Shown here in pieces: positions 1-51,918 of a stretch of 51,918 nucleotides of DNA. The DNA lies in NCBI GenBank assembly GCA_949299455.1, contig CASGAN010000009.1:1-51918 (forward strand). Reading direction: 5' to 3'. The position numbers and the translations under genes were made by a program. This DNA is from an uncultured Oscillospiraceae bacterium (lineage in GTDB: Bacteria; Bacillota; Clostridia; Oscillospirales; Ruminococcaceae). Every line of letters begins with the position of its first letter. Within the stretch, counting starts at the first letter, position 1. The notes under the pieces were generated by a model that made no database searches, had not been told where the DNA came from, and was given only the letters and a program-made list of their open reading frames with translations.

Positions 1-188
1 AGTCAGGAAATATCGCTCTTACAAAGGAGAAGTGGGCAAGATTGCGCCGAATCTGCTGAACCGGAACTTCCATGCGGAAAAGCCAAACCAGAAATGGGTG
101 ACCGATGTAACCGAGTTCACTTTGTTTGGACAGAAGCTGTATCTCTCTCCTGTTTTGGATTTGCACAACGGTTATCTGGTCAGCTATA
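1..188 (+). pseudogene. IS3-family transposase (OrfB) fragment, cut at both ends
   Basis: Frame 2 is open from the window edge and encodes a stretch typical of the IS3/IS150 OrfB integrase: the [20 protein letters not shown] segment with the first catalytic Asp of the DDE triad, then [17 protein letters not shown]. The remaining catalytic Asp and Glu are absent because homology stops near 185, where the sequence passes in another frame into a TnpV-like tail. This is a dead remnant. The left part may continue outside the window. Confidence 0.8.
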
Positions 189-372
189 TCTTGCGGATAT
201 TGACAAGCAGGCTGAAGATATGTTTCTTCGGCTGGTAAAACAGATGGCAGAGTGTGAGGGCGTGACCAAACAGCTAAAGGCGGAAAATCAAATGGAATGG
301 GTTGGTAGAATGAATAACATTCGTAGCAGGGCAATGGAGATTGTAAATGCCGAGTTGATTTTCAAGAGATAA
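184..372 (+). pseudogene. tnpV: TnpV-like transposon protein, C-terminal fragment
   Basis: Frame 1 from about 184 encodes [19 protein letters not shown] followed by a tail ending MEWVGRMNNIRSRAMEIVNA, which matches my memory of the C-terminal half of TnpV, a small protein carried by clostridial Tn4451-like transposons and other integrative elements. The N-terminal half is missing and the fragment is joined directly to IS3 transposase sequence. The family is assigned from remembered sequence. Confidence 0.7.
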
Positions 373-379
373 GCAGGGC

Positions 380-420
380 GTGCCGCAGGTAAAATTAATT
401 TATCTGCGGCACTTTGTTTT
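380..420 (+). terminator. Rho-independent terminator
   Basis: A 14-bp stem (380-393 with 399-412, one G-U pair, loop ATTAA) is followed by TTTGTTTT. It closes the transposon remnants and insulates the restriction-modification operon. Confidence 0.75.
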
Positions 421-456
421 CTGGGAACAAACAGGTATCTTTTTTTACCCATGCCA

Positions 457-519
457 TTGCGTTTCTGTCGTGATCGTGCTATAATGGGGATAAATCAGGT
501 ATTATTTCTTTCCCAGGAG
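457..519 (+). promoter_or_regulatory. Promoter and RBS of the EcoRII-type RM operon
   Basis: TTGCGT at 457-462 and TATAAT at 480-485 are separated by 17 bp. A strong AGGAGG RBS lies at 514-519 before the ATG at 528. A CCAGG sequence (512-516), a site this RM system should recognise, overlaps the RBS. Confidence 0.75.
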
Positions 520-527
520 GAATTTGC

Positions 528-1694
528 ATGGCAAAACAGATTCATATAAGAATTGATGATGATACATATGAAGAGTTAAACAATTATTCTACTGTGAGCA
601 GTCAGACCATTCAGGACTGTATGCTGGTTGCTATCAGGCAGCTTTTGATTAAAGCGAAAGAAGAACCCGGCAGGAATCCTGACGGTTATACTTTTATAGA
701 TTTATTTGCCGGTATTGGAGGTATGCGCATCGCTTTTGAGGCTGCAGGGGCTCAATGTGTGTATTCCAATGAGTGGAACAAATACAGCCAGCAGACCTAT
801 TATGCAAACTTCGGTGTTCAGCCTGATGGTGATATTACGAAAGTCCCGGCAGAAAGTATTCCTGATCATGATATACTTGTTGCTGGTTTTCCCTGTCAGC
901 CTTTTTCAATTGCCGGGGTATCCAAGAAAAACAGTCTTGGTCGTGCAACCGGTTTTGAAGATAAAACACAGGGTACGCTTTTCTTTGATATATGTCGTAT
1001 TCTGAAAGCAAAAAGGCCTAAAGCGTTTATGCTGGAAAATGTAAAAAACCTTTGCAGCCACGACAGAGGAAGAACATTTAAGGTTATACAGGAGTCCCTT
1101 GCGGAGTTGAACTATAAAATTTTTTATCAGGTTGTCGATGGACGGGGGTATGTTCCTCAACACAGGGAACGAATCGTAATTGTCGGTTTCGATATGTTGC
1201 GCTATGGAAACGATATTGATTTTCATTTTGACCTGCATCCGCTGAAAAGGCAACCTGTATTAAGAGATATTCTTGAATCAAAAGTCGACAGTAAATATAC
1301 CCTGTCTGATAAATTGTGGGCTTATCTGCAAAACTATGCTGCGAAACACAGAGAGGCAGGAAATGGCTTCGGTTACGGTATTGCGCCGCCTGATGGGATT
1401 ACCCGGACGATGAGCGCCCGCTATTATAAGGACGGATCGGAAATCCTGATTGAACAGAAAGGGAAAAATCCACGCCGTCTGACCCCGAGAGAGTGCGCAA
1501 GGCTTCAGGGATTCCCGGATACTTTCAAAATCCCTGTTTCGGACACACAGGCATATAAACAGTTCGGAAATTCTGTTGTTGTTCCATTGATGACAGAAGT
1601 TGCACAACTGGTTGTTACACGATTGGTGCAGCTTGATGATGCACAGAAGACCATGAAGAACTTTGAAGGAATACCGCAAAGGCAGGTGATATGA
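528..1694 (+). CDS. dcm: DNA (cytosine-5-)-methyltransferase, EcoRII/Dcm type, with N-terminal DNA-binding-like domain
   Basis: This 388-residue enzyme transfers a methyl group from AdoMet to C5 of cytosine. Motif I (FIDLFAGIGG, 56-65), the catalytic motif IV GFPCQPFSIAG with Cys123, motif VI ENVKN (170-174), the QHRER motif VIII and the late QFGNSVV motif X are all present. Residues 1-45 precede the methylase fold and look like a ribbon-helix-helix module (KQIHIRIDDDTYEEL then a helix), possibly autoregulatory like the N-terminal domains of M.EcoRII and M.SsoII. The neighbouring EcoRII-like nuclease and Vsr imply the target CCWGG. The downstream nuclease begins 2 bp after the stop, so the genes are co-transcribed. 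Confidence 0.95.
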   Translation: MAKQIHIRIDDDTYEELNNYSTVSSQTIQDCMLVAIRQLLIKAKEEPGRNPDGYTFIDLFAGIGGMRIAFEAAGAQCVYSNEWNKYSQQTYYANFGVQPDGDITKVPAESIPDHDILVAGFPCQPFSIAGVSKKNSLGRATGFEDKTQGTLFFDICRILKAKRPKAFMLENVKNLCSHDRGRTFKVIQESLAELNYKIFYQVVDGRGYVPQHRERIVIVGFDMLRYGNDIDFHFDLHPLKRQPVLRDILESKVDSKYTLSDKLWAYLQNYAAKHREAGNGFGYGIAPPDGITRTMSARYYKDGSEILIEQKGKNPRRLTPRECARLQGFPDTFKIPVSDTQAYKQFGNSVVVPLMTEVAQLVVTRLVQLDDAQKTMKNFEGIPQRQVI

Positions 1695-1695
1695 A

Positions 1696-2874
1696 GTGCA
1701 GAACAGTTATGCCGTACAGGCAATTCAGGCAGTACTCAACAGTCAGAAAGCATATTGTAAATTTCTCTCTGCTAATGATACCGGTCTGACCGGTGGACAT
1801 CAGGCTGGTATTTATATTGCCAAGCCGTCTGTTCCCATTCTGTTTGATGAGCCGGGAATCAAGGGCGAGAACAAGGAGAAATGGGTAAAGGTCAAATGGC
1901 AGGATGATATTGAAACAGATACCCGCTTTATTTATTACGGTCAGGGAACAAGGAATGAATACAGAATTACTAATTTCGGCCGGGGATTTCCTTTTCTGCG
2001 ACCGGAATATACCGGCGCTCTGTTCATCTTTGCAAAATGCAACGACGAGTATTATCAGGCATATATCCTGAATTCCGAAGATGATATTGACCAGTTTCTT
2101 GATGCTTTTGGCATCGGACCAACCGAAACAAACAGGCTGATTGATGCCGCTCAGGTGCAGACTGAAACACGGGAGCAGCTGGCAATTCAGGAGTTTATTT
2201 CAGGCCTGACTGTTGACTTTCCATTGTCCGAAGAAATGTCGGCAGCAGCACGCAACATTCAGAACAGCGTCTATAACCATCTGGAATATATCAGAACGAA
2301 TCCAGATCGAAAAATCATTGAATGGACGAATACGGAATATGCCCTGTTCAGGGCGATTGAACACGCCCGTTATGGAGAGACAATTTCCCGTGGCTTTGAT
2401 TCTGTTGATTCCTTTATTACGATGGCCAACATGGTTTTGAATCGTCGGAAAAGCCGTGCCGGAAAAAGCCTTGAACATCATCTGTCTGCCATCTTTGACG
2501 GAAACAGTATTTTGTATTCTGCACAGGCAGTAACGGAAGGAAACAAAAAGCCGGACTTTATTTTTCCTTCACAGGAGGCCTATCACAATGCGACCTTTCC
2601 AACAGACAGATTGATTTCTCTTGCAGCAAAAACAACCTGTAAGGATCGATGGAGGCAGGTCATTAACGAAGCTGACCGGCTGCGGGACAGGCCTAAATAT
2701 CTCTGCACTCTTCAACAGGGGATTTCTCCTGCACAGATGGACGAAATGCAGAGTGAAAATGTAATTCTTGTTGTTCCGAAACCGTACATCTCATCCTATC
2801 CGGCAGATCGTCAAAACAGGATATGGACGCTTTCCCAATTTGTGAACTATGTGCGGGAAGTGGAGGCTCTCTGA
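1696..2874 (+). CDS. Type IIE restriction endonuclease, EcoRII-like
   Basis: A 392-residue nuclease (EcoRII is about 404) with a GTG start 2 bp after the methylase stop and an AGG-type RBS inside the methylase end. Residues 1-150 match the EcoRII N-terminal effector domain; residues 180-392 are the catalytic PD-(D/E)XK core. Visible active-site residues are Asp287 in KPDFIF, Tyr296, Lys312 in LAAKTT, Lys316, Arg318 and Glu325. These sit at a constant offset of 12 from the EcoRII residues D299, Y308, K324, K328, R330 and E337 as I remember them. Expected activity is cleavage at CCWGG requiring a second effector site. The gene looks intact. Confidence 0.93.
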   Translation: MQNSYAVQAIQAVLNSQKAYCKFLSANDTGLTGGHQAGIYIAKPSVPILFDEPGIKGENKEKWVKVKWQDDIETDTRFIYYGQGTRNEYRITNFGRGFPFLRPEYTGALFIFAKCNDEYYQAYILNSEDDIDQFLDAFGIGPTETNRLIDAAQVQTETREQLAIQEFISGLTVDFPLSEEMSAAARNIQNSVYNHLEYIRTNPDRKIIEWTNTEYALFRAIEHARYGETISRGFDSVDSFITMANMVLNRRKSRAGKSLEHHLSAIFDGNSILYSAQAVTEGNKKPDFIFPSQEAYHNATFPTDRLISLAAKTTCKDRWRQVINEADRLRDRPKYLCTLQQGISPAQMDEMQSENVILVVPKPYISSYPADRQNRIWTLSQFVNYVREVEAL

Positions 2875-3326
2875 TGGCTGATATTCTTTCACCCGAACAA
2901 CGGAGCAGAAACATGTCGGCAATCCGATCCAAAAACACGAAGCCGGAAATATATTTTCGGAAGCTTCTGTTTGCAAGAGGATACCGTTACCGCATATCGG
3001 AAAAAAGCGTCCCGGGACATCCCGATATCTTTTTGCACAAATATAATACGGCCATCTTTGTTCATGGATGTTTCTGGCATCGTCATCAGGGGTGCAAATA
3101 TGCATATATGCCAAAGTCAAGGCCGGAGTTCTGGCAAAGGAAATTTGACGATAATGTCAGACGGGATAAAATCGTAAAAGATGAATTACAGAAGCGAAAT
3201 ATCAAATGCCTGATTGTGTGGGAGTGTACGATCAGGCAGATGATGAAAAAGCAGGAAACAGAAAATTGTGTCATTAAAAAATGCATTAATTTTATGTTGT
3301 CGGATGAAAAAATACTTGAAATATAG
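2874..3326 (+). CDS. vsr: Very short patch repair endonuclease Vsr
   Basis: The 150-residue protein nicks 5' of the T in T:G mismatches created by deamination of 5-methylcytosine at Dcm-type sites. The ATG overlaps the nuclease stop (TGATG). Diagnostic segments are RSRNMSAIRSKNTKPE at the N-terminus, HPDIFLH with catalytic Asp51, and VHGCFWHRHQGC supplying His64, His69 and zinc ligands Cys66, His71 and Cys74, with Cys118 completing the site. Placement directly after a CCWGG methylase supports repair of that methylase's hotspots. An in-frame upstream start at 2823 would lie inside the nuclease gene and lacks an RBS. Confidence 0.95.
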   Translation: MADILSPEQRSRNMSAIRSKNTKPEIYFRKLLFARGYRYRISEKSVPGHPDIFLHKYNTAIFVHGCFWHRHQGCKYAYMPKSRPEFWQRKFDDNVRRDKIVKDELQKRNIKCLIVWECTIRQMMKKQETENCVIKKCINFMLSDEKILEI

Positions 3327-3339
3327 GAGGAGGTCTGGC

Positions 3340-4935
3340 GTGGATAAACAAGTGATTAACTTAACGATTTTCCTTATTAAGGATTATGTTCAAGAACTGA
3401 AGGACTGTCTTAAATCTCCAAGCTCACTTTCCTCTTCCAAGATAAAATCGCAGTTTGGATTAGATGGAGAAATCTATTATTGTGACAGCAATAAAAAAAT
3501 CCCCCGATGGAAACCATACTTAGATGAACTTTCAAATGAGACAATAGATATTTCAGAAAACGCATCAAATAAGGCCATTGTTCTTGCATATATTCAAAAT
3601 AGAATTATGGCAATTGTATTTGGATACGGGCGTTCATTTTTAAAAGAGGAGTGTATTGAACGCAATTTTGGCCTCAAGGTTGCGCTTAATACAATCAATC
3701 CTAACAAAATGCGTAGTATCAATGCAGCAACAATAGAGGATATGGTTGTTACAACGCAAAGGCAAGCAAGTTATAGCACTACTCAGGATGAATTTGGCCT
3801 GAATGTTACAAATGATATTATGAAAGGCCTTACAGGAGAACCGTATGATTCCGTCTACGGAAATCATATAAGCGGCAAAGATTCTTTAGTTGTATCTGTT
3901 TTTATGGAAATAACAGAACTCAAGGAAAAACTCAATCTCTATTACGCTGCCTACCAGGATGAGCGATACAAAAGAATAGGATTTGAATGGGTCGATAATG
4001 TTTCAGAAATAAGAGATTCCGTTCAATCAGAAGCTTTAGATTTTGAGTTAGCTCATGCAATAGAAAGTCGCCAAATTGATCATTTACATATTGCTCCACC
4101 AGAAACAACAGATTGGGATCGCATTATTGGTTTTTGTTATTCTGGAATAGGAAAGAAATTGGATGATGGCGAAAACTACAATCTCGAACTTGACTTAACT
4201 GAATATGTTGAAAAAATCAAGCCGAGCACAAATGTTTACCAGAAAATCCGTAGAGATAAACTATACGCTATGAATTCAGATGGTACTCCTTTTGCAATAT
4301 GCAGTATCTATGCAGCTCTTGTATTTCAAACAGAATATGAAGGGAAAAACTATATTCTTTGTTCAGGTACTTGGTATTATGTAGAAACATCTTTTTTCGA
4401 ACAGGTTAATAATTTCATCACAGCAAAAATTCCGATATCTGATGTAACTTTACCAGATTGTCCATTTGATAAAAATGAAGGCGCATATAATGAAATGGTT
4501 GCTAACAGTAATGCCGATTTTTGCCTTATGGACAGGAAATTACTCTCCGTCGAAAATGGGCCAAAACAAATAGAAGCGTGTGATATTTTTACTCGTGATA
4601 AAAAGATGATTCATGTTAAAAACAAAGGCCAGTCTGCACAATTAAGCCATCTTTTCTCCCAGGGGAAGGTATCCGCTGAGTGCTTTGTGAGCGATATGGC
4701 TTTTCGTAAGCAGGTTTCCGATATCGTAGAAGAAAAATTTGGTACCGCAGTTTTTGACTACACTCAAAAGCCTCAGTCTGATGAGTTCGAAATTGTATAT
4801 GCAATAATTGATACAAAAAGCTCCTCAATAGAAGCTAAACTCCCGTTTTTTAGTAAGGTAAATCTAATGATTACAGCACAAGAGTTAGACCGAATGCATT
4901 TTAGGTTTTCAGTTTGTTTTGTTCGAAAAGTTTAG
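3340..4935 (+). CDS. DUF6119 / TIGR04141 sporadically distributed protein
   Basis: A GTG at 3340 follows an exceptionally strong AGGAGGAGG RBS (3325-3333), giving 531 residues; longer in-frame starts fall inside vsr. The C-terminal third carries the family's signature region: IEACDIF, then a basic IHVKNKG and LSHLFSQGKVSAECF. Function is not established; the family is patchily distributed and often found beside restriction or other defence genes. Base composition is clearly more AT-rich than the preceding three genes, suggesting independent acquisition. It is 14 bp behind vsr and probably co-transcribed, so a defence-related role is plausible but inferred. Confidence 0.85.
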   Translation: MDKQVINLTIFLIKDYVQELKDCLKSPSSLSSSKIKSQFGLDGEIYYCDSNKKIPRWKPYLDELSNETIDISENASNKAIVLAYIQNRIMAIVFGYGRSFLKEECIERNFGLKVALNTINPNKMRSINAATIEDMVVTTQRQASYSTTQDEFGLNVTNDIMKGLTGEPYDSVYGNHISGKDSLVVSVFMEITELKEKLNLYYAAYQDERYKRIGFEWVDNVSEIRDSVQSEALDFELAHAIESRQIDHLHIAPPETTDWDRIIGFCYSGIGKKLDDGENYNLELDLTEYVEKIKPSTNVYQKIRRDKLYAMNSDGTPFAICSIYAALVFQTEYEGKNYILCSGTWYYVETSFFEQVNNFITAKIPISDVTLPDCPFDKNEGAYNEMVANSNADFCLMDRKLLSVENGPKQIEACDIFTRDKKMIHVKNKGQSAQLSHLFSQGKVSAECFVSDMAFRKQVSDIVEEKFGTAVFDYTQKPQSDEFEIVYAIIDTKSSSIEAKLPFFSKVNLMITAQELDRMHFRFSVCFVRKV

Positions 4936-5252
4936 TCTTATATGCTGGCAACCGAATGGCAACAAAAAATCGGATATTGTATGCTTTACCGATAATACAA
5001 ATAATGTAGATACTCTCTGCGAAATCTCATAAACAAACTTGTTTAGAATTGATTTGCAGGGAGCGAGTGGGAGTAAATTTTCACATTTAAAAAAGCACGT
5101 AGTTATGCGGCTTTAGCCGTTTGGATGTTCTTTGTGTCAACGATTTGGCAACATTATTTGAATTATTGTTAAAGTAAAAGAGCTATCAGATTTTTTGAAA
5201 GTCTGATAGCTCTTTTTTATTTCATTAAAAAAGACATGTGGATTTGTAAAGT
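4936..5252. other. Intergenic gap with a bidirectional terminator
   Basis: AT-rich spacer between convergent genes. No gene is recognised. A short open stretch near 5092-5170 could be a gene remnant but matches nothing I know. The only clear element is the hairpin at 5177-5218. Confidence 0.5.
5177..5218. terminator. Bidirectional terminator between DUF6119 and Nudix genes
   Basis: A 14-bp perfect stem (AAAGAGCTATCAGA with its complement) encloses an 11-nt loop. T-tracts occur on both strands (TCTTTTTT on plus, the complement of the leading A-run on minus). Confidence 0.85.
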
Positions 5253-5729
5253 TTATTCTTGTTCTACTCTGATTGTGAATGTCAAAGGCAAATTATATAT
5301 TTCCTTTTTCAGAAATAATGGGTAAAAATACTCGTCCTTTAATCGTTCAAACGGGAGCCATTCAAAATCATGTCGGCGCTGCCCCTCTTTCAAAGTAAAC
5401 TTACCGCCTTGGCTCAACAAATTGGTATTTGTAATATCCATCAGAAAATAAACACATAATTCATGATAATTCAAACCATCAACATCTTCTTTGAAAAATG
5501 CTTGGTTAAGCCATAGCGGACGAATGATTTTGGGGGTAACTCCTAATTCTTCTTCAACCTCTCGAATAACCGCCTGTTCAGCCGTTTCGCCCATCATCAC
5601 ACGACCACCAGGTAAATAATAATACGGTGAGCGTTCGTCATGCATAGCCAATATTTTATCATGATCTATCATGATGGCACATACGCGATAATTAAACTTT
5701 TCACCATTGATTTTAAATGAAATATCCAT
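5253..5729 (-). CDS. Nudix hydrolase
   Basis: A 158-residue protein with a full Nudix box, GX5EX7REVEEELGV, starting at GGRVMMGETAEQAVIREVEE. This binds the divalent metal and hydrolyses nucleoside diphosphate-linked substrates; the actual substrate cannot be read from sequence. The fold begins at residue 10 with a beta strand and runs to EWLPFERL, typical of Nudix C-termini. It leads a run of minus-strand accessory genes with CAT and GNAT genes upstream. Confidence 0.88.
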   Translation of the reverse strand: MDISFKINGEKFNYRVCAIMIDHDKILAMHDERSPYYYLPGGRVMMGETAEQAVIREVEEELGVTPKIIRPLWLNQAFFKEDVDGLNYHELCVYFLMDITNTNLLSQGGKFTLKEGQRRHDFEWLPFERLKDEYFYPLFLKKEIYNLPLTFTIRVEQE

Positions 5730-5775
5730 GCCAACACCTTAATAAATTTTTCTCTTCTTTTAAGCTTTCACCTTT

Positions 5776-6441
5776 TTACTTTCTCGGATTATCTTTTCTC
5801 GTAGAGAACATCTCCTTATTCCCACCAAACCGGTCAATCATCGTCTGCAGACACTCCACAAATTGTCCGACATGATATCCGTCACACACAGCATGATGCA
5901 CCTGAATTGCAAGCGGAAGCATTCTTCTTCCGTTTTGCTCCACCCATTTTCCCATTGTGAAAATCGGAAGCAGATATCTTCCATCACCAAATATATTGAG
6001 ATTAAATGAAGTAAAAGTAAACCACGGAATCATTGAAACATCAAATGTATTGGCTGGCCGGTTCGGCTTGGGTGCAAAATGTACAGACGATGCATACGTC
6101 TCTGTATCCGATTCATACGCGCGCAAAAATGTCTCATAATCTTCATCAAACGCCGTCCAAATCCCCGAAAAATTTTGATGTTCCCGATTGAAAATAGTAT
6201 ACGCCGGGTGCATGTCGTCATAGATCACGACCCCCTCATCGGTGTGCGCTGTGCGAAACTGCACCATTTGATTGACCGCCTTTGTCAAAAGCCAAAGCAT
6301 TGCGGGATACAGCCGGCAGCCTTTTAAATTGGTGATATCCAGCGAAACGGTTGCCGAAAAGGTGCACACCACCTCATTGATAAAATGCTCGTAAAACTCC
6401 TTGCGATCCCAGTGTTCCAGGTCGACAATCTGATAGGACAT
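5776..6441 (-). CDS. cat: Type A chloramphenicol O-acetyltransferase
   Basis: The 221-residue length matches classical CatA trimers. The signature VHHAVCDGYHVGQF places the catalytic histidine at His183 with Asp187, and FTSFNLN supplies the conserved active-site serine (Ser145). Known family members transfer acetyl from acetyl-CoA to the 3-hydroxyl of chloramphenicol in the cytoplasm. The sequence is intact, but chromosomal CatA-like proteins sometimes act on other substrates, so resistance is not proven. No leader peptide for translational attenuation was seen in the 30-bp spacer upstream. The GNAT gene is immediately upstream on the same strand. Confidence 0.9.
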   Translation of the reverse strand: MSYQIVDLEHWDRKEFYEHFINEVVCTFSATVSLDITNLKGCRLYPAMLWLLTKAVNQMVQFRTAHTDEGVVIYDDMHPAYTIFNREHQNFSGIWTAFDEDYETFLRAYESDTETYASSVHFAPKPNRPANTFDVSMIPWFTFTSFNLNIFGDGRYLLPIFTMGKWVEQNGRRMLPLAIQVHHAVCDGYHVGQFVECLQTMIDRFGGNKEMFSTRKDNPRK

Positions 6442-6471
6442 GTTCTCTTTCCTTTCTTTATGCGCAATCGT

Positions 6472-6981
6472 TTATATTCCAAACGCCGCCGCATATCGAA
6501 CAATCCCCGATACTTCCGGCGCATCCTCACGCAGTCTGTATGCCATAAAATTTTCATCCGGCACGTCAAACGGCGGCAATATCCCCCATGTCCGTGCTGT
6601 GACATAGCCCATGCGCGGATAATAGGTTTCACTGCCGAGCACTACCGAATAACTGTATCCGAGCAACGCTGCCCGTTTATGACCTTCGCTAATAAGTGCG
6701 GACCCGATCCCCTGCCGCTGATATTCCGGCAGCACAGAAAGCGGTGCCAGCGCCAATGCCTGCTGCGTGCCAATCTGTACTTTGGTGAACAGAATATGCC
6801 CGACAATCTTGCCGCCCTGTTCAGCAACCAACGATAATTCCGGAATAAATGCGTCACTGTCACGCAGTGCATTCACCAGATCCTGTTCATTTCCGTCGCG
6901 ATGCGCCGCTGTTTCAAACGCACGCTTCACAACATCATAGACCGCCTGCTGATCCGCAGGCTGCTCTGTTCTTATATTCAC
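6472..6981 (-). CDS. GNAT family N-acetyltransferase
   Basis: A 169-residue single-domain GNAT protein similar in layout to YhbS-type acetyltransferases. The acetyl-CoA pyrophosphate loop is LSVLPEYQRQGIGSALI (about 81-97), matching the Q/RxxGxG/A motif A, and the following helix and GSETYYPRMGY segment are typical. A GTG start is chosen because GGAGG lies six bases upstream and residues 2-8 (NIRTEQP) begin the fold. The substrate is unknown. It lies 30 bp upstream of the cat gene. Confidence 0.88.
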   Translation of the reverse strand: MNIRTEQPADQQAVYDVVKRAFETAAHRDGNEQDLVNALRDSDAFIPELSLVAEQGGKIVGHILFTKVQIGTQQALALAPLSVLPEYQRQGIGSALISEGHKRAALLGYSYSVVLGSETYYPRMGYVTARTWGILPPFDVPDENFMAYRLREDAPEVSGIVRYAAAFGI

Positions 6982-7106
6982 AGAGATCCTCCTCTTTTCT
7001 CATCTGTTTATTCCGCAAAACCGGGTCACTCTGCTTTTGTCAGCGCATAACATCTGACATCACACTGCAATGTACGCATCTTTTGAACCCTCCCGATCGT
7101 TTTGTG

Positions 7107-8132
7107 TTATGTCAGCGGAATCACCATATTCCATGTATGTGAAAACTGATACGGCTGTTCGCCGTCACCGGTCGCCAGATACAAATGCGTGGGTTTCCCA
7201 TCCTGCAGAAGCAGAAACGGCCGCTCTAGGTTGCACTGGGTGGTCGTCGTGCCATCATCCCATGAAACCGTTCGGCTGTATGCTTTCGGGCTGTCTGCAA
7301 ATATCCAGTGAATGCAGTCATCACTCTCGCCGTACAGTCCGGCACCCCACTCTCCGCAGATGCCGCCGCTCTCGTTTTTAAAATCATCTTTGATCAGCAG
7401 CCGGAATTTGTTGTCCTCATACCACAAATACGGGTCCTCTAGGTGAAAATCCGGATTTTCGAGCGAAAAAATCGGCTCTTCACAAATACGCTCAAATGGA
7501 CCATCCGGACGCGGTGCCCGTGCCACACCGATTTGCAGTGTCGCATTCGCATAGCTGCGGGATTTATAGAGCATGTAGGTCGTACCGTCCGGCAAAATGG
7601 CCACGGCCGGATTTGTGGTTGCAGTACAGTCCCAGTGAGAGCAGTCCCGCGGCAAAAGCAGCGGTGTATCGCGCCGCTCCCACGGACCAAAGACCGATTT
7701 TGATGTGGCAAGCCCGATGCGTTTATTGTTCCACACCTCGATAAACCGCGCCGGCGAAATCTCATCCATATGTGCAGGAATCGGTCCGCCGAACGTCGTC
7801 CCCATATAGTACAGATAATACGTTCCGTTCCAATAGCGGATATACGGGTTATGCGTGTTCATGCCGTCAAAAAATTCCCGGCCGCGACGATCGAGCACGG
7901 TTTCCTCCAGTGTAAACGGGCCTTCCGGTGTATCACTCGATGCGCGCACAATGCGGCAGTTAAAGAGCCAGTTATTTCCGAACCCCAAGCGTTTGTCCCA
8001 GTATGAGGCGAACATGTGAAACCGGCCGTCCTCCCCTTTTACCACACTGCCGCACCAGATCATTGCGTTTTCGTCATAAAAGCCGCCGCCTTTGACGGCT
8101 TTGCCCAGCCGCTTTTGAATTGGATTTTCCAT
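7107..8132 (-). CDS. Glycoside hydrolase, GH43-like five-bladed beta-propeller
   Basis: The 341-residue protein starts at an ATG after AGAAGGGG; an in-frame extension of 28 residues upstream lacks support. Repeated blade-like segments (FHMFASYWD, NPYIRYWNGTYYLYYMG, NPAVAILPDGTTYMLYKS, EDPYLWYEDNKFRLLIKD) each place acidic residues near the start of a strand, as in clan GH-F and related propeller glycosidases. No signal peptide is seen, so it should act on imported oligosaccharides in the cytoplasm. The substrate and exact family (GH43, GH117 or GH130-like) cannot be assigned by eye. Confidence 0.75.
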   Translation of the reverse strand: MENPIQKRLGKAVKGGGFYDENAMIWCGSVVKGEDGRFHMFASYWDKRLGFGNNWLFNCRIVRASSDTPEGPFTLEETVLDRRGREFFDGMNTHNPYIRYWNGTYYLYYMGTTFGGPIPAHMDEISPARFIEVWNNKRIGLATSKSVFGPWERRDTPLLLPRDCSHWDCTATTNPAVAILPDGTTYMLYKSRSYANATLQIGVARAPRPDGPFERICEEPIFSLENPDFHLEDPYLWYEDNKFRLLIKDDFKNESGGICGEWGAGLYGESDDCIHWIFADSPKAYSRTVSWDDGTTTTQCNLERPFLLLQDGKPTHLYLATGDGEQPYQFSHTWNMVIPLT

Positions 8133-8231
8133 TTGTATGTCCCCTTCTCTGTTGTTTTCCCCATTATAAAATATGGATGCGTAAAAAACAAGCGCGGCTT
8201 TTATTTTCTGGCCCATATCGAAAATCTCCCA

Positions 8232-8268
8232 ACAACAAAGCGAACTGAAAATCAGTTCGCTTTGTTGT
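8232..8268. repeat. Long hairpin overlapping the end of the Nudix pseudogene
   Basis: A perfect 17-bp inverted repeat (8232-8248 with 8252-8268) has a 3-nt AAA loop. The right arm encodes the last codons and the TGA of the original Nudix reading frame. There is no good T-tract on either strand, so it is a weak terminator or a 3'-end stabiliser. Confidence 0.6.
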
Positions 8269-8727
8269 GCTCATCGTAAAATCGATGATGACCCATTCCT
8301 TTTTGATGCAGTACCCACCATTGCTCCAATGCCCAATTTTGCATTTGGCAAACATATTGTTTTTTAGTTCTCTATAATCCATCCAAACAAGGAGATGATC
8401 TTTTTCCACAGGTGATTGGATTTGCTTTATAAGGATTCCTTCATAATATGTTTGAACAGGGTGAAAATAACCCAGTATCGGATGTTTTGTATACATTTCT
8501 GCGGAACAAATGCACTTTCCGACTGTTACTTCAAATCCGATCTCTTCTTTGCACTCTCTTTGAATACACTGTATATGGGTTTCGTTCGACTCTAAGCCAC
8601 CGCCAAGTAAAAACAAGCCTTTTGACGTTTTGACTACTCCGATCTTTTCGTTTTTAAAAGGAATGAGGTATGCACCTTTTCTTGTAAGATACGGCATGTC
8701 CGTTTTCGCTCCAAATATTTTGTGCAT
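8252..8727 (-). pseudogene. Nudix hydrolase, frameshifted near the C-terminus
   Basis: The N-terminal 130 residues are a Nudix domain: GGGLESNETHIQCIQRECKEEIGFE matches the G-X5-E-X7-RE-X2-EE-X-G box. At 8344-8346 the run TTT (AAA on the coding strand) appears to have lost one base. Adding one A continues the protein as MQNWALEQWWVLHQKG and on to a stop at 8252-8254, a natural-looking Nudix C-terminus. As read, the frame instead runs on through unrelated residues to 8164 and into the upstream leader of the GH43-like gene. A homopolymer sequencing error is an equally good explanation. The catalytic core lies before the shift. Confidence 0.72.
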
Positions 8728-8772
8728 AGAAGTATTCCCTCCCTTTCCCCATTATAAAACACATCCCACCCA

Positions 8773-8816
8773 AAAGCAAACAAAAACACCCCCGTGTGCT
8801 GCCACACGGGGGTGTT
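8773..8816 (-). terminator. Terminator of the Hdr/Flx/fumarate reductase operon
   Basis: A 14-bp stem (8785-8798 with 8803-8816, loop CTGC) is followed on the minus strand by TTTTTGTTTG. It sits 14 bp past the stop of the last operon gene. Confidence 0.9.
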
Positions 8817-8829
8817 CGTTACAGCCGAA

Positions 8830-9153
8830 TTATTCGGAAATCGCTGCCTGTGCTTCTCTCTGTTTGTCCAGACGAACGTTGCGGAAGTAGAGCGCCACGT
8901 CGATGGAAATTTCAACGAAGTTTAATACATAGAAGAACCAGCCGAGATAGAACAGCCAGTTTTCATTGCCGCCGCTCTCCGCAAACAGCATGAATTTACG
9001 GACAATACCAAAGATGTAGCCGATCAGCAGGAAAATCTCGAAGAACAAGCTTTTTCCTTTTGCGGTACGCGAAATCCACGATTTGCGGATCGAAATCGGC
9101 CACGACAAGCCAAAGCACAGAATCATCAGTGCTTCCAATAAATCAGTGATCAT
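8830..9153 (-). CDS. Small PQ-loop-like membrane protein, last gene of the energy operon
   Basis: The 107-residue protein has three predicted membrane segments (about 5-22, 36-55 and 66-90) and a charged C-terminus. The segment GLSWPISIRKSWISRTAKGKS resembles the proline-containing first helix and following basic loop of SemiSWEET/PQ-loop half-transporters. It has no histidine that could ligate haem, so it is not a FrdC/FrdD-type anchor. It is 28 bp downstream of the fumarate reductase flavoprotein gene and shares its terminator, implying a function tied to the operon, such as solute transport or membrane tethering, but this is inference. Confidence 0.6.
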   Translation of the reverse strand: MITDLLEALMILCFGLSWPISIRKSWISRTAKGKSLFFEIFLLIGYIFGIVRKFMLFAESGGNENWLFYLGWFFYVLNFVEISIDVALYFRNVRLDKQREAQAAISE

Positions 9154-9181
9154 AATTCAATATACCCCTTTTGTCAGTTGA

Positions 9182-10777
9182 TTACTTTCTGCGCGCGTAG
9201 TTCGGCAGCAGTTTCGGCGAAACAACATCGGTTTTGATGCCTGCTTCTGCCTGCTCTTTTGCAAATTTGTTGACGTGCTCCAGTGTCAGCGCACCGAGTG
9301 TGACGTCTTTCGATTTGCTCGAAGCGTTTTTGCCTGCGTTTCTGCCGAATACGATGATGTCGAGCAGCGAGTTGCCCATCAGACGGTTTCTGCCGTGGAT
9401 ACCACCAACAGCCTCGCCTGCAACGTACAGGTTCTCGATGTTTGTCATGCCGTCTGCTGTAATATCAAGTCCACCGTTTTGATAGTGCAGCGTCGGGTAT
9501 ACAAGGATCGGCTCTTTACGGATGTCGATGCCGTATTTGCCGAACATACGCATCATTGCCGGAATGCGTTTTTCGATCGTGCCTTCGCCGTTTTTGAGCT
9601 CGATCATCGGGGTGTCGAGCCATACGCCGATGCCGTCCGGTGTGTGCACGCCGTTACCACGGTCAGAGCACTCGCGGATGATCGATGCAGCCGAAACGTC
9701 ACGGGTTTCCAGCGGATGCATGAATGCTTCGCCGTTGACGTTAATCAGTTTTGCGCCCAGCGAACGAACTTTCTCGGTAACGAGTGCGCCGAAGATCTGC
9801 TCCGGATATGCAGCGCCGGTCGGATGGTACTGCAGGGTATCCGCATACAGCAGTTTTGCACCTGCACGATAGCCGAGCACCAGACCGTCTGCGGTTGCAC
9901 CGTAGTGGTTCGAAGTCGGGAAGCCCTGGTAATGCAGTCTGCCTGCACCGCCGGTTGCGATGATGACGGTTTTTGCGCGAGCAATCAAAATCTCATGGGT
10001 TTCCATGTTCATGAGAACTGCGCCTGCTGCTTTGCCGTTTTCGTCGAGAATGAGCTCGATTGCTGCGGTGAAGTCGACAACCGGAATACCGCGGTTCCAA
10101 ACCTCATCACGCAGGGTACGCATGATCTCTGCACCGGAATAGTCTTTTGCAGCGTGCATACGTTTTCTCGATGTACCGCCGCCGTGGGTGGTGATCATGA
10201 CGCCGTTTTCGTCTTTGTCAAATTCAACGCCCAGATTGTTGAGCCACTGGATTGCCTCCGGTGCCTCGTTGACGAGTTTATATAAAAGTTCCGGTTTTGC
10301 AGCAAAGTGACCGCCGCCGAATGCGTCCAGGTAGTGGATTGCCGGGGAGTCGTTTTCTTTGTCTGCTGCCTGGATGCCGCCCTCTGCCATCATGGTGTTT
10401 GCGTCACCGATGCGCAGTTTTGTGACGATCATTGCTTTTGCGCCGTTGTTGTCTGCTTCGATTGCAGCCGATGCACCTGCACCGCCGCCGCCGATGATTA
10501 AAACGTCTACGTCATAGTCGACTTTCGAAAGATCGATCTCAGCCGGATTGACGCGGCTGTTTGCCTGAAGCAGCTCAGCGAGTTCTGTCGGCACTTTTTC
10601 GCCTTTGTTTGCGCCGATCTGAAGCACTGCAAATTCGCCCTGTTTATAGTCCGGATGATATGTTGCAAGGAGAGTTTCTTTCTCTTCGGCAGTCATTCTT
10701 CTCGGCTCCAAAACCGCATTTGCACTTCTTGCTGCTTCCACTTTTTTCATGGACTCAAGCATTTCATTCGTGTACAT
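9182..10777 (-). CDS. frdA: Soluble-type fumarate reductase flavoprotein subunit
   Basis: A 531-residue flavoprotein of the FrdA/SdhA/NadB family. The FAD-binding dinucleotide fold starts at 93 (LIIGGGGAGASAA), followed by AEGGIQA, the HPTG substrate-domain motif and the GRNRLMGNSLLD catalytic-arginine segment. Two features are odd. An 88-residue N-terminal extension precedes the Rossmann strand, and the histidine that binds FAD covalently in membrane FrdA/SdhA is Asn127 here, as expected for non-covalent FAD. With the iron-sulfur partner and Hdr/Flx genes upstream and no haem anchor, it most likely reduces fumarate to succinate in the cytoplasm, comparable to methanogen TfrA. Other enoate substrates cannot be excluded. 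Confidence 0.85.
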   Translation of the reverse strand: MYTNEMLESMKKVEAARSANAVLEPRRMTAEEKETLLATYHPDYKQGEFAVLQIGANKGEKVPTELAELLQANSRVNPAEIDLSKVDYDVDVLIIGGGGAGASAAIEADNNGAKAMIVTKLRIGDANTMMAEGGIQAADKENDSPAIHYLDAFGGGHFAAKPELLYKLVNEAPEAIQWLNNLGVEFDKDENGVMITTHGGGTSRKRMHAAKDYSGAEIMRTLRDEVWNRGIPVVDFTAAIELILDENGKAAGAVLMNMETHEILIARAKTVIIATGGAGRLHYQGFPTSNHYGATADGLVLGYRAGAKLLYADTLQYHPTGAAYPEQIFGALVTEKVRSLGAKLINVNGEAFMHPLETRDVSAASIIRECSDRGNGVHTPDGIGVWLDTPMIELKNGEGTIEKRIPAMMRMFGKYGIDIRKEPILVYPTLHYQNGGLDITADGMTNIENLYVAGEAVGGIHGRNRLMGNSLLDIIVFGRNAGKNASSKSKDVTLGALTLEHVNKFAKEQAEAGIKTDVVSPKLLPNYARRK

Positions 10778-10792
10778 TGTTGCCTCTCTCCT

Positions 10793-11467
10793 TTACTTCT
10801 CGATTTCTCTTGTGTTATACAGTTCTTTGATCTCGTCGATCGGTTTCTGCATCAGCGCTTCGATCAGATCGACAAATTTGCCGTCTTTGATCTCCTGAAC
10901 ACGGTTTTCAAGGTGTTCGGATTTCGGCGCCAAGTATTTACCGGTCAGACGTCTTGCAAGCAGTGCAACGTGCGGATGCGAAATGCCTGCCGGGCAGCGG
11001 GAAGAACAAAGACCGCACATGACGCAGTCAAACGACTCTTCCGCACATTTTTCGTACTCGCCGCGCTGTGCATATGCAATGTACTGCATGACATCAAGAC
11101 CCTGCGGGCAGACTTTTGTGCAGGCATTGCAGCCGACACAGCTGTAGATCTCCGGATAGAGCTGCATCATGATCTGCTCGGTCGGACGAACTTTTTCAAT
11201 GTCATAGACTTCTTTGACCAGCGGGAAATACGGCAGTGTTGCCACATACATATTTTCCTCAACTTTTGTCTGACATGCAAGACAAGCTTTCAATTCACGC
11301 TCGCCTTTGATGCGGTAAACGGTTGCACAAGCACCGCAGAAGCCGTTGCGGCAGCCGCAGCCGCGCACCAGCTGATAGCCTGCATATTCAAGCGCACCCA
11401 TAATGGTGAGGTTTGCGGGCACTTCATACTGTTTGCCCATCAGAAAAACATGAACCATCTTTTCCAT
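10793..11467 (-). CDS. frdB: Fumarate reductase iron-sulfur subunit, FrdB/TfrB N-terminal type
   Basis: The 224-residue electron-transfer partner has an N-terminal plant-type [2Fe-2S] domain (cysteines near 37-39, 44, 47 and 62) and two [4Fe-4S] motifs, CVGCNACTKVC (110-120) and CVMCGLCSSRC (148-158). Unlike methanogen TfrB it lacks a C-terminal CCG (HdrB-like) domain; in this operon that function is supplied by the separate HdrB. Classical FrdB carries one [3Fe-4S] cluster near the quinone, whereas both cubane sites here have complete cysteine sets. It ends 15 bp before the flavoprotein start. Confidence 0.87.
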   Translation of the reverse strand: MEKMVHVFLMGKQYEVPANLTIMGALEYAGYQLVRGCGCRNGFCGACATVYRIKGERELKACLACQTKVEENMYVATLPYFPLVKEVYDIEKVRPTEQIMMQLYPEIYSCVGCNACTKVCPQGLDVMQYIAYAQRGEYEKCAEESFDCVMCGLCSSRCPAGISHPHVALLARRLTGKYLAPKSEHLENRVQEIKDGKFVDLIEALMQKPIDEIKELYNTREIEK

Positions 11468-11487
11468 TTCAGCACAACTCTCCTTTA

Positions 11488-12315
11488 TTAGTATTCGTTC
11501 GGAAGTTCATCGAGTTCATCAAAACGGAACACCGGGCCGTCTTTGCAGACGTATTTATCGCCGATGTTGCAGCGGCCGCATTTGCCGACGCCGCATTTCA
11601 TCCGAAGCTCCATCGTTGTGTATACCTGTGTTTCAGTAAAGCCAAGCTCTTTTAAGCCTGCCAGTGTGAATTTAATCATGATCGGCGGGCCGCAGAGCAG
11701 AACGGTTTTGTTTAAGTCCGGACTCAGTTCTTTGACATAATTCGGAACGAAGCCGACGTGGCCGTCCCATCCCTCTTCCTCACGGTCGATGGTGAGGTTT
11801 ACTTCGACGCCTGCGTCTGTCATCCACTCGTTGATGATTTCCTGGTAATCAACGAGGTCTGCTTTCGAACGGGAACCGTAGATGATCTGCACGCTGCCGT
11901 ACTGATCGCGTTTGTCGCGGACATAGTTGATGACCGAACGAAGCGGCGCTAAACCGATACCGCCGGCGATGAACAAAAGATCTTTGCCTTTTAATGCAGT
12001 TTCCACCGGGAATGCGTTGCCGTACGGACCGCGGACGGTGACCTGCTGGCCCGGCTCCATCATGTGAAGCCAAGTGGTCAGACAGCCGCATTTTTTGATG
12101 CTGAATTCCATGAATTCTTTGTTTGTCGGCGACGAAGTGATCGAAAACATCGCTTCACCGACACCCGGGATCGACAGCATCGCACACTGACCGGGCATAT
12201 GCTCAAACAGTTTGTTTCCGTCGAGGCCGACGACGCGGAACGTTTTGACATCCGGTGTATCAATGCGGATGTCCGTTACGACGCCGACTTTCGGAATCAA
12301 AGTTTCCTGAATCAT
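11488..12315 (-). CDS. flxA: FlxA-type NAD(P)H-binding flavoprotein subunit
   Basis: A 275-residue protein of the ferredoxin-NADP reductase/DHODH electron-transfer superfamily: N-terminal FAD-binding barrel (GQCAMLSIPGVGEAMFSITS), then a nucleotide-binding domain (LLFIAGGIGLAPLRSVI) and a C-terminal [2Fe-2S] motif with Cys241, Cys246, Cys249 and Cys257. In Desulfovibrio the FlxA homologue takes electrons from NADH and passes them through FlxB-D to HdrABC. It abuts flxB with no spacing. Anaerobic sulfite reductase B and hydrogenase gamma subunits share the fold, but the flxBCD-hdr context favours Flx. Confidence 0.88.
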   Translation of the reverse strand: MIQETLIPKVGVVTDIRIDTPDVKTFRVVGLDGNKLFEHMPGQCAMLSIPGVGEAMFSITSSPTNKEFMEFSIKKCGCLTTWLHMMEPGQQVTVRGPYGNAFPVETALKGKDLLFIAGGIGLAPLRSVINYVRDKRDQYGSVQIIYGSRSKADLVDYQEIINEWMTDAGVEVNLTIDREEEGWDGHVGFVPNYVKELSPDLNKTVLLCGPPIMIKFTLAGLKELGFTETQVYTTMELRMKCGVGKCGRCNIGDKYVCKDGPVFRFDELDELPNEY

Positions 12316-13344
12316 TTATGCTTCCTCCCCCAATGCTTTGATAACTTTTGCAATATTCATTGAAATCGGGCATTTTGTGAGGCACCGGCCGCATCCGACA
12401 CAGCTGTAGATGCCCTCGTTGTTCGACGGGTAGTACACAAGCTTGTGCATGAAGCGCTGACGGAACCGCTCCACCTGGGTAAGACGCGGGTTGCCGTGCG
12501 CCATACGGGTGAAGTCGGAATACATGCAGCTGTCCCAGCAGCGATAACGTTTAATGCCGTGGCCGGTATCAAAGTCGCGGATGTCATAGCACTGGCAGGT
12601 CGGGCAGACGAATGTGCACGAGCCGCAGCCAAGGCACGCTTCGGACAGGTCTTTCCAACGGTTCGAATCAAACAGTTTCAAGAGATTTTCCGGTTTGAAG
12701 TTCGAAAGATCAAGCGAGCCGAGCGGCAGTTTTTTGAGGATCTCTTTGACCTCTGCCTGCTGTGCTTTCACTGCCTCGTCATCGCTTTCTGCAAGCAGTT
12801 CGGAAACAGAGGAAAGGAATGCTTCACCTTTTTCGGTATTTGCCGAGAGATACAGGTTCTCGCCTGCAATCCAGCCGCTCACGTCGCCTGCCGGATTGGT
12901 CGGGTCAATGCCGAACACGGTGCAGAAGCAGGTTTCCTCCGGACGGGTGCATGCCAGTGTGACGATCACACCGTGATCGCGGCGGTTTTTATAGTAGGAG
13001 TCAACCGGTTCAACCAAGAAAACGCGGTCTAAAATGTCAAAGCTTCTTGCGTCGCAGGCACGCACGCCGAACACCACGAAATCCTCCGATTCGGTGCGGG
13101 TGTCGATGACTTCGATCGTTTTGCCTTCCATTTTGAAGTCGACCAGGTTCTCGGTCTGCGGGAAGAAGAAGTCTTTTGCACTTCTTGCGGTGTTGAGCGC
13201 GTTCGAAAGCGTCACACCTTCGTGCCAGACTTTATACTCTGCGTGGCCCGATGCTTCGTCGTCCACCGGCAGGTACAGTTTGCGGGTGCTTGCCACTGCC
13301 GCAAACAGATCGTTTAATTTGGAAACAGGAAGTGTAAACATCAT
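12316..13344 (-). CDS. flxB: FlxB-like 4Fe-4S dicluster protein
   Basis: The 342-residue protein has an N-terminal domain seen in anaerobic sulfite reductase A and hydrogenase beta subunits, with a CDARSFDILDRVF segment and CTRPEETCFC, then two C-terminal [4Fe-4S] motifs, CLGCGSCTFVCPTC and CVGCGRCLTKCP. It should relay electrons between FlxA and FlxC/D. Its stop is directly adjacent to the flxA start and its own start overlaps flxC by 4 bp, indicating tight translational coupling. Confidence 0.85.
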   Translation of the reverse strand: MMFTLPVSKLNDLFAAVASTRKLYLPVDDEASGHAEYKVWHEGVTLSNALNTARSAKDFFFPQTENLVDFKMEGKTIEVIDTRTESEDFVVFGVRACDARSFDILDRVFLVEPVDSYYKNRRDHGVIVTLACTRPEETCFCTVFGIDPTNPAGDVSGWIAGENLYLSANTEKGEAFLSSVSELLAESDDEAVKAQQAEVKEILKKLPLGSLDLSNFKPENLLKLFDSNRWKDLSEACLGCGSCTFVCPTCQCYDIRDFDTGHGIKRYRCWDSCMYSDFTRMAHGNPRLTQVERFRQRFMHKLVYYPSNNEGIYSCVGCGRCLTKCPISMNIAKVIKALGEEA

Positions 13345-14318
13345 TGTTTTCCTCCTCTTTCATAGACAATGCTCGGCTCGACGTCCTCAGTGGTGAACGT
13401 GTTGAGCGGTGCGCGCTCGTCTGCGTTCTCGCCTGCCTGATATTCGCCGTACAGCTCGTTGATGTCTTTGATGAATTTCCGGTTCAAAAGATGGAGCGGA
13501 ATGTTCTGCGGGCAGACACGCGAGCATTCGCCGCAGTCGGTGCAGCGTCCTGCCACGTGGAATGCACGGATGATGTGGAACATATTCTCCTCAAACGAAT
13601 CGGAAGCGCCTTTGTTGAATGCGCCGGACTGCTCATTGTCGAATACGCATTTTTCGCACGAGCAAGCCGGACATACGTTGCGGCATGCGTTGCAGCGGAT
13701 GCAGCGGGACAGCTCGTTTCTCCAGAATTCGAAACGCTCGTCCGGTGTCATCGCTTCAATTTTCTCCACCATGTCAAACCGGTGGTTGTCTGCAACAACG
13801 TCGCCCTCTTCGCCTAACAGCTCATCGTAAACGACGTGTTTTTTGCTCTTGCAGTTTGTGCAGCGTTCGCTCATTGCGTCCGCTTTGCTCATTGTGCTGT
13901 CGCCGTACAGAGTTTTGACGGTCACAGTTTCGCCGTCGCTTGTCATGCTGCAAATACCGGTCAGGCCGGTTGCTTTGACAGTGTCAACGTCGACTTTGCC
14001 GTCGCACGGAACGCCGATCACATACACGTTTTCACGCAGGATGCGGTGCTCTTTTAACAGCTGGCTGAAGCTGTAGGTGTCGCACGGTTTTAAGAATACG
14101 AGCGTTTTTCCCTCTTTTCTCGACTGTGCGATCATGTATTTCGAGAGATTGGCCTCGCACAGGTCGTTATACAAAAACGCGCTGTCGAGCTCCTCGGCAG
14201 TTGTGAACACGCCCGGAGTGATGTCATAATCGAATTCGCCGGCTTTCCAACCGACCACACGAGCAACTTCACCGCTTGCGAGCAGTTCTTTTGCGCGTTT
14301 GATCATTTCGCTTTGCAT
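13341..14318 (-). CDS. flxC: FlxC-like 4Fe-4S protein
   Basis: A 325-residue iron-sulfur protein with an N-terminal F420-hydrogenase-beta-like region (CDTYSFSQLLKEH; RCTNCKSKKHVVYDE) and two C-terminal cluster motifs, CIRCNACRNVCPACSC and CTDCGECSRVCP. It is homologous in layout to FlxB, consistent with an old duplication in the Flx family. It overlaps flxD by 16 bp; a second in-frame ATG at 14306 would reduce that overlap. Confidence 0.83.
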   Translation of the reverse strand: MQSEMIKRAKELLASGEVARVVGWKAGEFDYDITPGVFTTAEELDSAFLYNDLCEANLSKYMIAQSRKEGKTLVFLKPCDTYSFSQLLKEHRILRENVYVIGVPCDGKVDVDTVKATGLTGICSMTSDGETVTVKTLYGDSTMSKADAMSERCTNCKSKKHVVYDELLGEEGDVVADNHRFDMVEKIEAMTPDERFEFWRNELSRCIRCNACRNVCPACSCEKCVFDNEQSGAFNKGASDSFEENMFHIIRAFHVAGRCTDCGECSRVCPQNIPLHLLNRKFIKDINELYGEYQAGENADERAPLNTFTTEDVEPSIVYERGGKQ

Positions 14319-14749
14319 CTCAAGTCCTCCAATCTCTTGTTCTCGCCGAGTTTTGTGACGGTTGCCACAAAGTCATTCATCGTTGCGGCAAATTTTGCGC
14401 CCTCTGCCGCGGATACCCACTCGACACGGGTACGCTCTTTTTCAATGCCCAGATAGTCGAGCATCGAGAATAAAAGCGTCATTCTTCTTCTTGTATAGTA
14501 GTTGCCGGTGGTGTAGTGGCAGTCGCCCGGATGGCAGCCGCACAGGATGACACCGTCTGCACCGCGCTGGAACGCACGCAGGATAAACATCGGATTGACA
14601 CGGCACGAGCACGGTACGCGGATGATTTTGACGTCAGCCGGATATTGAAGACGGTTTGTACCTGCCAAATCGGCGCCTGCATACGAACACCAGTTGCAGC
14701 AGAATGCAACAATTTTCGGTTTGAATTCGTTTGTTTCTTTTACTTGCAT
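14303..14749 (-). CDS. flxD: FlxD / MvhD-like hydrogenase iron-sulfur subunit
   Basis: The 148-residue MvhD-family protein links electron donor modules to HdrA. Recognisable segments are CCNWCSYAGADLAG, VPCSCRVNPMFILRAFQRGADGVI and CGCHPGDCHYTTGN, which supply the [2Fe-2S] cysteines. In methanogens MvhD docks MvhAG to HdrA; here no NiFe hydrogenase subunits are present and FlxA-C replace them. It overlaps hdrA by 10 bp, matching the physical contact between these subunits. Confidence 0.92.
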   Translation of the reverse strand: MQVKETNEFKPKIVAFCCNWCSYAGADLAGTNRLQYPADVKIIRVPCSCRVNPMFILRAFQRGADGVILCGCHPGDCHYTTGNYYTRRRMTLLFSMLDYLGIEKERTRVEWVSAAEGAKFAATMNDFVATVTKLGENKRLEDLRCKAK

Positions 14750-16731
14750 ATTGCGTCAACCTCCGCCATGATCTGACTGTTCGAGAAGCCTTTAAGGTCC
14801 ATTGCGCCCGACGGACAAGCAACTGTACAAGCACCGCAGCCCTGGCAGACTGCTTCGTTGACGGATGCCACGCGGCGGATTGCAGTGGTACGGTCCGGCA
14901 TTCTGAACTCTTTGTCGGAATATGTGATCGCACCGTACGGACAAACTTTTTCACACGACGAGCAGCCGTTGCACATCAGCTCGTTTGCCTGTGCGACACA
15001 CGGGTTGCAGGTCAGTTTGTCTTTTGCAAGCAGGCCGATGACTTTTGCAGCGGCAGCACTTGCCTGCGATACGGTTTCCGGAATATCTTTCGGTCCCTGG
15101 CACACACCGGACAGGAAAATGCCGGCAGTCGGGCTTTCCACCGGACGCAGTTTCGGGTGCGCTTCGGTGAAGAAGTCGTTGGTATCCATGCTTGCGGTCA
15201 GCATGGTTGCAAGCGAACGTGCCGATTTGTCCGGCTCGATTGCAGCAGCCAGAACGACCAAGTCTGCATTGATGTGGAGCTGTTCGTTCGACAACAGGTC
15301 AGACGCCTGCACCATCAATGTACCGTCGGAACGCGGAACCACTTTGCCGACCATGCCTTTGATGTAGTGCACGCCGTATTCCTCAACAGCGCGGCGGTAG
15401 AACTCGTCGAAGTTCTTGCCCGGGGTACGCACGTCGATATAGAACACGTACACATCGGTATCCGGATATTTCTCACGGGTGAGCATTGCGTGTTTTGCGG
15501 TGTACATACAGCAGATCTTCGAGCAGTATGTTTTGCCGCAGCCCGAAGTGTCACGGCTGCCGACACACTGAACGAATACGATCGTGTGCGGATGTTTGCC
15601 GTCGGACGGGCGGAGCAGTGTGCCGGAAGTCGGGCCTGCTGCGTTGGTCAGACGCTCGAATTCAAGCGAGGTGATGACGTCCTTGCTCTGCGAGTAGGAG
15701 AACTCATCGAAATCGTCGAGTTTGATCGGGTTAAAGCCGGTTGCAACGACGATTGCGCCGTATTTTTCCTCGACGATGGTATCCTGCTGTTTGTAGTCGA
15801 TTGCGCCGACGGTGCAGAATTTCGAGCAGACGCCGCATTTGCCGTTTTTGAGCATGTTGCAGTAGTTTGCATCGATCGTTGCAACTTTCGGCACAGCCTG
15901 TGCAAACGGGATGTAGATGGCACGGCGGTTATCCATGCCCATGTTGAATTCGTTCGGCACGTTTTTGACCGGACATTTCTCGGTGCAGATGCCGCATCCG
16001 GTACATTTGTCCTCGTCGACATAGCGTGCTTTTTTCTTGATTTTCACGGTGAAGTTGCCGACAAAGCCTTTGACGTCTTCGACTTCACTGTAGGAATAGA
16101 TCTTGATTTTCTCGTTCTGTGCACAGTCGACCATTTTCGGTGTCAGGATACATGCCGCACAGTCGAGTGTCGGGAACGTTTTATCGATCTGGGTCATTTT
16201 GCCGCCGATGGTCGGCTGTTTCTCGACGATGTCGACCTCAAAGCCAGCCTCTGCGATGTCGAGTGCGGTCTGGATGCCGGCAATACCGCCGCCGATGACG
16301 AGCGCACGTTTGACAACCGGGCTTTCGCCTGCGGTAAGCGGTGCATTCAAGTGCACTTTTGCAACAGCCGCTTTGCCCAAAATGACTGCTTTTTCGGTTG
16401 CACTCCAGATATCTTTGTGAATCCACGAGCACTGCTCACGGATGTTTGCGATCTCCACCATGTAGGGGTTGATGCCTGCCGCCTGTGCCGCTTTGCGGAA
16501 GGTCGCCTCGTGCATACGCGGCGAACACGAACAGACGACAACACCGGTCAGTCCATATTCTTTAATGGAATCTTTAATCAGGTTTTGTCCCGCTTCGGAA
16601 CACATGTACTGATAATCCGTGGAGAAAACGACACCCGGCTCGCTTTTTAACGCTTCTGCAACGGCTTTGACATCAACGGTTGCCGCGATGTTTGTGCCGC
16701 AATGGCAGACAAATACGCCAATTTTCTGCAT
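14740..16731 (-). CDS. hdrA: Heterodisulfide reductase-like subunit A, electron-bifurcating flavoprotein
   Basis: The 663-residue length matches HdrA. Order: N-terminal domain with VCHCGTNIA and CSCSPRMHE (1-75), FAD Rossmann motif GGGIAGIQ (147-154), an inserted ferredoxin domain starting CTGCGICTEKC (243-253), a CSKICCMYTAKHA segment, then two C-terminal ferredoxin motifs (CNGCSSCEKVCP and CQGCGACTVACP). In characterised HdrA the single FAD splits an electron pair between ferredoxin, via the C-terminal clusters, and HdrC/HdrB. The operon supplies NADH input (Flx) and a likely second acceptor. A 639-residue open frame on the opposite strand is a shadow. Confidence 0.95.
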   Translation of the reverse strand: MQKIGVFVCHCGTNIAATVDVKAVAEALKSEPGVVFSTDYQYMCSEAGQNLIKDSIKEYGLTGVVVCSCSPRMHEATFRKAAQAAGINPYMVEIANIREQCSWIHKDIWSATEKAVILGKAAVAKVHLNAPLTAGESPVVKRALVIGGGIAGIQTALDIAEAGFEVDIVEKQPTIGGKMTQIDKTFPTLDCAACILTPKMVDCAQNEKIKIYSYSEVEDVKGFVGNFTVKIKKKARYVDEDKCTGCGICTEKCPVKNVPNEFNMGMDNRRAIYIPFAQAVPKVATIDANYCNMLKNGKCGVCSKFCTVGAIDYKQQDTIVEEKYGAIVVATGFNPIKLDDFDEFSYSQSKDVITSLEFERLTNAAGPTSGTLLRPSDGKHPHTIVFVQCVGSRDTSGCGKTYCSKICCMYTAKHAMLTREKYPDTDVYVFYIDVRTPGKNFDEFYRRAVEEYGVHYIKGMVGKVVPRSDGTLMVQASDLLSNEQLHINADLVVLAAAIEPDKSARSLATMLTASMDTNDFFTEAHPKLRPVESPTAGIFLSGVCQGPKDIPETVSQASAAAAKVIGLLAKDKLTCNPCVAQANELMCNGCSSCEKVCPYGAITYSDKEFRMPDRTTAIRRVASVNEAVCQGCGACTVACPSGAMDLKGFSNSQIMAEVDAICK

Positions 16732-16746
16732 TTGTTTGTCTCCTCC

Positions 16747-17133
16747 TTATTTTGTGTACTTGCGGAATGCGCTGACGATTGCCTGCTGCGGAAGTTCTTC
16801 GTCCAAAAGCTCTGGCAAATCGCCTTTTTTCATGTGGTTCTTGTCCTGCTCACGGATGACGGCCAGGCGCACTGCTTCGATCAGTTTTGCCGGCTGCACA
16901 TCACGCGGACACCGCTCCACACACGCAAAGCAGGTCAGACATTTATAAATGGAATCCGACGACAGAAGCGGTTCGATGTTGCCGCTCTCCACCATGTAAA
17001 CAAACTGGTGCGGATGATATTCCATCTCGTCATACGCCGGACAGGTTGCGGAACATTTGCCGCAGCGCATACATTTGCGGGCATTCACGCCGCTGATTCT
17101 GAGAATCAGCTCTTGTTTGTCCTGTTTTTGCAT
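16747..17133 (-). CDS. hdrC: Heterodisulfide reductase-like subunit C
   Basis: A 128-residue protein with two [4Fe-4S] motifs, CMRCGKCSATCP and CLTCFACVERCP, the HdrC pattern. It bridges HdrA and HdrB electrically. It has no membrane segment, so this is the soluble HdrABC type rather than HdrDE. It sits 13 bp after hdrB and 15 bp before hdrA. Confidence 0.94.
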   Translation of the reverse strand: MQKQDKQELILRISGVNARKCMRCGKCSATCPAYDEMEYHPHQFVYMVESGNIEPLLSSDSIYKCLTCFACVERCPRDVQPAKLIEAVRLAVIREQDKNHMKKGDLPELLDEELPQQAIVSAFRKYTK

Positions 17134-17146
17134 CTGCCGACCCTCC

Positions 17147-17932
17147 TTAATCTTTCACGCCGAGCGCCTCTGCCAGGAGCTCTGTGAAATAGTACACCGG
17201 CACGTCATAGCCGTCGGTGTTTTGATTCAAGTTGTAAAGGCACAGCGGACATGCAGTGATGAGCATATCTGCACCCATGTCTTTTGCATTTTCAAGCACT
17301 TTGCCGCTTCTCTTGTTGGCAAGGGCTTTGTCCTCAAGTGTGACATAGCCGCCGCAGCACTCGTTGCGCATCGGATAAATGACCGGTGTGCCGCCGATTG
17401 CACGGATGAAATCCTCCATGATTTTCGGATTTTCCGGATTGTCCATCTTTAACACTTTGCCCGGACGGAGCAGAAGGCAGCCGTAATATGCGCCGATTTT
17501 TTTGCCGGTGAACGGGTTTTTGACAAGCTCTTTGATCTTATCAAAGCCCACTTTGTCACGCAGCATCTCAAGATAGTGGATCACGTTTGTTTCGCCGTGA
17601 TATTCCTCAGAAAGCTCTAAATAGCGGTTTGCTTTGCCTGCGATCTCCTCGTCGGTTTTCATGTCGTTGTTGACTTGTTTCAACACATTATGACATGCCG
17701 AGCAGAGTGTCACAAGATCTTGTCCTGCCGCTTTTGCAGCAGCGAGCGCACGCACCGACGACAGCTTTGTTGCAATCTCGTCTTTTGCGATCGGATACAC
17801 ACCGCCGCAGCACTGCCAATCCGGAATCTCTTCGAGTGTGATGCCCAGTGCTTCAGCGCTTTTGCGGCCGTAGCGGTCCAAGTCTTTCGCTTTTGTTTTG
17901 AGCGTGCAGCCAGGATAATAACTTAAAATCAT
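17147..17932 (-). CDS. hdrB: Heterodisulfide reductase-like subunit B with two CCG domains
   Basis: A 261-residue protein with a duplicated CCG domain. The first repeat has YPGC (Cys9), WQCCGG and LCSACHN; the second has YYGCLL, NECCGG and ACPLCLYN. In methanogen HdrB these bind two noncubane [4Fe-4S] clusters that cleave the CoM-CoB heterodisulfide. Bacteria lack those cofactors, so the natural disulfide or protein acceptor here is unknown; DsrC is one proposed partner elsewhere but no DsrC gene is in view. The adjacent fumarate reductase is the obvious local candidate for electron delivery, by inference. Confidence 0.93.
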   Translation of the reverse strand: MILSYYPGCTLKTKAKDLDRYGRKSAEALGITLEEIPDWQCCGGVYPIAKDEIATKLSSVRALAAAKAAGQDLVTLCSACHNVLKQVNNDMKTDEEIAGKANRYLELSEEYHGETNVIHYLEMLRDKVGFDKIKELVKNPFTGKKIGAYYGCLLLRPGKVLKMDNPENPKIMEDFIRAIGGTPVIYPMRNECCGGYVTLEDKALANKRSGKVLENAKDMGADMLITACPLCLYNLNQNTDGYDVPVYYFTELLAEALGVKD

Positions 17933-17975
17933 GATTGCATTTCCTTTCTCATTTTCCTGCGGTTGCGTGCAGACC

Positions 17976-19352
17976 TCAGATCATCTGCTCCGGATGGAAC
18001 ACTTCGTCAAACCGCTCTGCGGTTAAAAATCCGAGTGCCACACACGCCTCTTTGAGGGAAATGTTTTCTTTATATGCTTTTTTCGCTGTTTTTGCAGCGT
18101 TTTCATAGCCGATGTACGGGTTAAGTGCGGTAACGAGCATCAGCGAGTTATGCAGGTTGTGGTGCATTTTCTCACGGTTTGCTTTGATGCCGACTGCGCA
18201 GTTGTTGTTAAACGAAACAATCGACTCAGCCAAAAGTCTTGCCGACTGCAAGAAGTTATAGATACAAACCGGCATGAAGACGTTTAACTCAAAGTTGCCC
18301 TGCGAAGCTGCCATGCCGACTGCAACGTCGTTGCCCATGACCTGAACAGCAACCATGGTGACTGCCTCACACTGTGTCGGGTTGACTTTACCCGGCATGA
18401 TCGAGGAGCCCGGCTCGTTTTCCGGAATGAAGATCTCGCCCAAGCCGTCACGCGGGCCGCTCGCGAGCCAACGGACGTCGTTTGCAATTTTCATCATGTC
18501 CGCAGCGAGTGCTTTGAGTGCGCCGTGTGCAAAAACGAGCTCGTCTTTGCTGGTGAGCGCGTGGAATTTGTTCGGTGCGGTCACGAATGTTTTGCCGGTG
18601 ATCTCGGAAACAGCTTTTGCGACCTCAACGTCGAAGCCTTTCGGGGTATTTAAGCCTGTGCCGACTGCGGTGCCGCCGAGTGCCAGTTCTTTTAACTCCG
18701 GCAGTGCGATCTCGAGCATTTTTTTGTCTTTTTCAAGCGACGAACGCCAGCCGCTGATCTCCTGTGTAAAGGAAATCGGGGTTGCATCCTGCAAGTGGGT
18801 ACGGCCGCTCTTTACGATGCCTTCGTTCTCTTTTTCAAGACGTTTGAAGGTGTCGATGAGCATATCGATTGCCGGGAACAATTTGTCCTCGATGGCAATG
18901 ACAGCCGAGATGTGCATTGCGGTCGGGAATGTGTCGTTCGACGACTGGCTCATGTTGATGTCGTCGTTCGGGTGCAGCAGTTTTTTGCCTGCGAGTTCGT
19001 TGCCGCGGTTTGCGATAACCTCGTTTGCGTTCATGTTCGACTGCGTGCCGCTGCCGGTCTGCCATACAACGAGCGGGAAGTGCTCATTGAGGCTGCCGCT
19101 CATGACTTCGTCACAAGCTTTTGTGATGACTGCGAGTTTTTCGTCGGTCATTTTTTCCGGTTTTAATGCATGGTTTGCAATCGCTGCTGCTTTTTTGAGC
19201 ACGCCGAATGCGTGGGTGATTTCGCGCGGCATGGTTTCGATGCCGATGCCGATTTTAAAGTTTTCGTGGCTGCGTTCGGTCTGTGCCGCCCAGTATTTGT
19301 CGGCAGGAACCTTTACTTCGCCCATGGAGTCATGTTCAATGCGGTATTCCAT
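17976..19352 (-). CDS. fumC: Class II fumarate hydratase
   Basis: A 458-residue oxygen-stable, iron-independent fumarase that interconverts malate and fumarate. Characteristic segments: TGSGTQSNMNANEVIANRG, HPNDDINMSQSSNDTFPTAMH, and the signature loop GSSIMPGKVNPT. In this operon it lies between malate dehydrogenase and the Hdr/Flx/fumarate reductase genes, so the expected flux is malate to fumarate. Aspartase shares the fold, but the sequence pattern and context favour fumarase. Confidence 0.96.
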   Translation of the reverse strand: MEYRIEHDSMGEVKVPADKYWAAQTERSHENFKIGIGIETMPREITHAFGVLKKAAAIANHALKPEKMTDEKLAVITKACDEVMSGSLNEHFPLVVWQTGSGTQSNMNANEVIANRGNELAGKKLLHPNDDINMSQSSNDTFPTAMHISAVIAIEDKLFPAIDMLIDTFKRLEKENEGIVKSGRTHLQDATPISFTQEISGWRSSLEKDKKMLEIALPELKELALGGTAVGTGLNTPKGFDVEVAKAVSEITGKTFVTAPNKFHALTSKDELVFAHGALKALAADMMKIANDVRWLASGPRDGLGEIFIPENEPGSSIMPGKVNPTQCEAVTMVAVQVMGNDVAVGMAASQGNFELNVFMPVCIYNFLQSARLLAESIVSFNNNCAVGIKANREKMHHNLHNSLMLVTALNPYIGYENAAKTAKKAYKENISLKEACVALGFLTAERFDEVFHPEQMI

Positions 19353-19383
19353 CGGAAATCTCTCCTTACATTGTTTTTATAAA

Positions 19384-19427
19384 CCCGCATTGGCGCTGCA
19401 GAAAATCCACAGCGCCAACACTGCGGG
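19384..19427. repeat. Intercistronic hairpin between mdh and fumC
   Basis: A 9-bp perfect stem (19390-19398 with 19410-19418) is extended by an outer CCCGCA/TGCGGG pair (19384-19389 and 19422-19427). On the minus strand it is followed by TTTATAAAAA, a poor T-tract. It may act as a partial terminator or RNA processing site setting the mdh to downstream gene ratio. Confidence 0.6.
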
Positions 19428-19464
19428 AAGCCTCAAACTTTCATTTGAAGTTCCCGTTTGTTTT

Positions 19465-20412
19465 TTAGATATCGAGCTGTTTGATGACGTCTTTTAAGCA
19501 GTTTGCGCTCTTTTGCATCAGCTCTTTTTCATGGTCGGTCAGCGGTGCGATGATCTTGCCTTTGATGCCGGTTCTGCCAACGATGGTCAGCATGCTCATG
19601 CAGACGTCGTCAATGCCGTATTCGCCGTGCATCATGGAGGAAACGGTCATGGTGGTATCGGTGCCGCTCAAGATGGATTTGCAGATGTGGCTGACCGAAA
19701 CAGCAACCGCATAGAAGGTTGCGCCTTTTCTTGCGATGATTTTTGCGCCCGATTTGCGGATGTAGTTCTCCACTTCATCGAGGTTGATTTCCGGCATGAT
19801 TTTGCCCTGGTCGGTCAGACATGCGCTGTACTGGTCGATCGGCACGTTCGAGATGTTGCCCAAGGACCACGGAACGAACGAAGAATCGCCGTGCTCGCCG
19901 AACACATATGCGTGAACGTTCTGCTGGCTGATGTTATAATATTCAGCCAAACGCGAACGCAGACGTGCGGTATCCAAAATAGTGCCCGAACCGATGATGC
20001 GCTCTTCCGGCAGACCGGATGTTTTGCAGAACTGATAGGTCAGAATATCGACCGGGTTCGATACGATGACATAGATTGCATTCGGTGCGTATTTGACAAG
20101 CTCCGGAATGATTGTTTTTGTGATGTTGACGTTTGTCTGGGTGAGGTCCAAACGAGTCTGGCCCGGTTTTCTTGCAACACCCGAGGTCAGCACGACGATG
20201 TCAGAATCCTTTGCATCCTGATAGCTGCCCGCATAGATGGAAACCGGGGAACAAAACGGTGTGCCCTGACGGATGTCGAGCGCTTCGCCCAGAGATTTCT
20301 CGGCATTGATATCGACCATAACGATCTCCGAGGTGATGCCGCTGACTGCCAGTGTGTAGGCAATCGTTGAACCGACGCTGCCTGCGCCGACAATAGTAAT
20401 TTTACTGCTCAT
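19465..20412 (-). CDS. mdh: Malate dehydrogenase, LDH-like subfamily
   Basis: A 315-residue NAD-dependent 2-hydroxyacid dehydrogenase. The fold is LDH/MDH: GAGSVGS (9-15), Asp34 after the second strand for NAD preference, DTARLR with the catalytic Asp/Arg and GEHGDS with the catalytic His. The specificity position reads Arg81 in GVARKPGQTR, where true lactate dehydrogenases have Gln (GAPQKPGETR). Arg at this site pairs with the extra carboxylate of oxaloacetate, so malate dehydrogenase is preferred over lactate dehydrogenase. Position as first gene of an operon with fumarase and fumarate reductase agrees. Confidence 0.87.
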   Translation of the reverse strand: MSSKITIVGAGSVGSTIAYTLAVSGITSEIVMVDINAEKSLGEALDIRQGTPFCSPVSIYAGSYQDAKDSDIVVLTSGVARKPGQTRLDLTQTNVNITKTIIPELVKYAPNAIYVIVSNPVDILTYQFCKTSGLPEERIIGSGTILDTARLRSRLAEYYNISQQNVHAYVFGEHGDSSFVPWSLGNISNVPIDQYSACLTDQGKIMPEINLDEVENYIRKSGAKIIARKGATFYAVAVSVSHICKSILSGTDTTMTVSSMMHGEYGIDDVCMSMLTIVGRTGIKGKIIAPLTDHEKELMQKSANCLKDVIKQLDI

Positions 20413-20537
20413 AAAATTCTTCCTTTCACTGTTTCTCTGATGTAGACGCTGCCCGGCTTGCTTTGCTGCAAAGGGAGCGATTCATTCGTTTGCCTGCCAA
20501 CAGGCAGAATTCGCCCTGTGACGTGCATTCTGAAATC

Positions 20538-20569
20538 ATTATACCATACGACTGTTAAAAAATAAACAG
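20538..20569 (-). promoter_or_regulatory. Operon promoter with Rex-like operator
   Basis: On the minus strand an extended -10, TGGTATAAT, has its TATAAT at 20543-20538. The -35 is weak (TTTATT at 20566-20561). The 18-bp segment 20552-20569 reads CTGTTAA-AAAA-TAAACAG on the plus strand and matches the clostridial Rex consensus TTGTTAA-N4-TTAACAA at 11 of 14 arm positions. It covers the -35 and part of the spacer. The leader to mdh is about 120 nt and contains a small CTGCC/GGCAG-type inverted repeat near 20490. Confidence 0.6.
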
Positions 20570-20740
20570 AATATTTTGGATTCCGCCACGTTTCGCGCCG
20601 AAACTTTTTATTTTTTTTCGGTTTTTTTCGTATGGATGCGCCAACCCATGTACCGTGCACCACTTTTTTCCTGTTTGAATAGGATAAATCAAACAGCCTG
20701 CTGTTTTTTTACGTTTGATCATTCAGGAGGTTTCATATTC

Positions 20741-20980
20741 ATGAATACGATTGCACTCTGCGATTTAAAACCGGGACATCACGGCACCATCTGCGCCATG
20801 CCGAACGGCGGCTCGTTTTCCCGCCGGCTCGAAAGCTTAGGCTTTACAAAAGGCGCATGCGTCACCTGCCTGCAAACCGCCAAAAGCGGCGATCCGTCTG
20901 CCTTCTGGGTGCGCGACACCGCCGTTGCACTGCGAAAGTGCGACGCAAAAGATATTGCCGTTTCCGTTTTGAATGCATAA
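20741..20980 (+). CDS. feoA: Ferrous iron transport protein A
   Basis: A 79-residue SH3-like FeoA: LKPGHHGTI near the N-terminus, RRLESLGFTKGACV in the middle and the ALRKCDAKDIAV end are typical. ATG 20741 is chosen for the AGGAGG at 20725-20730; a longer in-frame extension has no RBS. It is a cytoplasmic accessory of FeoB and lies 40 bp upstream of it. Confidence 0.9.
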   Translation: MNTIALCDLKPGHHGTICAMPNGGSFSRRLESLGFTKGACVTCLQTAKSGDPSAFWVRDTAVALRKCDAKDIAVSVLNA

Positions 20981-21020
20981 AACCCGCACCGGCTTCGGTG
21001 CACAAGGAGGCGTTCTCTGC

Positions 21021-23078
21021 ATGAAAAAAGAACCATCCGCACCGTTTACGGTTGCACTTGCCGGCAATCCGAACGTCGGCAAAAGTACATTGTTCAACGC
21101 GCTGACAGGACTTCATCAGCACACAGGCAACTGGCCGGGCAAAACGGTCGCCTGCGCAAAGGGAATCTGCCAAATTGGTGCGCACACAGTCGAGCTTGTC
21201 GATCTGCCGGGCACCTATTCGCTCTCGGCGCGCTCTCCCGAAGAGGAAATTGCACGCGACTGCCTGCTGTTTACGCCGCTTGACTGCATTGTCGTTGTCT
21301 GCGATGCAACCGCCATTGCCCGCACAATCGGTCTTGCACTGCAGACACTCCCGTTTTCAAGCCGTGTGATTGTCTGCGTAAACTGCATGGATGAAGCGCG
21401 CAAAAAAGGAATTTCCGTCGATCTTTCGGCACTTTCCGACCTGCTCGGTGTGCCGGTCGTCGGTGTCTGCGCACACAAAAAGCGCACATTTGCACCGCTG
21501 CTTGACACAATCGAACAGATGCTTGCACAAGAAGCCGTCCCCGCGCCAAAACCTGTGCGGCTCTCGCCCGATCTGCAATCCGCGGTCGATACGCTTGTTC
21601 CGTATTTTGATAACACGCCGCATCCGTTTTTGTTTGCGCAGTGGGCGCTCACCGACGAACCGCTTCCCGCAGCGTATACGTCCTATTTTACGCCGGAAAT
21701 CAAGGAAGAAGCCCTGCGTCTGCGGCAAGCACTCGAAAAAACAGGCATCACCGACCCTGCACAGGCTGTCACCCGCTGTTTTGTGCTCCACGCAGAGGAA
21801 CTGTTTCTCTCGGCAGTCAAGGTCAAGGCACCGGGACAGCCGCGGCGCGACCGGCTGTTTGACCGCATTTTCCTAAACCGGAAAACAGGTGTGCCGGTGA
21901 TGCTCATCCTTTTAGGATTGATTCTCTGGATCACGGTCGCAGGCGCAAATATTCCATCCGGATGGCTTTCACAGCTGTTCGGCGTTTTGGGTGACTGGCT
22001 TCGTACATTGTTTCTTTCCTGGCAGGCGCCTGCGTGGCTCACCGGGTTTTTGCTAGACGGTGTGTACGGGACGCTTACATGGGTGATTGCGGTGATGCTT
22101 CCCCCGATGGCAATTTTCTTCCCGCTGTTTACGCTTCTTGAGGATTTCGGCTATCTGCCGCGCGCGGCGTTTCATCTTGATCATGCGCTGTGCCGTGCCG
22201 GCGCGTGCGGCAAGCAGGCGCTCACGATGTGCATGGGCCTTGGATGCAATGCGGCGGGTGTTGTCGGATGCCGTATCATCGACACAAAACGCGAACGCAT
22301 CATCGCGATTCTCACAAACAGTTTAATGCCCTGCAACGGCCGGTTTCCGACGCTTTTGACGATCACGGCGGCGTTTTTCTCGCCTGCCATTCCGGCGCTG
22401 CAAAGCGCGGTCGGTGCGGCATGGCTCGTGTGCTTTTTGGTACTTAGTGTGATGATGACGCTTTTGCTCTCAAAACTTTTATCGGTAACACTCTTAAAAG
22501 GCGAGCCGTCGTCATTTGTACTGGAACTGCCGCCCTACCGCCGCCCGCAGCTGAAAAAAATTCTGGTGCGTTCACTGTTTGACCGCACGCTAAAAGTGTT
22601 ATGGCGCGCGGTCTGTGTGGCGGCGCCTGCCGGTGCTGTGATTTTCCTGCTCGCGAACATTACCGTCGGTGAACAGACACTGCTCGCTCACATGACCGCA
22701 TTCTTTGACCCGATCGGATGGTTTTTCGGGCTGGATGGCACGATTCTGCTCGCATTCCTGCTCGGATTTCCTGCAAACGAGATCGTTCTGCCGATTATTC
22801 TGATGGGATACCTTTCCTCAGGCACGCTTGTTTCGGTCGAAAACGTTTCTGCGCTCTCGGCGCTTCTTTCGCAAAACGGCTGGACGCTTCTGACTGCGAT
22901 GAACATGATTTTGCTGTGCCTGTTCCACTTCCCCTGCTCGACGACTTGCTTAACGATCAAAAAGGAAACCGGTTCGATAAAGCTCACATTGCTTGCATGG
23001 GTTTTGCCCACCATCGCCGGTCTTTCCCTTTGCGCAATCCTCACCTGGACTGTGCGGCTGATTGCATGGATGTTCTGA
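21021..23078 (+). CDS. feoB: Ferrous iron transporter B
   Basis: A 685-residue Fe2+ transporter. The N-terminal G domain has GNPNVGKS (15-22), the DLPGTYSL switch and NCMD for guanine recognition. Membrane helices start near 290, with the core motif GLGCNAAGVVGCRIID and a second Gate-domain half near PANEIVLPIILMGYLS. Start 21021 follows AAGGAGG at 21004-21010. It should supply the large iron demand of the Hdr/Flx/fumarate reductase enzymes divergently encoded next door. No clear Fur or DtxR box was recognised upstream. Confidence 0.95.
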   Translation: MKKEPSAPFTVALAGNPNVGKSTLFNALTGLHQHTGNWPGKTVACAKGICQIGAHTVELVDLPGTYSLSARSPEEEIARDCLLFTPLDCIVVVCDATAIARTIGLALQTLPFSSRVIVCVNCMDEARKKGISVDLSALSDLLGVPVVGVCAHKKRTFAPLLDTIEQMLAQEAVPAPKPVRLSPDLQSAVDTLVPYFDNTPHPFLFAQWALTDEPLPAAYTSYFTPEIKEEALRLRQALEKTGITDPAQAVTRCFVLHAEELFLSAVKVKAPGQPRRDRLFDRIFLNRKTGVPVMLILLGLILWITVAGANIPSGWLSQLFGVLGDWLRTLFLSWQAPAWLTGFLLDGVYGTLTWVIAVMLPPMAIFFPLFTLLEDFGYLPRAAFHLDHALCRAGACGKQALTMCMGLGCNAAGVVGCRIIDTKRERIIAILTNSLMPCNGRFPTLLTITAAFFSPAIPALQSAVGAAWLVCFLVLSVMMTLLLSKLLSVTLLKGEPSSFVLELPPYRRPQLKKILVRSLFDRTLKVLWRAVCVAAPAGAVIFLLANITVGEQTLLAHMTAFFDPIGWFFGLDGTILLAFLLGFPANEIVLPIILMGYLSSGTLVSVENVSALSALLSQNGWTLLTAMNMILLCLFHFPCSTTCLTIKKETGSIKLTLLAWVLPTIAGLSLCAILTWTVRLIAWMF

Positions 23079-23081
23079 CGC

Positions 23082-23123
23082 TTGACACGGCGGCTTCTCC
23101 GATATATAATTGACATATGTCAA
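23082..23123 (+). promoter_or_regulatory. Strong promoter with 14-bp palindromic operator for DUF134-NifX pair
   Basis: TTGACA (23082-23087), 17 bp, TATAAT (23105-23110) is a consensus promoter. The perfect palindrome TTGACATATGTCAA (23110-23123) starts at the last base of the -10 and covers the likely transcription start, the expected place for a repressor. An AGGAGG RBS follows at 23130-23135. Confidence 0.8.
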
Positions 23124-23142
23124 AAACAAAGGAGGAAACACG

Positions 23143-23505
23143 ATGCCGCGTCCGCAGAAATGCCGCTTGGTCTGCGCCATGCCGAACACGAGCCGTTTTT
23201 CACCCGACCGGGTGCAAAACGAAGAGCCTGTCATCCTGCGGCTGGATGAATATGAAGCAATCCGGCTGATTGACTACGCAGGACTGACGCAGGCGGAGTG
23301 CGCTATGCAGATGGAGATTGCCCGCACAACGGTGACTGCTATCTATGACAGTGCGCGCAGAAAGCTTGCGCAGTCGATTGTGGAGGGACGGCCGCTCACG
23401 ATTGCAGGCGGAAACGTGCAGATGTGCAAACGGCGGGCACAGGGACACTGTACTCACTGCCGCTGTCATCGTGTTTTTGCAAAAGGAAAGGATTCGATCT
23501 CATGA
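23143..23505 (+). CDS. DUF134 family helix-turn-helix protein
   Basis: A 120-residue DUF134 protein: N-terminal MPRPQKCRLVCAMPN, then EEPVILRLDEYEAIRLIDY and a sigma-70 region 4-like HTH (LTQAECAMQMEIARTTVTAIYD). The family is a presumed DNA-binding regulator that often neighbours NifX/NifB-like proteins. The C-terminus is Cys/His rich (CKRRAQGHCTHCRCH), possibly sensing metal or redox state. The palindrome in its own promoter suggests autoregulation. It overlaps the next gene by 4 bp. Confidence 0.85.
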   Translation: MPRPQKCRLVCAMPNTSRFSPDRVQNEEPVILRLDEYEAIRLIDYAGLTQAECAMQMEIARTTVTAIYDSARRKLAQSIVEGRPLTIAGGNVQMCKRRAQGHCTHCRCHRVFAKGKDSIS

Positions 23506-23906
23506 AACTGGCATGTACGTATGAAAACGGCAATATCTTTGGTCATTTCGGCCACTGCGAGCATTTTAAAATTTACGAAATTGAAAACGGCGAAATCACA
23601 CGCAGTGTTGTTGTGAGCACGCTGGGCAACGGTCACAGTGCGCTTGCCGGCTTTTTACAGGCAGCAGGTGTGACGGCGCTGATTTGCGGCGGCATCGGCG
23701 GCGGTGCAAAACAGGCACTTGCAGCGGCAAACGTCACCGTTTACGCAGGATGCAGCGGAAATGCTGACGAAGCAGTTCGCGCGCTCTTAAATGGCTCACT
23801 TGTGTACAACAACAATGCGACCTGCTCGCATCACCACAGCCACGGCGAAGGCCACACCTGCGGTGGGCACGACGCGCACACCTGCGGTGGGCAATTCACG
23901 CACTAA
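23502..23906 (+). CDS. NifX/NifB-like dinitrogenase iron-molybdenum cofactor domain protein
   Basis: A 134-residue protein starting in an ATGA overlap with the DUF134 gene. Residues 1-105 form the RNase H-like Fe-Mo cofactor-binding domain (MKLACTYENGNIFGHFGHC to ICGGIGGGAKQAL). No nitrogenase genes are in view, so a general Fe-S or metal handling role is more likely. The last 25 residues are His/Gly/Cys rich (HHHSHGEGHTCGGHDAH) and are encoded by the first units of the composite repeat that continues past the stop, so the C-terminus may be partly repeat-derived. Confidence 0.85.
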   Translation: MKLACTYENGNIFGHFGHCEHFKIYEIENGEITRSVVVSTLGNGHSALAGFLQAAGVTALICGGIGGGAKQALAAANVTVYAGCSGNADEAVRALLNGSLVYNNNATCSHHHSHGEGHTCGGHDAHTCGGQFTH

Positions 23907-24293
23907 GTTTTTTACAGAAAAAGAACTTTTCTTCCCGCGACGAGAATGACCATGATCAACACCATCCCGCACCAAACGGTGCGGGATGAATCACATCCGG
24001 GTTTAACCCGCACCTGCGGTGGGCATAACGCGCACTAAGTTTTGTTTAGAGAAAATGCTGTTTTCCCGCGACAAAAGCCACAAGCAATACCACCCCCGTA
24101 TCACTTGATACGGGGGTGAATTATACCCGGACTTAGTCCGGTGAGCCACCTGCGGTGGGCATGACGCGCACTGAGTTTTTCGGAGAAAAGAAATTTTATC
24201 TCCCGCGACGAGAGTTACGATAAACAACACCACCCCGCACCAAACGGTGCGGGGTGAATTATATCCAGGCTTAGCCTGGCGGGCTTAGCCTGG
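23855..24293. repeat. Composite palindromic tandem repeat, three long copies
   Basis: Long copies begin with CACCTGCGGTGGGCA at 23879, 24011 and 24147 (periods 132 and 136), with a short partial unit at 23855 inside the gene. Each copy has the same order of modules: CACCTGCGGTGGGCA then CGCAC, a T-rich stretch, CCCGCGACGA, a long hairpin (23963-23988, 24091-24118, 24231-24256) and a short hairpin with a TTA(A/G) loop (near 23997, 24128 and 24265-24279). Stem sequences differ between copies but pairing is preserved. The array covers the 3' ends of both convergent genes; the last CTTAGCC supplies the histidine kinase stop codon. Confidence 0.88.
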
Positions 24294-25952
24294 TTGATCC
24301 GGAAGCAGCAGTGTGATCGTTGTTCCCTGGTCGGGAACGCTCGAAAGCGAAACACTTCCCCCGTGGAACAGCGCACCGTGCTTGATGATCGAAAGGCCCA
24401 GTCCGGTTCCGCCGATTGCACGGGAGTGTGATTTATCCACCCGGTAAAACCGTTCAAACACGCGCTCCTGCTCGCAAAGCGGAATGCCGATGCCGGTGTC
24501 ACGTACGATCACGCGCGTTTGATCGTCGACATGATCCACCGTCACAAAGACTTCGCCGTTTTCTTTATTGTACTTGATGGCGTTATCCACCATGTTCTGA
24601 ATCATTTCTTCCAAAATGGCGCGCACGCCAAAGATGGTATGCCAATGCACCGATACACGCATCGTGATGCCGCGTTTTTGTGCCGCCGGCTCCATTGCAC
24701 GCACAATGCCTTCTACCATCTCGTCTGCACAAACCGCCTGCTTCAGCGGCATAACAGCACCTTCGTCCAGCTTCGAGAGGTTCACAATATCATTCACCAG
24801 CCGAATCAGCCGCTGTGCTTCCTCATAGATCCGTCCGGAAAACCGTCCCACATCCTCAGGCTTTACAATTCCCGAGGAAATGATCTCCGCATAGCCGGAA
24901 ATCGATGTAAGCGGCGTTTTCAGCTCATGCGACACATTCGCGGTAAACTCGCGGCGAAGCCGTTCACTTTCTGCCTGTTCGGTCACATCGAGCATAATAA
25001 GCACCGCGCCGACCACCTGCGCCTGTTCCAGCACCGGATTCGAAATCAGCCGGTAAGTGCGCTCGTCATGAACCATTTCCTTTTCGCAGTGTTCGCCTGA
25101 AAGTGCCTTCTGCACTGCCTCAAAAAACGGTTCACTTCGGTTTAGTGTCAACACGCTCGCACCCGTGACCGTTTCGGTGCCAAGCAGCTTGAGCGCGCTT
25201 GTGTTATACGACAGCACTTCTTTTTCTCTGCCGACTACAACGATGCCTTCGCTCATATTTTCAGAAATCGCCGCAAACTCCTGCTGGTTTCTTCGCAGCG
25301 TTTCCATCTGTGCACGGATGCGCTTGTTCTGATCGGAAAGCTGTCTTAGAATCGGGGACAGCTCCTCATAAGTGCCCTCTGTTCGCTCCGGATGCTCAAA
25401 GTCGATCGCCAGAAGCGGCGATACAAGCGATTTTGCAACACGCTTTGCAAACCGTGCGGAAAGCATCAGCAATCCGCTCAGCACAATCAAAAGCGGAACC
25501 GCCGCGCTCAAAAACAGTCCCCATGAGGACTGACGCACCTCACTTACCCGCACCACCGTGCCGTCATCTGCAAGACACGCCGCATTGACCGTTTTCTCTC
25601 CGATGGTTTTGCTCAGCCGATCGCTTACTCCCTCGCCTGTTTTGACCGCTTCGATAAATTCCGGACGATCGGCATGATTTTCCATCGTACTCTCATCCTG
25701 CTTTGAATCATGCAAAACAGTCCCGTCCGCATCAATCCAGGTCAGCCGCATCGATCCCGAAAGGCTCACCTGTTCAAGATAGTCTTTTCCGGAAAGCGAC
25801 ACGCCTTTTGCCGCCATACGCGCGCAGGTCAAAAGCTCGCGCTCGTTCTGTGCCGAAAAATAAACGCTGAACACCGCATAGGAGATACACACGCTCAGCA
25901 CAAGCACCACTGCCGCGCTCAGCACAAGCACGCGAAAAATTCGTTTTGTCAT
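24285..25952 (-). CDS. phoR: Sensor histidine kinase, PhoR type
   Basis: A 555-residue membrane kinase: TM helix 9-31, an extracytoplasmic sensor of about 110 residues, a second TM (about 145-165), a PAS domain (about 225-325), the dimerisation/phosphoacceptor box FTANVSHELKTPLTS with His342, and a HATPase domain (NMVDNAIKYN, DTGIGIP, GTGLGLSI). It overlaps phoB by 4 bp at the end of the pst operon. It should phosphorylate PhoB under phosphate limitation, restrained by PhoU and PstSCAB. The C-terminal residues and stop codon lie inside a composite repeat copy. Confidence 0.93.
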   Translation of the reverse strand: MTKRIFRVLVLSAAVVLVLSVCISYAVFSVYFSAQNERELLTCARMAAKGVSLSGKDYLEQVSLSGSMRLTWIDADGTVLHDSKQDESTMENHADRPEFIEAVKTGEGVSDRLSKTIGEKTVNAACLADDGTVVRVSEVRQSSWGLFLSAAVPLLIVLSGLLMLSARFAKRVAKSLVSPLLAIDFEHPERTEGTYEELSPILRQLSDQNKRIRAQMETLRRNQQEFAAISENMSEGIVVVGREKEVLSYNTSALKLLGTETVTGASVLTLNRSEPFFEAVQKALSGEHCEKEMVHDERTYRLISNPVLEQAQVVGAVLIMLDVTEQAESERLRREFTANVSHELKTPLTSISGYAEIISSGIVKPEDVGRFSGRIYEEAQRLIRLVNDIVNLSKLDEGAVMPLKQAVCADEMVEGIVRAMEPAAQKRGITMRVSVHWHTIFGVRAILEEMIQNMVDNAIKYNKENGEVFVTVDHVDDQTRVIVRDTGIGIPLCEQERVFERFYRVDKSHSRAIGGTGLGLSIIKHGALFHGGSVSLSSVPDQGTTITLLLPDQPG

Positions 25953-26638
25953 ACCGATTCTCCGTCAATTTTGTATCCGACACCGCGCACCGTTTCAATC
26001 AGTGCACCGCACGTGCCGAGCTTTTGGCGAAGTGTCCGGATATGAACGTCGACGGTGCGGTTTTCGCCGTCGAACGAATATCCCCACACCCGGTTTAAAA
26101 TCTGATCGCGGTTTAAGACAATGCCGCGGTTCTCCAAAAGCAGGCACAGCAGTTCAAATTCTTTAAACGTGAGTGCGATTTCCTCGTGGTCAACCGTTAC
26201 CACATGGCGCGCCAGATCGACAAACAATCCCTCAATCTGATACGTTTTTTTCTCCTGCGTCTTTTCCTCTGCCGCAGTGCTCCGGCGAAGCAGTGCTTTG
26301 ACGCGTGCGGTCAGCTCCATCATGCCAAACGGCTTTGCAAGGTAGTCGTCTGCACCTGCGTCAAGTCCTATGACTTTGTCATACTCCGAGCCCTTGGCAG
26401 TGAGCATCATCACCGGGACGTGCTTCGTTTTGCTTGCAGCCCGCAGTTTTTTTAAGACACTCAGCCCGTCCTCTTCGGGAAGCATGATATCCAGAAGGAT
26501 GAGCACAGGGATCTCCTGTTTAAGCGCTTCAAAAAACGCACTCGGCGCCGAAAAGCCCTTTGCCTCCCATCCGATTTGTGTCAGGGTATAACAAACCAGT
26601 TCACGGATGCTGTCGTCATCCTCCAAAAGATAAATCAT
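25949..26638 (-). CDS. phoB: Response regulator, PhoB/OmpR family
   Basis: A 229-residue regulator: receiver domain with acidic pocket EDD (6-8), phosphoacceptor Asp50 in LILLDIMLPEEDG and conserved Lys in AKPFGMMEL, then a C-terminal winged helix (HVRTL-type recognition segment VDVHIRTLRQKLG). It lies 9 bp after phoU. The expected targets are the direct repeats upstream of pstS. Confidence 0.93.
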   Translation of the reverse strand: MIYLLEDDDSIRELVCYTLTQIGWEAKGFSAPSAFFEALKQEIPVLILLDIMLPEEDGLSVLKKLRAASKTKHVPVMMLTAKGSEYDKVIGLDAGADDYLAKPFGMMELTARVKALLRRSTAAEEKTQEKKTYQIEGLFVDLARHVVTVDHEEIALTFKEFELLCLLLENRGIVLNRDQILNRVWGYSFDGENRTVDVHIRTLRQKLGTCGALIETVRGVGYKIDGESV

Positions 26639-26647
26639 GTCGTTTCC

Positions 26648-27298
26648 TTACTCCACTTCTGTATCATGCGCACCGGTGATCGAATACACGACCCACTCTG
26701 CAACGTTTGTTGCATGGTCGCCGATGCGCTCTAAATATTTTGCGATCATCAAAAGATCCAAGCAGCGTTCGCCGTTTTGTTCGTCGGCGTTGATCATCTG
26801 AATCAGCTCGCGGCGGACTTTTATGAACAGATCGTCGACCACATCGTCATATTTCATGACGGAATGTGCGAGCGAAAGATCTTTTTTGACAAACGAATCG
26901 ACACTGTCGGTCACCATTTTGATCACGGCGACTGCCATGTCGTGAATGTGCACCTGTCCCGGCACTGAATCGCCCTCGATATGCATCGAAATCTCTGCAA
27001 TATCGGCTGCCTGGTCGCCGATGCGCTCCATGTCGGAGATCATTTTGAGCGCCGACGAAACGGTGCGCAGATCTCTTGCGACCGGCTGCTGCTGCAATAA
27101 AATTTTCATGCACAGCGACTCGATCTCGCGTTCTTTCTGGTCAATTTCGCTGTCCTTTGCAAGGACGGTTTCCGCTGTTTCGGTGTTTGCAGCAGAAAGC
27201 AGTTTGACTGCACCGGCGATCACATCCTCGCACAGTGCGCCCATGGTAATAAGTTCCTCATTCAGCTTTAACAGCTGACGGTCAAAACGATTGCGCAT
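26648..27298 (-). CDS. phoU: Phosphate transport regulator PhoU
   Basis: A 216-residue protein with two three-helix PhoU repeats: IEQKEREIESLC-type metal-binding helix (DQKEREIESLCMKIL), SALKMISDMERIGDQAADIAE in the first repeat and IAKYLERIGDHATNVAE in the second. Each repeat keeps the E(R)xGD metal motif. It links PstB occupancy to PhoR activity. The start codon overlaps the pstB stop by one base. Confidence 0.95.
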   Translation of the reverse strand: MRNRFDRQLLKLNEELITMGALCEDVIAGAVKLLSAANTETAETVLAKDSEIDQKEREIESLCMKILLQQQPVARDLRTVSSALKMISDMERIGDQAADIAEISMHIEGDSVPGQVHIHDMAVAVIKMVTDSVDSFVKKDLSLAHSVMKYDDVVDDLFIKVRRELIQMINADEQNGERCLDLLMIAKYLERIGDHATNVAEWVVYSITGAHDTEVE

Positions 27299-28047
27299 TA
27301 TCCGAACCTCCCTGTGATATAATCCTCTGTACGTTTTTCTTTCGGCATCGAGAACACCTGCTCGGTTTTACCCATCTCGATGACTTCGCCCAGCAGGAAG
27401 AACGCTGTGGTATCGGAAATACGGACAGCCTGCTGCATATTATGTGTGACAATGATAATAGTATAATCCTTTTTGAGTTCCGCCGCAAGGTCTTCGATCT
27501 TTGCGGTAGAAATCGGGTCGAGCGCACTTGTCGGCTCGTCCATAAGGAGCACTTCCGGCTCCACTGCAAGCGCACGCGCGATGCAAAGACGCTGCTGCTG
27601 ACCGCCCGACATACTCAGTGCGTTTTTCTTTAAGTGGTCTTTTGTCTCCTCCCAGATTGCCGCACGGCGCAGCGATGTTTCGACGATTTCGTCGAGTTTT
27701 GCGCGCGAACGGATGCCGTGGGTACGCGGACCATATGCGATGTTGTCATAAATGCTCATCGGGAACGGATTCGGTTTCTGGAACACCATGCCGACGCGTT
27801 TGCGCAGGTGGTTTACGTCCATATCGCCGTAGATATCCTCGCCGTCTAACAGCACATTGCCCTCAATGCGGCATCCTTCCACCAGATCGTTCATCCGGTT
27901 CAAGCATTTTAACAGGGTGGATTTACCGCAGCCGGACGGGCCGATCATTGCGGTGACTTCGTTTGCTTTGAATTCCATGTTGATCTGTTTGAGCGCATGA
28001 AATTCTCCATAATATAAATCAAGGTTTTGTACTTCAATCTTACTCAT
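27298..28047 (-). CDS. pstB: Phosphate ABC transporter ATPase PstB
   Basis: A 249-residue ABC ATPase with Walker [11 protein letters not shown]-loop [13 protein letters not shown] characteristic of PstB, ABC signature [17 protein letters not shown] and Walker [14 protein letters not shown]. It energises phosphate import through PstA/PstC. It overlaps pstA by 4 bp. Confidence 0.97.
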
Positions 28048-28919
28048 GCCATTCCCCTCTTTCCAATTCGTTTTGCAACAAATGCGGACAGTGCGTTGAT
28101 ACCGACAACCAGTATAAGCAGCACAACCGCTGTTGCGTGTGCTTCATTCATGTGAAGGCCTTCGTTTAAGAGCATGTACATATGAACCGATAGCGTTCTG
28201 CCTGAATCGCCCACACCGGTTGCAATTTCGGTTGCAGTGCCCGCTGTGAACATGAGCGCCGCCGTTTCACCGACGATACGGCCGATACCCAAAATGACGC
28301 CTGCCAGAATGCCCGGGATTGCCGCCGGCAGCACAACTGAAAAGACGGTACGCAGTCTGCCTGCACCCAAGCCAAAGCTGCCCTCGCGGTAGAGATCGGG
28401 AACCGCCAGAATCGCTTCTTCGGTGGTACGCATGATGAGCGGCAGAATCATGATTGCCATGGTGAGCACACCGGAGATGAGCGAGTAGCCGACACCCATC
28501 CAGATGTTGAACATCAAATAGCCGAACAATCCGTAAACGATTGACGGAATACCGGAAAGCGTTTCTGCCGTAACACGAACCACCGACACAAATTTGTTGC
28601 CGCGGCGCGCGTATTCGGTCAGGTAAATTGCGGAGAAAATACCGACCGGGACTGCCACCACCAAGGAGAGCAGTGTAACCGACAGCGTATTGATGATGGC
28701 CGGCATCATCGAAGCGTTGTCGCTTGTATATTCAAAGGAGAACAGGTCTAACGATAAATTCGGAATGCCGTTTAAGATGATATGCGCAAGCAGCAGAATA
28801 AATGTGCCTGCCGTCAAAAGCGTCGCAAGGCAGAGCAGCAAAAGCACCACAAACGAGCCCGGATGACGCTTATAGCTGAGTAACTGTGCTTTGAGCGATC
28901 TTTTTTGTTGCTGCTTCAT
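28044..28919 (-). CDS. pstA: Phosphate ABC transporter permease PstA
   Basis: A 291-residue permease with about six membrane helices, the first at 25-47. The cytoplasmic EAA-like loop is [38 protein letters not shown], ending in the invariant glycine region that contacts PstB. It overlaps pstC by 4 bp. Confidence 0.95.
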
Positions 28920-29767
28920 GCCGACTTCCTCCGTTTCATGATGGAAAAGAGCAGGTTGATGATGAGAATAAACACAAACAGCACAACACCCGTTGCAATC
29001 AGCGCTTCTCTATGTAAGCCCTGTGCATAGCCAAGCTCGATGACGATGTTTGCGGTCAGTGTACGCACACCCTCAAGCACGCTGCCCGGGATGACCGGCT
29101 GGTTACCTGCGATCATGCAGACTGCCATCGTTTCGCCGATGGCACGGCCGATACCCAAGATGATGCCGGACATAATACCCGATTTTGCAGCCGGTAAAAC
29201 AGCGCGGAACATACTGCGCTCTCTTGTGGCGCCGAGCGCGAGTGAACCTTCATAGTACGACTCCGGTACGGCGCGGATCGATGACTCTGCGACGCTGATG
29301 ATCGTCGGCAGAATCATGATGCCCAGAAGCACCGACGCAGTAAGCACGCCTTTGCCGTTTGTGCCGAACAGCTCCTGGAATGCCGGCACGATGACCACCA
29401 AGCCAAAAAAGCCGTATACGATCGACGGAATGCCGGCTAAAAGGTTGACTGCCGGTTTTAACACTTTATAGAGCCATTTCGGACAAAACCGCGCCATAAA
29501 CACTGCGGTGAGCAGTCCAATCGGCACGCCGAAAACGATTGCGCCTGCTGTGACATAAATACTGCCGATGATCATCGGAAAAATGCCGTAAATATCATTT
29601 CCCGGACGCCACGTGGTGCCAAACAGGAAGTCAAGCACACCGATTTTTCCGATCGCAGGCACACCGTTTGCAAACAGGAACAAACAAATGAGGATAACCG
29701 CGCAGATCGATGCACACGCGAACACCAGAAACACCACGTGCATGATTCGTTCTTTCCATTGATTCAT
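28916..29767 (-). CDS. pstC: Phosphate ABC transporter permease PstC
   Basis: A 283-residue inner-membrane permease, six helices, with the coupling loop ESSIRAVPESYYEGSLALGATRERSMFRAVLPAAKSGI and the conserved [13 protein letters not shown] helix also found in PstA. It follows pstS after a 117-bp gap that contains a hairpin. Confidence 0.95.
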   Translation of the reverse strand: MNQWKERIMHVVFLVFACASICAVILICLFLFANGVPAIGKIGVLDFLFGTTWRPGNDIYGIFPMIIGSIYVTAGAIVFGVPIGLLTAVFMARFCPKWLYKVLKPAVNLLAGIPSIVYGFFGLVVIVPAFQELFGTNGKGVLTASVLLGIMILPTIISVAESSIRAVPESYYEGSLALGATRERSMFRAVLPAAKSGIMSGIILGIGRAIGETMAVCMIAGNQPVIPGSVLEGVRTLTANIVIELGYAQGLHREALIATGVVLFVFILIINLLFSIMKRRKSA

Positions 29768-29812
29768 GCTAAGATTCCTTTCTTCTCATATTGTCTTTTG
29801 TGACGCACACAA

Positions 29813-29840
29813 AACAGCCTGCAAGCTTTGACAGACTGTT
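29813..29840 (-). terminator. Intercistronic hairpin between pstS and pstC
   Basis: A 9-bp stem (29813-29821 with 29832-29840, one G-U pair) is followed on the minus strand by TTTTGTG. It probably works as a leaky terminator or 3'-end stabiliser that leaves more pstS than pstCAB mRNA. Confidence 0.55.
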
Positions 29841-29884
29841 TTTGTGCGGGTTCGTTTTATTTTTTTAAAGAAGGGATCGTTTGA

Positions 29885-30781
29885 TTATTTTGAAAGCTCA
29901 TCCCAGGAGGTGATTTCGCCGATGTAGATCTGTTTTACTTGCTCAGAGGTCAGATCATCGAAGGAGTTTTCGTTGTTGACGATGACTGCAATGCCGTCGG
30001 TTGCGATGACAGTTGCTTTCGCACCTTTGGAAACTTCCTCATCTTTTAACTCGCGGGAAGCCATACCGATGTCGCAGGTGCCGTCGATTGCAGAGGAGAC
30101 GCCTGTGGAGGAGTCGTTTGTCTGGAGCTCGATGGTGAGACCGCTGTTGATTGTGTTATATGCTTCTTTCAATTTTTCCATAACCGGGGAAACCGAGGTA
30201 GAACCTGCAACTGTGATGGTGCCGGTCGGATTTGCCGAAGTGAATGCACCGTTGTTGCCGTTGCTGATGTAGCCTTCTTCTTCAACAACTTTCTGACCCT
30301 CTTCGCTCATGATGAATGCGATGAAGTCCTCTGCTGCCGGGTTCGAAGTACCCTCTTTTGTAACGATGTTGAACGGACGGGATACTTTGTAGCTGCCGTC
30401 TTTGACTGCGTCGACTGTCGGTGCTGCGCCGTCAACTTTGAGTGCTTTAACGTCGTCGGACAGAGAACCCAAAGAGATATAACCGATTGCCTGTTTGTTG
30501 CCTGCAACGGTGGTCATCATAACTGCGGTGCTGTTTGTGATCTCAGCGGTTGCGACAGTTCTGTCCACTTTTTCGCCGGATTCGTCTTTTTCTTCAATGC
30601 CCAGAAGCTCGATGAACGCGCTGCGTGTGCCCGAACCGTCTTCACGGGAGCAGACGTTGATTTTGCCTGTGGTGCCTGCTGCGTCACCGCCGTTTTCCTG
30701 TGTGCTGCATCCTGCAAATGCTGCGGTCATCACGCCGAGTGCGGCAATGACTGCGCCAATTTTCAAAAAGCCTTTCTTCAT
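29885..30781 (-). CDS. pstS: Phosphate-binding lipoprotein PstS
   Basis: A 298-residue lipoprotein: signal MKKGFLKIGAVIAALG with lipobox AFAGC (lipidated Cys25). Phosphate-binding loops are visible as REDGSGTRSAF and AGSTSVSPVMEKLKEAY, the latter in the second half, so two lobes of the type II binding fold are present. The lobe order appears swapped relative to the common E. coli form, in which the TGAGST/SVSP loop is N-terminal. First gene of the pst-pho operon. Confidence 0.93.
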   Translation of the reverse strand: MKKGFLKIGAVIAALGVMTAAFAGCSTQENGGDAAGTTGKINVCSREDGSGTRSAFIELLGIEEKDESGEKVDRTVATAEITNSTAVMMTTVAGNKQAIGYISLGSLSDDVKALKVDGAAPTVDAVKDGSYKVSRPFNIVTKEGTSNPAAEDFIAFIMSEEGQKVVEEEGYISNGNNGAFTSANPTGTITVAGSTSVSPVMEKLKEAYNTINSGLTIELQTNDSSTGVSSAIDGTCDIGMASRELKDEEVSKGAKATVIATDGIAVIVNNENSFDDLTSEQVKQIYIGEITSWDELSK

Positions 30782-30850
30782 AACCTTGTTACTCCTTTTG
30801 TTCGCTTGTTTCTTTGTTTTAGCTTACAGGACATACTTTACCGTTCATGC

Positions 30851-30890
30851 GTTAAATCTAAAACGGTGCGTGTGTTAAATCTGCGTTAAA
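30851..30890 (-). promoter_or_regulatory. Candidate Pho box upstream of pstS
   Basis: On the minus strand TTTAAC occurs at 30890-30885, 30879-30874 and 30856-30851. The first two are spaced by exactly 11 bp and the third by 23 (two turns plus one), the direct-repeat geometry used by PhoB/PhoP. A -10 candidate lies just downstream in the AT-rich stretch near 30835. Confidence 0.65.
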
Positions 30891-30902
30891 CCACTTCTTT
30901 TT

Positions 30903-30946
30903 TCGCAAAAAACAGACAGGAATCGCATAAAACGATTCCTGTCTGT
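30903..30946 (-). terminator. Terminator of the polyamine operon
   Basis: A 14-bp perfect stem (30912-30925 with 30933-30946, 7-nt loop) is followed on the minus strand by TTTTTTGCG. It lies 15 bp after the nspC stop. Confidence 0.92.
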
Positions 30947-30960
30947 ATAACCAATTTGAT

Positions 30961-32076
30961 TTATGACAATCTGTTTTTAAAGTCTTCGTAGCCGAATGTT
31001 TTAATACACACGACCTCGCCATCTTCTTTTAAGATTGCAATCGACGGCAGCATCATTCCGTTAAATGTATTTGTTTTGACCATCGTATAAAGCGCCATAT
31101 CGCCGAAGGTGAGCTCATCGCCGACAGAAAGCGGCGCATCAAACGAATAATCGCCGATCACGTCGCCCGACAAGCATGTCGGCCCGCCCAAGCGATACGT
31201 GTATTTCTTTTCGTTCGGCTCGCCGGCGTCAACCAGCGGCGGACGGTACGGCATCTCGATAACGTCCGGCATATGGCACGCCGCAGAGGTGTCGAGAATT
31301 GCAATCTGCACGCCGTTGTTTTCGATCAAATCGAGCACCGTCGTTTTGAGCACACCTGCGTTTAATACGACTGCTTCGCCCGGCTCCAAATAGACCTGCA
31401 CGTTATACGTATCGCGCACATGCTCGATCACACGGACAAGCCGGTCGATGTCGTAGTCATCGCGTGTGATGTGATGGCCGCCGCCCAGGTTCACCCATTT
31501 GACCGCATGAAGCACGTCGGAAAATTTCTCCTCGAGTGCGGCGACCGTCTGCTCTAACGCATCGGAATTCTGCTCGCAAAGCGTGTGCATATGAACACCG
31601 TCCAGCATCGGCACAAGCGACCGGTCAAACTGCGCATTCGTTGTGCCCAAGCGCGAGCCCGGTGCACACGGGTCATAGATCTCGTGGCCCTCCTGTGTCG
31701 AGCACTCGGGATTTAAGCGCAGACCGACCTGTTTGCCGTGCGCCTTTGCAATCGGTGCATATTTTAACAGCTGATTCGGCGAGTTAAACACGATATGATC
31801 GGCAATCTCGGCGATTTCTTCAAATTCATCCGGACGGTATGCCGCCGAAAAGACGTGCGTTTCGCCGCCGAATTCCTCGTGCCCAAGCTTTGCCTCATAT
31901 AATCCGCTCGCCGCGGTGCCTGCAAGATAGCTTCGCAGCATCGGATACATCGAAAACATCGAAAACGCCTTTTGCGCAAGCAGGATGCGGCAGCCGGTTT
32001 TCTCCATGACGGAGGCTAAAATCTGCGCGTTTTCACGCACTTTTTTCTCGTCGACTAAAAAATACGGTGTTTTCAT
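30961..32076 (-). CDS. nspC: Carboxynorspermidine/carboxyspermidine decarboxylase
   Basis: A 371-residue fold III PLP enzyme of the alanine racemase/DAP decarboxylase superfamily. The PLP-binding lysine is in RILLAQKAFS (Lys36). Other segments: HMHTLCEQNS, NLGGGHHITRDDYD, YLEPGEAVV, the inter-subunit active-site segment DTSAACHMPDV and LGGPTCLSGDV. It decarboxylates carboxyspermidine to spermidine, the last step of the aspartate-semialdehyde route. One-base overlap with the dehydrogenase upstream supports a paired function. Confidence 0.92.
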   Translation of the reverse strand: MKTPYFLVDEKKVRENAQILASVMEKTGCRILLAQKAFSMFSMYPMLRSYLAGTAASGLYEAKLGHEEFGGETHVFSAAYRPDEFEEIAEIADHIVFNSPNQLLKYAPIAKAHGKQVGLRLNPECSTQEGHEIYDPCAPGSRLGTTNAQFDRSLVPMLDGVHMHTLCEQNSDALEQTVAALEEKFSDVLHAVKWVNLGGGHHITRDDYDIDRLVRVIEHVRDTYNVQVYLEPGEAVVLNAGVLKTTVLDLIENNGVQIAILDTSAACHMPDVIEMPYRPPLVDAGEPNEKKYTYRLGGPTCLSGDVIGDYSFDAPLSVGDELTFGDMALYTMVKTNTFNGMMLPSIAILKEDGEVVCIKTFGYEDFKNRLS

Positions 32077-33335
32077 CAGTCCACCAGCACCGGATCATCA
32101 ATTTTCTGCCACGGCAGACCCCATTTGTTGAGTGCGTCCATGAACGGGTCCGGATTCAACTCCTCTGCAGTGTAAACGCCCGGTTTGTTCCATTCGCCGG
32201 TAAGCATCAGCATTGCGCCGATCATTGCCGGAACACCGGTGGTGTACGAAATTGCCTGCGAGCCGACCTCTTTGTAGCTCTCCTGGTGGTCACACACGTT
32301 ATAGACATATGCGGTTTTTTCTTTGCCGTCTTTTTTGCCGGTGAAGATACAGCCGATGTTTGTTTTGCCGACAGTGCGCGGGCCGAGCGATGCCGGGTCC
32401 GGCAGCAATGCTTTCAAGAACTGAATCGGCACGATCTGATGGCCTTCAAATTCGACCGGCTCTGTCGACAGCATGCCGACGTTTTCGAGGCAGTTCATGT
32501 GAGTGAGGTAGCTCTGGCCGAATGTCATGAAGAAGCGGATGCGTTTTACATTCGGGATATTTTTTGCGAGCGACTCGATCTCCTCGTGGTGGAGCAGATA
32601 CATATCTTTGTGGCCGACCTGGTCAAAGTCGTATTCGCGTTTGATGCTCATTGCCGGAATCTCGACCCAGTGGCCGTTTTCCCAGTAAGAGCCCGGTGCG
32701 GACACTTCACGGAGGTTGATTTCCGGGTTGAAGTTTGTTGCAAACGGATAGCCGTGGTCGCCGCCGTTGCAGTCCAAGATGTCGATGGTGTCAATCGTAT
32801 CGAACCAGTGTTTCTGTGCATATGCGCAGAACACCTGGGTCACACCCGGGTCAAAGCCGGAGCCGAGCACTGCGCACAGTCCTGCTTTTTCGAATTTCTC
32901 TTTGTATGCCCACTGCCACGAATAGTCAAAGTATGCCGAGAAGCCCTCTTCCTTGCAGCGTTTTTCGTAGATTTCGCGCCATGCAGGATCGTTTGTATCT
33001 TCCGGCTCATAGTTTGCAGTGTCCATGTAGTTGACACCGCAAGCCAAGCATGCGTCCATGATGGTCAGATCCTGATACGGCAGTGCGATGTTCATGACGA
33101 GCTCCGGTTTATAGTCGTTAATGAGCGCAATCAGCTCGTCCACGTTGTCAGCATTCACCTGTGCGGTGGTGATTTTTGTTTCGGTTTTGCCCTCGAGTTT
33201 TTCTTTCAGCGCATCACATTTTGCTTTGGTACGGCTTGCGATGCAGATCTCCGAGAACACGCTGCTGTTCTGGCAGCATTTTTGAATGGCAACGCCTGCA
33301 ACGCCGCCGCATCCGATAATGAGTACTCTTGCCAT
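32076..33335 (-). CDS. Carboxynorspermidine/carboxyspermidine dehydrogenase (saccharopine dehydrogenase family)
   Basis: A 419-residue NADPH-dependent reductase with N-terminal Rossmann motif VLIIGCGGVAGVA and the saccharopine dehydrogenase-like fold (YMDTANYEPED, GSGFDPGVTQVFCAYA). Adjacent to nspC this family condenses putrescine (or diaminopropane) with L-aspartate semialdehyde. A role in lysine metabolism is possible from fold alone but unlikely in this operon. Sometimes annotated lys1 or CASDH/CANSDH. Confidence 0.9.
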   Translation of the reverse strand: MARVLIIGCGGVAGVAIQKCCQNSSVFSEICIASRTKAKCDALKEKLEGKTETKITTAQVNADNVDELIALINDYKPELVMNIALPYQDLTIMDACLACGVNYMDTANYEPEDTNDPAWREIYEKRCKEEGFSAYFDYSWQWAYKEKFEKAGLCAVLGSGFDPGVTQVFCAYAQKHWFDTIDTIDILDCNGGDHGYPFATNFNPEINLREVSAPGSYWENGHWVEIPAMSIKREYDFDQVGHKDMYLLHHEEIESLAKNIPNVKRIRFFMTFGQSYLTHMNCLENVGMLSTEPVEFEGHQIVPIQFLKALLPDPASLGPRTVGKTNIGCIFTGKKDGKEKTAYVYNVCDHQESYKEVGSQAISYTTGVPAMIGAMLMLTGEWNKPGVYTAEELNPDPFMDALNKWGLPWQKIDDPVLVD

Positions 33336-33366
33336 AAAAAAATTCCTCCCTGAAGGTTTTTGTTCT

Positions 33367-34221
33367 TTATTTTTGCATTGCCAACAGCATTTCGCGGATT
33401 ACTTTGCACGCGGCGGCTGTGGAAATCCCGCTTTGGTCATAGTGGGGGCTTAATTCGTTGACGTCACACGCCACGATGTTTGCATTCGCGCAGACGAGTG
33501 TGACCGCTTCGCGCAGTGCGTCAAATGACACGCCGCCCGGCTCCGGTGTACCGGTTCCCGGGAACACCGACGGATCGAGCACATCAAGATCGACGGTCAG
33601 ATAGACCGGTTTTCCTTTGAGCGCTTCGACACAAGACTTGAGCCCCTCGAAATTAAATTGATTGGTCGATACATGGTCTTTTCCCCATGCAAATTCCGCA
33701 CGATCACCCGAACGGATGCCGAACTGGAAGATCCGGCCGTCGCCTAAGATATCATGACAGCGGCGGAGGACACATGCGTGGGACAGCTTCTGCCCTAAAT
33801 AATCGTCGCGGAGATCGGCGTGCGCATCAAAATGAATGATGTGCAGATCCGGATAACGCTCTGCCACTGCGCGTACTGCGCCGAGTGTCACAAGATGCTC
33901 GCCGCCGATCATAAACGGCCGCTTGTCCGCCGACAAAATTGCAGCGGCGCGTTCTTCGATCATCGAAAGTGCTTTCTCGCAGTCACCGAACGGCAGTTCA
34001 ATGTCACCGCTGTCGAACACGCTGCTGTCGAGCAGATCGCGGTCCTGATACGGGCTATAGGACTCGAGTCCATATGATTCACTGCGTGCCGCACGGCTTC
34101 CAAACCGTGTGCCCGGACGATACGACGTGGTCGAGTCAAACGGCGCGCCGAACAGCACGGTATCCGCTTCCTCAAACGGCACGTCACAGCATAAAAAGGT
34201 TTCAACATTCGGGTTCCACAT
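33367..34221 (-). CDS. speB: Agmatinase
   Basis: A 284-residue ureohydrolase. Mn-binding motifs are GGEHLVTLGA, DAHADLRDDY, SHACVLRR and DLDVLDPSVFPGTGTPEPGG. With arginine decarboxylase in the same operon the substrate should be agmatine, giving putrescine and urea. It overlaps speE by 20 bp, indicating translational coupling. Confidence 0.93.
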   Translation of the reverse strand: MWNPNVETFLCCDVPFEEADTVLFGAPFDSTTSYRPGTRFGSRAARSESYGLESYSPYQDRDLLDSSVFDSGDIELPFGDCEKALSMIEERAAAILSADKRPFMIGGEHLVTLGAVRAVAERYPDLHIIHFDAHADLRDDYLGQKLSHACVLRRCHDILGDGRIFQFGIRSGDRAEFAWGKDHVSTNQFNFEGLKSCVEALKGKPVYLTVDLDVLDPSVFPGTGTPEPGGVSFDALREAVTLVCANANIVACDVNELSPHYDQSGISTAAACKVIREMLLAMQK

Positions 34222-35062
34222 CTAAAAGCATCTCCTCTACATAGGCGGGCAGGTAAAACGCACCTTTGTGGAGCGTTGTCGTGTAATAGCGACAGGACAG
34301 TCCCCGCGCATTCCACTCCGCTTCCCGCAGATTCTTAAGCGGATGGTATTTTTTCGACGCAAAGCCAAAGAGCCAGTGTCCGGACGGATACGTCGGGATG
34401 TGCGCCTGATACAGCCGGCTTAACGGGAACGACTGCACAATGCGTGCGTGGGTGCGCTGCATTGCCGCCACATCCTCGTCATAAAACGGGCTTTCATGCT
34501 GGTTGACCATGATGCCGTCCGCATGCAGTGCTTTATAACAGCTGCCGTAAAATTCTTTTGTAAACAGTCCCTCGCCCGGGCCGAACGGATCGGTCGAGTC
34601 GACGATGATGAGGTCATACGCATCCTCGCACCGGCGCACGAACTTGAGTCCGTCCTCATACCGGATGGACACGCGCGGATCATCAAGGCCTGTCGTTGTA
34701 AACGGCAGATACTCGCGGCAGACCTGCACGACCATCGGATCAATTTCGACCATGTCGATATGCTCGATCGTGTCATAGCGCACAAGCTCACGCACAACGC
34801 CGCCGTCACCAGCGCCGATCACCAGCACGTTTTTGACGTTCGGATGCACTGCCATCGGCACATGCACCATCATCTCGTGATAGATAAACTCGTCCTTTTC
34901 GGTGAGCATCATATAGCCGTCGAGTGTCAAAAACCGGCCGAACTCCGGCGATTCAAACACGTCGATGCGCTGAAATTCGCTTTCGCCGCTGTACAGCTGG
35001 CGGTTTATTCGGATCGACAGCTTCACGTTTTTTGTATGTGGTTCGGAAAACCAAAGCTCCAT
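34202..35062 (-). CDS. speE: Spermidine synthase (putrescine aminopropyltransferase)
   Basis: A 286-residue aminopropyltransferase: GESEFQRIDVFESPEFGR at the N-terminus, the dcSAM-binding GAGDGGVVRELVRYD and catalytic-region DSTDPFGPGEGLFTKEFY. It transfers aminopropyl from decarboxylated AdoMet, made by SpeD in this operon, to putrescine. It lies 4 bp after the arginine decarboxylase gene. Presence beside the alternative CANSDH/NspC route is unusual. Confidence 0.94.
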   Translation of the reverse strand: MELWFSEPHTKNVKLSIRINRQLYSGESEFQRIDVFESPEFGRFLTLDGYMMLTEKDEFIYHEMMVHVPMAVHPNVKNVLVIGAGDGGVVRELVRYDTIEHIDMVEIDPMVVQVCREYLPFTTTGLDDPRVSIRYEDGLKFVRRCEDAYDLIIVDSTDPFGPGEGLFTKEFYGSCYKALHADGIMVNQHESPFYDEDVAAMQRTHARIVQSFPLSRLYQAHIPTYPSGHWLFGFASKKYHPLKNLREAEWNARGLSCRYYTTTLHKGAFYLPAYVEEMLLDVEPEC

Positions 35063-35066
35063 TCGT

Positions 35067-36524
35067 CTACACTCCTTTAATCACATTGAGCCGCTCGGTA
35101 TTTGCATCCTCCGGGCCTGTGAGCGAACAGCCCTTTTCCTTTGCATAAGCAATATAGTCAAGAATCGGTTTTGTGATCTGCTCGCCCGGCGAAAGAATCG
35201 GAATGCCCGGCGGATAGCACATCACAAATTCACTGCAGATGCGTCCGTTCGTCTCCTCAATCGGAAGCGATTCGCTTTCGGAATAAAACGCCTCATGCGG
35301 TGAAAGCGTCACGATCGGCGGGATGTATTCCTGCACCATCAAACCTTTTTTCTCGCCGTGATAGATCCGTTTGATCTCTGCAAGCGCACTGCAAAGCCGC
35401 TCGATTTCGCGCAGTCGGTCGCCGATCGACAGATACGCGAGCACATTGCCGAGATCGCCGAATTCAATCTGAATATCATATTCATCGCGCAACAGATCAT
35501 ACACCTCGATGCCGGCCAAGCCGATGTCGAGCGTGTGAATCGACAGCTTTGTCACGTCAAAATCGAAAATGCTGTCGCCGTTTTTTAATTCCTCGCCGAA
35601 CGCATAGTATCCGCCGATGCTGTTGACTTCGCGGCGGGTGTATTCCGCAAGCGCCGCCACACGTTCAAACTCCTGTCTGCCGCGCATGGCGAGGTTTCTT
35701 CTTGCAATATCAAGGCTCGCCATCAACAGATACGAGCCGGATGTCGTCTGGGTTAAATTGATGATCTGACGCACATGACCCTCGCTCATCGCAGGTCCGA
35801 TGAGCAACAGTGAGCTCTGCGTGAGGCTTCCGCCCGATTTGTGCATCGAAACAGCCGCCATATCGGCGCCGGCATCCATTGCGGAAATCGGCAGGCGGTC
35901 AGAAAAATAAAAGTGTGTGCCGTGCGCCTCATCGGCTAAACACAGCATGCCTGCATCATGCGCAAGCTTTACAATCGCGGGCAGATTTGAACAGATGCCG
36001 TAATACGTCGGGTTATTCACAAGCACAGCTTTAGCATCCGGATTTTCGCGGATCGCCTCTGCCACGGCTTCCACCCGCATGCCGAGCGGAATGCCGAGCG
36101 TTTCATCACACTCGGGATTGACATACACCGGCACTGCACCGCATAAAACAAGCGCGCCCATGACACTTCGGTGAACGTTTCGCGGGAGAATGATCTTTTC
36201 GCCGCGCTTGACGACCGACAGAATCATGCTCTGAATCGCAGAGGTTGTCCCCCCGACCATCAAAAATGCGTGCGCCGCATGAAACGCCTCTGCCGCCAGT
36301 TCCTCCGCATCCCGGATGACCGAAATCGGATGACAGAGGTTATCGAGCGGCTTCATCGAGTTTACGTCCATCATGACGCACTTTTCCCCGAGCAGTTCTT
36401 TAAGCTCCGGGTTGCCGCGTCCGCGTTTATGTCCGGGCACGTCAAACGGCACGACCCGGTTTTTCTGAAAACGGACAAGCGCCTCATAGATCGGGGCGTT
36501 TTCCTGGGTAAGTCCTTTTCTCAT
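35067..36524 (-). CDS. speA: Arginine decarboxylase, Orn/Lys/Arg decarboxylase family (fold I)
   Basis: A 485-residue PLP enzyme of the short, Bacillus SpeA/Cad-like class. It shows VPGHKRGRGNPEL, GGTTSAIQSMI, DEAHGTHFYFSDRLP and the PLP lysine in SMHKSGGSLTQSSLL. Arginine rather than lysine or ornithine is inferred from the agmatinase gene in the operon. It produces agmatine. It ends 4 bp before speE and starts 3 bp after speD. Confidence 0.9.
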   Translation of the reverse strand: MRKGLTQENAPIYEALVRFQKNRVVPFDVPGHKRGRGNPELKELLGEKCVMMDVNSMKPLDNLCHPISVIRDAEELAAEAFHAAHAFLMVGGTTSAIQSMILSVVKRGEKIILPRNVHRSVMGALVLCGAVPVYVNPECDETLGIPLGMRVEAVAEAIRENPDAKAVLVNNPTYYGICSNLPAIVKLAHDAGMLCLADEAHGTHFYFSDRLPISAMDAGADMAAVSMHKSGGSLTQSSLLLIGPAMSEGHVRQIINLTQTTSGSYLLMASLDIARRNLAMRGRQEFERVAALAEYTRREVNSIGGYYAFGEELKNGDSIFDFDVTKLSIHTLDIGLAGIEVYDLLRDEYDIQIEFGDLGNVLAYLSIGDRLREIERLCSALAEIKRIYHGEKKGLMVQEYIPPIVTLSPHEAFYSESESLPIEETNGRICSEFVMCYPPGIPILSPGEQITKPILDYIAYAKEKGCSLTGPEDANTERLNVIKGV

Positions 36525-36527
36525 CGT

Positions 36528-37292
36528 TTAGTAAATGTTCCTTCCGCTGAATATTTCAATCATTTCCCGCCGCAGATTCTCCATGATCGAAAGCCGCACT
36601 GCCGGCGACAGCTCATAGAGATCGGTTTTAAAGAGATAGTTTTGCAGATCCACTTCTTTAATCATCATTTTGGTGTGGAACAGGTTTGCGCTGTAGACAT
36701 TCAAATCCACCGTATCGTACCGGTGCAGAATCTCGTCCGAGATATAGTCCTGAATCGACGTCATTTTGTGGTCCATAAACAGCTTTTTGCCGCTTAAATC
36801 GCGGGTAAATCCGCGCACACGGTAATCCATCGTGATGATGTCCGAATCAAAGGAGCTAATCAGATAATCGAGCGTCGAAAGCGGTGTGATCTCGCCGCAG
36901 GTTGCAACGTCGATATCAACGCGGAAGGTCGCCAAGAAGGTTTCCGGATGGTATTCGGGATAGGTGTGCACGGTGACATGGCTTTTGTCAAGGTGTGCCA
37001 CCTGTGTTTCGCCTGCAACCGGAATCATCGACTGTTCGGCAATCAGAATCGTGACTGACGCGCCCTGCGGGTCATAGTCCTGCCGCGATACGTTTAAAAC
37101 CTTTGCGCCGATCATATTGGTGAGCGTCAGCAAAATATTCGTCAGTCGCTCGGAGTTGTACTGCTCATCGATATAGTCGATATAATCGCGCTGTTCCCGC
37201 GGTGTCTTCGCATAGCACACGTCGTAGATATTAAAACTCAGCGCCTTTGTCAGATTGTTAAAGCCGTAAAGCTTCATTTTATTCTGTTCCAC
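36528..37292 (-). CDS. speD: S-adenosylmethionine decarboxylase proenzyme, E. coli class
   Basis: The 254-residue size and the motifs [23 protein letters not shown]-like [29 protein letters not shown] and [17 protein letters not shown] match class 1A SpeD. Self-cleavage at Lys-Ser of LDKSH generates the pyruvoyl cofactor. The GTG at 37292 is chosen because GGGGAG lies seven bases upstream; an ATG five codons later (37277) is the alternative. A longer frame upstream runs through the terminator hairpin and is not coding. First gene of the polyamine operon. Confidence 0.94.
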
Positions 37293-37324
37293 GTTTGTTC
37301 TCCCCAATTCGGCGTTTTTCCTCA

Positions 37325-37369
37325 ATAAAAAATAAAAACAGGCAATATGCATTTTCGCATATCGCCTGT
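37325..37369 (-). terminator. Terminator or attenuator before speD
   Basis: A 13-bp stem with one mismatch (37338-37350 with 37357-37369) is followed on the minus strand by TTTTTATTTTTTATTG. It ends only about 33 bp before the speD start, so speD transcription needs read-through or a promoter inside the leader. Confidence 0.85.
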
Positions 37370-37694
37370 GTGATTTCATTCGTTTTACCTGTGAGGATGA
37401 GCGTACAGCACCAAAGCGAATCGAAATCATTAAAATCTCAGAGTTTTCATAGCAAATATCTCACGCTTACTACTCGTATTGACCGTTTCACAAGTTGATG
37501 TGCAAAAAGCACTTTGGTTATAAAGGAACCAACTTATAAAATTTGAGTTTCAAACTCAATCAATAAGGCGGAAAAGCCCGCCAATCGGCAGTTGACCCGG
37601 CTGTCCGTATGGCCTTGACCCGAAACGCTCGGGTGGTCAAAATTAGAATATTTGCATGGAGATTTTGATTCGGATTCTCTCATTTCCACACGTT
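37325..37694 (-). ncRNA. Structured leader or stand-alone RNA upstream of the polyamine operon
   Basis: A promoter at 37729-37701 and a terminator at 37369-37325 bracket about 370 nt with no coding gene. The RNA folds by eye into many stems: a GGCGG/CCGCC hairpin (plus-strand 37567-37582), an 8-bp TTGAGTTT palindrome near 37543-37560, a three-way junction closed by AAGUUG/CAACUU (37535-37530 with 37497-37492) with a GUGC-U5-GCAC arm (37512-37500), and a long stem pairing 37372-37382 with 37417-37428. GGGUCAA occurs twice and GGUCAA once, facing a UUGACC at 37640-37635. I could not match it to a riboswitch class; the raiA-type clostridial RNA is one candidate to test. Confidence 0.55.
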
Positions 37695-37700
37695 ATTTTT

Positions 37701-37729
37701 AATGTATCATATTACTGTTGATTTGTCAA
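37701..37729 (-). promoter_or_regulatory. Promoter of the leader RNA / polyamine operon
   Basis: On the minus strand TTGACA (37729-37724), a 17-bp spacer and TACATT (37706-37701). The -35 is a perfect match. Confidence 0.75.
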
Positions 37730-37737
37730 ATCATTTT

Positions 37738-38121
37738 TCACTTGCGCACATACCGCTTGGTCAGCATGGAATCGCTCAGTTCCATTGAAACCAAAATGGT
37801 CGGCTCATATTCGGTGACGGTGCTCGACAGATAATTTCCAAGCATCGGAAACGAATACGCTTCAATCGCATTGTCGAACGCGGCTTTACGCTCATTGTCC
37901 GCCGCACCCGGCATCGTCATTTCAATTTTCAGCTCTTTTCCCTCGGCATATGCAACGACATTCACATTTTCTCCGGCCGCTTTGCAGATGTCATGAAGTT
38001 CCTCATTCATTTTCGGTGATTCCACAAACTCAGCCAAAGGCACCTTGTCATCGGAGCAAGCACACAACGCCATCGTGCAGGCCATCACCACCGCCAATAA
38101 AACCGCCATTTTTCGTTTCAT
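37738..38121 (-). CDS. Small lipoprotein, paralogue array member 7
   Basis: A 127-residue lipoprotein: signal MKRKMAVLLAVVMACTMAL, lipobox LCAC. The core is shorter than in its neighbours (ENVNVVAYAEGKELKIEMTM then a helix and a final strand, TILVSMELSDSML). It resembles DUF4854-type clostridial lipoproteins in layout. It is last in the array, and its RBS leader AAAGAGGATGCGTT is nearly the same as that of member 6. Function unknown. Confidence 0.8.
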   Translation of the reverse strand: MKRKMAVLLAVVMACTMALCACSDDKVPLAEFVESPKMNEELHDICKAAGENVNVVAYAEGKELKIEMTMPGAADNERKAAFDNAIEAYSFPMLGNYLSSTVTEYEPTILVSMELSDSMLTKRYVRK

Positions 38122-38145
38122 AACGCATCCTCTTTTCTATATCTG

Positions 38146-38550
38146 CTAGCTTTGGAGCTCAAACGACTTCGTCGCACTGCCGCTTTTATCGGAACACTGA
38201 ATCTGTGCACACGGATAATCCACGCCTTTTTGCTGAATCTGTAAAAGCAGTGTGTGAATCTCTTCGCCGCAGACATCAAAAATGTCATTGTACGCTGCTT
38301 CATCTGTCCGTGTCGTTTTGACAGTGAAGAGCAAAACGTTTCCGTCGACAGAAACGTTCACCGGTTCTGTGCTTTCCGCTTCTTCCTGAAGCGTTTCGCA
38401 GATTGTCTGCACAAGCGGCTCTTGTTCCACTGCTTTCTGCATCGTCTGCTCCCAGTCTGCAACCAGCTCTTCCCCCTGCTTTTGCTGACAGCCGCACAGA
38501 CAAATCACCGCAGTCAATAAAGCCGCCAGCACCATCGTCATCTTTCTCAT
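38146..38550 (-). CDS. Small lipoprotein, paralogue array member 6
   Basis: A 134-residue lipoprotein with signal MRKMTMVLAALLTAVICLC and lipobox LCGC. After a helical region (WEQTMQKAVEQEPLVQTICE) comes STEPVNVSVDGNVLLFTVKT, then a helix, GVDYPCAQIQCSDKSG and a final SFEL. The STEP-VxVS-NxxxFxVK segment and the G-x-x-YP end are shared with members 3-5. RBS leader AAAGAGGGTGCGCA. Function unknown; probably anchored on the outer face of the membrane. Confidence 0.82.
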   Translation of the reverse strand: MRKMTMVLAALLTAVICLCGCQQKQGEELVADWEQTMQKAVEQEPLVQTICETLQEEAESTEPVNVSVDGNVLLFTVKTTRTDEAAYNDIFDVCGEEIHTLLLQIQQKGVDYPCAQIQCSDKSGSATKSFELQS

Positions 38551-38585
38551 TGCGCACCCTCTTTTCTTTCACCGCAAGGTGTTAC

Positions 38586-39179
38586 TCAACCCACATCAGG
38601 AAGTCCCCACGTCTGCGAAAACAACTCGCCATCCGGACACGTACACACAATCGTTACGTATGGATACAGCACACCGTTTTCGCGCATTTCATAAAGCAGC
38701 CGCAACACATATTCGCCGCCTGCAAGCGTCACATCCGTTCTGACATCCGAATCCTCGCGCGTCGTTTTCACCGAAAACGTAATCACATTTTCCTCCACCG
38801 AAACGTCTGCCGGCTCCGTACTCTGCGCCTTTTTTTCGAGATCTTCGCAGATTTTTGGTGTAAACTCGCTTGCAGCTGCTGTTTCCGTCATTTTTTGCTC
38901 CCAGATGGCAAACAGCGTTTCAAGATCGTATTTTCCCCACACATCTTCGCGTGTGATCATGCTTTGTTCCGGATTCTGTGCAGAGGATTCCGGTGTGATT
39001 TCGGCGGTTTCCGTCTCAGAGGATTCTCTTTGTTCCGTTTCTGAGTCATGCACGAACACTCCGTCCAGAACCGGCGAATCATCAAACAGACGGATCTCAT
39101 CAGACCGATTGCATCCTGCAAACAACGAAGCGCACAAGCCGGCTGCAAGCAGCAAACACCCGATTCGCATCCCCTTCAT
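38586..39179 (-). CDS. Small lipoprotein, paralogue array member 5, with Ser/Glu-rich insert
   Basis: About 197 residues from ATG 39179 (a GTG three codons earlier is possible). Signal peptide with lipobox LFAGC. Between the lipobox and the shared core lies an insert of about 50 residues rich in Glu, Ser and Thr (SETEQRESSETETAEITPE), probably a flexible tether. The core is STEPADVSVEENVITFSVKT and GVLYPYVTIVC. It is the longest member. Function unknown. Confidence 0.8.
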   Translation of the reverse strand: MKGMRIGCLLLAAGLCASLFAGCNRSDEIRLFDDSPVLDGVFVHDSETEQRESSETETAEITPESSAQNPEQSMITREDVWGKYDLETLFAIWEQKMTETAAASEFTPKICEDLEKKAQSTEPADVSVEENVITFSVKTTREDSDVRTDVTLAGGEYVLRLLYEMRENGVLYPYVTIVCTCPDGELFSQTWGLPDVG

Positions 39180-39230
39180 ATGATTCACATCTCCGTTTCA
39201 TTAATCAAACGCTGTCCGCATCATATACGT

Positions 39231-39686
39231 TTATGATTCAAGCGCAAACGTCTGCGCAGACATTCCTGTCGCTCGTTTCCATACAATTTCGATATTCGGA
39301 TACTCGATACCGCTCTCTTTCATATGTGCAAGCAATCGATCGATTTTCCCGTTCGTTTTTTCGGCCATTCGTTGGAGCAGATCAATCGCTTCGCTCTCGC
39401 TTTTGACAGTAAAGCGAATTAAGTTCTCTTCTGCCGAAACATCCACCGGCTCTGTACTTTGCGATTCCTCAATCAGCATCTGAGAGATTTCCTCAACCAG
39501 CGGATCGGTCTTGATGATCTCTTCGTTCTTTTCTTCCCATTCAGCAAGCATCTGTGCGTACGCGTCAACCGATGATTCCTGCGGATTCTCCTGTTTTTCC
39601 CCGGCCGGTTCACCGGATGCGCCGCATCCTGCAAGCAACGAAGTGCACAAAACTGCCGCAATCAAAATCGTCATTTGCTTCTTCAC
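39231..39686 (-). CDS. Small lipoprotein, paralogue array member 4
   Basis: 151 residues from a GTG at 39686, chosen because AAGGGA lies just upstream and the signal peptide VKKQMTILIAAVLCTSLL with lipobox LAGC then starts correctly; the longer frame would put charged residues before it. The core STEPVDVSAEENLIRFTVKS and GIEYPNIEIVW is closest to members 5 and 6. Function unknown. Confidence 0.8.
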   Translation of the reverse strand: MKKQMTILIAAVLCTSLLAGCGASGEPAGEKQENPQESSVDAYAQMLAEWEEKNEEIIKTDPLVEEISQMLIEESQSTEPVDVSAEENLIRFTVKSESEAIDLLQRMAEKTNGKIDRLLAHMKESGIEYPNIEIVWKRATGMSAQTFALES

Positions 39687-39722
39687 TGCGCATCCCTTAC
39701 TTTCCTTTCGTGACCGCACATC

Positions 39723-40205
39723 TTATCCCAAATCAAACGACCGGCTTCCGGTACTGCCTCTGCTTGAATATTCAATCACTGCGCTCGGATAATCGACGCC
39801 TTTTTCTTTGATTGTTTGAAGCAGCTGCTCAATCTCCTCTGTGCACGCGGTCACCACGTCGTTGTACGCCTCTTTATCGTCACGCGAAATCTTTACCATA
39901 AAATAGACGGTGGTCTGTTCGACGCGATAGCCCACATCATTGACTCCGCCGGAAGCTTCTTTGAGCTTTTCGAGAATCTCTGTCATAACCGGCTCTCTTT
40001 TGATGGTCTTTTCAATCATTTGCTGCCAAACATCAAGCATCTGCTCATGCGTATCCGCCGGCGATTCCGTCTGCCCGCGTGAATATTCAATCGCCGGCTC
40101 ACCGTGGAACAGATCAATTTCATCCGATGCTCCGCACCCCGCAAGCAAGAGGGCGCACGCTCCTGCGGCAGTGAACAATGAAACCATCCGTTTGATCTGT
40201 TTCAT
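39723..40205 (-). CDS. Small lipoprotein, paralogue array member 3
   Basis: 160 residues from ATG 40205 (GGGAGG eight bases upstream). Signal MKQIKRMVSLFTAAGACALL, lipobox LAGC. The core VEQTTVYFMVKISRDDKEAY and KGVDYPSAVIEYSSRG aligns with member 6. The SDEIDLFHGEPAIEY segment after the lipobox resembles SDEIRLFDDSPVLDG of member 5, so these two share both ends. Function unknown. Confidence 0.8.
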   Translation of the reverse strand: MKQIKRMVSLFTAAGACALLLAGCGASDEIDLFHGEPAIEYSRGQTESPADTHEQMLDVWQQMIEKTIKREPVMTEILEKLKEASGGVNDVGYRVEQTTVYFMVKISRDDKEAYNDVVTACTEEIEQLLQTIKEKGVDYPSAVIEYSSRGSTGSRSFDLG

Positions 40206-40241
40206 AGAACACACCTCCCGCTTTTACAGACATCTCTTCTG

Positions 40242-40688
40242 TCAATTTACATAGTACAGTTTTGAACAGGAACCCTCCGCGTTGCTGATGCACAAATTCA
40301 CAATCGGCTCATCAATTCCAAACCGTTCCATCTCCTCAAGGATTTTTGTCAGAACAGGTCTGCACGCTGTATCGATTTCTTCCAACCGCTGCTGCGGAGA
40401 TTCATCCGAAAACATCATCCATATTTCAAGAATGTTTTCATTTGCGCATACAACCAAATCTTCTTTTGTTTTCACATAACGGGATAACTCCTCAATCGCA
40501 TCGTTCATGAACTGTGAGCGGATGAACGCGCGCAGCTGATTTGCTTTTTCCTCTGCCTGAAGCTCTTCCGTACTTTTTTCAGGCTCTTTGATAGATGTCT
40601 GCGGTAATCCCGCTCCACTAAAACCGGAGCACGCTGTGCAAAACAGCATGACTGTCACGATAATAAAACACATCAGTCCCCGCTTCAT
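40242..40688 (-). CDS. Small lipoprotein, paralogue array member 2
   Basis: 148 residues from ATG 40688 (AGGAGG ten bases upstream; a TTG two codons earlier is possible). Signal MKRGLMCFIIVTVMLF, lipobox CTAC. It is more diverged: core LVVCANENILEIWMMF, then RFGIDEPIVNLCISNAEG. It is the first gene of the main array transcript and has a consensus promoter. Confidence 0.78.
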   Translation of the reverse strand: MKRGLMCFIIVTVMLFCTACSGFSGAGLPQTSIKEPEKSTEELQAEEKANQLRAFIRSQFMNDAIEELSRYVKTKEDLVVCANENILEIWMMFSDESPQQRLEEIDTACRPVLTKILEEMERFGIDEPIVNLCISNAEGSCSKLYYVN

Positions 40689-40735
40689 AATCAATACACC
40701 TCCTTGTTGTAGATTTATACAGTTTCTCTATTGTC

Positions 40736-40764
40736 ATCATAGCGCATTTTCTTTGTTTTGTCAA
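40736..40764 (-). promoter_or_regulatory. Promoter of the six-gene lipoprotein operon
   Basis: On the minus strand TTGACA (40764-40759), a 17-bp spacer and TATGAT (40741-40736), about 48 bp before the ATG at 40688. It lies downstream of a terminator, so the array is split into one plus six genes. Confidence 0.82.
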
Positions 40765-40802
40765 TCAAATCTTCACATTTTTTTGCGATTGTGTTTAAAA
40801 AG

Positions 40803-40836
40803 AAAAAGGATGGTGCAGATTTGCACCATCCTTTTT
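40803..40836 (-). terminator. Terminator after lipoprotein array member 1
   Basis: A 15-bp perfect stem (40803-40817 with 40822-40836, loop GATT) with A/T runs at both ends; on the minus strand it is followed by TTTTTCTTTTTAAA. Confidence 0.88.
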
Positions 40837-40876
40837 GACCTTATTCTCTTTTTGCATCACATTCGCATCTGTTCAA

Positions 40877-41389
40877 TCAATCTTCGCTGGAGAATTGTGT
40901 ATCCGAAAGGACTGTGCCGTCCGGATTCTGGAATACAACCTGCACCAGCACCTCATCGGCACTGACAACAAGTTTCACTTGTTTCGCAACCATCTGGAAC
41001 GTGGACGCTTGTTTTTCCATCTGTTCGTCAAGGATCGGGCCGATCGTTGCCGGGTCCATCGCTTCCTCATATGTATAGGTATAAATGAGCATGTTGCCCT
41101 GTGCGGACACTTCAATGTTCATACCGCTCACAGAAGCGCGCAGCGAATCAAGCATTTTCTGCATTTCTTCTGTTTTTAAATAATCCTCAACCGAATCATA
41201 CAGTCCGAGGCCGTCTCCCTCATTTTCCTGGCTGTCCTCATCCTGATCGTCTTCAATGTCGCTCACAATCGACGGCGCAGAAGAATCCTCTTCCTCTTTC
41301 TGTTTAAACATTGCGGGGTTGATCATACAGCCCGAAAATAACACGATCACCAAGGCAAGCGCACCCGCAATCATCCATCTGTTTTTCAT
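40877..41389 (-). CDS. Lipoprotein, paralogue array member 1, with acidic linker
   Basis: 170 residues from ATG 41389, nine bases after AGGAGG; an upstream in-frame ATG at 41407 overlaps that RBS. Signal MKNRWMIAGALALVIVL, lipobox FSGC, then an acidic linker (DIEDDQDEDSQENEGDG) and the core MNIEVSAQGNMLIYTYTYEE. The end VLVQVVFQNPDGTVLSDTQF is typical of DUF4854-like lipoproteins. It has its own terminator. Function unknown. Confidence 0.8.
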   Translation of the reverse strand: MKNRWMIAGALALVIVLFSGCMINPAMFKQKEEEDSSAPSIVSDIEDDQDEDSQENEGDGLGLYDSVEDYLKTEEMQKMLDSLRASVSGMNIEVSAQGNMLIYTYTYEEAMDPATIGPILDEQMEKQASTFQMVAKQVKLVVSADEVLVQVVFQNPDGTVLSDTQFSSED

Positions 41390-41410
41390 CACATCATACC
41401 TCCTCATTTA

Positions 41411-41447
41411 TGTGAAAATAACAAATTTTATTTTCACAAAATTTGTT
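41411..41447 (-). promoter_or_regulatory. Two overlapping inverted repeats in the leader of lipoprotein member 1
   Basis: TGTGAAAATAA (41411-41421) pairs with 41428-41438, and AACAAATTTT (41420-41429) pairs with 41438-41447. The two stems share bases and exclude each other. Upstream on the minus strand is a TATAAT near 41475. They could be alternative leader folds or a DNA operator. Confidence 0.45.
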
Positions 41448-41572
41448 GATGCAAAAAAGAGTTTCAGCTTTTTATTATAATCCATCACAAATCAGCCGCA
41501 CTGTTCTTGGAATACGCACAGCAACTCGCATCATTTGTGATGAACAATAATCGTTTTGCTTTGATTTTCACA

Positions 41573-42151
41573 TTATTCGCCGTCAAAATGCACTTCGCCG
41601 TTTTCAATCGACGAAATCATTGCCAGTGATTCCACGCGGATTCCTTTATTGCGGATCAGTCCGCCGCCTTCCTGGAACGTTTTCTCGATGACGATGCCGC
41701 ATCCGGCAAGATTTGCTCCCGCCTGCTCAACCAGATCAATGAGTCCCAAAAGCGCCTGGCCTTTTGCCAAAAAGTCATCGATAATCAGCACGGTATCGTC
41801 TTTAGACAGCAGATGTTTCGAAATCTGGACATCATAGGTCACACCTTTTGTAAACGAATGCACCTTTGTGACAAGCAGTTCGCCGTCTAAGTTTTTTGAC
41901 TTTGTTTTTTTTGCGAAAATAACCGGCACAGAACCGAAATACCGCGATGCAATCGCTGCAATGCCGATTCCCGACGCCTCGATGGTCAGAATTTTGGTGA
42001 TGGGTGCGCCCGAAAACCGGCGTGCAAACTCCGCGCCGATCTCATCAAGCAGCGCAATATCCATCTGATGATTCAAAAATGACTCCACCTTCAGGATATT
42101 GCCCTCTTTGACACGGCCGTCATTGAGAATTCGTTGTTTCAAAAGCTCCAT
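41573..42151 (-). CDS. xpt: Xanthine phosphoribosyltransferase
   Basis: A 192-residue purine salvage enzyme: [29 protein letters not shown], the hood region and the PRPP loop [13 protein letters not shown] are as in Bacillus Xpt. It converts xanthine and PRPP to XMP. ATG 42151 follows AAGGAG; an upstream extension is not supported. No purine riboswitch was found in the short upstream region; a TGGTAAAAT extended -10 is present at 42211-42203 (minus). Confidence 0.94.
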
Positions 42152-42270
42152 ATGTGTTAACTCCTTATTTTTTTGCCCAGATACGGTCATCTGAATGATT
42201 TTATTTTACCATAAGTTTCGCGCCGTGCATACCCCTATTCGTGCCCAAATGACGCGCTTCGTCACATTTA

Positions 42271-42300
42271 TTGACAAAACGAACACTGTTCGTATATAAT
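42271..42300 (+). promoter_or_regulatory. tetR-MATE promoter with palindromic operator
   Basis: TTGACA (42271-42276), an 18-bp spacer and TATAAT (42295-42300). The spacer contains the perfect palindrome ACGAACA-C-TGTTCGT (42279-42293), ideally placed for TetR-type autorepression. The divergent xpt promoter lies about 60 bp to the left. Confidence 0.82.
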
Positions 42301-42334
42301 AATATGTATTCCGACAAAAAATGGGGGCTTTCTT

Positions 42335-42925
42335 ATGACAAAACGATGCCTTTCCCGCGAGGTCATCATTGAAGCGGCAATTGCGCTTGCCAAGCAGACG
42401 GGATACGAGGGGTATTCTCTGCGCGAACTGGCACATGTACTCCATGTGCAGCCGTCATCGCTGTATAATCACGTATCCGGACTGGAGGAAATTCGCGTCG
42501 AAGTCGGGCTTGCCGGGATTCACCGCCTGCACGATATGCTCTGTGAAGCCGGTGCACAAAAACCGCTCGACCGTGCAATCGCTGATATGGCGCACACCTA
42601 CTGCACCTTTGCACAGCAGCATCCCGGTCTGTATCAGACGCTGATTGCAATAAAAATGGACGGCGATGCGCGTCTGCGTGCAGAACTTCCCTGCATGATC
42701 ACACCGTTTATTGAAGTGATCGCACAAAGCGGTCTCCCGGAGGACATCGTCACCCATCTGCACCGGATGCTGCGCTGTTTGCTGCACGGATTTTTAACAC
42801 TTTCGCACAGCGGATATTTGTCCCACGGCGCAATCAGCGCGGAAGAAAGCTTTTCGTTTTTCCTCGAATCATTTTCAAAGATCATCAAACAATATCAGCA
42901 CGAGAAAGGAGTTTCCTCCATATGA
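42335..42925 (+). CDS. TetR/AcrR family regulator
   Basis: A 196-residue regulator: N-terminal HTH (IIEAAIALAKQTGYEGYSLRELAHVLHVQPSSLYNHV) and a C-terminal domain of the TetR_C_33/WHG type (HTYCTFAQQHPGLYQTL, MLRCLLHGFLTLSHSGYL). It overlaps the MATE gene by 4 bp and probably represses both until an efflux substrate binds. The operator is the 15-bp palindrome in its promoter. Confidence 0.93.
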   Translation: MTKRCLSREVIIEAAIALAKQTGYEGYSLRELAHVLHVQPSSLYNHVSGLEEIRVEVGLAGIHRLHDMLCEAGAQKPLDRAIADMAHTYCTFAQQHPGLYQTLIAIKMDGDARLRAELPCMITPFIEVIAQSGLPEDIVTHLHRMLRCLLHGFLTLSHSGYLSHGAISAEESFSFFLESFSKIIKQYQHEKGVSSI

Positions 42926-44277
42926 ATGAGTCACAGCAAATCGTCCAGTATCAAAAAATGACACAAACCCCCGTTTCCCTGCTCATCGTCAAGCTCGGTG
43001 TGCCAACCATTCTCAGCATGCTCATCACAAGCATCTACAACATGGCAGACACCTATTTTGTGGGACAGCTTGGCACAAGTGCAAGCGGTGCAATCGGCAT
43101 TGTTTTTGGTCTGATGGCCATTTTGCAGGCATTCGGCTTTATGTTCGGCCACGGCGCCGGCAGCATTCTCTCGCGAAAACTCGGCGAAAAAGACACCGAC
43201 AGTGCAAGCCGTTTTGCCTCAACCGGATTTTTCCTGTCACTGCTGTTCGGACTGCTCATCGGTATCTTCGGCCTTTTGTTTATCACGCCGCTGATGTACC
43301 TGCTCGGCAGTACCGCCACCATCCTCCCCTATGCCAAGCAGTATGCGACATATATTCTCCTTGCCGCACCGTTTATGACGGGAAGCTGTGTGTTAAACAA
43401 CATTCTGCGCTATGAAGGGCGCGCCGCATTTGCGATGATCGGTCTGGTTTCGGGCGGCCTTTTAAACATCGCGCTCGACCCGCTGTTCATTTTCGTCTTT
43501 CACATGGGTACCGCCGGCGCAGGCGCTGCAACAGCGATTTCGCAGTGTGTGAGCTTTTTTCTGTTACTGTTGATGTTTTTGCTTCGCCGCACACAAAGCC
43601 GGCTCTCTCTGCGCCTGTTTTCCCGCCGGTTTTCTGATATTGCCAAAATTGTTGCCACCGGATTTCCAAGCCTTATCCGTCAGGGACTCGGCAGTATTTC
43701 GACCATGCTGTTAAACGGACAAGCTGCTGTATACGGCGACGCTGCCGTTGCGGCGATGAGTATTGTCAACCGCATCAGCATGCTGATCTTCTCGGTCGGA
43801 CTCGGTATTGGTCAGGGCTTCCAGCCGGTTGCGGCATTTAACTACGGTGCCGGCAAATTTTCACGTGTGCGCAAAGGCTTCTGGTTTACTGCGGCGGCCG
43901 GTGAAGTGCTGCTCGGTACGGCGGCAGTTTTCTGCTTTTTATTTGCCGCACCGCTGATTACGCTGTTCCGCAATGATCCCGCCGTCATTTCATTTGGTAT
44001 ACCTGCACTGTGGTTTCAGTGTGTGGCATGTCTGTTCCAGCCGTTTGCCGTCTGTACAAACATGCTGTTTCAGAGTATCGGAAAAAGTGGGCTTGCATCG
44101 TTTCTCTCCTCTTTGCGCAACGGCATTTTCTTCATTCCGCTGATTTTGCTGCTGCCGGCACTGTATGGCATACTCGGTGTGCAGATCACCCAAGCTGCCG
44201 CAGACGTTCTTTCGTTTTTCGTCTGTGTTCCGCTTTTATTATGGTATTTTAAACATCTGCCAAAAGACAAAGAATGA
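42922..44277 (+). CDS. MATE family efflux transporter
   Basis: A 451-residue, 12-helix MATE protein of the DinF/NorM-like clostridial group: KLGVPTILSMLITSIYNMADTYFVGQLG in helix 1-2, FGHGAGSILSRKLGEKD, and the duplicated half starting near 235 (ATGFPSLIRQGLGSIS). It exports drugs or organic cations using Na+ or H+; substrates cannot be inferred. Translation is coupled to the TetR gene through ATGA. Confidence 0.94.
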   Translation: MNESQQIVQYQKMTQTPVSLLIVKLGVPTILSMLITSIYNMADTYFVGQLGTSASGAIGIVFGLMAILQAFGFMFGHGAGSILSRKLGEKDTDSASRFASTGFFLSLLFGLLIGIFGLLFITPLMYLLGSTATILPYAKQYATYILLAAPFMTGSCVLNNILRYEGRAAFAMIGLVSGGLLNIALDPLFIFVFHMGTAGAGAATAISQCVSFFLLLLMFLLRRTQSRLSLRLFSRRFSDIAKIVATGFPSLIRQGLGSISTMLLNGQAAVYGDAAVAAMSIVNRISMLIFSVGLGIGQGFQPVAAFNYGAGKFSRVRKGFWFTAAAGEVLLGTAAVFCFLFAAPLITLFRNDPAVISFGIPALWFQCVACLFQPFAVCTNMLFQSIGKSGLASFLSSLRNGIFFIPLILLLPALYGILGVQITQAAADVLSFFVCVPLLLWYFKHLPKDKE

Positions 44278-44302
44278 CGTTTTCTTTTATTGTGATATAG
44301 AG

Positions 44303-44334
44303 AAAGGAGAATCCCTGCAGGGATTCTCCTTTTT
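44303..44334. terminator. Terminator after the MATE gene
   Basis: AAAGGAGAATCCCTGCAGGGATTCTCCTTTTT is a near-perfect palindrome around CTGCAG, with a T-run at the plus-strand end. Confidence 0.88.
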
Positions 44335-44392
44335 GCTGTCATAACACTGCTTTGCAAGTCAATGCGTTCGCTTTGTTTTTTTCTGTGCCAAA

Positions 44393-44418
44393 AAAGCGGC
44401 TGTCCAAACGGACAGCCG
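44393..44418. terminator. Bidirectional terminator between MATE and GH85 genes
   Basis: A 13-bp stem (44393-44405 with 44410-44422, loop AAAC) has T-tracts on both strands, serving the convergent GH85 gene on the minus strand. Confidence 0.88.
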
Positions 44419-44462
44419 CTTTTTCTTTTAAAAAACTTCTCGCATCAATGCATGATTACACA

Positions 44463-47400
44463 TTATTTGCTGCCGATACGACGACGGAGAACCAGTGCGC
44501 CTGCGCCGATGGTTGCCAGTGCAACTGCAACACCCATGAGCGGTGTGTAGTCGTCTGTATCCGGCGAATTCACATTGTCATTGTCGCCATCTGTATCTGT
44601 GCCGGAGCCATCCTCTTTGAGACTCAGGTTCTTGATTGCATCAGCCAGTTTTGCTTCTGCATGATCGACAACCGCCTGATCGTCTTCGCTCAGCTCTGCA
44701 TTGTCCATCACAGCATTTGCCTCTTTGAGTGCTGCAAGGAACAGCTGTACGCTTTCATCGGTGTATTGATCCAGATCCAGCTCGTTTGCTTTGTTGATGA
44801 GATCTTCAAGGTTATCTTTGTTTGCCTTGAATCGCTGCATAATAATTGCATCGAGCAGTGCCTGAGATGCTTCTTTCACATCTTCATCGAGTGCATCGCC
44901 ATTGTCTCTCACTGCTTTTGCTGCATCCAGTGCATCCAGAAGTGTCTGCCAGTTCTTCTCGACATATTTGTCTTTTACTGCGACCATTTCTTCTGCCATT
45001 GCAATGAGTTTGTTGAGATTGTCTTTGTTGCCCTGGGAAACGCCCAGTCCGTGGATTGCAAAGATGAGATCCTTCCAAGTCTGATCAACGGTTTCCTGAT
45101 CAGCCAGACCGTCTGCAAGCACTTCTTCTGCATGTTTGAGCGCTGCTTCAAACACTTTAACTGCCGATGCAGTTGCACCTTCGGTGCTCAATTCTTTTGC
45201 CTGATTATATGTTTCCTGAAGCAGGGATTTATCAGTGCGGACAACGATGACTTTTGCTGTGCCGCTGCAATCCGGGTTTTCAACGGATGTTGCAGTGACA
45301 GTCATTTCGGATGCGGTTTCGTCTGTTCCAAGGAACAGCTGACCGTTTGCAATGAGTGTGTTTTCGTCGGTGTTGCCGGAGATCGACCAAACAACCGAGT
45401 TGTCGTCTTCAGCGCCCTCAACCGTTGCGGTAAACTGACCTTTCTGACCCGGGTCAGCAGATACTTTCAGCTCATCCGGTGTAATTGTCACAGTAATCGT
45501 CGGCGGGACAACTTCTTCTGTTACAGTAACGGTTGCGGTTGCAGATTTCTCCTCATCCAGTTTCGAGGTTGCGGTTACTGTCAATGTTTCTGCAGTTTCT
45601 TCCACAGAGATTTTCAGTGTGCCGTCTGCTTTGATGGTTGTTTTGCTGCTCTGGTTGCCGGAGAGTGTCCAGGTGACTGCCTGTGTCGGGTCGCCTTCGC
45701 CGGTAACGGTTGCAGTGAATTTCTGCGAAACACCGCGGTCGAGTGTGATGGTTGCCGGATCAACGGTGACACCTGTAACGGTTGCGCCGTTATCTTCCAC
45801 CAGGCCGCGCATTGCTGCTTCGAGTTTGATGCGTGCCTGCTCGACTTCGAATTCATTCGAATCGTCTGCTTTGATGAGTGCATAGCATTTGTCAAGCTCT
45901 GCTTTGAAGCTTGCATAGCTCGAACCGGTGTAGTCCTTTTCCGAATGCGATTCATCAAGTGCTGCGGTCACTTCAGCAAGACGCTGGGTATCCGCTTTTT
46001 TACGGAGGTTTGCAAATGCTTCGCTCAGTTTTGCACGAGCAGCTTCTGCATCTTCGGTATTTGCCTCAGAGAGTGCTTTTGCTTCATTGAGTGCTTCTTC
46101 GAATGCCGTCCATGTAGCGGTTGTGCATTCTTCCTCAGTGTAAATGCTGCATTTTTCAATCAGTTCGCGAAGACCGCTCAAATCAGCCGGAACGGTCATT
46201 GCGCTGTCATACGAAACGCTGAAACGATCGGAGTTCGGACGTCTGGAAACGAATACTTCATAGTATACGCTGCCTGCGCCTTCTGCTTCAAGCGGAACGC
46301 CGTCGATCGATACTTTGCCGTCTTTTCCTGCCGGGTTCGAGAAACGAATCGGATGATCTGCATCTTCAGATGCATAAACGGTGACTTCTGCACCCTCCGG
46401 CAGGCCGGACAGGTTCAAAACGCCGTAACGGTCGCGCAGCTGGAAGCCGCGAACAGTACCAAGAAGCTCTGCTTTCGGTTCGGTGATTGCCTCACCGGTT
46501 TCCGGTGCATATTCCACACTGTAACGTGCACTGTGGAGAATTTCGCCGCCGGATTCGTCGAGGATCTCATAGAACAGACGACCACCCTCTGCGTTGAGTT
46601 CAAGGTTTTCAAATTTCGCAATACCAACGGAACGCTGTTTGTACGATTCGTTCGGCTGTTCTGCTTTGACCTGTGCAAACGGTTCTTCAGCTTCCATGCT
46701 TTCGTACAGTTTGACAACACCAGTGTTTGCACTGATGGAACCACCCGGATATTTACCGGTGGTATAGAGCATGCCGACGTTGTCAACGACAACGGTATCG
46801 GTTGCGCCTTCGTTGTTTTTAACTGTCACGTTGCGTGCGAGCGGAGTAGACGGTGCTGCAACAGACAGTACGCCCGGATTGGTGTATACCTGGAATTCGT
46901 ACACACGGATTGCACTCCACGGGCTGTTATCACTCTTTGTAACATTCAGTTTAATGTAACGCGCTTTGATCGGTGCGGACAGGTTGCGGTCGGTGACATT
47001 CTGTTTGTTTCCCGTCACGCTGTCTGCCGGTGTAAACGACATGCTCTGGACTCTTGCGCGGCTTGCAAAGTCATCGCCGGTCAGCAGCGGCTTTCCGTCG
47101 TCTTTTGCATACGAGAAATCGAAGTCCACGGTGTTCATGTCAACGCCCTCGCCGGCGCCGCGTGCGTTTGCGTGGTAAACGATCCATCTCTGGATGTCAA
47201 CCTCTTTGCCAAGGTCGATGACTGCATAACCCGGACGGGAATTGGAGCACCATTTCGAGTTCGGGATAACGCCGTCGTTGATTTTGTCAACCGGGCCGTC
47301 TGCGACGCAGGTAACGCTCGAAACTGCCGGCTGGCCGAGTGCCAGGTTTTCACCCATCGGCGGAACTTTGAAGAACGAATCTTCCGGCATGTTTTTCCAG

Positions 47401-49421
47401 TCGATTGCGAACGAAGTAGCCGAACCTTTCACGCCGTTTTCGGTGTACGGAGTGATTTCAAAGGTTGCTGCTGCCTCATTGTCAAGGCGGTCATATTTTC
47501 CAAGATAGAATGCATCGCTCGGGGTAGCGCCTACGAATTCACGGGTGCCGTCCGGCAGAACGCGGTGAATCATGTACATGAATGCGTTGTCTGCTTTTTC
47601 CCAGTAGATGCGTGCTTCCATGGTGGTATCGGTCGGGTAGATAACTTCGTCGAGTGTAATATCGGTAACAGTTGCCGGAGCAGCATCCGTTGTTGTGAAT
47701 GCCATACGGCCGACGTTCAGCGCGTAATCGCTGACACCTTCCGGTGCATTGAAACGCAGCGAGATTGCAATCGCACGTTTGCCTGCATCGCCGGACAGGT
47801 CGAATGTTGCAGTGTTCCATTCGCCGTTTTCGGTTGTTTCGATCGGATAGAATTTGAAGTTCTCGTCAGCATAGTCATTGCCGAAGCACAGACCGAGTTC
47901 TACATCCACGCCGCCTTTCGGTGCTTTGTATGTGATGCTGAACTTCGAATCTTTTGTGATGTCGAGCTGCGAGGAATAAAGTTTTACGTGGTTTGCTTTG
48001 TTCGCATCCATGTCGCCGTAAACTTTCATGGATGTGCCGCCCCACCAAGCGTCGTCGAAATCGATTTTTGCGGAGAGTTTTTCACCCTCAGACTCGATGA
48101 TCCAACGCCATGTCGGCAGAACGTCTGTGAGAGAACGGTTGTACCAGCCGTCTTTTTTGCCGGTTTCTTTGCCGTTTTCATAGAATTTGTAGCCGTTGCC
48201 GGTGGTGAAGTTTGTGACAAAATCGGTGCCGATGACCGGTGTTCTGTCTGCCACCATGTTTGCAAAGCCGCAGAATTCATTTTGCGGACGATAGGTCGAG
48301 GACGGATCGAATGTCGGGCCGACCCAGAGTTTCTGATCCTGAACGTTCATAAAGTCGTCCGAGTTTTTCGACTGTGTCAGTGTAACGGTCGGTGCGAGAA
48401 TACCAAGCGAGATTTTCAGCATGCCGTTTTCATCCAAACGAGCATGGTAATCGCCGCCTTTTGTTCCGCTCATGCCGGACATCGGCCAGTATTCCCAAGT
48501 GGAGTGAATGTTCCACGGATCAACGCCCATCTCCTGTGCGGCTTCGATCGTACCGTCAACATATCCGTTGCCGCTCATATCGAGCCACCATTCATCGGTG
48601 ATGCGGGTGTCGCCGTCCTGCATCCAGCTCTGAATATCACCGGTGCCTACAGAACCGCGGCCGTTGTACCAGGAAATAGTAAAGTTGTCCGGTTTGTTTT
48701 TCTGGATGTATGCCAAGAAATCTTTGAAACCGGAAACGCCTGTACCGGATTCTGCGTTGAAGATGTAGCCGTCAAAGCCGTAGTACTGTGCGATTTCGAT
48801 CAGTTTGTCTGCTGCCGGATACGTACCGTCAGGTTTCTTTTCAACCAATTCAGAAACGAAGCGGTTGCCGTAAGCGTAGTCGCCCCACGGAATAAAGATG
48901 GTGCCGGTTGCCGGAACACCGTTTCTGTGTGCGGAGTCGATGTGCTCAGGCGAAGGAATTGCAATCGGGCCTTCACCGGAAGAACCGCCCCAGAAGTTAT
49001 AGGTGTCAACATACTGGAAGTTGTTGAATGCATAAACAAAGTCGCCGTCGCCGCCCTGGGAAGCTGCCTCACTTGCACGTGCGTTTGACATTGCAAGCGG
49101 CATCACTTTTGCATCACGGGAGGCTTTCGGGTTTACAGACGGACCCATCCAGCGATCACGCAGCGGGATGGAACCGCGGTTGTAACGAGCATCCGGGTCG
49201 TTGTCCGGGCTCCAGTTTTTTAATTCATCAATCTGGAAGCAGGAGCCATACGGCTGCAGGCTTTCATTTTGATAGTACCATTGGTTGCCCATCGGCAGCG
49301 GCTCCGGCCAGTATCCGAGTCCTGCGGCGGACACACGGCTGGGCGCAAGCACTGCCAGTGAAGACACAGATACCAGTCCAGCCATAAGACCGGAGAGAAT
49401 CCGTTTTTTCAGGTGCTTCAT
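44463..49421 (-). CDS. Secreted GH85 endo-beta-N-acetylglucosaminidase, multidomain cell-surface enzyme
   Basis: 1652 residues. Order: signal peptide 1-32 (ending SRVSA); GH85 catalytic domain about 75-460 with the Asn222-x-Glu224 pair in YGFDGYIFNAES, as in Endo-D and Endo-A; jelly-roll domain (about 465-580); fibronectin-like segment (about 585-675); F5/8 type C (CBM32-like) domain 692-848; mixed beta region to 1075; FIVAR-like helical repeats (1083-1140, 1145-1207); two Big2-like domains (1214-1302, 1308-1394); three more FIVAR-like repeats (1398-1600); acidic linker and a C-terminal SPDTDD-TM-RRR anchor (1619-1648) lacking canonical LPXTG. It should release N-glycans by cutting the chitobiose core outside the cell. 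A 1578-residue open frame on the other strand is a shadow. Confidence 0.93.
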   Translation of the reverse strand: MKHLKKRILSGLMAGLVSVSSLAVLAPSRVSAAGLGYWPEPLPMGNQWYYQNESLQPYGSCFQIDELKNWSPDNDPDARYNRGSIPLRDRWMGPSVNPKASRDAKVMPLAMSNARASEAASQGGDGDFVYAFNNFQYVDTYNFWGGSSGEGPIAIPSPEHIDSAHRNGVPATGTIFIPWGDYAYGNRFVSELVEKKPDGTYPAADKLIEIAQYYGFDGYIFNAESGTGVSGFKDFLAYIQKNKPDNFTISWYNGRGSVGTGDIQSWMQDGDTRITDEWWLDMSGNGYVDGTIEAAQEMGVDPWNIHSTWEYWPMSGMSGTKGGDYHARLDENGMLKISLGILAPTVTLTQSKNSDDFMNVQDQKLWVGPTFDPSSTYRPQNEFCGFANMVADRTPVIGTDFVTNFTTGNGYKFYENGKETGKKDGWYNRSLTDVLPTWRWIIESEGEKLSAKIDFDDAWWGGTSMKVYGDMDANKANHVKLYSSQLDITKDSKFSITYKAPKGGVDVELGLCFGNDYADENFKFYPIETTENGEWNTATFDLSGDAGKRAIAISLRFNAPEGVSDYALNVGRMAFTTTDAAPATVTDITLDEVIYPTDTTMEARIYWEKADNAFMYMIHRVLPDGTREFVGATPSDAFYLGKYDRLDNEAAATFEITPYTENGVKGSATSFAIDWKNMPEDSFFKVPPMGENLALGQPAVSSVTCVADGPVDKINDGVIPNSKWCSNSRPGYAVIDLGKEVDIQRWIVYHANARGAGEGVDMNTVDFDFSYAKDDGKPLLTGDDFASRARVQSMSFTPADSVTGNKQNVTDRNLSAPIKARYIKLNVTKSDNSPWSAIRVYEFQVYTNPGVLSVAAPSTPLARNVTVKNNEGATDTVVVDNVGMLYTTGKYPGGSISANTGVVKLYESMEAEEPFAQVKAEQPNESYKQRSVGIAKFENLELNAEGGRLFYEILDESGGEILHSARYSVEYAPETGEAITEPKAELLGTVRGFQLRDRYGVLNLSGLPEGAEVTVYASEDADHPIRFSNPAGKDGKVSIDGVPLEAEGAGSVYYEVFVSRRPNSDRFSVSYDSAMTVPADLSGLRELIEKCSIYTEEECTTATWTAFEEALNEAKALSEANTEDAEAARAKLSEAFANLRKKADTQRLAEVTAALDESHSEKDYTGSSYASFKAELDKCYALIKADDSNEFEVEQARIKLEAAMRGLVEDNGATVTGVTVDPATITLDRGVSQKFTATVTGEGDPTQAVTWTLSGNQSSKTTIKADGTLKISVEETAETLTVTATSKLDEEKSATATVTVTEEVVPPTITVTITPDELKVSADPGQKGQFTATVEGAEDDNSVVWSISGNTDENTLIANGQLFLGTDETASEMTVTATSVENPDCSGTAKVIVVRTDKSLLQETYNQAKELSTEGATASAVKVFEAALKHAEEVLADGLADQETVDQTWKDLIFAIHGLGVSQGNKDNLNKLIAMAEEMVAVKDKYVEKNWQTLLDALDAAKAVRDNGDALDEDVKEASQALLDAIIMQRFKANKDNLEDLINKANELDLDQYTDESVQLFLAALKEANAVMDNAELSEDDQAVVDHAEAKLADAIKNLSLKEDGSGTDTDGDNDNVNSPDTDDYTPLMGVAVALATIGAGALVLRRRIGSK

Positions 49422-50040
49422 AAATGTTCATTCCTTTCTCACGCTCGGAATCCGCATCGGATTCCAACACTTCAATTTTGGGTTTCAGAATACACACGGG
49501 TGAAGTGCGTCCGCGGCATGTATTCAATCGGCGAAGCGTTTCGTGTGCCGGCTGTTATGTTACAGCAAGCTGCCCGAACATCCCTCCTTTTTGCTGACAG
49601 ATTTTCATCTTCACAGATATAGAAGATTACTCTCTCGTATTTTATTAAAGCACACTTTTTCTCCATTTGCCACAGCAATCGTATGCAACAAACTATAGTT
49701 CATAGTTAAAAAACTAAAGGTTTTTCATTTTTTGTGGGTTTCACTTCCATTTATTTAACAAATATTTTCTATTAAATGGTTAAAACTCTATTATCAGAGA
49801 GCGTTCTGGGGTTTTGTTGCATATTTTACCATAAAAAAGAATTTTTGCGTCTTAACAAGGAAAAGTGCACGGACACGATGTGTCCGTGTGTGGAGGACAC
49901 TCTTTTTTGCTACTTTCGATCAGTTATGACACAAAATAAAAGAGTCCGAACGCGAACTGCGTCCAGACTCTGTCTGTCTGTAGTGACCGTTTTTACTGGC
50001 TGCCTCGACGCGAGCGTTTTGCTTGAAAATAAAAGCGGAA
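49422..50040. other. Non-coding gap upstream of the GH85 gene
   Basis: No convincing gene. It holds the GH85 leader (a GGAATCC hairpin near 49449-49467, a possible TTTAAT -10 near 49645 on the minus strand), the palindrome AACTATAGTT at 49691-49700, and a plus-strand pair of alternative hairpins at 49868-49888 and 49880-49908. The open frame 49776-50261 is unlikely to be coding; it runs into the 93-bp repeats, whose length is a multiple of three. Confidence 0.5.
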
Positions 50041-50262
50041 ACGTTCGGGCGCGAGTTGCTCACCGCAGGTGCAGGCTAAGCCTGATTGATTTTTTTACCC
50101 TCAACGCGGGGATCTCATTTAACTGTAAAAGAAAAATTCGTGCGCGAGTTGCTCACCGCAGGTGCAGGCTAAGCCTGATTGATTTTTTTACCCCCGACGC
50201 GGGGATCTCATTTAACTGTAAAAGAAAAATTCGTGCGCGAGTTGCTCACCGCAGGTGCTGAG
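50041..50262. repeat. 93-bp tandem repeat, inverted copy of the 24-kb composite repeat
   Basis: CACCGCAGGTG occurs at 50061, 50154 and 50247 (period exactly 93), with near-identical units; the third is truncated before the GyrI-like gene. Reverse-complemented, each unit gives the order AGGCTTAGCCT hairpin, CACCTGCGGTGAGCA, GCGCAC, T-rich, CCCGCGTCG, the same modules and order as at 23879-24293, but without the long hairpin. Confidence 0.85.
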
Positions 50263-50277
50263 GATAAGGAAACTTGA

Positions 50278-50781
50278 TTATTTCACAAAATAGCAATAAT
50301 CAAGTATGACATTTCCTTTTTCATCCGGTGTTGTAAAACGAGGGCATGTGCAATTCTCAAATGACCATACCGCACCATCGGCATCGGTCTTAATCTCGAT
50401 GCCTTCCTCTGCAAGTTTTTTTACGCACGCTCCTGTTTTCCCGTGCGTGGCATCCTCTTCACCATAGATCCAGCAAACACCCAAAAAAGTCTCCGAGAAG
50501 TCAATAAAACAGAACCCATCCGGAACAGGCGTTTCAGGCGGAGTAAACATTCCGATCCAATATGCAAAAGGTTCATTGTCCTTGCGCCGTTCAAGACCAA
50601 CATAGCCGCCGCCGTCCTTCCAGCATTGACAAATCGAATCAACACTCCCCATTGCGTTTTCAATACAGTCAAACCATCCATTGGAAAACCATTCATCCCA
50701 ATGTCCAAATTCATCATATTTTTTACCGATGAATCGCATTGCCGGAATCTTTTCTTTATAGACCTTGATGATTTCTGCCAT
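50278..50781 (-). CDS. GyrI-like / AraC effector-binding domain protein
   Basis: A 167-residue stand-alone GyrI-like domain: KEKIPAMRFIGKKY at the start, WIGMFTPPETPVPDGFCFIDF in the middle, and an end rich in aromatic residues, as in BmrR/Rob effector-binding domains. Such stand-alone proteins bind or sequester hydrophobic small molecules; some hydrolyse them. No DNA-binding domain is attached. The stop is about 15 bp beyond the last repeat unit. Confidence 0.82.
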   Translation of the reverse strand: MAEIIKVYKEKIPAMRFIGKKYDEFGHWDEWFSNGWFDCIENAMGSVDSICQCWKDGGGYVGLERRKDNEPFAYWIGMFTPPETPVPDGFCFIDFSETFLGVCWIYGEEDATHGKTGACVKKLAEEGIEIKTDADGAVWSFENCTCPRFTTPDEKGNVILDYCYFVK

Positions 50782-50885
50782 GCAGACCGCCTCCCTATCT
50801 GTTTATAATTGATGATACATCCGAAAGCAAAAGAAGTAGAACATTATGCAATGATCATTTTTGAAAATATTCCTGATAAAGAAAT

Positions 50886-51659
50886 TTAACTCTGTTTTGT
50901 TGCTGTAAAAAACAAACGAGGAAACTTAAAAATGATTTCATGATTTGACTGTACGGAATATCTTTGTTTTATCATATCAAAAACTTCAGCTTCAAAAGTA
51001 ATTTTATCTAACGGGTCTAAAACTTCTAAATATGGACGTAAGCCAGTACCTTTATACCATTCCATAATACTTTCATGAGAGGGAAGACGATGATAATAAA
51101 TCGTTTCCCACATTGTAAAATCATTAGAAAGCTCAGACAAAACGTCGTGATATTCACTTGGTGACAAATTATAAAGCGTTCTTGGATTATCAAATTTTTG
51201 ACTCCATTTAGGACTATTGGCGAGTTTCTGAATGATTTGATGTATAGGTTCATTGTAATTTATTGGTATTTGCACAGCAAGAACACCCCCTGCTGTTAAT
51301 AGACCAAACATATCTTTCAATAACTTTTTGTGATTTGGAATCCATTGAATACAAGCATTTGAAAATACAATATCAAATCGATCAGATATTTTACCTAAAT
51401 CACTAGAAGCGTCCATACACACAAACTCAATATCATGATAATCACAGGATGCTTTTTCAATCATATTCTGTGAATTATCTATTCCTAAAACATGCGCTTT
51501 AGGAAAAAATTTTTTTAATACTGCGGTAGAATTTCCCGGACCGCATCCAATATCTATGATGCGTTCGGCTTTAACAGATTGCAGACGCATTGTCAAATCA
51601 ATAGAAGGTTGGGTTCTCTCCTTTTCAAATTTTAGATACGTACTTGAAGACCACTGCAA
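50886..51659 (-). CDS. tam: Trans-aconitate 2-methyltransferase-like AdoMet methyltransferase
   Basis: 257 residues from a TTG at 51659: the AGGTGA five bases upstream is a good RBS and the protein then starts (M)QWSSSTYLKFEKERTQPSIDL, as in known Tam proteins. The alternative GTG at 51668 lies inside that RBS. AdoMet motif I is IIDIGCGPGNST and the post-I Asp is in VLGIDNSQ; SNACIQWIPNH is typical of Tam. In E. coli Tam methylates trans-aconitate, an inhibitor formed from cis-aconitate. The gene is distinctly AT-rich compared with the core genes, suggesting acquisition. Confidence 0.85.
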   Translation of the reverse strand: MQWSSSTYLKFEKERTQPSIDLTMRLQSVKAERIIDIGCGPGNSTAVLKKFFPKAHVLGIDNSQNMIEKASCDYHDIEFVCMDASSDLGKISDRFDIVFSNACIQWIPNHKKLLKDMFGLLTAGGVLAVQIPINYNEPIHQIIQKLANSPKWSQKFDNPRTLYNLSPSEYHDVLSELSNDFTMWETIYYHRLPSHESIMEWYKGTGLRPYLEVLDPLDKITFEAEVFDMIKQRYSVQSNHEIIFKFPRLFFTATKQS

Positions 51660-51738
51660 CGCAATCACCTGCTTTTTATTTCTTGTAATGATTTAATTAT
51701 ACTTTAACCATAAATTCAATACAACAACATAAATAAAA

Positions 51739-51776
51739 AAATAACGTCAATCCGCAAAAGCGAATTGACGTTATTT
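51739..51776 (-). terminator. Terminator of the gene entering from the right edge
   Basis: A 17-bp stem with one mismatch (51739-51755 with 51760-51776, loop AAAA) is followed on the minus strand by TTTTTATTTATG after the A/T end of the stem. Confidence 0.8.
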
Positions 51777-51842
51777 GTCTAAGGACTATAAAAAAGATAT
51801 TTTTTCGATTTTGGCTGATGAGTTGAACTCTTGCATAAGCGG

Positions 51843-51918
51843 TTACGCCTGCTCTACATCACATTCAACTTCAAGGCCGCCGATAAAAACTACCTTTATT
51901 TTCTGTTTTGATTCGACG
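51843..51918 (-). CDS. C-terminal fragment of a gene cut by the window edge, possibly a recombinase
   Basis: The minus strand is open from the edge to TAA at 51845-51843 and ends KIKVVFIGGLEVECDVEQA, followed about 65 bp later by a terminator. The basic-hydrophobic strand followed by a short acidic end resembles the tails of large serine recombinases, but 24 residues are too few to be certain. Confidence 0.4.
   Translation of the reverse strand, partial: VESKQKIKVVFIGGLEVECDVEQA

What the first reader, a model, noticed from the sequence alone, without database searches (positions are those of the whole stretch)
8830..20412. Single operon joining oxaloacetate-to-succinate reduction to an HdrABC-FlxABCD bifurcation module
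Twelve same-strand genes with mostly overlapping or near-zero spacing encode malate dehydrogenase, fumarase, HdrBCA, FlxDCBA, an FrdB-like and an FrdA-like protein and a small membrane protein, bounded by one promoter and one terminator. FlxABCD-HdrABC is known as an NADH-driven system with an unresolved physiological disulfide acceptor in many anaerobes. Here the acceptor could be fumarate: NADH oxidised by FlxA, with electrons split by HdrA between ferredoxin and fumarate via HdrB/FrdB. That would be an energy-conserving soluble fumarate reductase analogous to, but organised differently from, methanogen TfrAB. The enzyme families are established; the coupling is inference.
Basis: partly seen in the sequence, partly recalled or inferred. 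Interest (0 to 1): 0.85.

Follow-up and report, generated by a model that had tools for sequence, protein, structure and literature searches.

The report
Fumarate-linked electron-splitting succinate operon
One gene cluster of a gut-type bacterium looks built to turn oxaloacetate into succinate while using the energy of that step to charge a strong electron carrier; relatives carry the same cluster, and the idea was already proposed for one of them but has not been shown in the test tube.

Summary
In detail: twelve minus-strand genes, 20412 to 8830, read mdh-fumC-hdrBCA-flxDCBA-frdBA-small protein, with gaps of -16 to +112 nt and a strong terminator. No promoter beyond chance was found.

Comparison supports the coupling. 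In 391 genomes of the class (taken as Clostridia) FrdA occurs in 54, HdrA in 57, both in 53. In 46 of 46 loci whose contig reaches far enough, all nine hdrBCA-flxDCBA-frdBA genes stand together. In 24 FrdA-positive genomes HdrB is the only CCG protein in 23; none has DsrC over cut-off or a Sdh_cyt anchor. FrdB lacks TfrB's CCG domain, so direct HdrB-to-FrdB transfer is likelier than a thiol shuttle. FrdA, FrdB and HdrB together match the cofactor pattern of E-type fumarate reductase.

The idea is not new: it was proposed for Pseudoclostridium thermosuccinogenes in 2019-2020. Outside the class, 12 of 20 frdA loci show no hdr gene, and 4 of 38 genomes have no HdrA hit, so FrdAB can have other donors. 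Ferredoxin coupling is unmeasured in everything I read.

The parts
19465..20412 (-). mdh: LDH-fold malate dehydrogenase (315 aa), probably oxaloacetate to malate with NADH
   Evidence: NCBIfam L-LDH-NAD 345.7 bits; Arg81 opposite the Gln of LDH 4m1q, Arg in 69 of 69 distinct copies; the Gln102/Arg102 specificity rule is recalled
17976..19352 (-). fumC: class II fumarase (458 aa)
   Evidence: TIGR00979 716 bits, cut-off 664.75
17147..17932 (-). hdrB: two CCG domains, ten cysteines for two non-cubane clusters (261 aa); about equally like HdrB and SdhE
   Evidence: PF02754 twice; TIGR03288 142.0 bits and SdhE NF042965 133.3 bits, both under cut-off; ten Cys in 96 of 96; five HdrB sequences in the PDB search
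16747..17133 (-). hdrC: two [4Fe-4S] motifs (128 aa)
   Evidence: Fer4 families; seven of eight cluster Cys 95 of 95, the eighth 89 of 95
14740..16731 (-). hdrA: full-length flavoprotein, candidate bifurcating FAD (663 aa)
   Evidence: NF040770 HdrA2 797.5 bits, cut-off 1100; 5odc chain A 695 bits over residues 3-660
14303..14749 (-). flxD: MvhD/FlpD-like linker (148 aa)
   Evidence: PF02662 188.8 bits
13341..14318 (-). flxC: Fe-S protein (325 aa)
   Evidence: Fer4 families; eight dicluster Cys 112 of 112
12316..13344 (-). flxB: HydB/AsrA-like Fe-S protein (342 aa)
   Evidence: PF17179 104.5 bits; NF040829 172.2 bits, under cut-off
11488..12315 (-). flxA: NAD(P)H-FAD-[2Fe-2S] oxidoreductase, HydG/AsrB type (275 aa)
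   Evidence: PF00175, PF10418, PF00970; four cluster Cys 120 of 120
10793..11467 (-). frdB: [2Fe-2S] plus two [4Fe-4S] motifs, no CCG domain (224 aa)
   Evidence: the eight [4Fe-4S] Cys 122 of 122; twelve cluster Cys kept in 20 of 20 rows of the phylum set, the window included
9182..10777 (-). frdA: fumarate reductase flavoprotein without the FAD-binding His, with an N-terminal extension of about 87 residues (531 aa)
   Evidence: TfrA NF004900 345.6 bits, cut-off 718; seven active-site residues 126 of 126, Asn127 in 125 of 126; best fold match E. coli FrdA 1kf6
8830..9153 (-). small putative membrane protein (107 aa), no known family; sits where many relatives carry a YidE/AspT-type antiporter
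   Evidence: no Pfam or NCBIfam hit; position and relatives; membrane nature judged by eye
8784..8817 (-). intrinsic terminator
   Evidence: 15-pair stem with T-rich tail

Best explanation
The operon is an oxaloacetate-to-succinate branch whose last enzyme is a soluble FrdAB fed by NADH through Flx and Hdr. Most likely route: NADH gives hydride to FlxA; electrons pass through FlxB/C/D to the FAD of HdrA; HdrA splits them, one going to ferredoxin and one through HdrC to HdrB, then straight into FrdB and the FAD of FrdA, where fumarate becomes succinate. HdrB would do the job that SdhE does in E-type fumarate reductases and that the fused CCG domain does in TfrB. Net: 2 NADH + fumarate + 2 Fd(ox) gives succinate + 2 NAD+ + 2 Fd(red). 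Reduced ferredoxin could then drive Rnf (an RnfC is encoded in this genome) or a hydrogenase. Shown here: gene content, order, co-occurrence, cofactor ligands, no second CCG protein, no DsrC or Sdh_cyt partner in the genomes searched. Inferred: the physical complex, the HdrB-FrdB contact, the bifurcation and its stoichiometry.
For: FrdA in 54 and HdrA in 57 of 391 genomes of the class, both in 53; Fisher p = 1.5e-59 without correction for kinship. Nine-gene core present in 46 of 46 loci whose contig reaches far enough; in one the order is permuted but the set is kept. A fumarase in view in 95 of 139 loci: class II in 76, class I in 19, never both (L115 and L118 are one place). Outside the class three loci keep only hdrC-hdrB-frdB-frdA without hdrA and flx nearby (L241, L242, L245), pointing to HdrBC as the direct partner of FrdAB. 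In 24 FrdA-positive genomes picked for completeness HdrB is the only CCG protein in 23; DsrC over cut-off 0, Sdh_cyt anchor 0. HdrA is full length against 5odc. FrdA active site invariant, FAD-His site Asn; FrdB second [4Fe-4S] pattern and HdrB ten-Cys motif, as described for Wolinella SdhABE. PEPCK in 22 of the 24, RnfC over cut-off in 14 of the 24 including this one. Standard free energy about -49 to -33 kJ/mol per fumarate (NADH and fumarate potentials seen, ferredoxin at -420 to -500 mV assumed).
Against: No biochemistry in anything I read. Outside the class 12 of 20 fetched frdA loci have no hdr gene recognised in view (L238 lies close to a contig start), and 4 of 38 such genomes have no HdrA hit, so FrdAB can use another donor. 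RnfC is under the cut-off in 10 of 24 genomes, so the use of the ferredoxin is not uniform. HdrB keeps every cysteine for disulfide chemistry, which a pure relay need not. Co-occurrence partly reflects shared descent. mdh is in view in only 76 of 139 loci. The FrdB model was poor (mean pLDDT 66.8; best fold match E = 9.4e-4), so no docking argument could be made.
Confidence: 0.68

Rival explanations
1. A soluble NADH:fumarate reductase that uses the Flx-Hdr subunits only as a wire: both electrons go to fumarate and no ferredoxin is reduced, as I recall for the five-subunit enzyme of Hydrogenobacter thermophilus.
For: The same gene set would be seen. hdrC-hdrB-frdBA clusters without hdrA exist. 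A Blautia luti paper drew a NADH-dependent fumarate reductase in a theoretical pathway, though its assay used methyl viologen; its frdAB was not compared with the window's.
Against: HdrA is full length with its flavin and ferredoxin domains, and no locus of the class with enough contig lacked it; a plain wire would not need it. PMC7282089 cites an H2 effect that its authors say fits ferredoxin coupling.
Confidence: 0.18
2. Tfr-like thiol shuttle: Hdr reduces a small or protein disulfide with NADH, and FrdAB separately oxidises the thiol to reduce fumarate.
For: HdrB keeps all ten cysteines in 96 of 96 copies; FrdA's best NCBIfam match is TfrA.
Against: FrdB has no CCG domain, and in 23 of 24 genomes HdrB is the only CCG protein, so FrdAB has no known thiol-oxidising part. 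No DsrC over cut-off in 24 genomes.
Confidence: 0.07
3. Mere co-regulation: FrdAB has its own donor, and Hdr-Flx is a separate NADH-ferredoxin-disulfide enzyme made at the same time for redox balance.
For: frdBA without hdr nearby outside the class and without any HdrA hit in G491, G494, G712 and G792.
Against: In the class the two are together in each of the 46 loci with enough contig, also where the order is permuted (L118), and FrdA there spans 23 family codes. The partner searches made found none other: no second CCG protein in 23 of 24, no DsrC over cut-off and no Sdh_cyt in 24.
Confidence: 0.05
4. The system runs backwards, oxidising succinate with reduced ferredoxin to make NADH.
For: Hdr-type bifurcation is reversible in principle (general knowledge).
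Against: FrdA lacks the FAD-binding His in 125 of 126 copies; in mutants reviewed in PMC2680327 loss of covalent FAD ended succinate oxidation. PEPCK, fumarase and transporter-like neighbours fit succinate formation.
Confidence: 0.02

Closest known systems
'Succinate operon' of Pseudoclostridium thermosuccinogenes (PMC7282089, passages; preprint 10.20944/preprints201912.0288 known to me only from its reference list)
   Same: Fumarase, Flx-Hdr, fumarate reductase and a hypothetical protein in one operon; the authors already assumed ferredoxin-linked fumarate reduction
   Different: The window has an LDH-fold malate dehydrogenase at the head, not listed in that operon. Sequences were not compared directly
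tfrAB interspersed with flxABCD-hdrABC and korABCD in reductive TCA clusters of Gammaproteobacteria (PMC6315080, passages)
   Same: A Tfr-like fumarate reductase with Flx-Hdr, suggested to form a complex
   Different: Autotrophic setting with korABCD and ATP citrate lyase; here a fermentative succinate branch
Hdr-Flox and fumarate reduction in Desulfovibrio alaskensis G20 (Meyer 2014; title only, in the reference list of PMC5861303)
   Same: Links fumarate reduction with Hdr-Flox and Rnf in pyruvate fermentation
   Different: Paper not read; whether the enzymes are one complex there I cannot say
FlxABCD-HdrABC of Desulfovibrio vulgaris (Ramos 2015, reference only)
   Same: Same seven-subunit NADH-side module
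   Different: Partner there is DsrC (recalled); no DsrC over cut-off in the 24 genomes searched, a fumarate reductase instead
E-type fumarate reductase SdhABE/MFR of Wolinella succinogenes (PMC2680327, passages)
   Same: Non-covalent FAD, second [4Fe-4S] in the B subunit, ten-cysteine third subunit related to Hdr
   Different: MFR is exported, has a hydrophobic SdhE and oxidises quinol; here the third subunit is also the HdrB of an Hdr-Flx
Thiol:fumarate reductase TfrAB of methanogens
   Same: FrdA is closest to TfrA in NCBIfam; FrdB and HdrB each match a part of TfrB
   Different: TfrB fuses the CCG domain; here it is a separate HdrB
Soluble NADH-dependent fumarate reductase of Hydrogenobacter thermophilus (recalled, not read)
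   Same: Soluble, NADH-driven, several subunits
   Different: Not known by me to bifurcate; not compared here

Membership tests
FlxABCD-HdrABC | Full-length HdrA with inserted and C-terminal ferredoxin motifs | tested here: met
   (5odc, residues 3-660, 695 bits); NCBIfam HdrA2 797.5 bits is under its cut-off of 1100
FlxABCD-HdrABC | HdrB with two complete CCG cluster motifs | tested here: met
   PF02754 twice; ten Cys in 96 of 96
FlxABCD-HdrABC | FlxA NAD(P)H/FAD protein and MvhD-like FlxD | tested here: met
FlxABCD-HdrABC | NADH-driven reduction of ferredoxin and a disulfide | not testable with these tools
   needs enzyme assay
Thiol:fumarate reductase TfrAB | TfrA equivalog score | tested here: not met
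   345.6 bits against cut-off 718
Thiol:fumarate reductase TfrAB | CCG domain fused in TfrB | tested here: not met
   no CCG in the 224-aa FrdB
E-type fumarate reductase (SdhABE/MFR) | No His for covalent FAD | tested here: met
   Asn127 in 125 of 126, His in one, L178
E-type fumarate reductase (SdhABE/MFR) | Second [4Fe-4S] pattern in subunit B and ten-Cys subunit E | tested here: met
   pattern described
E-type fumarate reductase (SdhABE/MFR) | NCBIfam MFR flavoprotein and SdhE equivalog scores | tested here: not met
   223.4 against 1100 and 133.3 against 500 bits
Canonical quinol:fumarate reductase | Membrane anchor of the Sdh_cyt family | tested here: not met
   0 of 24 genomes; E. coli-type FrdC/FrdD families were not searched
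L-lactate dehydrogenase | Gln at the specificity position (rule recalled) | tested here: not met
   Arg81, 69 of 69, although the NCBIfam LDH cut-off is passed
P. thermosuccinogenes succinate operon | fum + flx-hdr + frd in one operon | tested here: met
   against the description; no direct sequence comparison
Hydrogenobacter soluble fumarate reductase | Its five subunits | not tested
   recalled only; one search listed no held paper on the enzyme itself

The most novel reading that the evidence does not exclude
In this class of Clostridia the Hdr-Flx modules of this type are dedicated to fumarate, not to a disulfide: HdrB has become the E-subunit of a complex II-like enzyme, giving one soluble 'bifurcating complex II' (FlxABCD-HdrABC-FrdAB) that conserves energy in succinate formation by gut Oscillospiraceae, Ruminococcus flavefaciens included.
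Probability: 0.55. Interest if true: 0.72.

Novelty: new member of a known kind. Interest (0 to 1): 0.52.

Why it matters
Succinate is a fermentation product of gut and rumen Clostridia such as R. flavefaciens, and in the 24 operon-bearing genomes searched no Sdh_cyt anchor was found. If this complex couples fumarate to ferredoxin reduction, it gives such bacteria an ion-motive gain through Rnf or extra H2 and changes ATP and hydrogen budgets in rumen and gut models. It also offers a definite acceptor for Flx-Hdr in organisms without a recognised DsrC. A cultured species with the operon, R. flavefaciens FD-1 (L202), makes the question testable now.

Tried and rejected
Thiol shuttle and DsrC as acceptor: tested by CCG and DsrC searches and set low (one DsrC match under the cut-off, in G217). 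Plain L-lactate dehydrogenase for the first gene: set aside because of Arg81. Quinol-type fumarate reductase: no Sdh_cyt anchor in 24 of 24; E. coli-type FrdC/FrdD were not searched. An apparent exception, L115 without flx, was an effect of where I cut the locus; the wider stretch L118 has all flx genes. Of the four HdrA-only genomes, G072 is 62% complete and its contig ends inside flxA (L122); G062, G076 and G104 carry more distant HdrA (44-50% identity) with no frdA, hdrB or fumarase match in the stretch read. FrdB structure: weak model and poor fold matches, not used. FrdA model (mean pLDDT 76.4, pTM 0.81) matched E. coli FrdA first; in the 60 PDB sequences shown no best stretch begins before residue 82, so the role of the N-terminal extension is open. 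A complex could not be folded with these tools. The small membrane protein gave no family at E up to 1. Papers opened without use for the question: PMC6776011 and PMC8671834 (passages).

Rows dropped before counts: loci L115 and L119-L122, ORFs covering under 90% of the query and identical sequences were left out. In one search I used 24 of the FrdA sequences of the class, 20 loci of the phylum set and the window. The 24 genomes were picked by me for completeness out of the 54 FrdA-positive ones. Neighbourhoods were read for 20 of the 41 FrdA matches that are not the window's own. In one search I searched 38 of the 40 other FrdA-positive genomes, leaving out G580 and G782 (about 40% identity over part of the protein). 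'Present' means a BLAST match over 40 bits on the frdA strand, so a gene cut by a contig edge or in two pieces still counts.
Full report
WHAT IS THERE. The minus strand from 20412 to 8830 holds twelve genes in the order mdh, fumC, hdrB, hdrC, hdrA, flxD, flxC, flxB, flxA, frdB, frdA and a 107-residue putative membrane protein. Family searches support every name except the last, which matched nothing. Gaps run from -16 to +112 nt; all starts are ATG and by eye most have a Shine-Dalgarno-like sequence. A 15-pair terminator-like stem with a T-rich tail follows at 8817-8784.

THE FIRST GENE. NCBIfam names it L-lactate dehydrogenase above its cut-off. The alignment with the LDH of 4m1q shows Arg81 where that LDH has Gln, and Arg is kept in 69 of 69 distinct operon copies. 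By the recalled Gln102/Arg102 rule this points to malate dehydrogenase, which also fits its place beside fumarase.

HOW CONSTANT THE LINK IS IN THE CLASS. In an even draw of 391 genomes of the class, FrdA (E up to 1e-70) occurs in 54 and HdrA (E up to 1e-90) in 57. The overlap is 53; G110, 75% complete, has FrdA alone, and G062, G072, G076 and G104 have HdrA alone. Fisher's exact test gives 1.5e-59, without correction for kinship. I fetched 58 frdA loci from 57 genomes (the 53 other FrdA-positive sample genomes and 4). The nine genes hdrBCA-flxDCBA-frdBA are present in 45, eleven stop at a contig edge, L117 is the second fragment of one genome, and L115 proved complete when a wider stretch was fetched as L118. 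In L118 the order is fumarase-frdBA-hdrBCA-flxDCBA: the set is kept while the order changes. Of 80 named loci (the best 80 of 584 confirmed stretches) 56 are complete and 24 stop at an edge; several of these are the same contigs as in the first set. Named carriers include MAGs from chicken, goat, sheep and cattle guts and the named strain Ruminococcus flavefaciens FD-1 (L202).

PATHWAY NEIGHBOURS. Among 139 frdA-bearing loci, 76 carry class II fumarase, 19 carry a two-gene class I fumarase (415 and 288 bits in the one copy tested, L104), none carry both, and 44 show neither in view; mdh is in view in 76 (L115 and L118 are the same place). A YidE/AspT-type antiporter, or a DASS symporter in L114, often follows frdA; in the window's own group the small membrane protein takes that place. 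In 24 FrdA-positive genomes picked for completeness, PEPCK of the ATP type is in 8 and of the GTP type in 14 over cut-off, 22 in all; this genome has the GTP type. RnfC passes its cut-off in 14 of the 24, this genome included.

COFACTOR ANATOMY. FrdA keeps His198, Arg204, His318, Glu335, Arg338, His431 and Arg465 in 126 of 126 distinct copies; the site of the FAD-binding His is Asn in 125 of 126 and His in one. That these are the catalytic positions I take from recalled E. coli FrdA numbering and the alignments. FrdA's predicted fold matches E. coli FrdA best. FrdB has one [2Fe-2S] and two [4Fe-4S] motifs and no CCG domain. HdrB keeps all ten CCG cysteines in 96 of 96 and scores alike against HdrB (142.0 bits) and SdhE (133.3 bits), under both cut-offs. 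PMC2680327 (passages) describes this combination, non-covalent FAD, second [4Fe-4S], ten-cysteine subunit related to Hdr, in Wolinella SdhABE, and reviews mutants in which loss of covalent FAD ended succinate oxidation. So FrdA-FrdB-HdrB reads as an E-type fumarate reductase core whose third subunit is at the same time the HdrB of an Hdr-Flx.

WHICH PARTNER. In 23 of the 24 genomes HdrB is the only CCG protein at E up to 0.001; the exception, G217, is 11% contaminated. DsrC reaches its cut-off in 0 of 24, with one weaker match in G217, and Sdh_cyt gives no match in 24. FrdAB therefore has no known thiol-oxidising part and no anchor of that family, and direct transfer from HdrB is the simplest route.

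RESULTS AGAINST. In 398 genomes of the phylum, 41 match FrdA, this genome included; two of them match only at about 40% over part of the protein. Among 20 fetched loci (19 genomes), L243, L246 and L248 have the full set, L237 and L247 have Hdr variants, L241, L242 and L245 have hdrC-hdrB-frdB-frdA without hdrA and flx nearby, and the other 12 have no hdr gene recognised in view, one of them (L238) close to a contig start. HdrA is encoded somewhere in 34 of 38 of these genomes; G491, G494, G712 and G792 have no hit. FrdAB is thus modular and must have other donors there. On a quick FrdA tree the Hdr-Flx label needs 4 changes against 13.9 for shuffled labels, so the link was gained or lost more than once. 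HdrBC staying with FrdAB where HdrA and Flx are absent from the cluster is, in my reading, the best clue that HdrBC touches FrdAB.

WHAT IS KNOWN. PMC7282089 (passages) describes a 'succinate operon' in P. thermosuccinogenes with fumarase, Flx-Hdr, fumarate reductase and a hypothetical protein, about fourfold up under CO2 limitation though not significantly for every subunit, and assumes ferredoxin-linked fumarate reduction after a 2019 preprint that is not held. PMC6315080 (passages) suggests that tfrAB interspersed with flx-hdr forms a complex in reductive TCA clusters. The reference list of PMC5861303 holds a 2014 title on endogenous fumarate reduction and Hdr-Flox in Desulfovibrio alaskensis (paper not read). 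In the ten searches of the held library I saw in the listings, and in the passages I opened, no enzyme assay of this complex and no description of the operon across gut Clostridia; subscription papers are mostly absent from that library. PMC8092306 (one passage) saw high fumarate reductase transcripts in Fibrobacter but not in two ruminococci, which may mean the genes were not recognised or not expressed. PMC7174568 (passages) cites succinate production by R. flavefaciens on cellulose. The Blautia luti paper (passages) measured fumarate reductase with methyl viologen and drew NADH as donor only in a theoretical pathway.

VERDICT. A new member of a system already proposed. Electron flow from NADH through Flx-Hdr to fumarate is likely; ferredoxin coupling is likely but unmeasured.

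Noticed in passing
window 20726-23078 (+): FeoA and FeoB ferrous iron transport genes diverge from the operon's upstream end.
   Followed up: no
window 44463-49421 (-): 1652-residue GH85 endohexosaminidase-like protein with F5/8C, Big_2 and FIVAR domains; a 1578-residue ORF lies antisense to it.
   Followed up: no
G457, G503, G670, G693 (hdrA hits): Each of these hdrA frames holds one in-frame TGA, possibly a selenocysteine HdrA; not tested.
   Followed up: no
L241, L242, L245: hdrC-hdrB-frdB-frdA clusters without hdrA or flx nearby: perhaps a stand-alone FrdAB-HdrBC enzyme of unknown donor.
   Followed up: partly
L232 (G792), L233 (G494), and G712: frdBA in genomes with no HdrA hit; in L232 a 1152-residue ORF that by eye looks like pyruvate carboxylase lies upstream. 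Donor unknown (G712's neighbourhood was not read).
   Followed up: partly
L178: The only FrdA of 126 with His at the FAD site, which might allow covalent FAD.
   Followed up: no
L239: frdBA with Fe-S and membrane proteins upstream and, by eye, sucCD-like genes downstream: perhaps a different electron input.
   Followed up: no
L240 (G514): Second FrdA copy of one genome, with no frdB match beside it.
   Followed up: no
window 8830-9153 (-): Small putative membrane protein of no known family replaces the AspT-type antiporter of many relatives; might take part in succinate export.
   Followed up: partly
window 35067-37430 (-): Orn/Lys/Arg decarboxylase next to an S-adenosylmethionine decarboxylase: polyamine genes.
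   Followed up: no
window 528-4935 (+): DNA cytosine-C5 methylase (528-1694) and a DUF6119 protein (3268-4935); relation to each other not examined.
   Followed up: no
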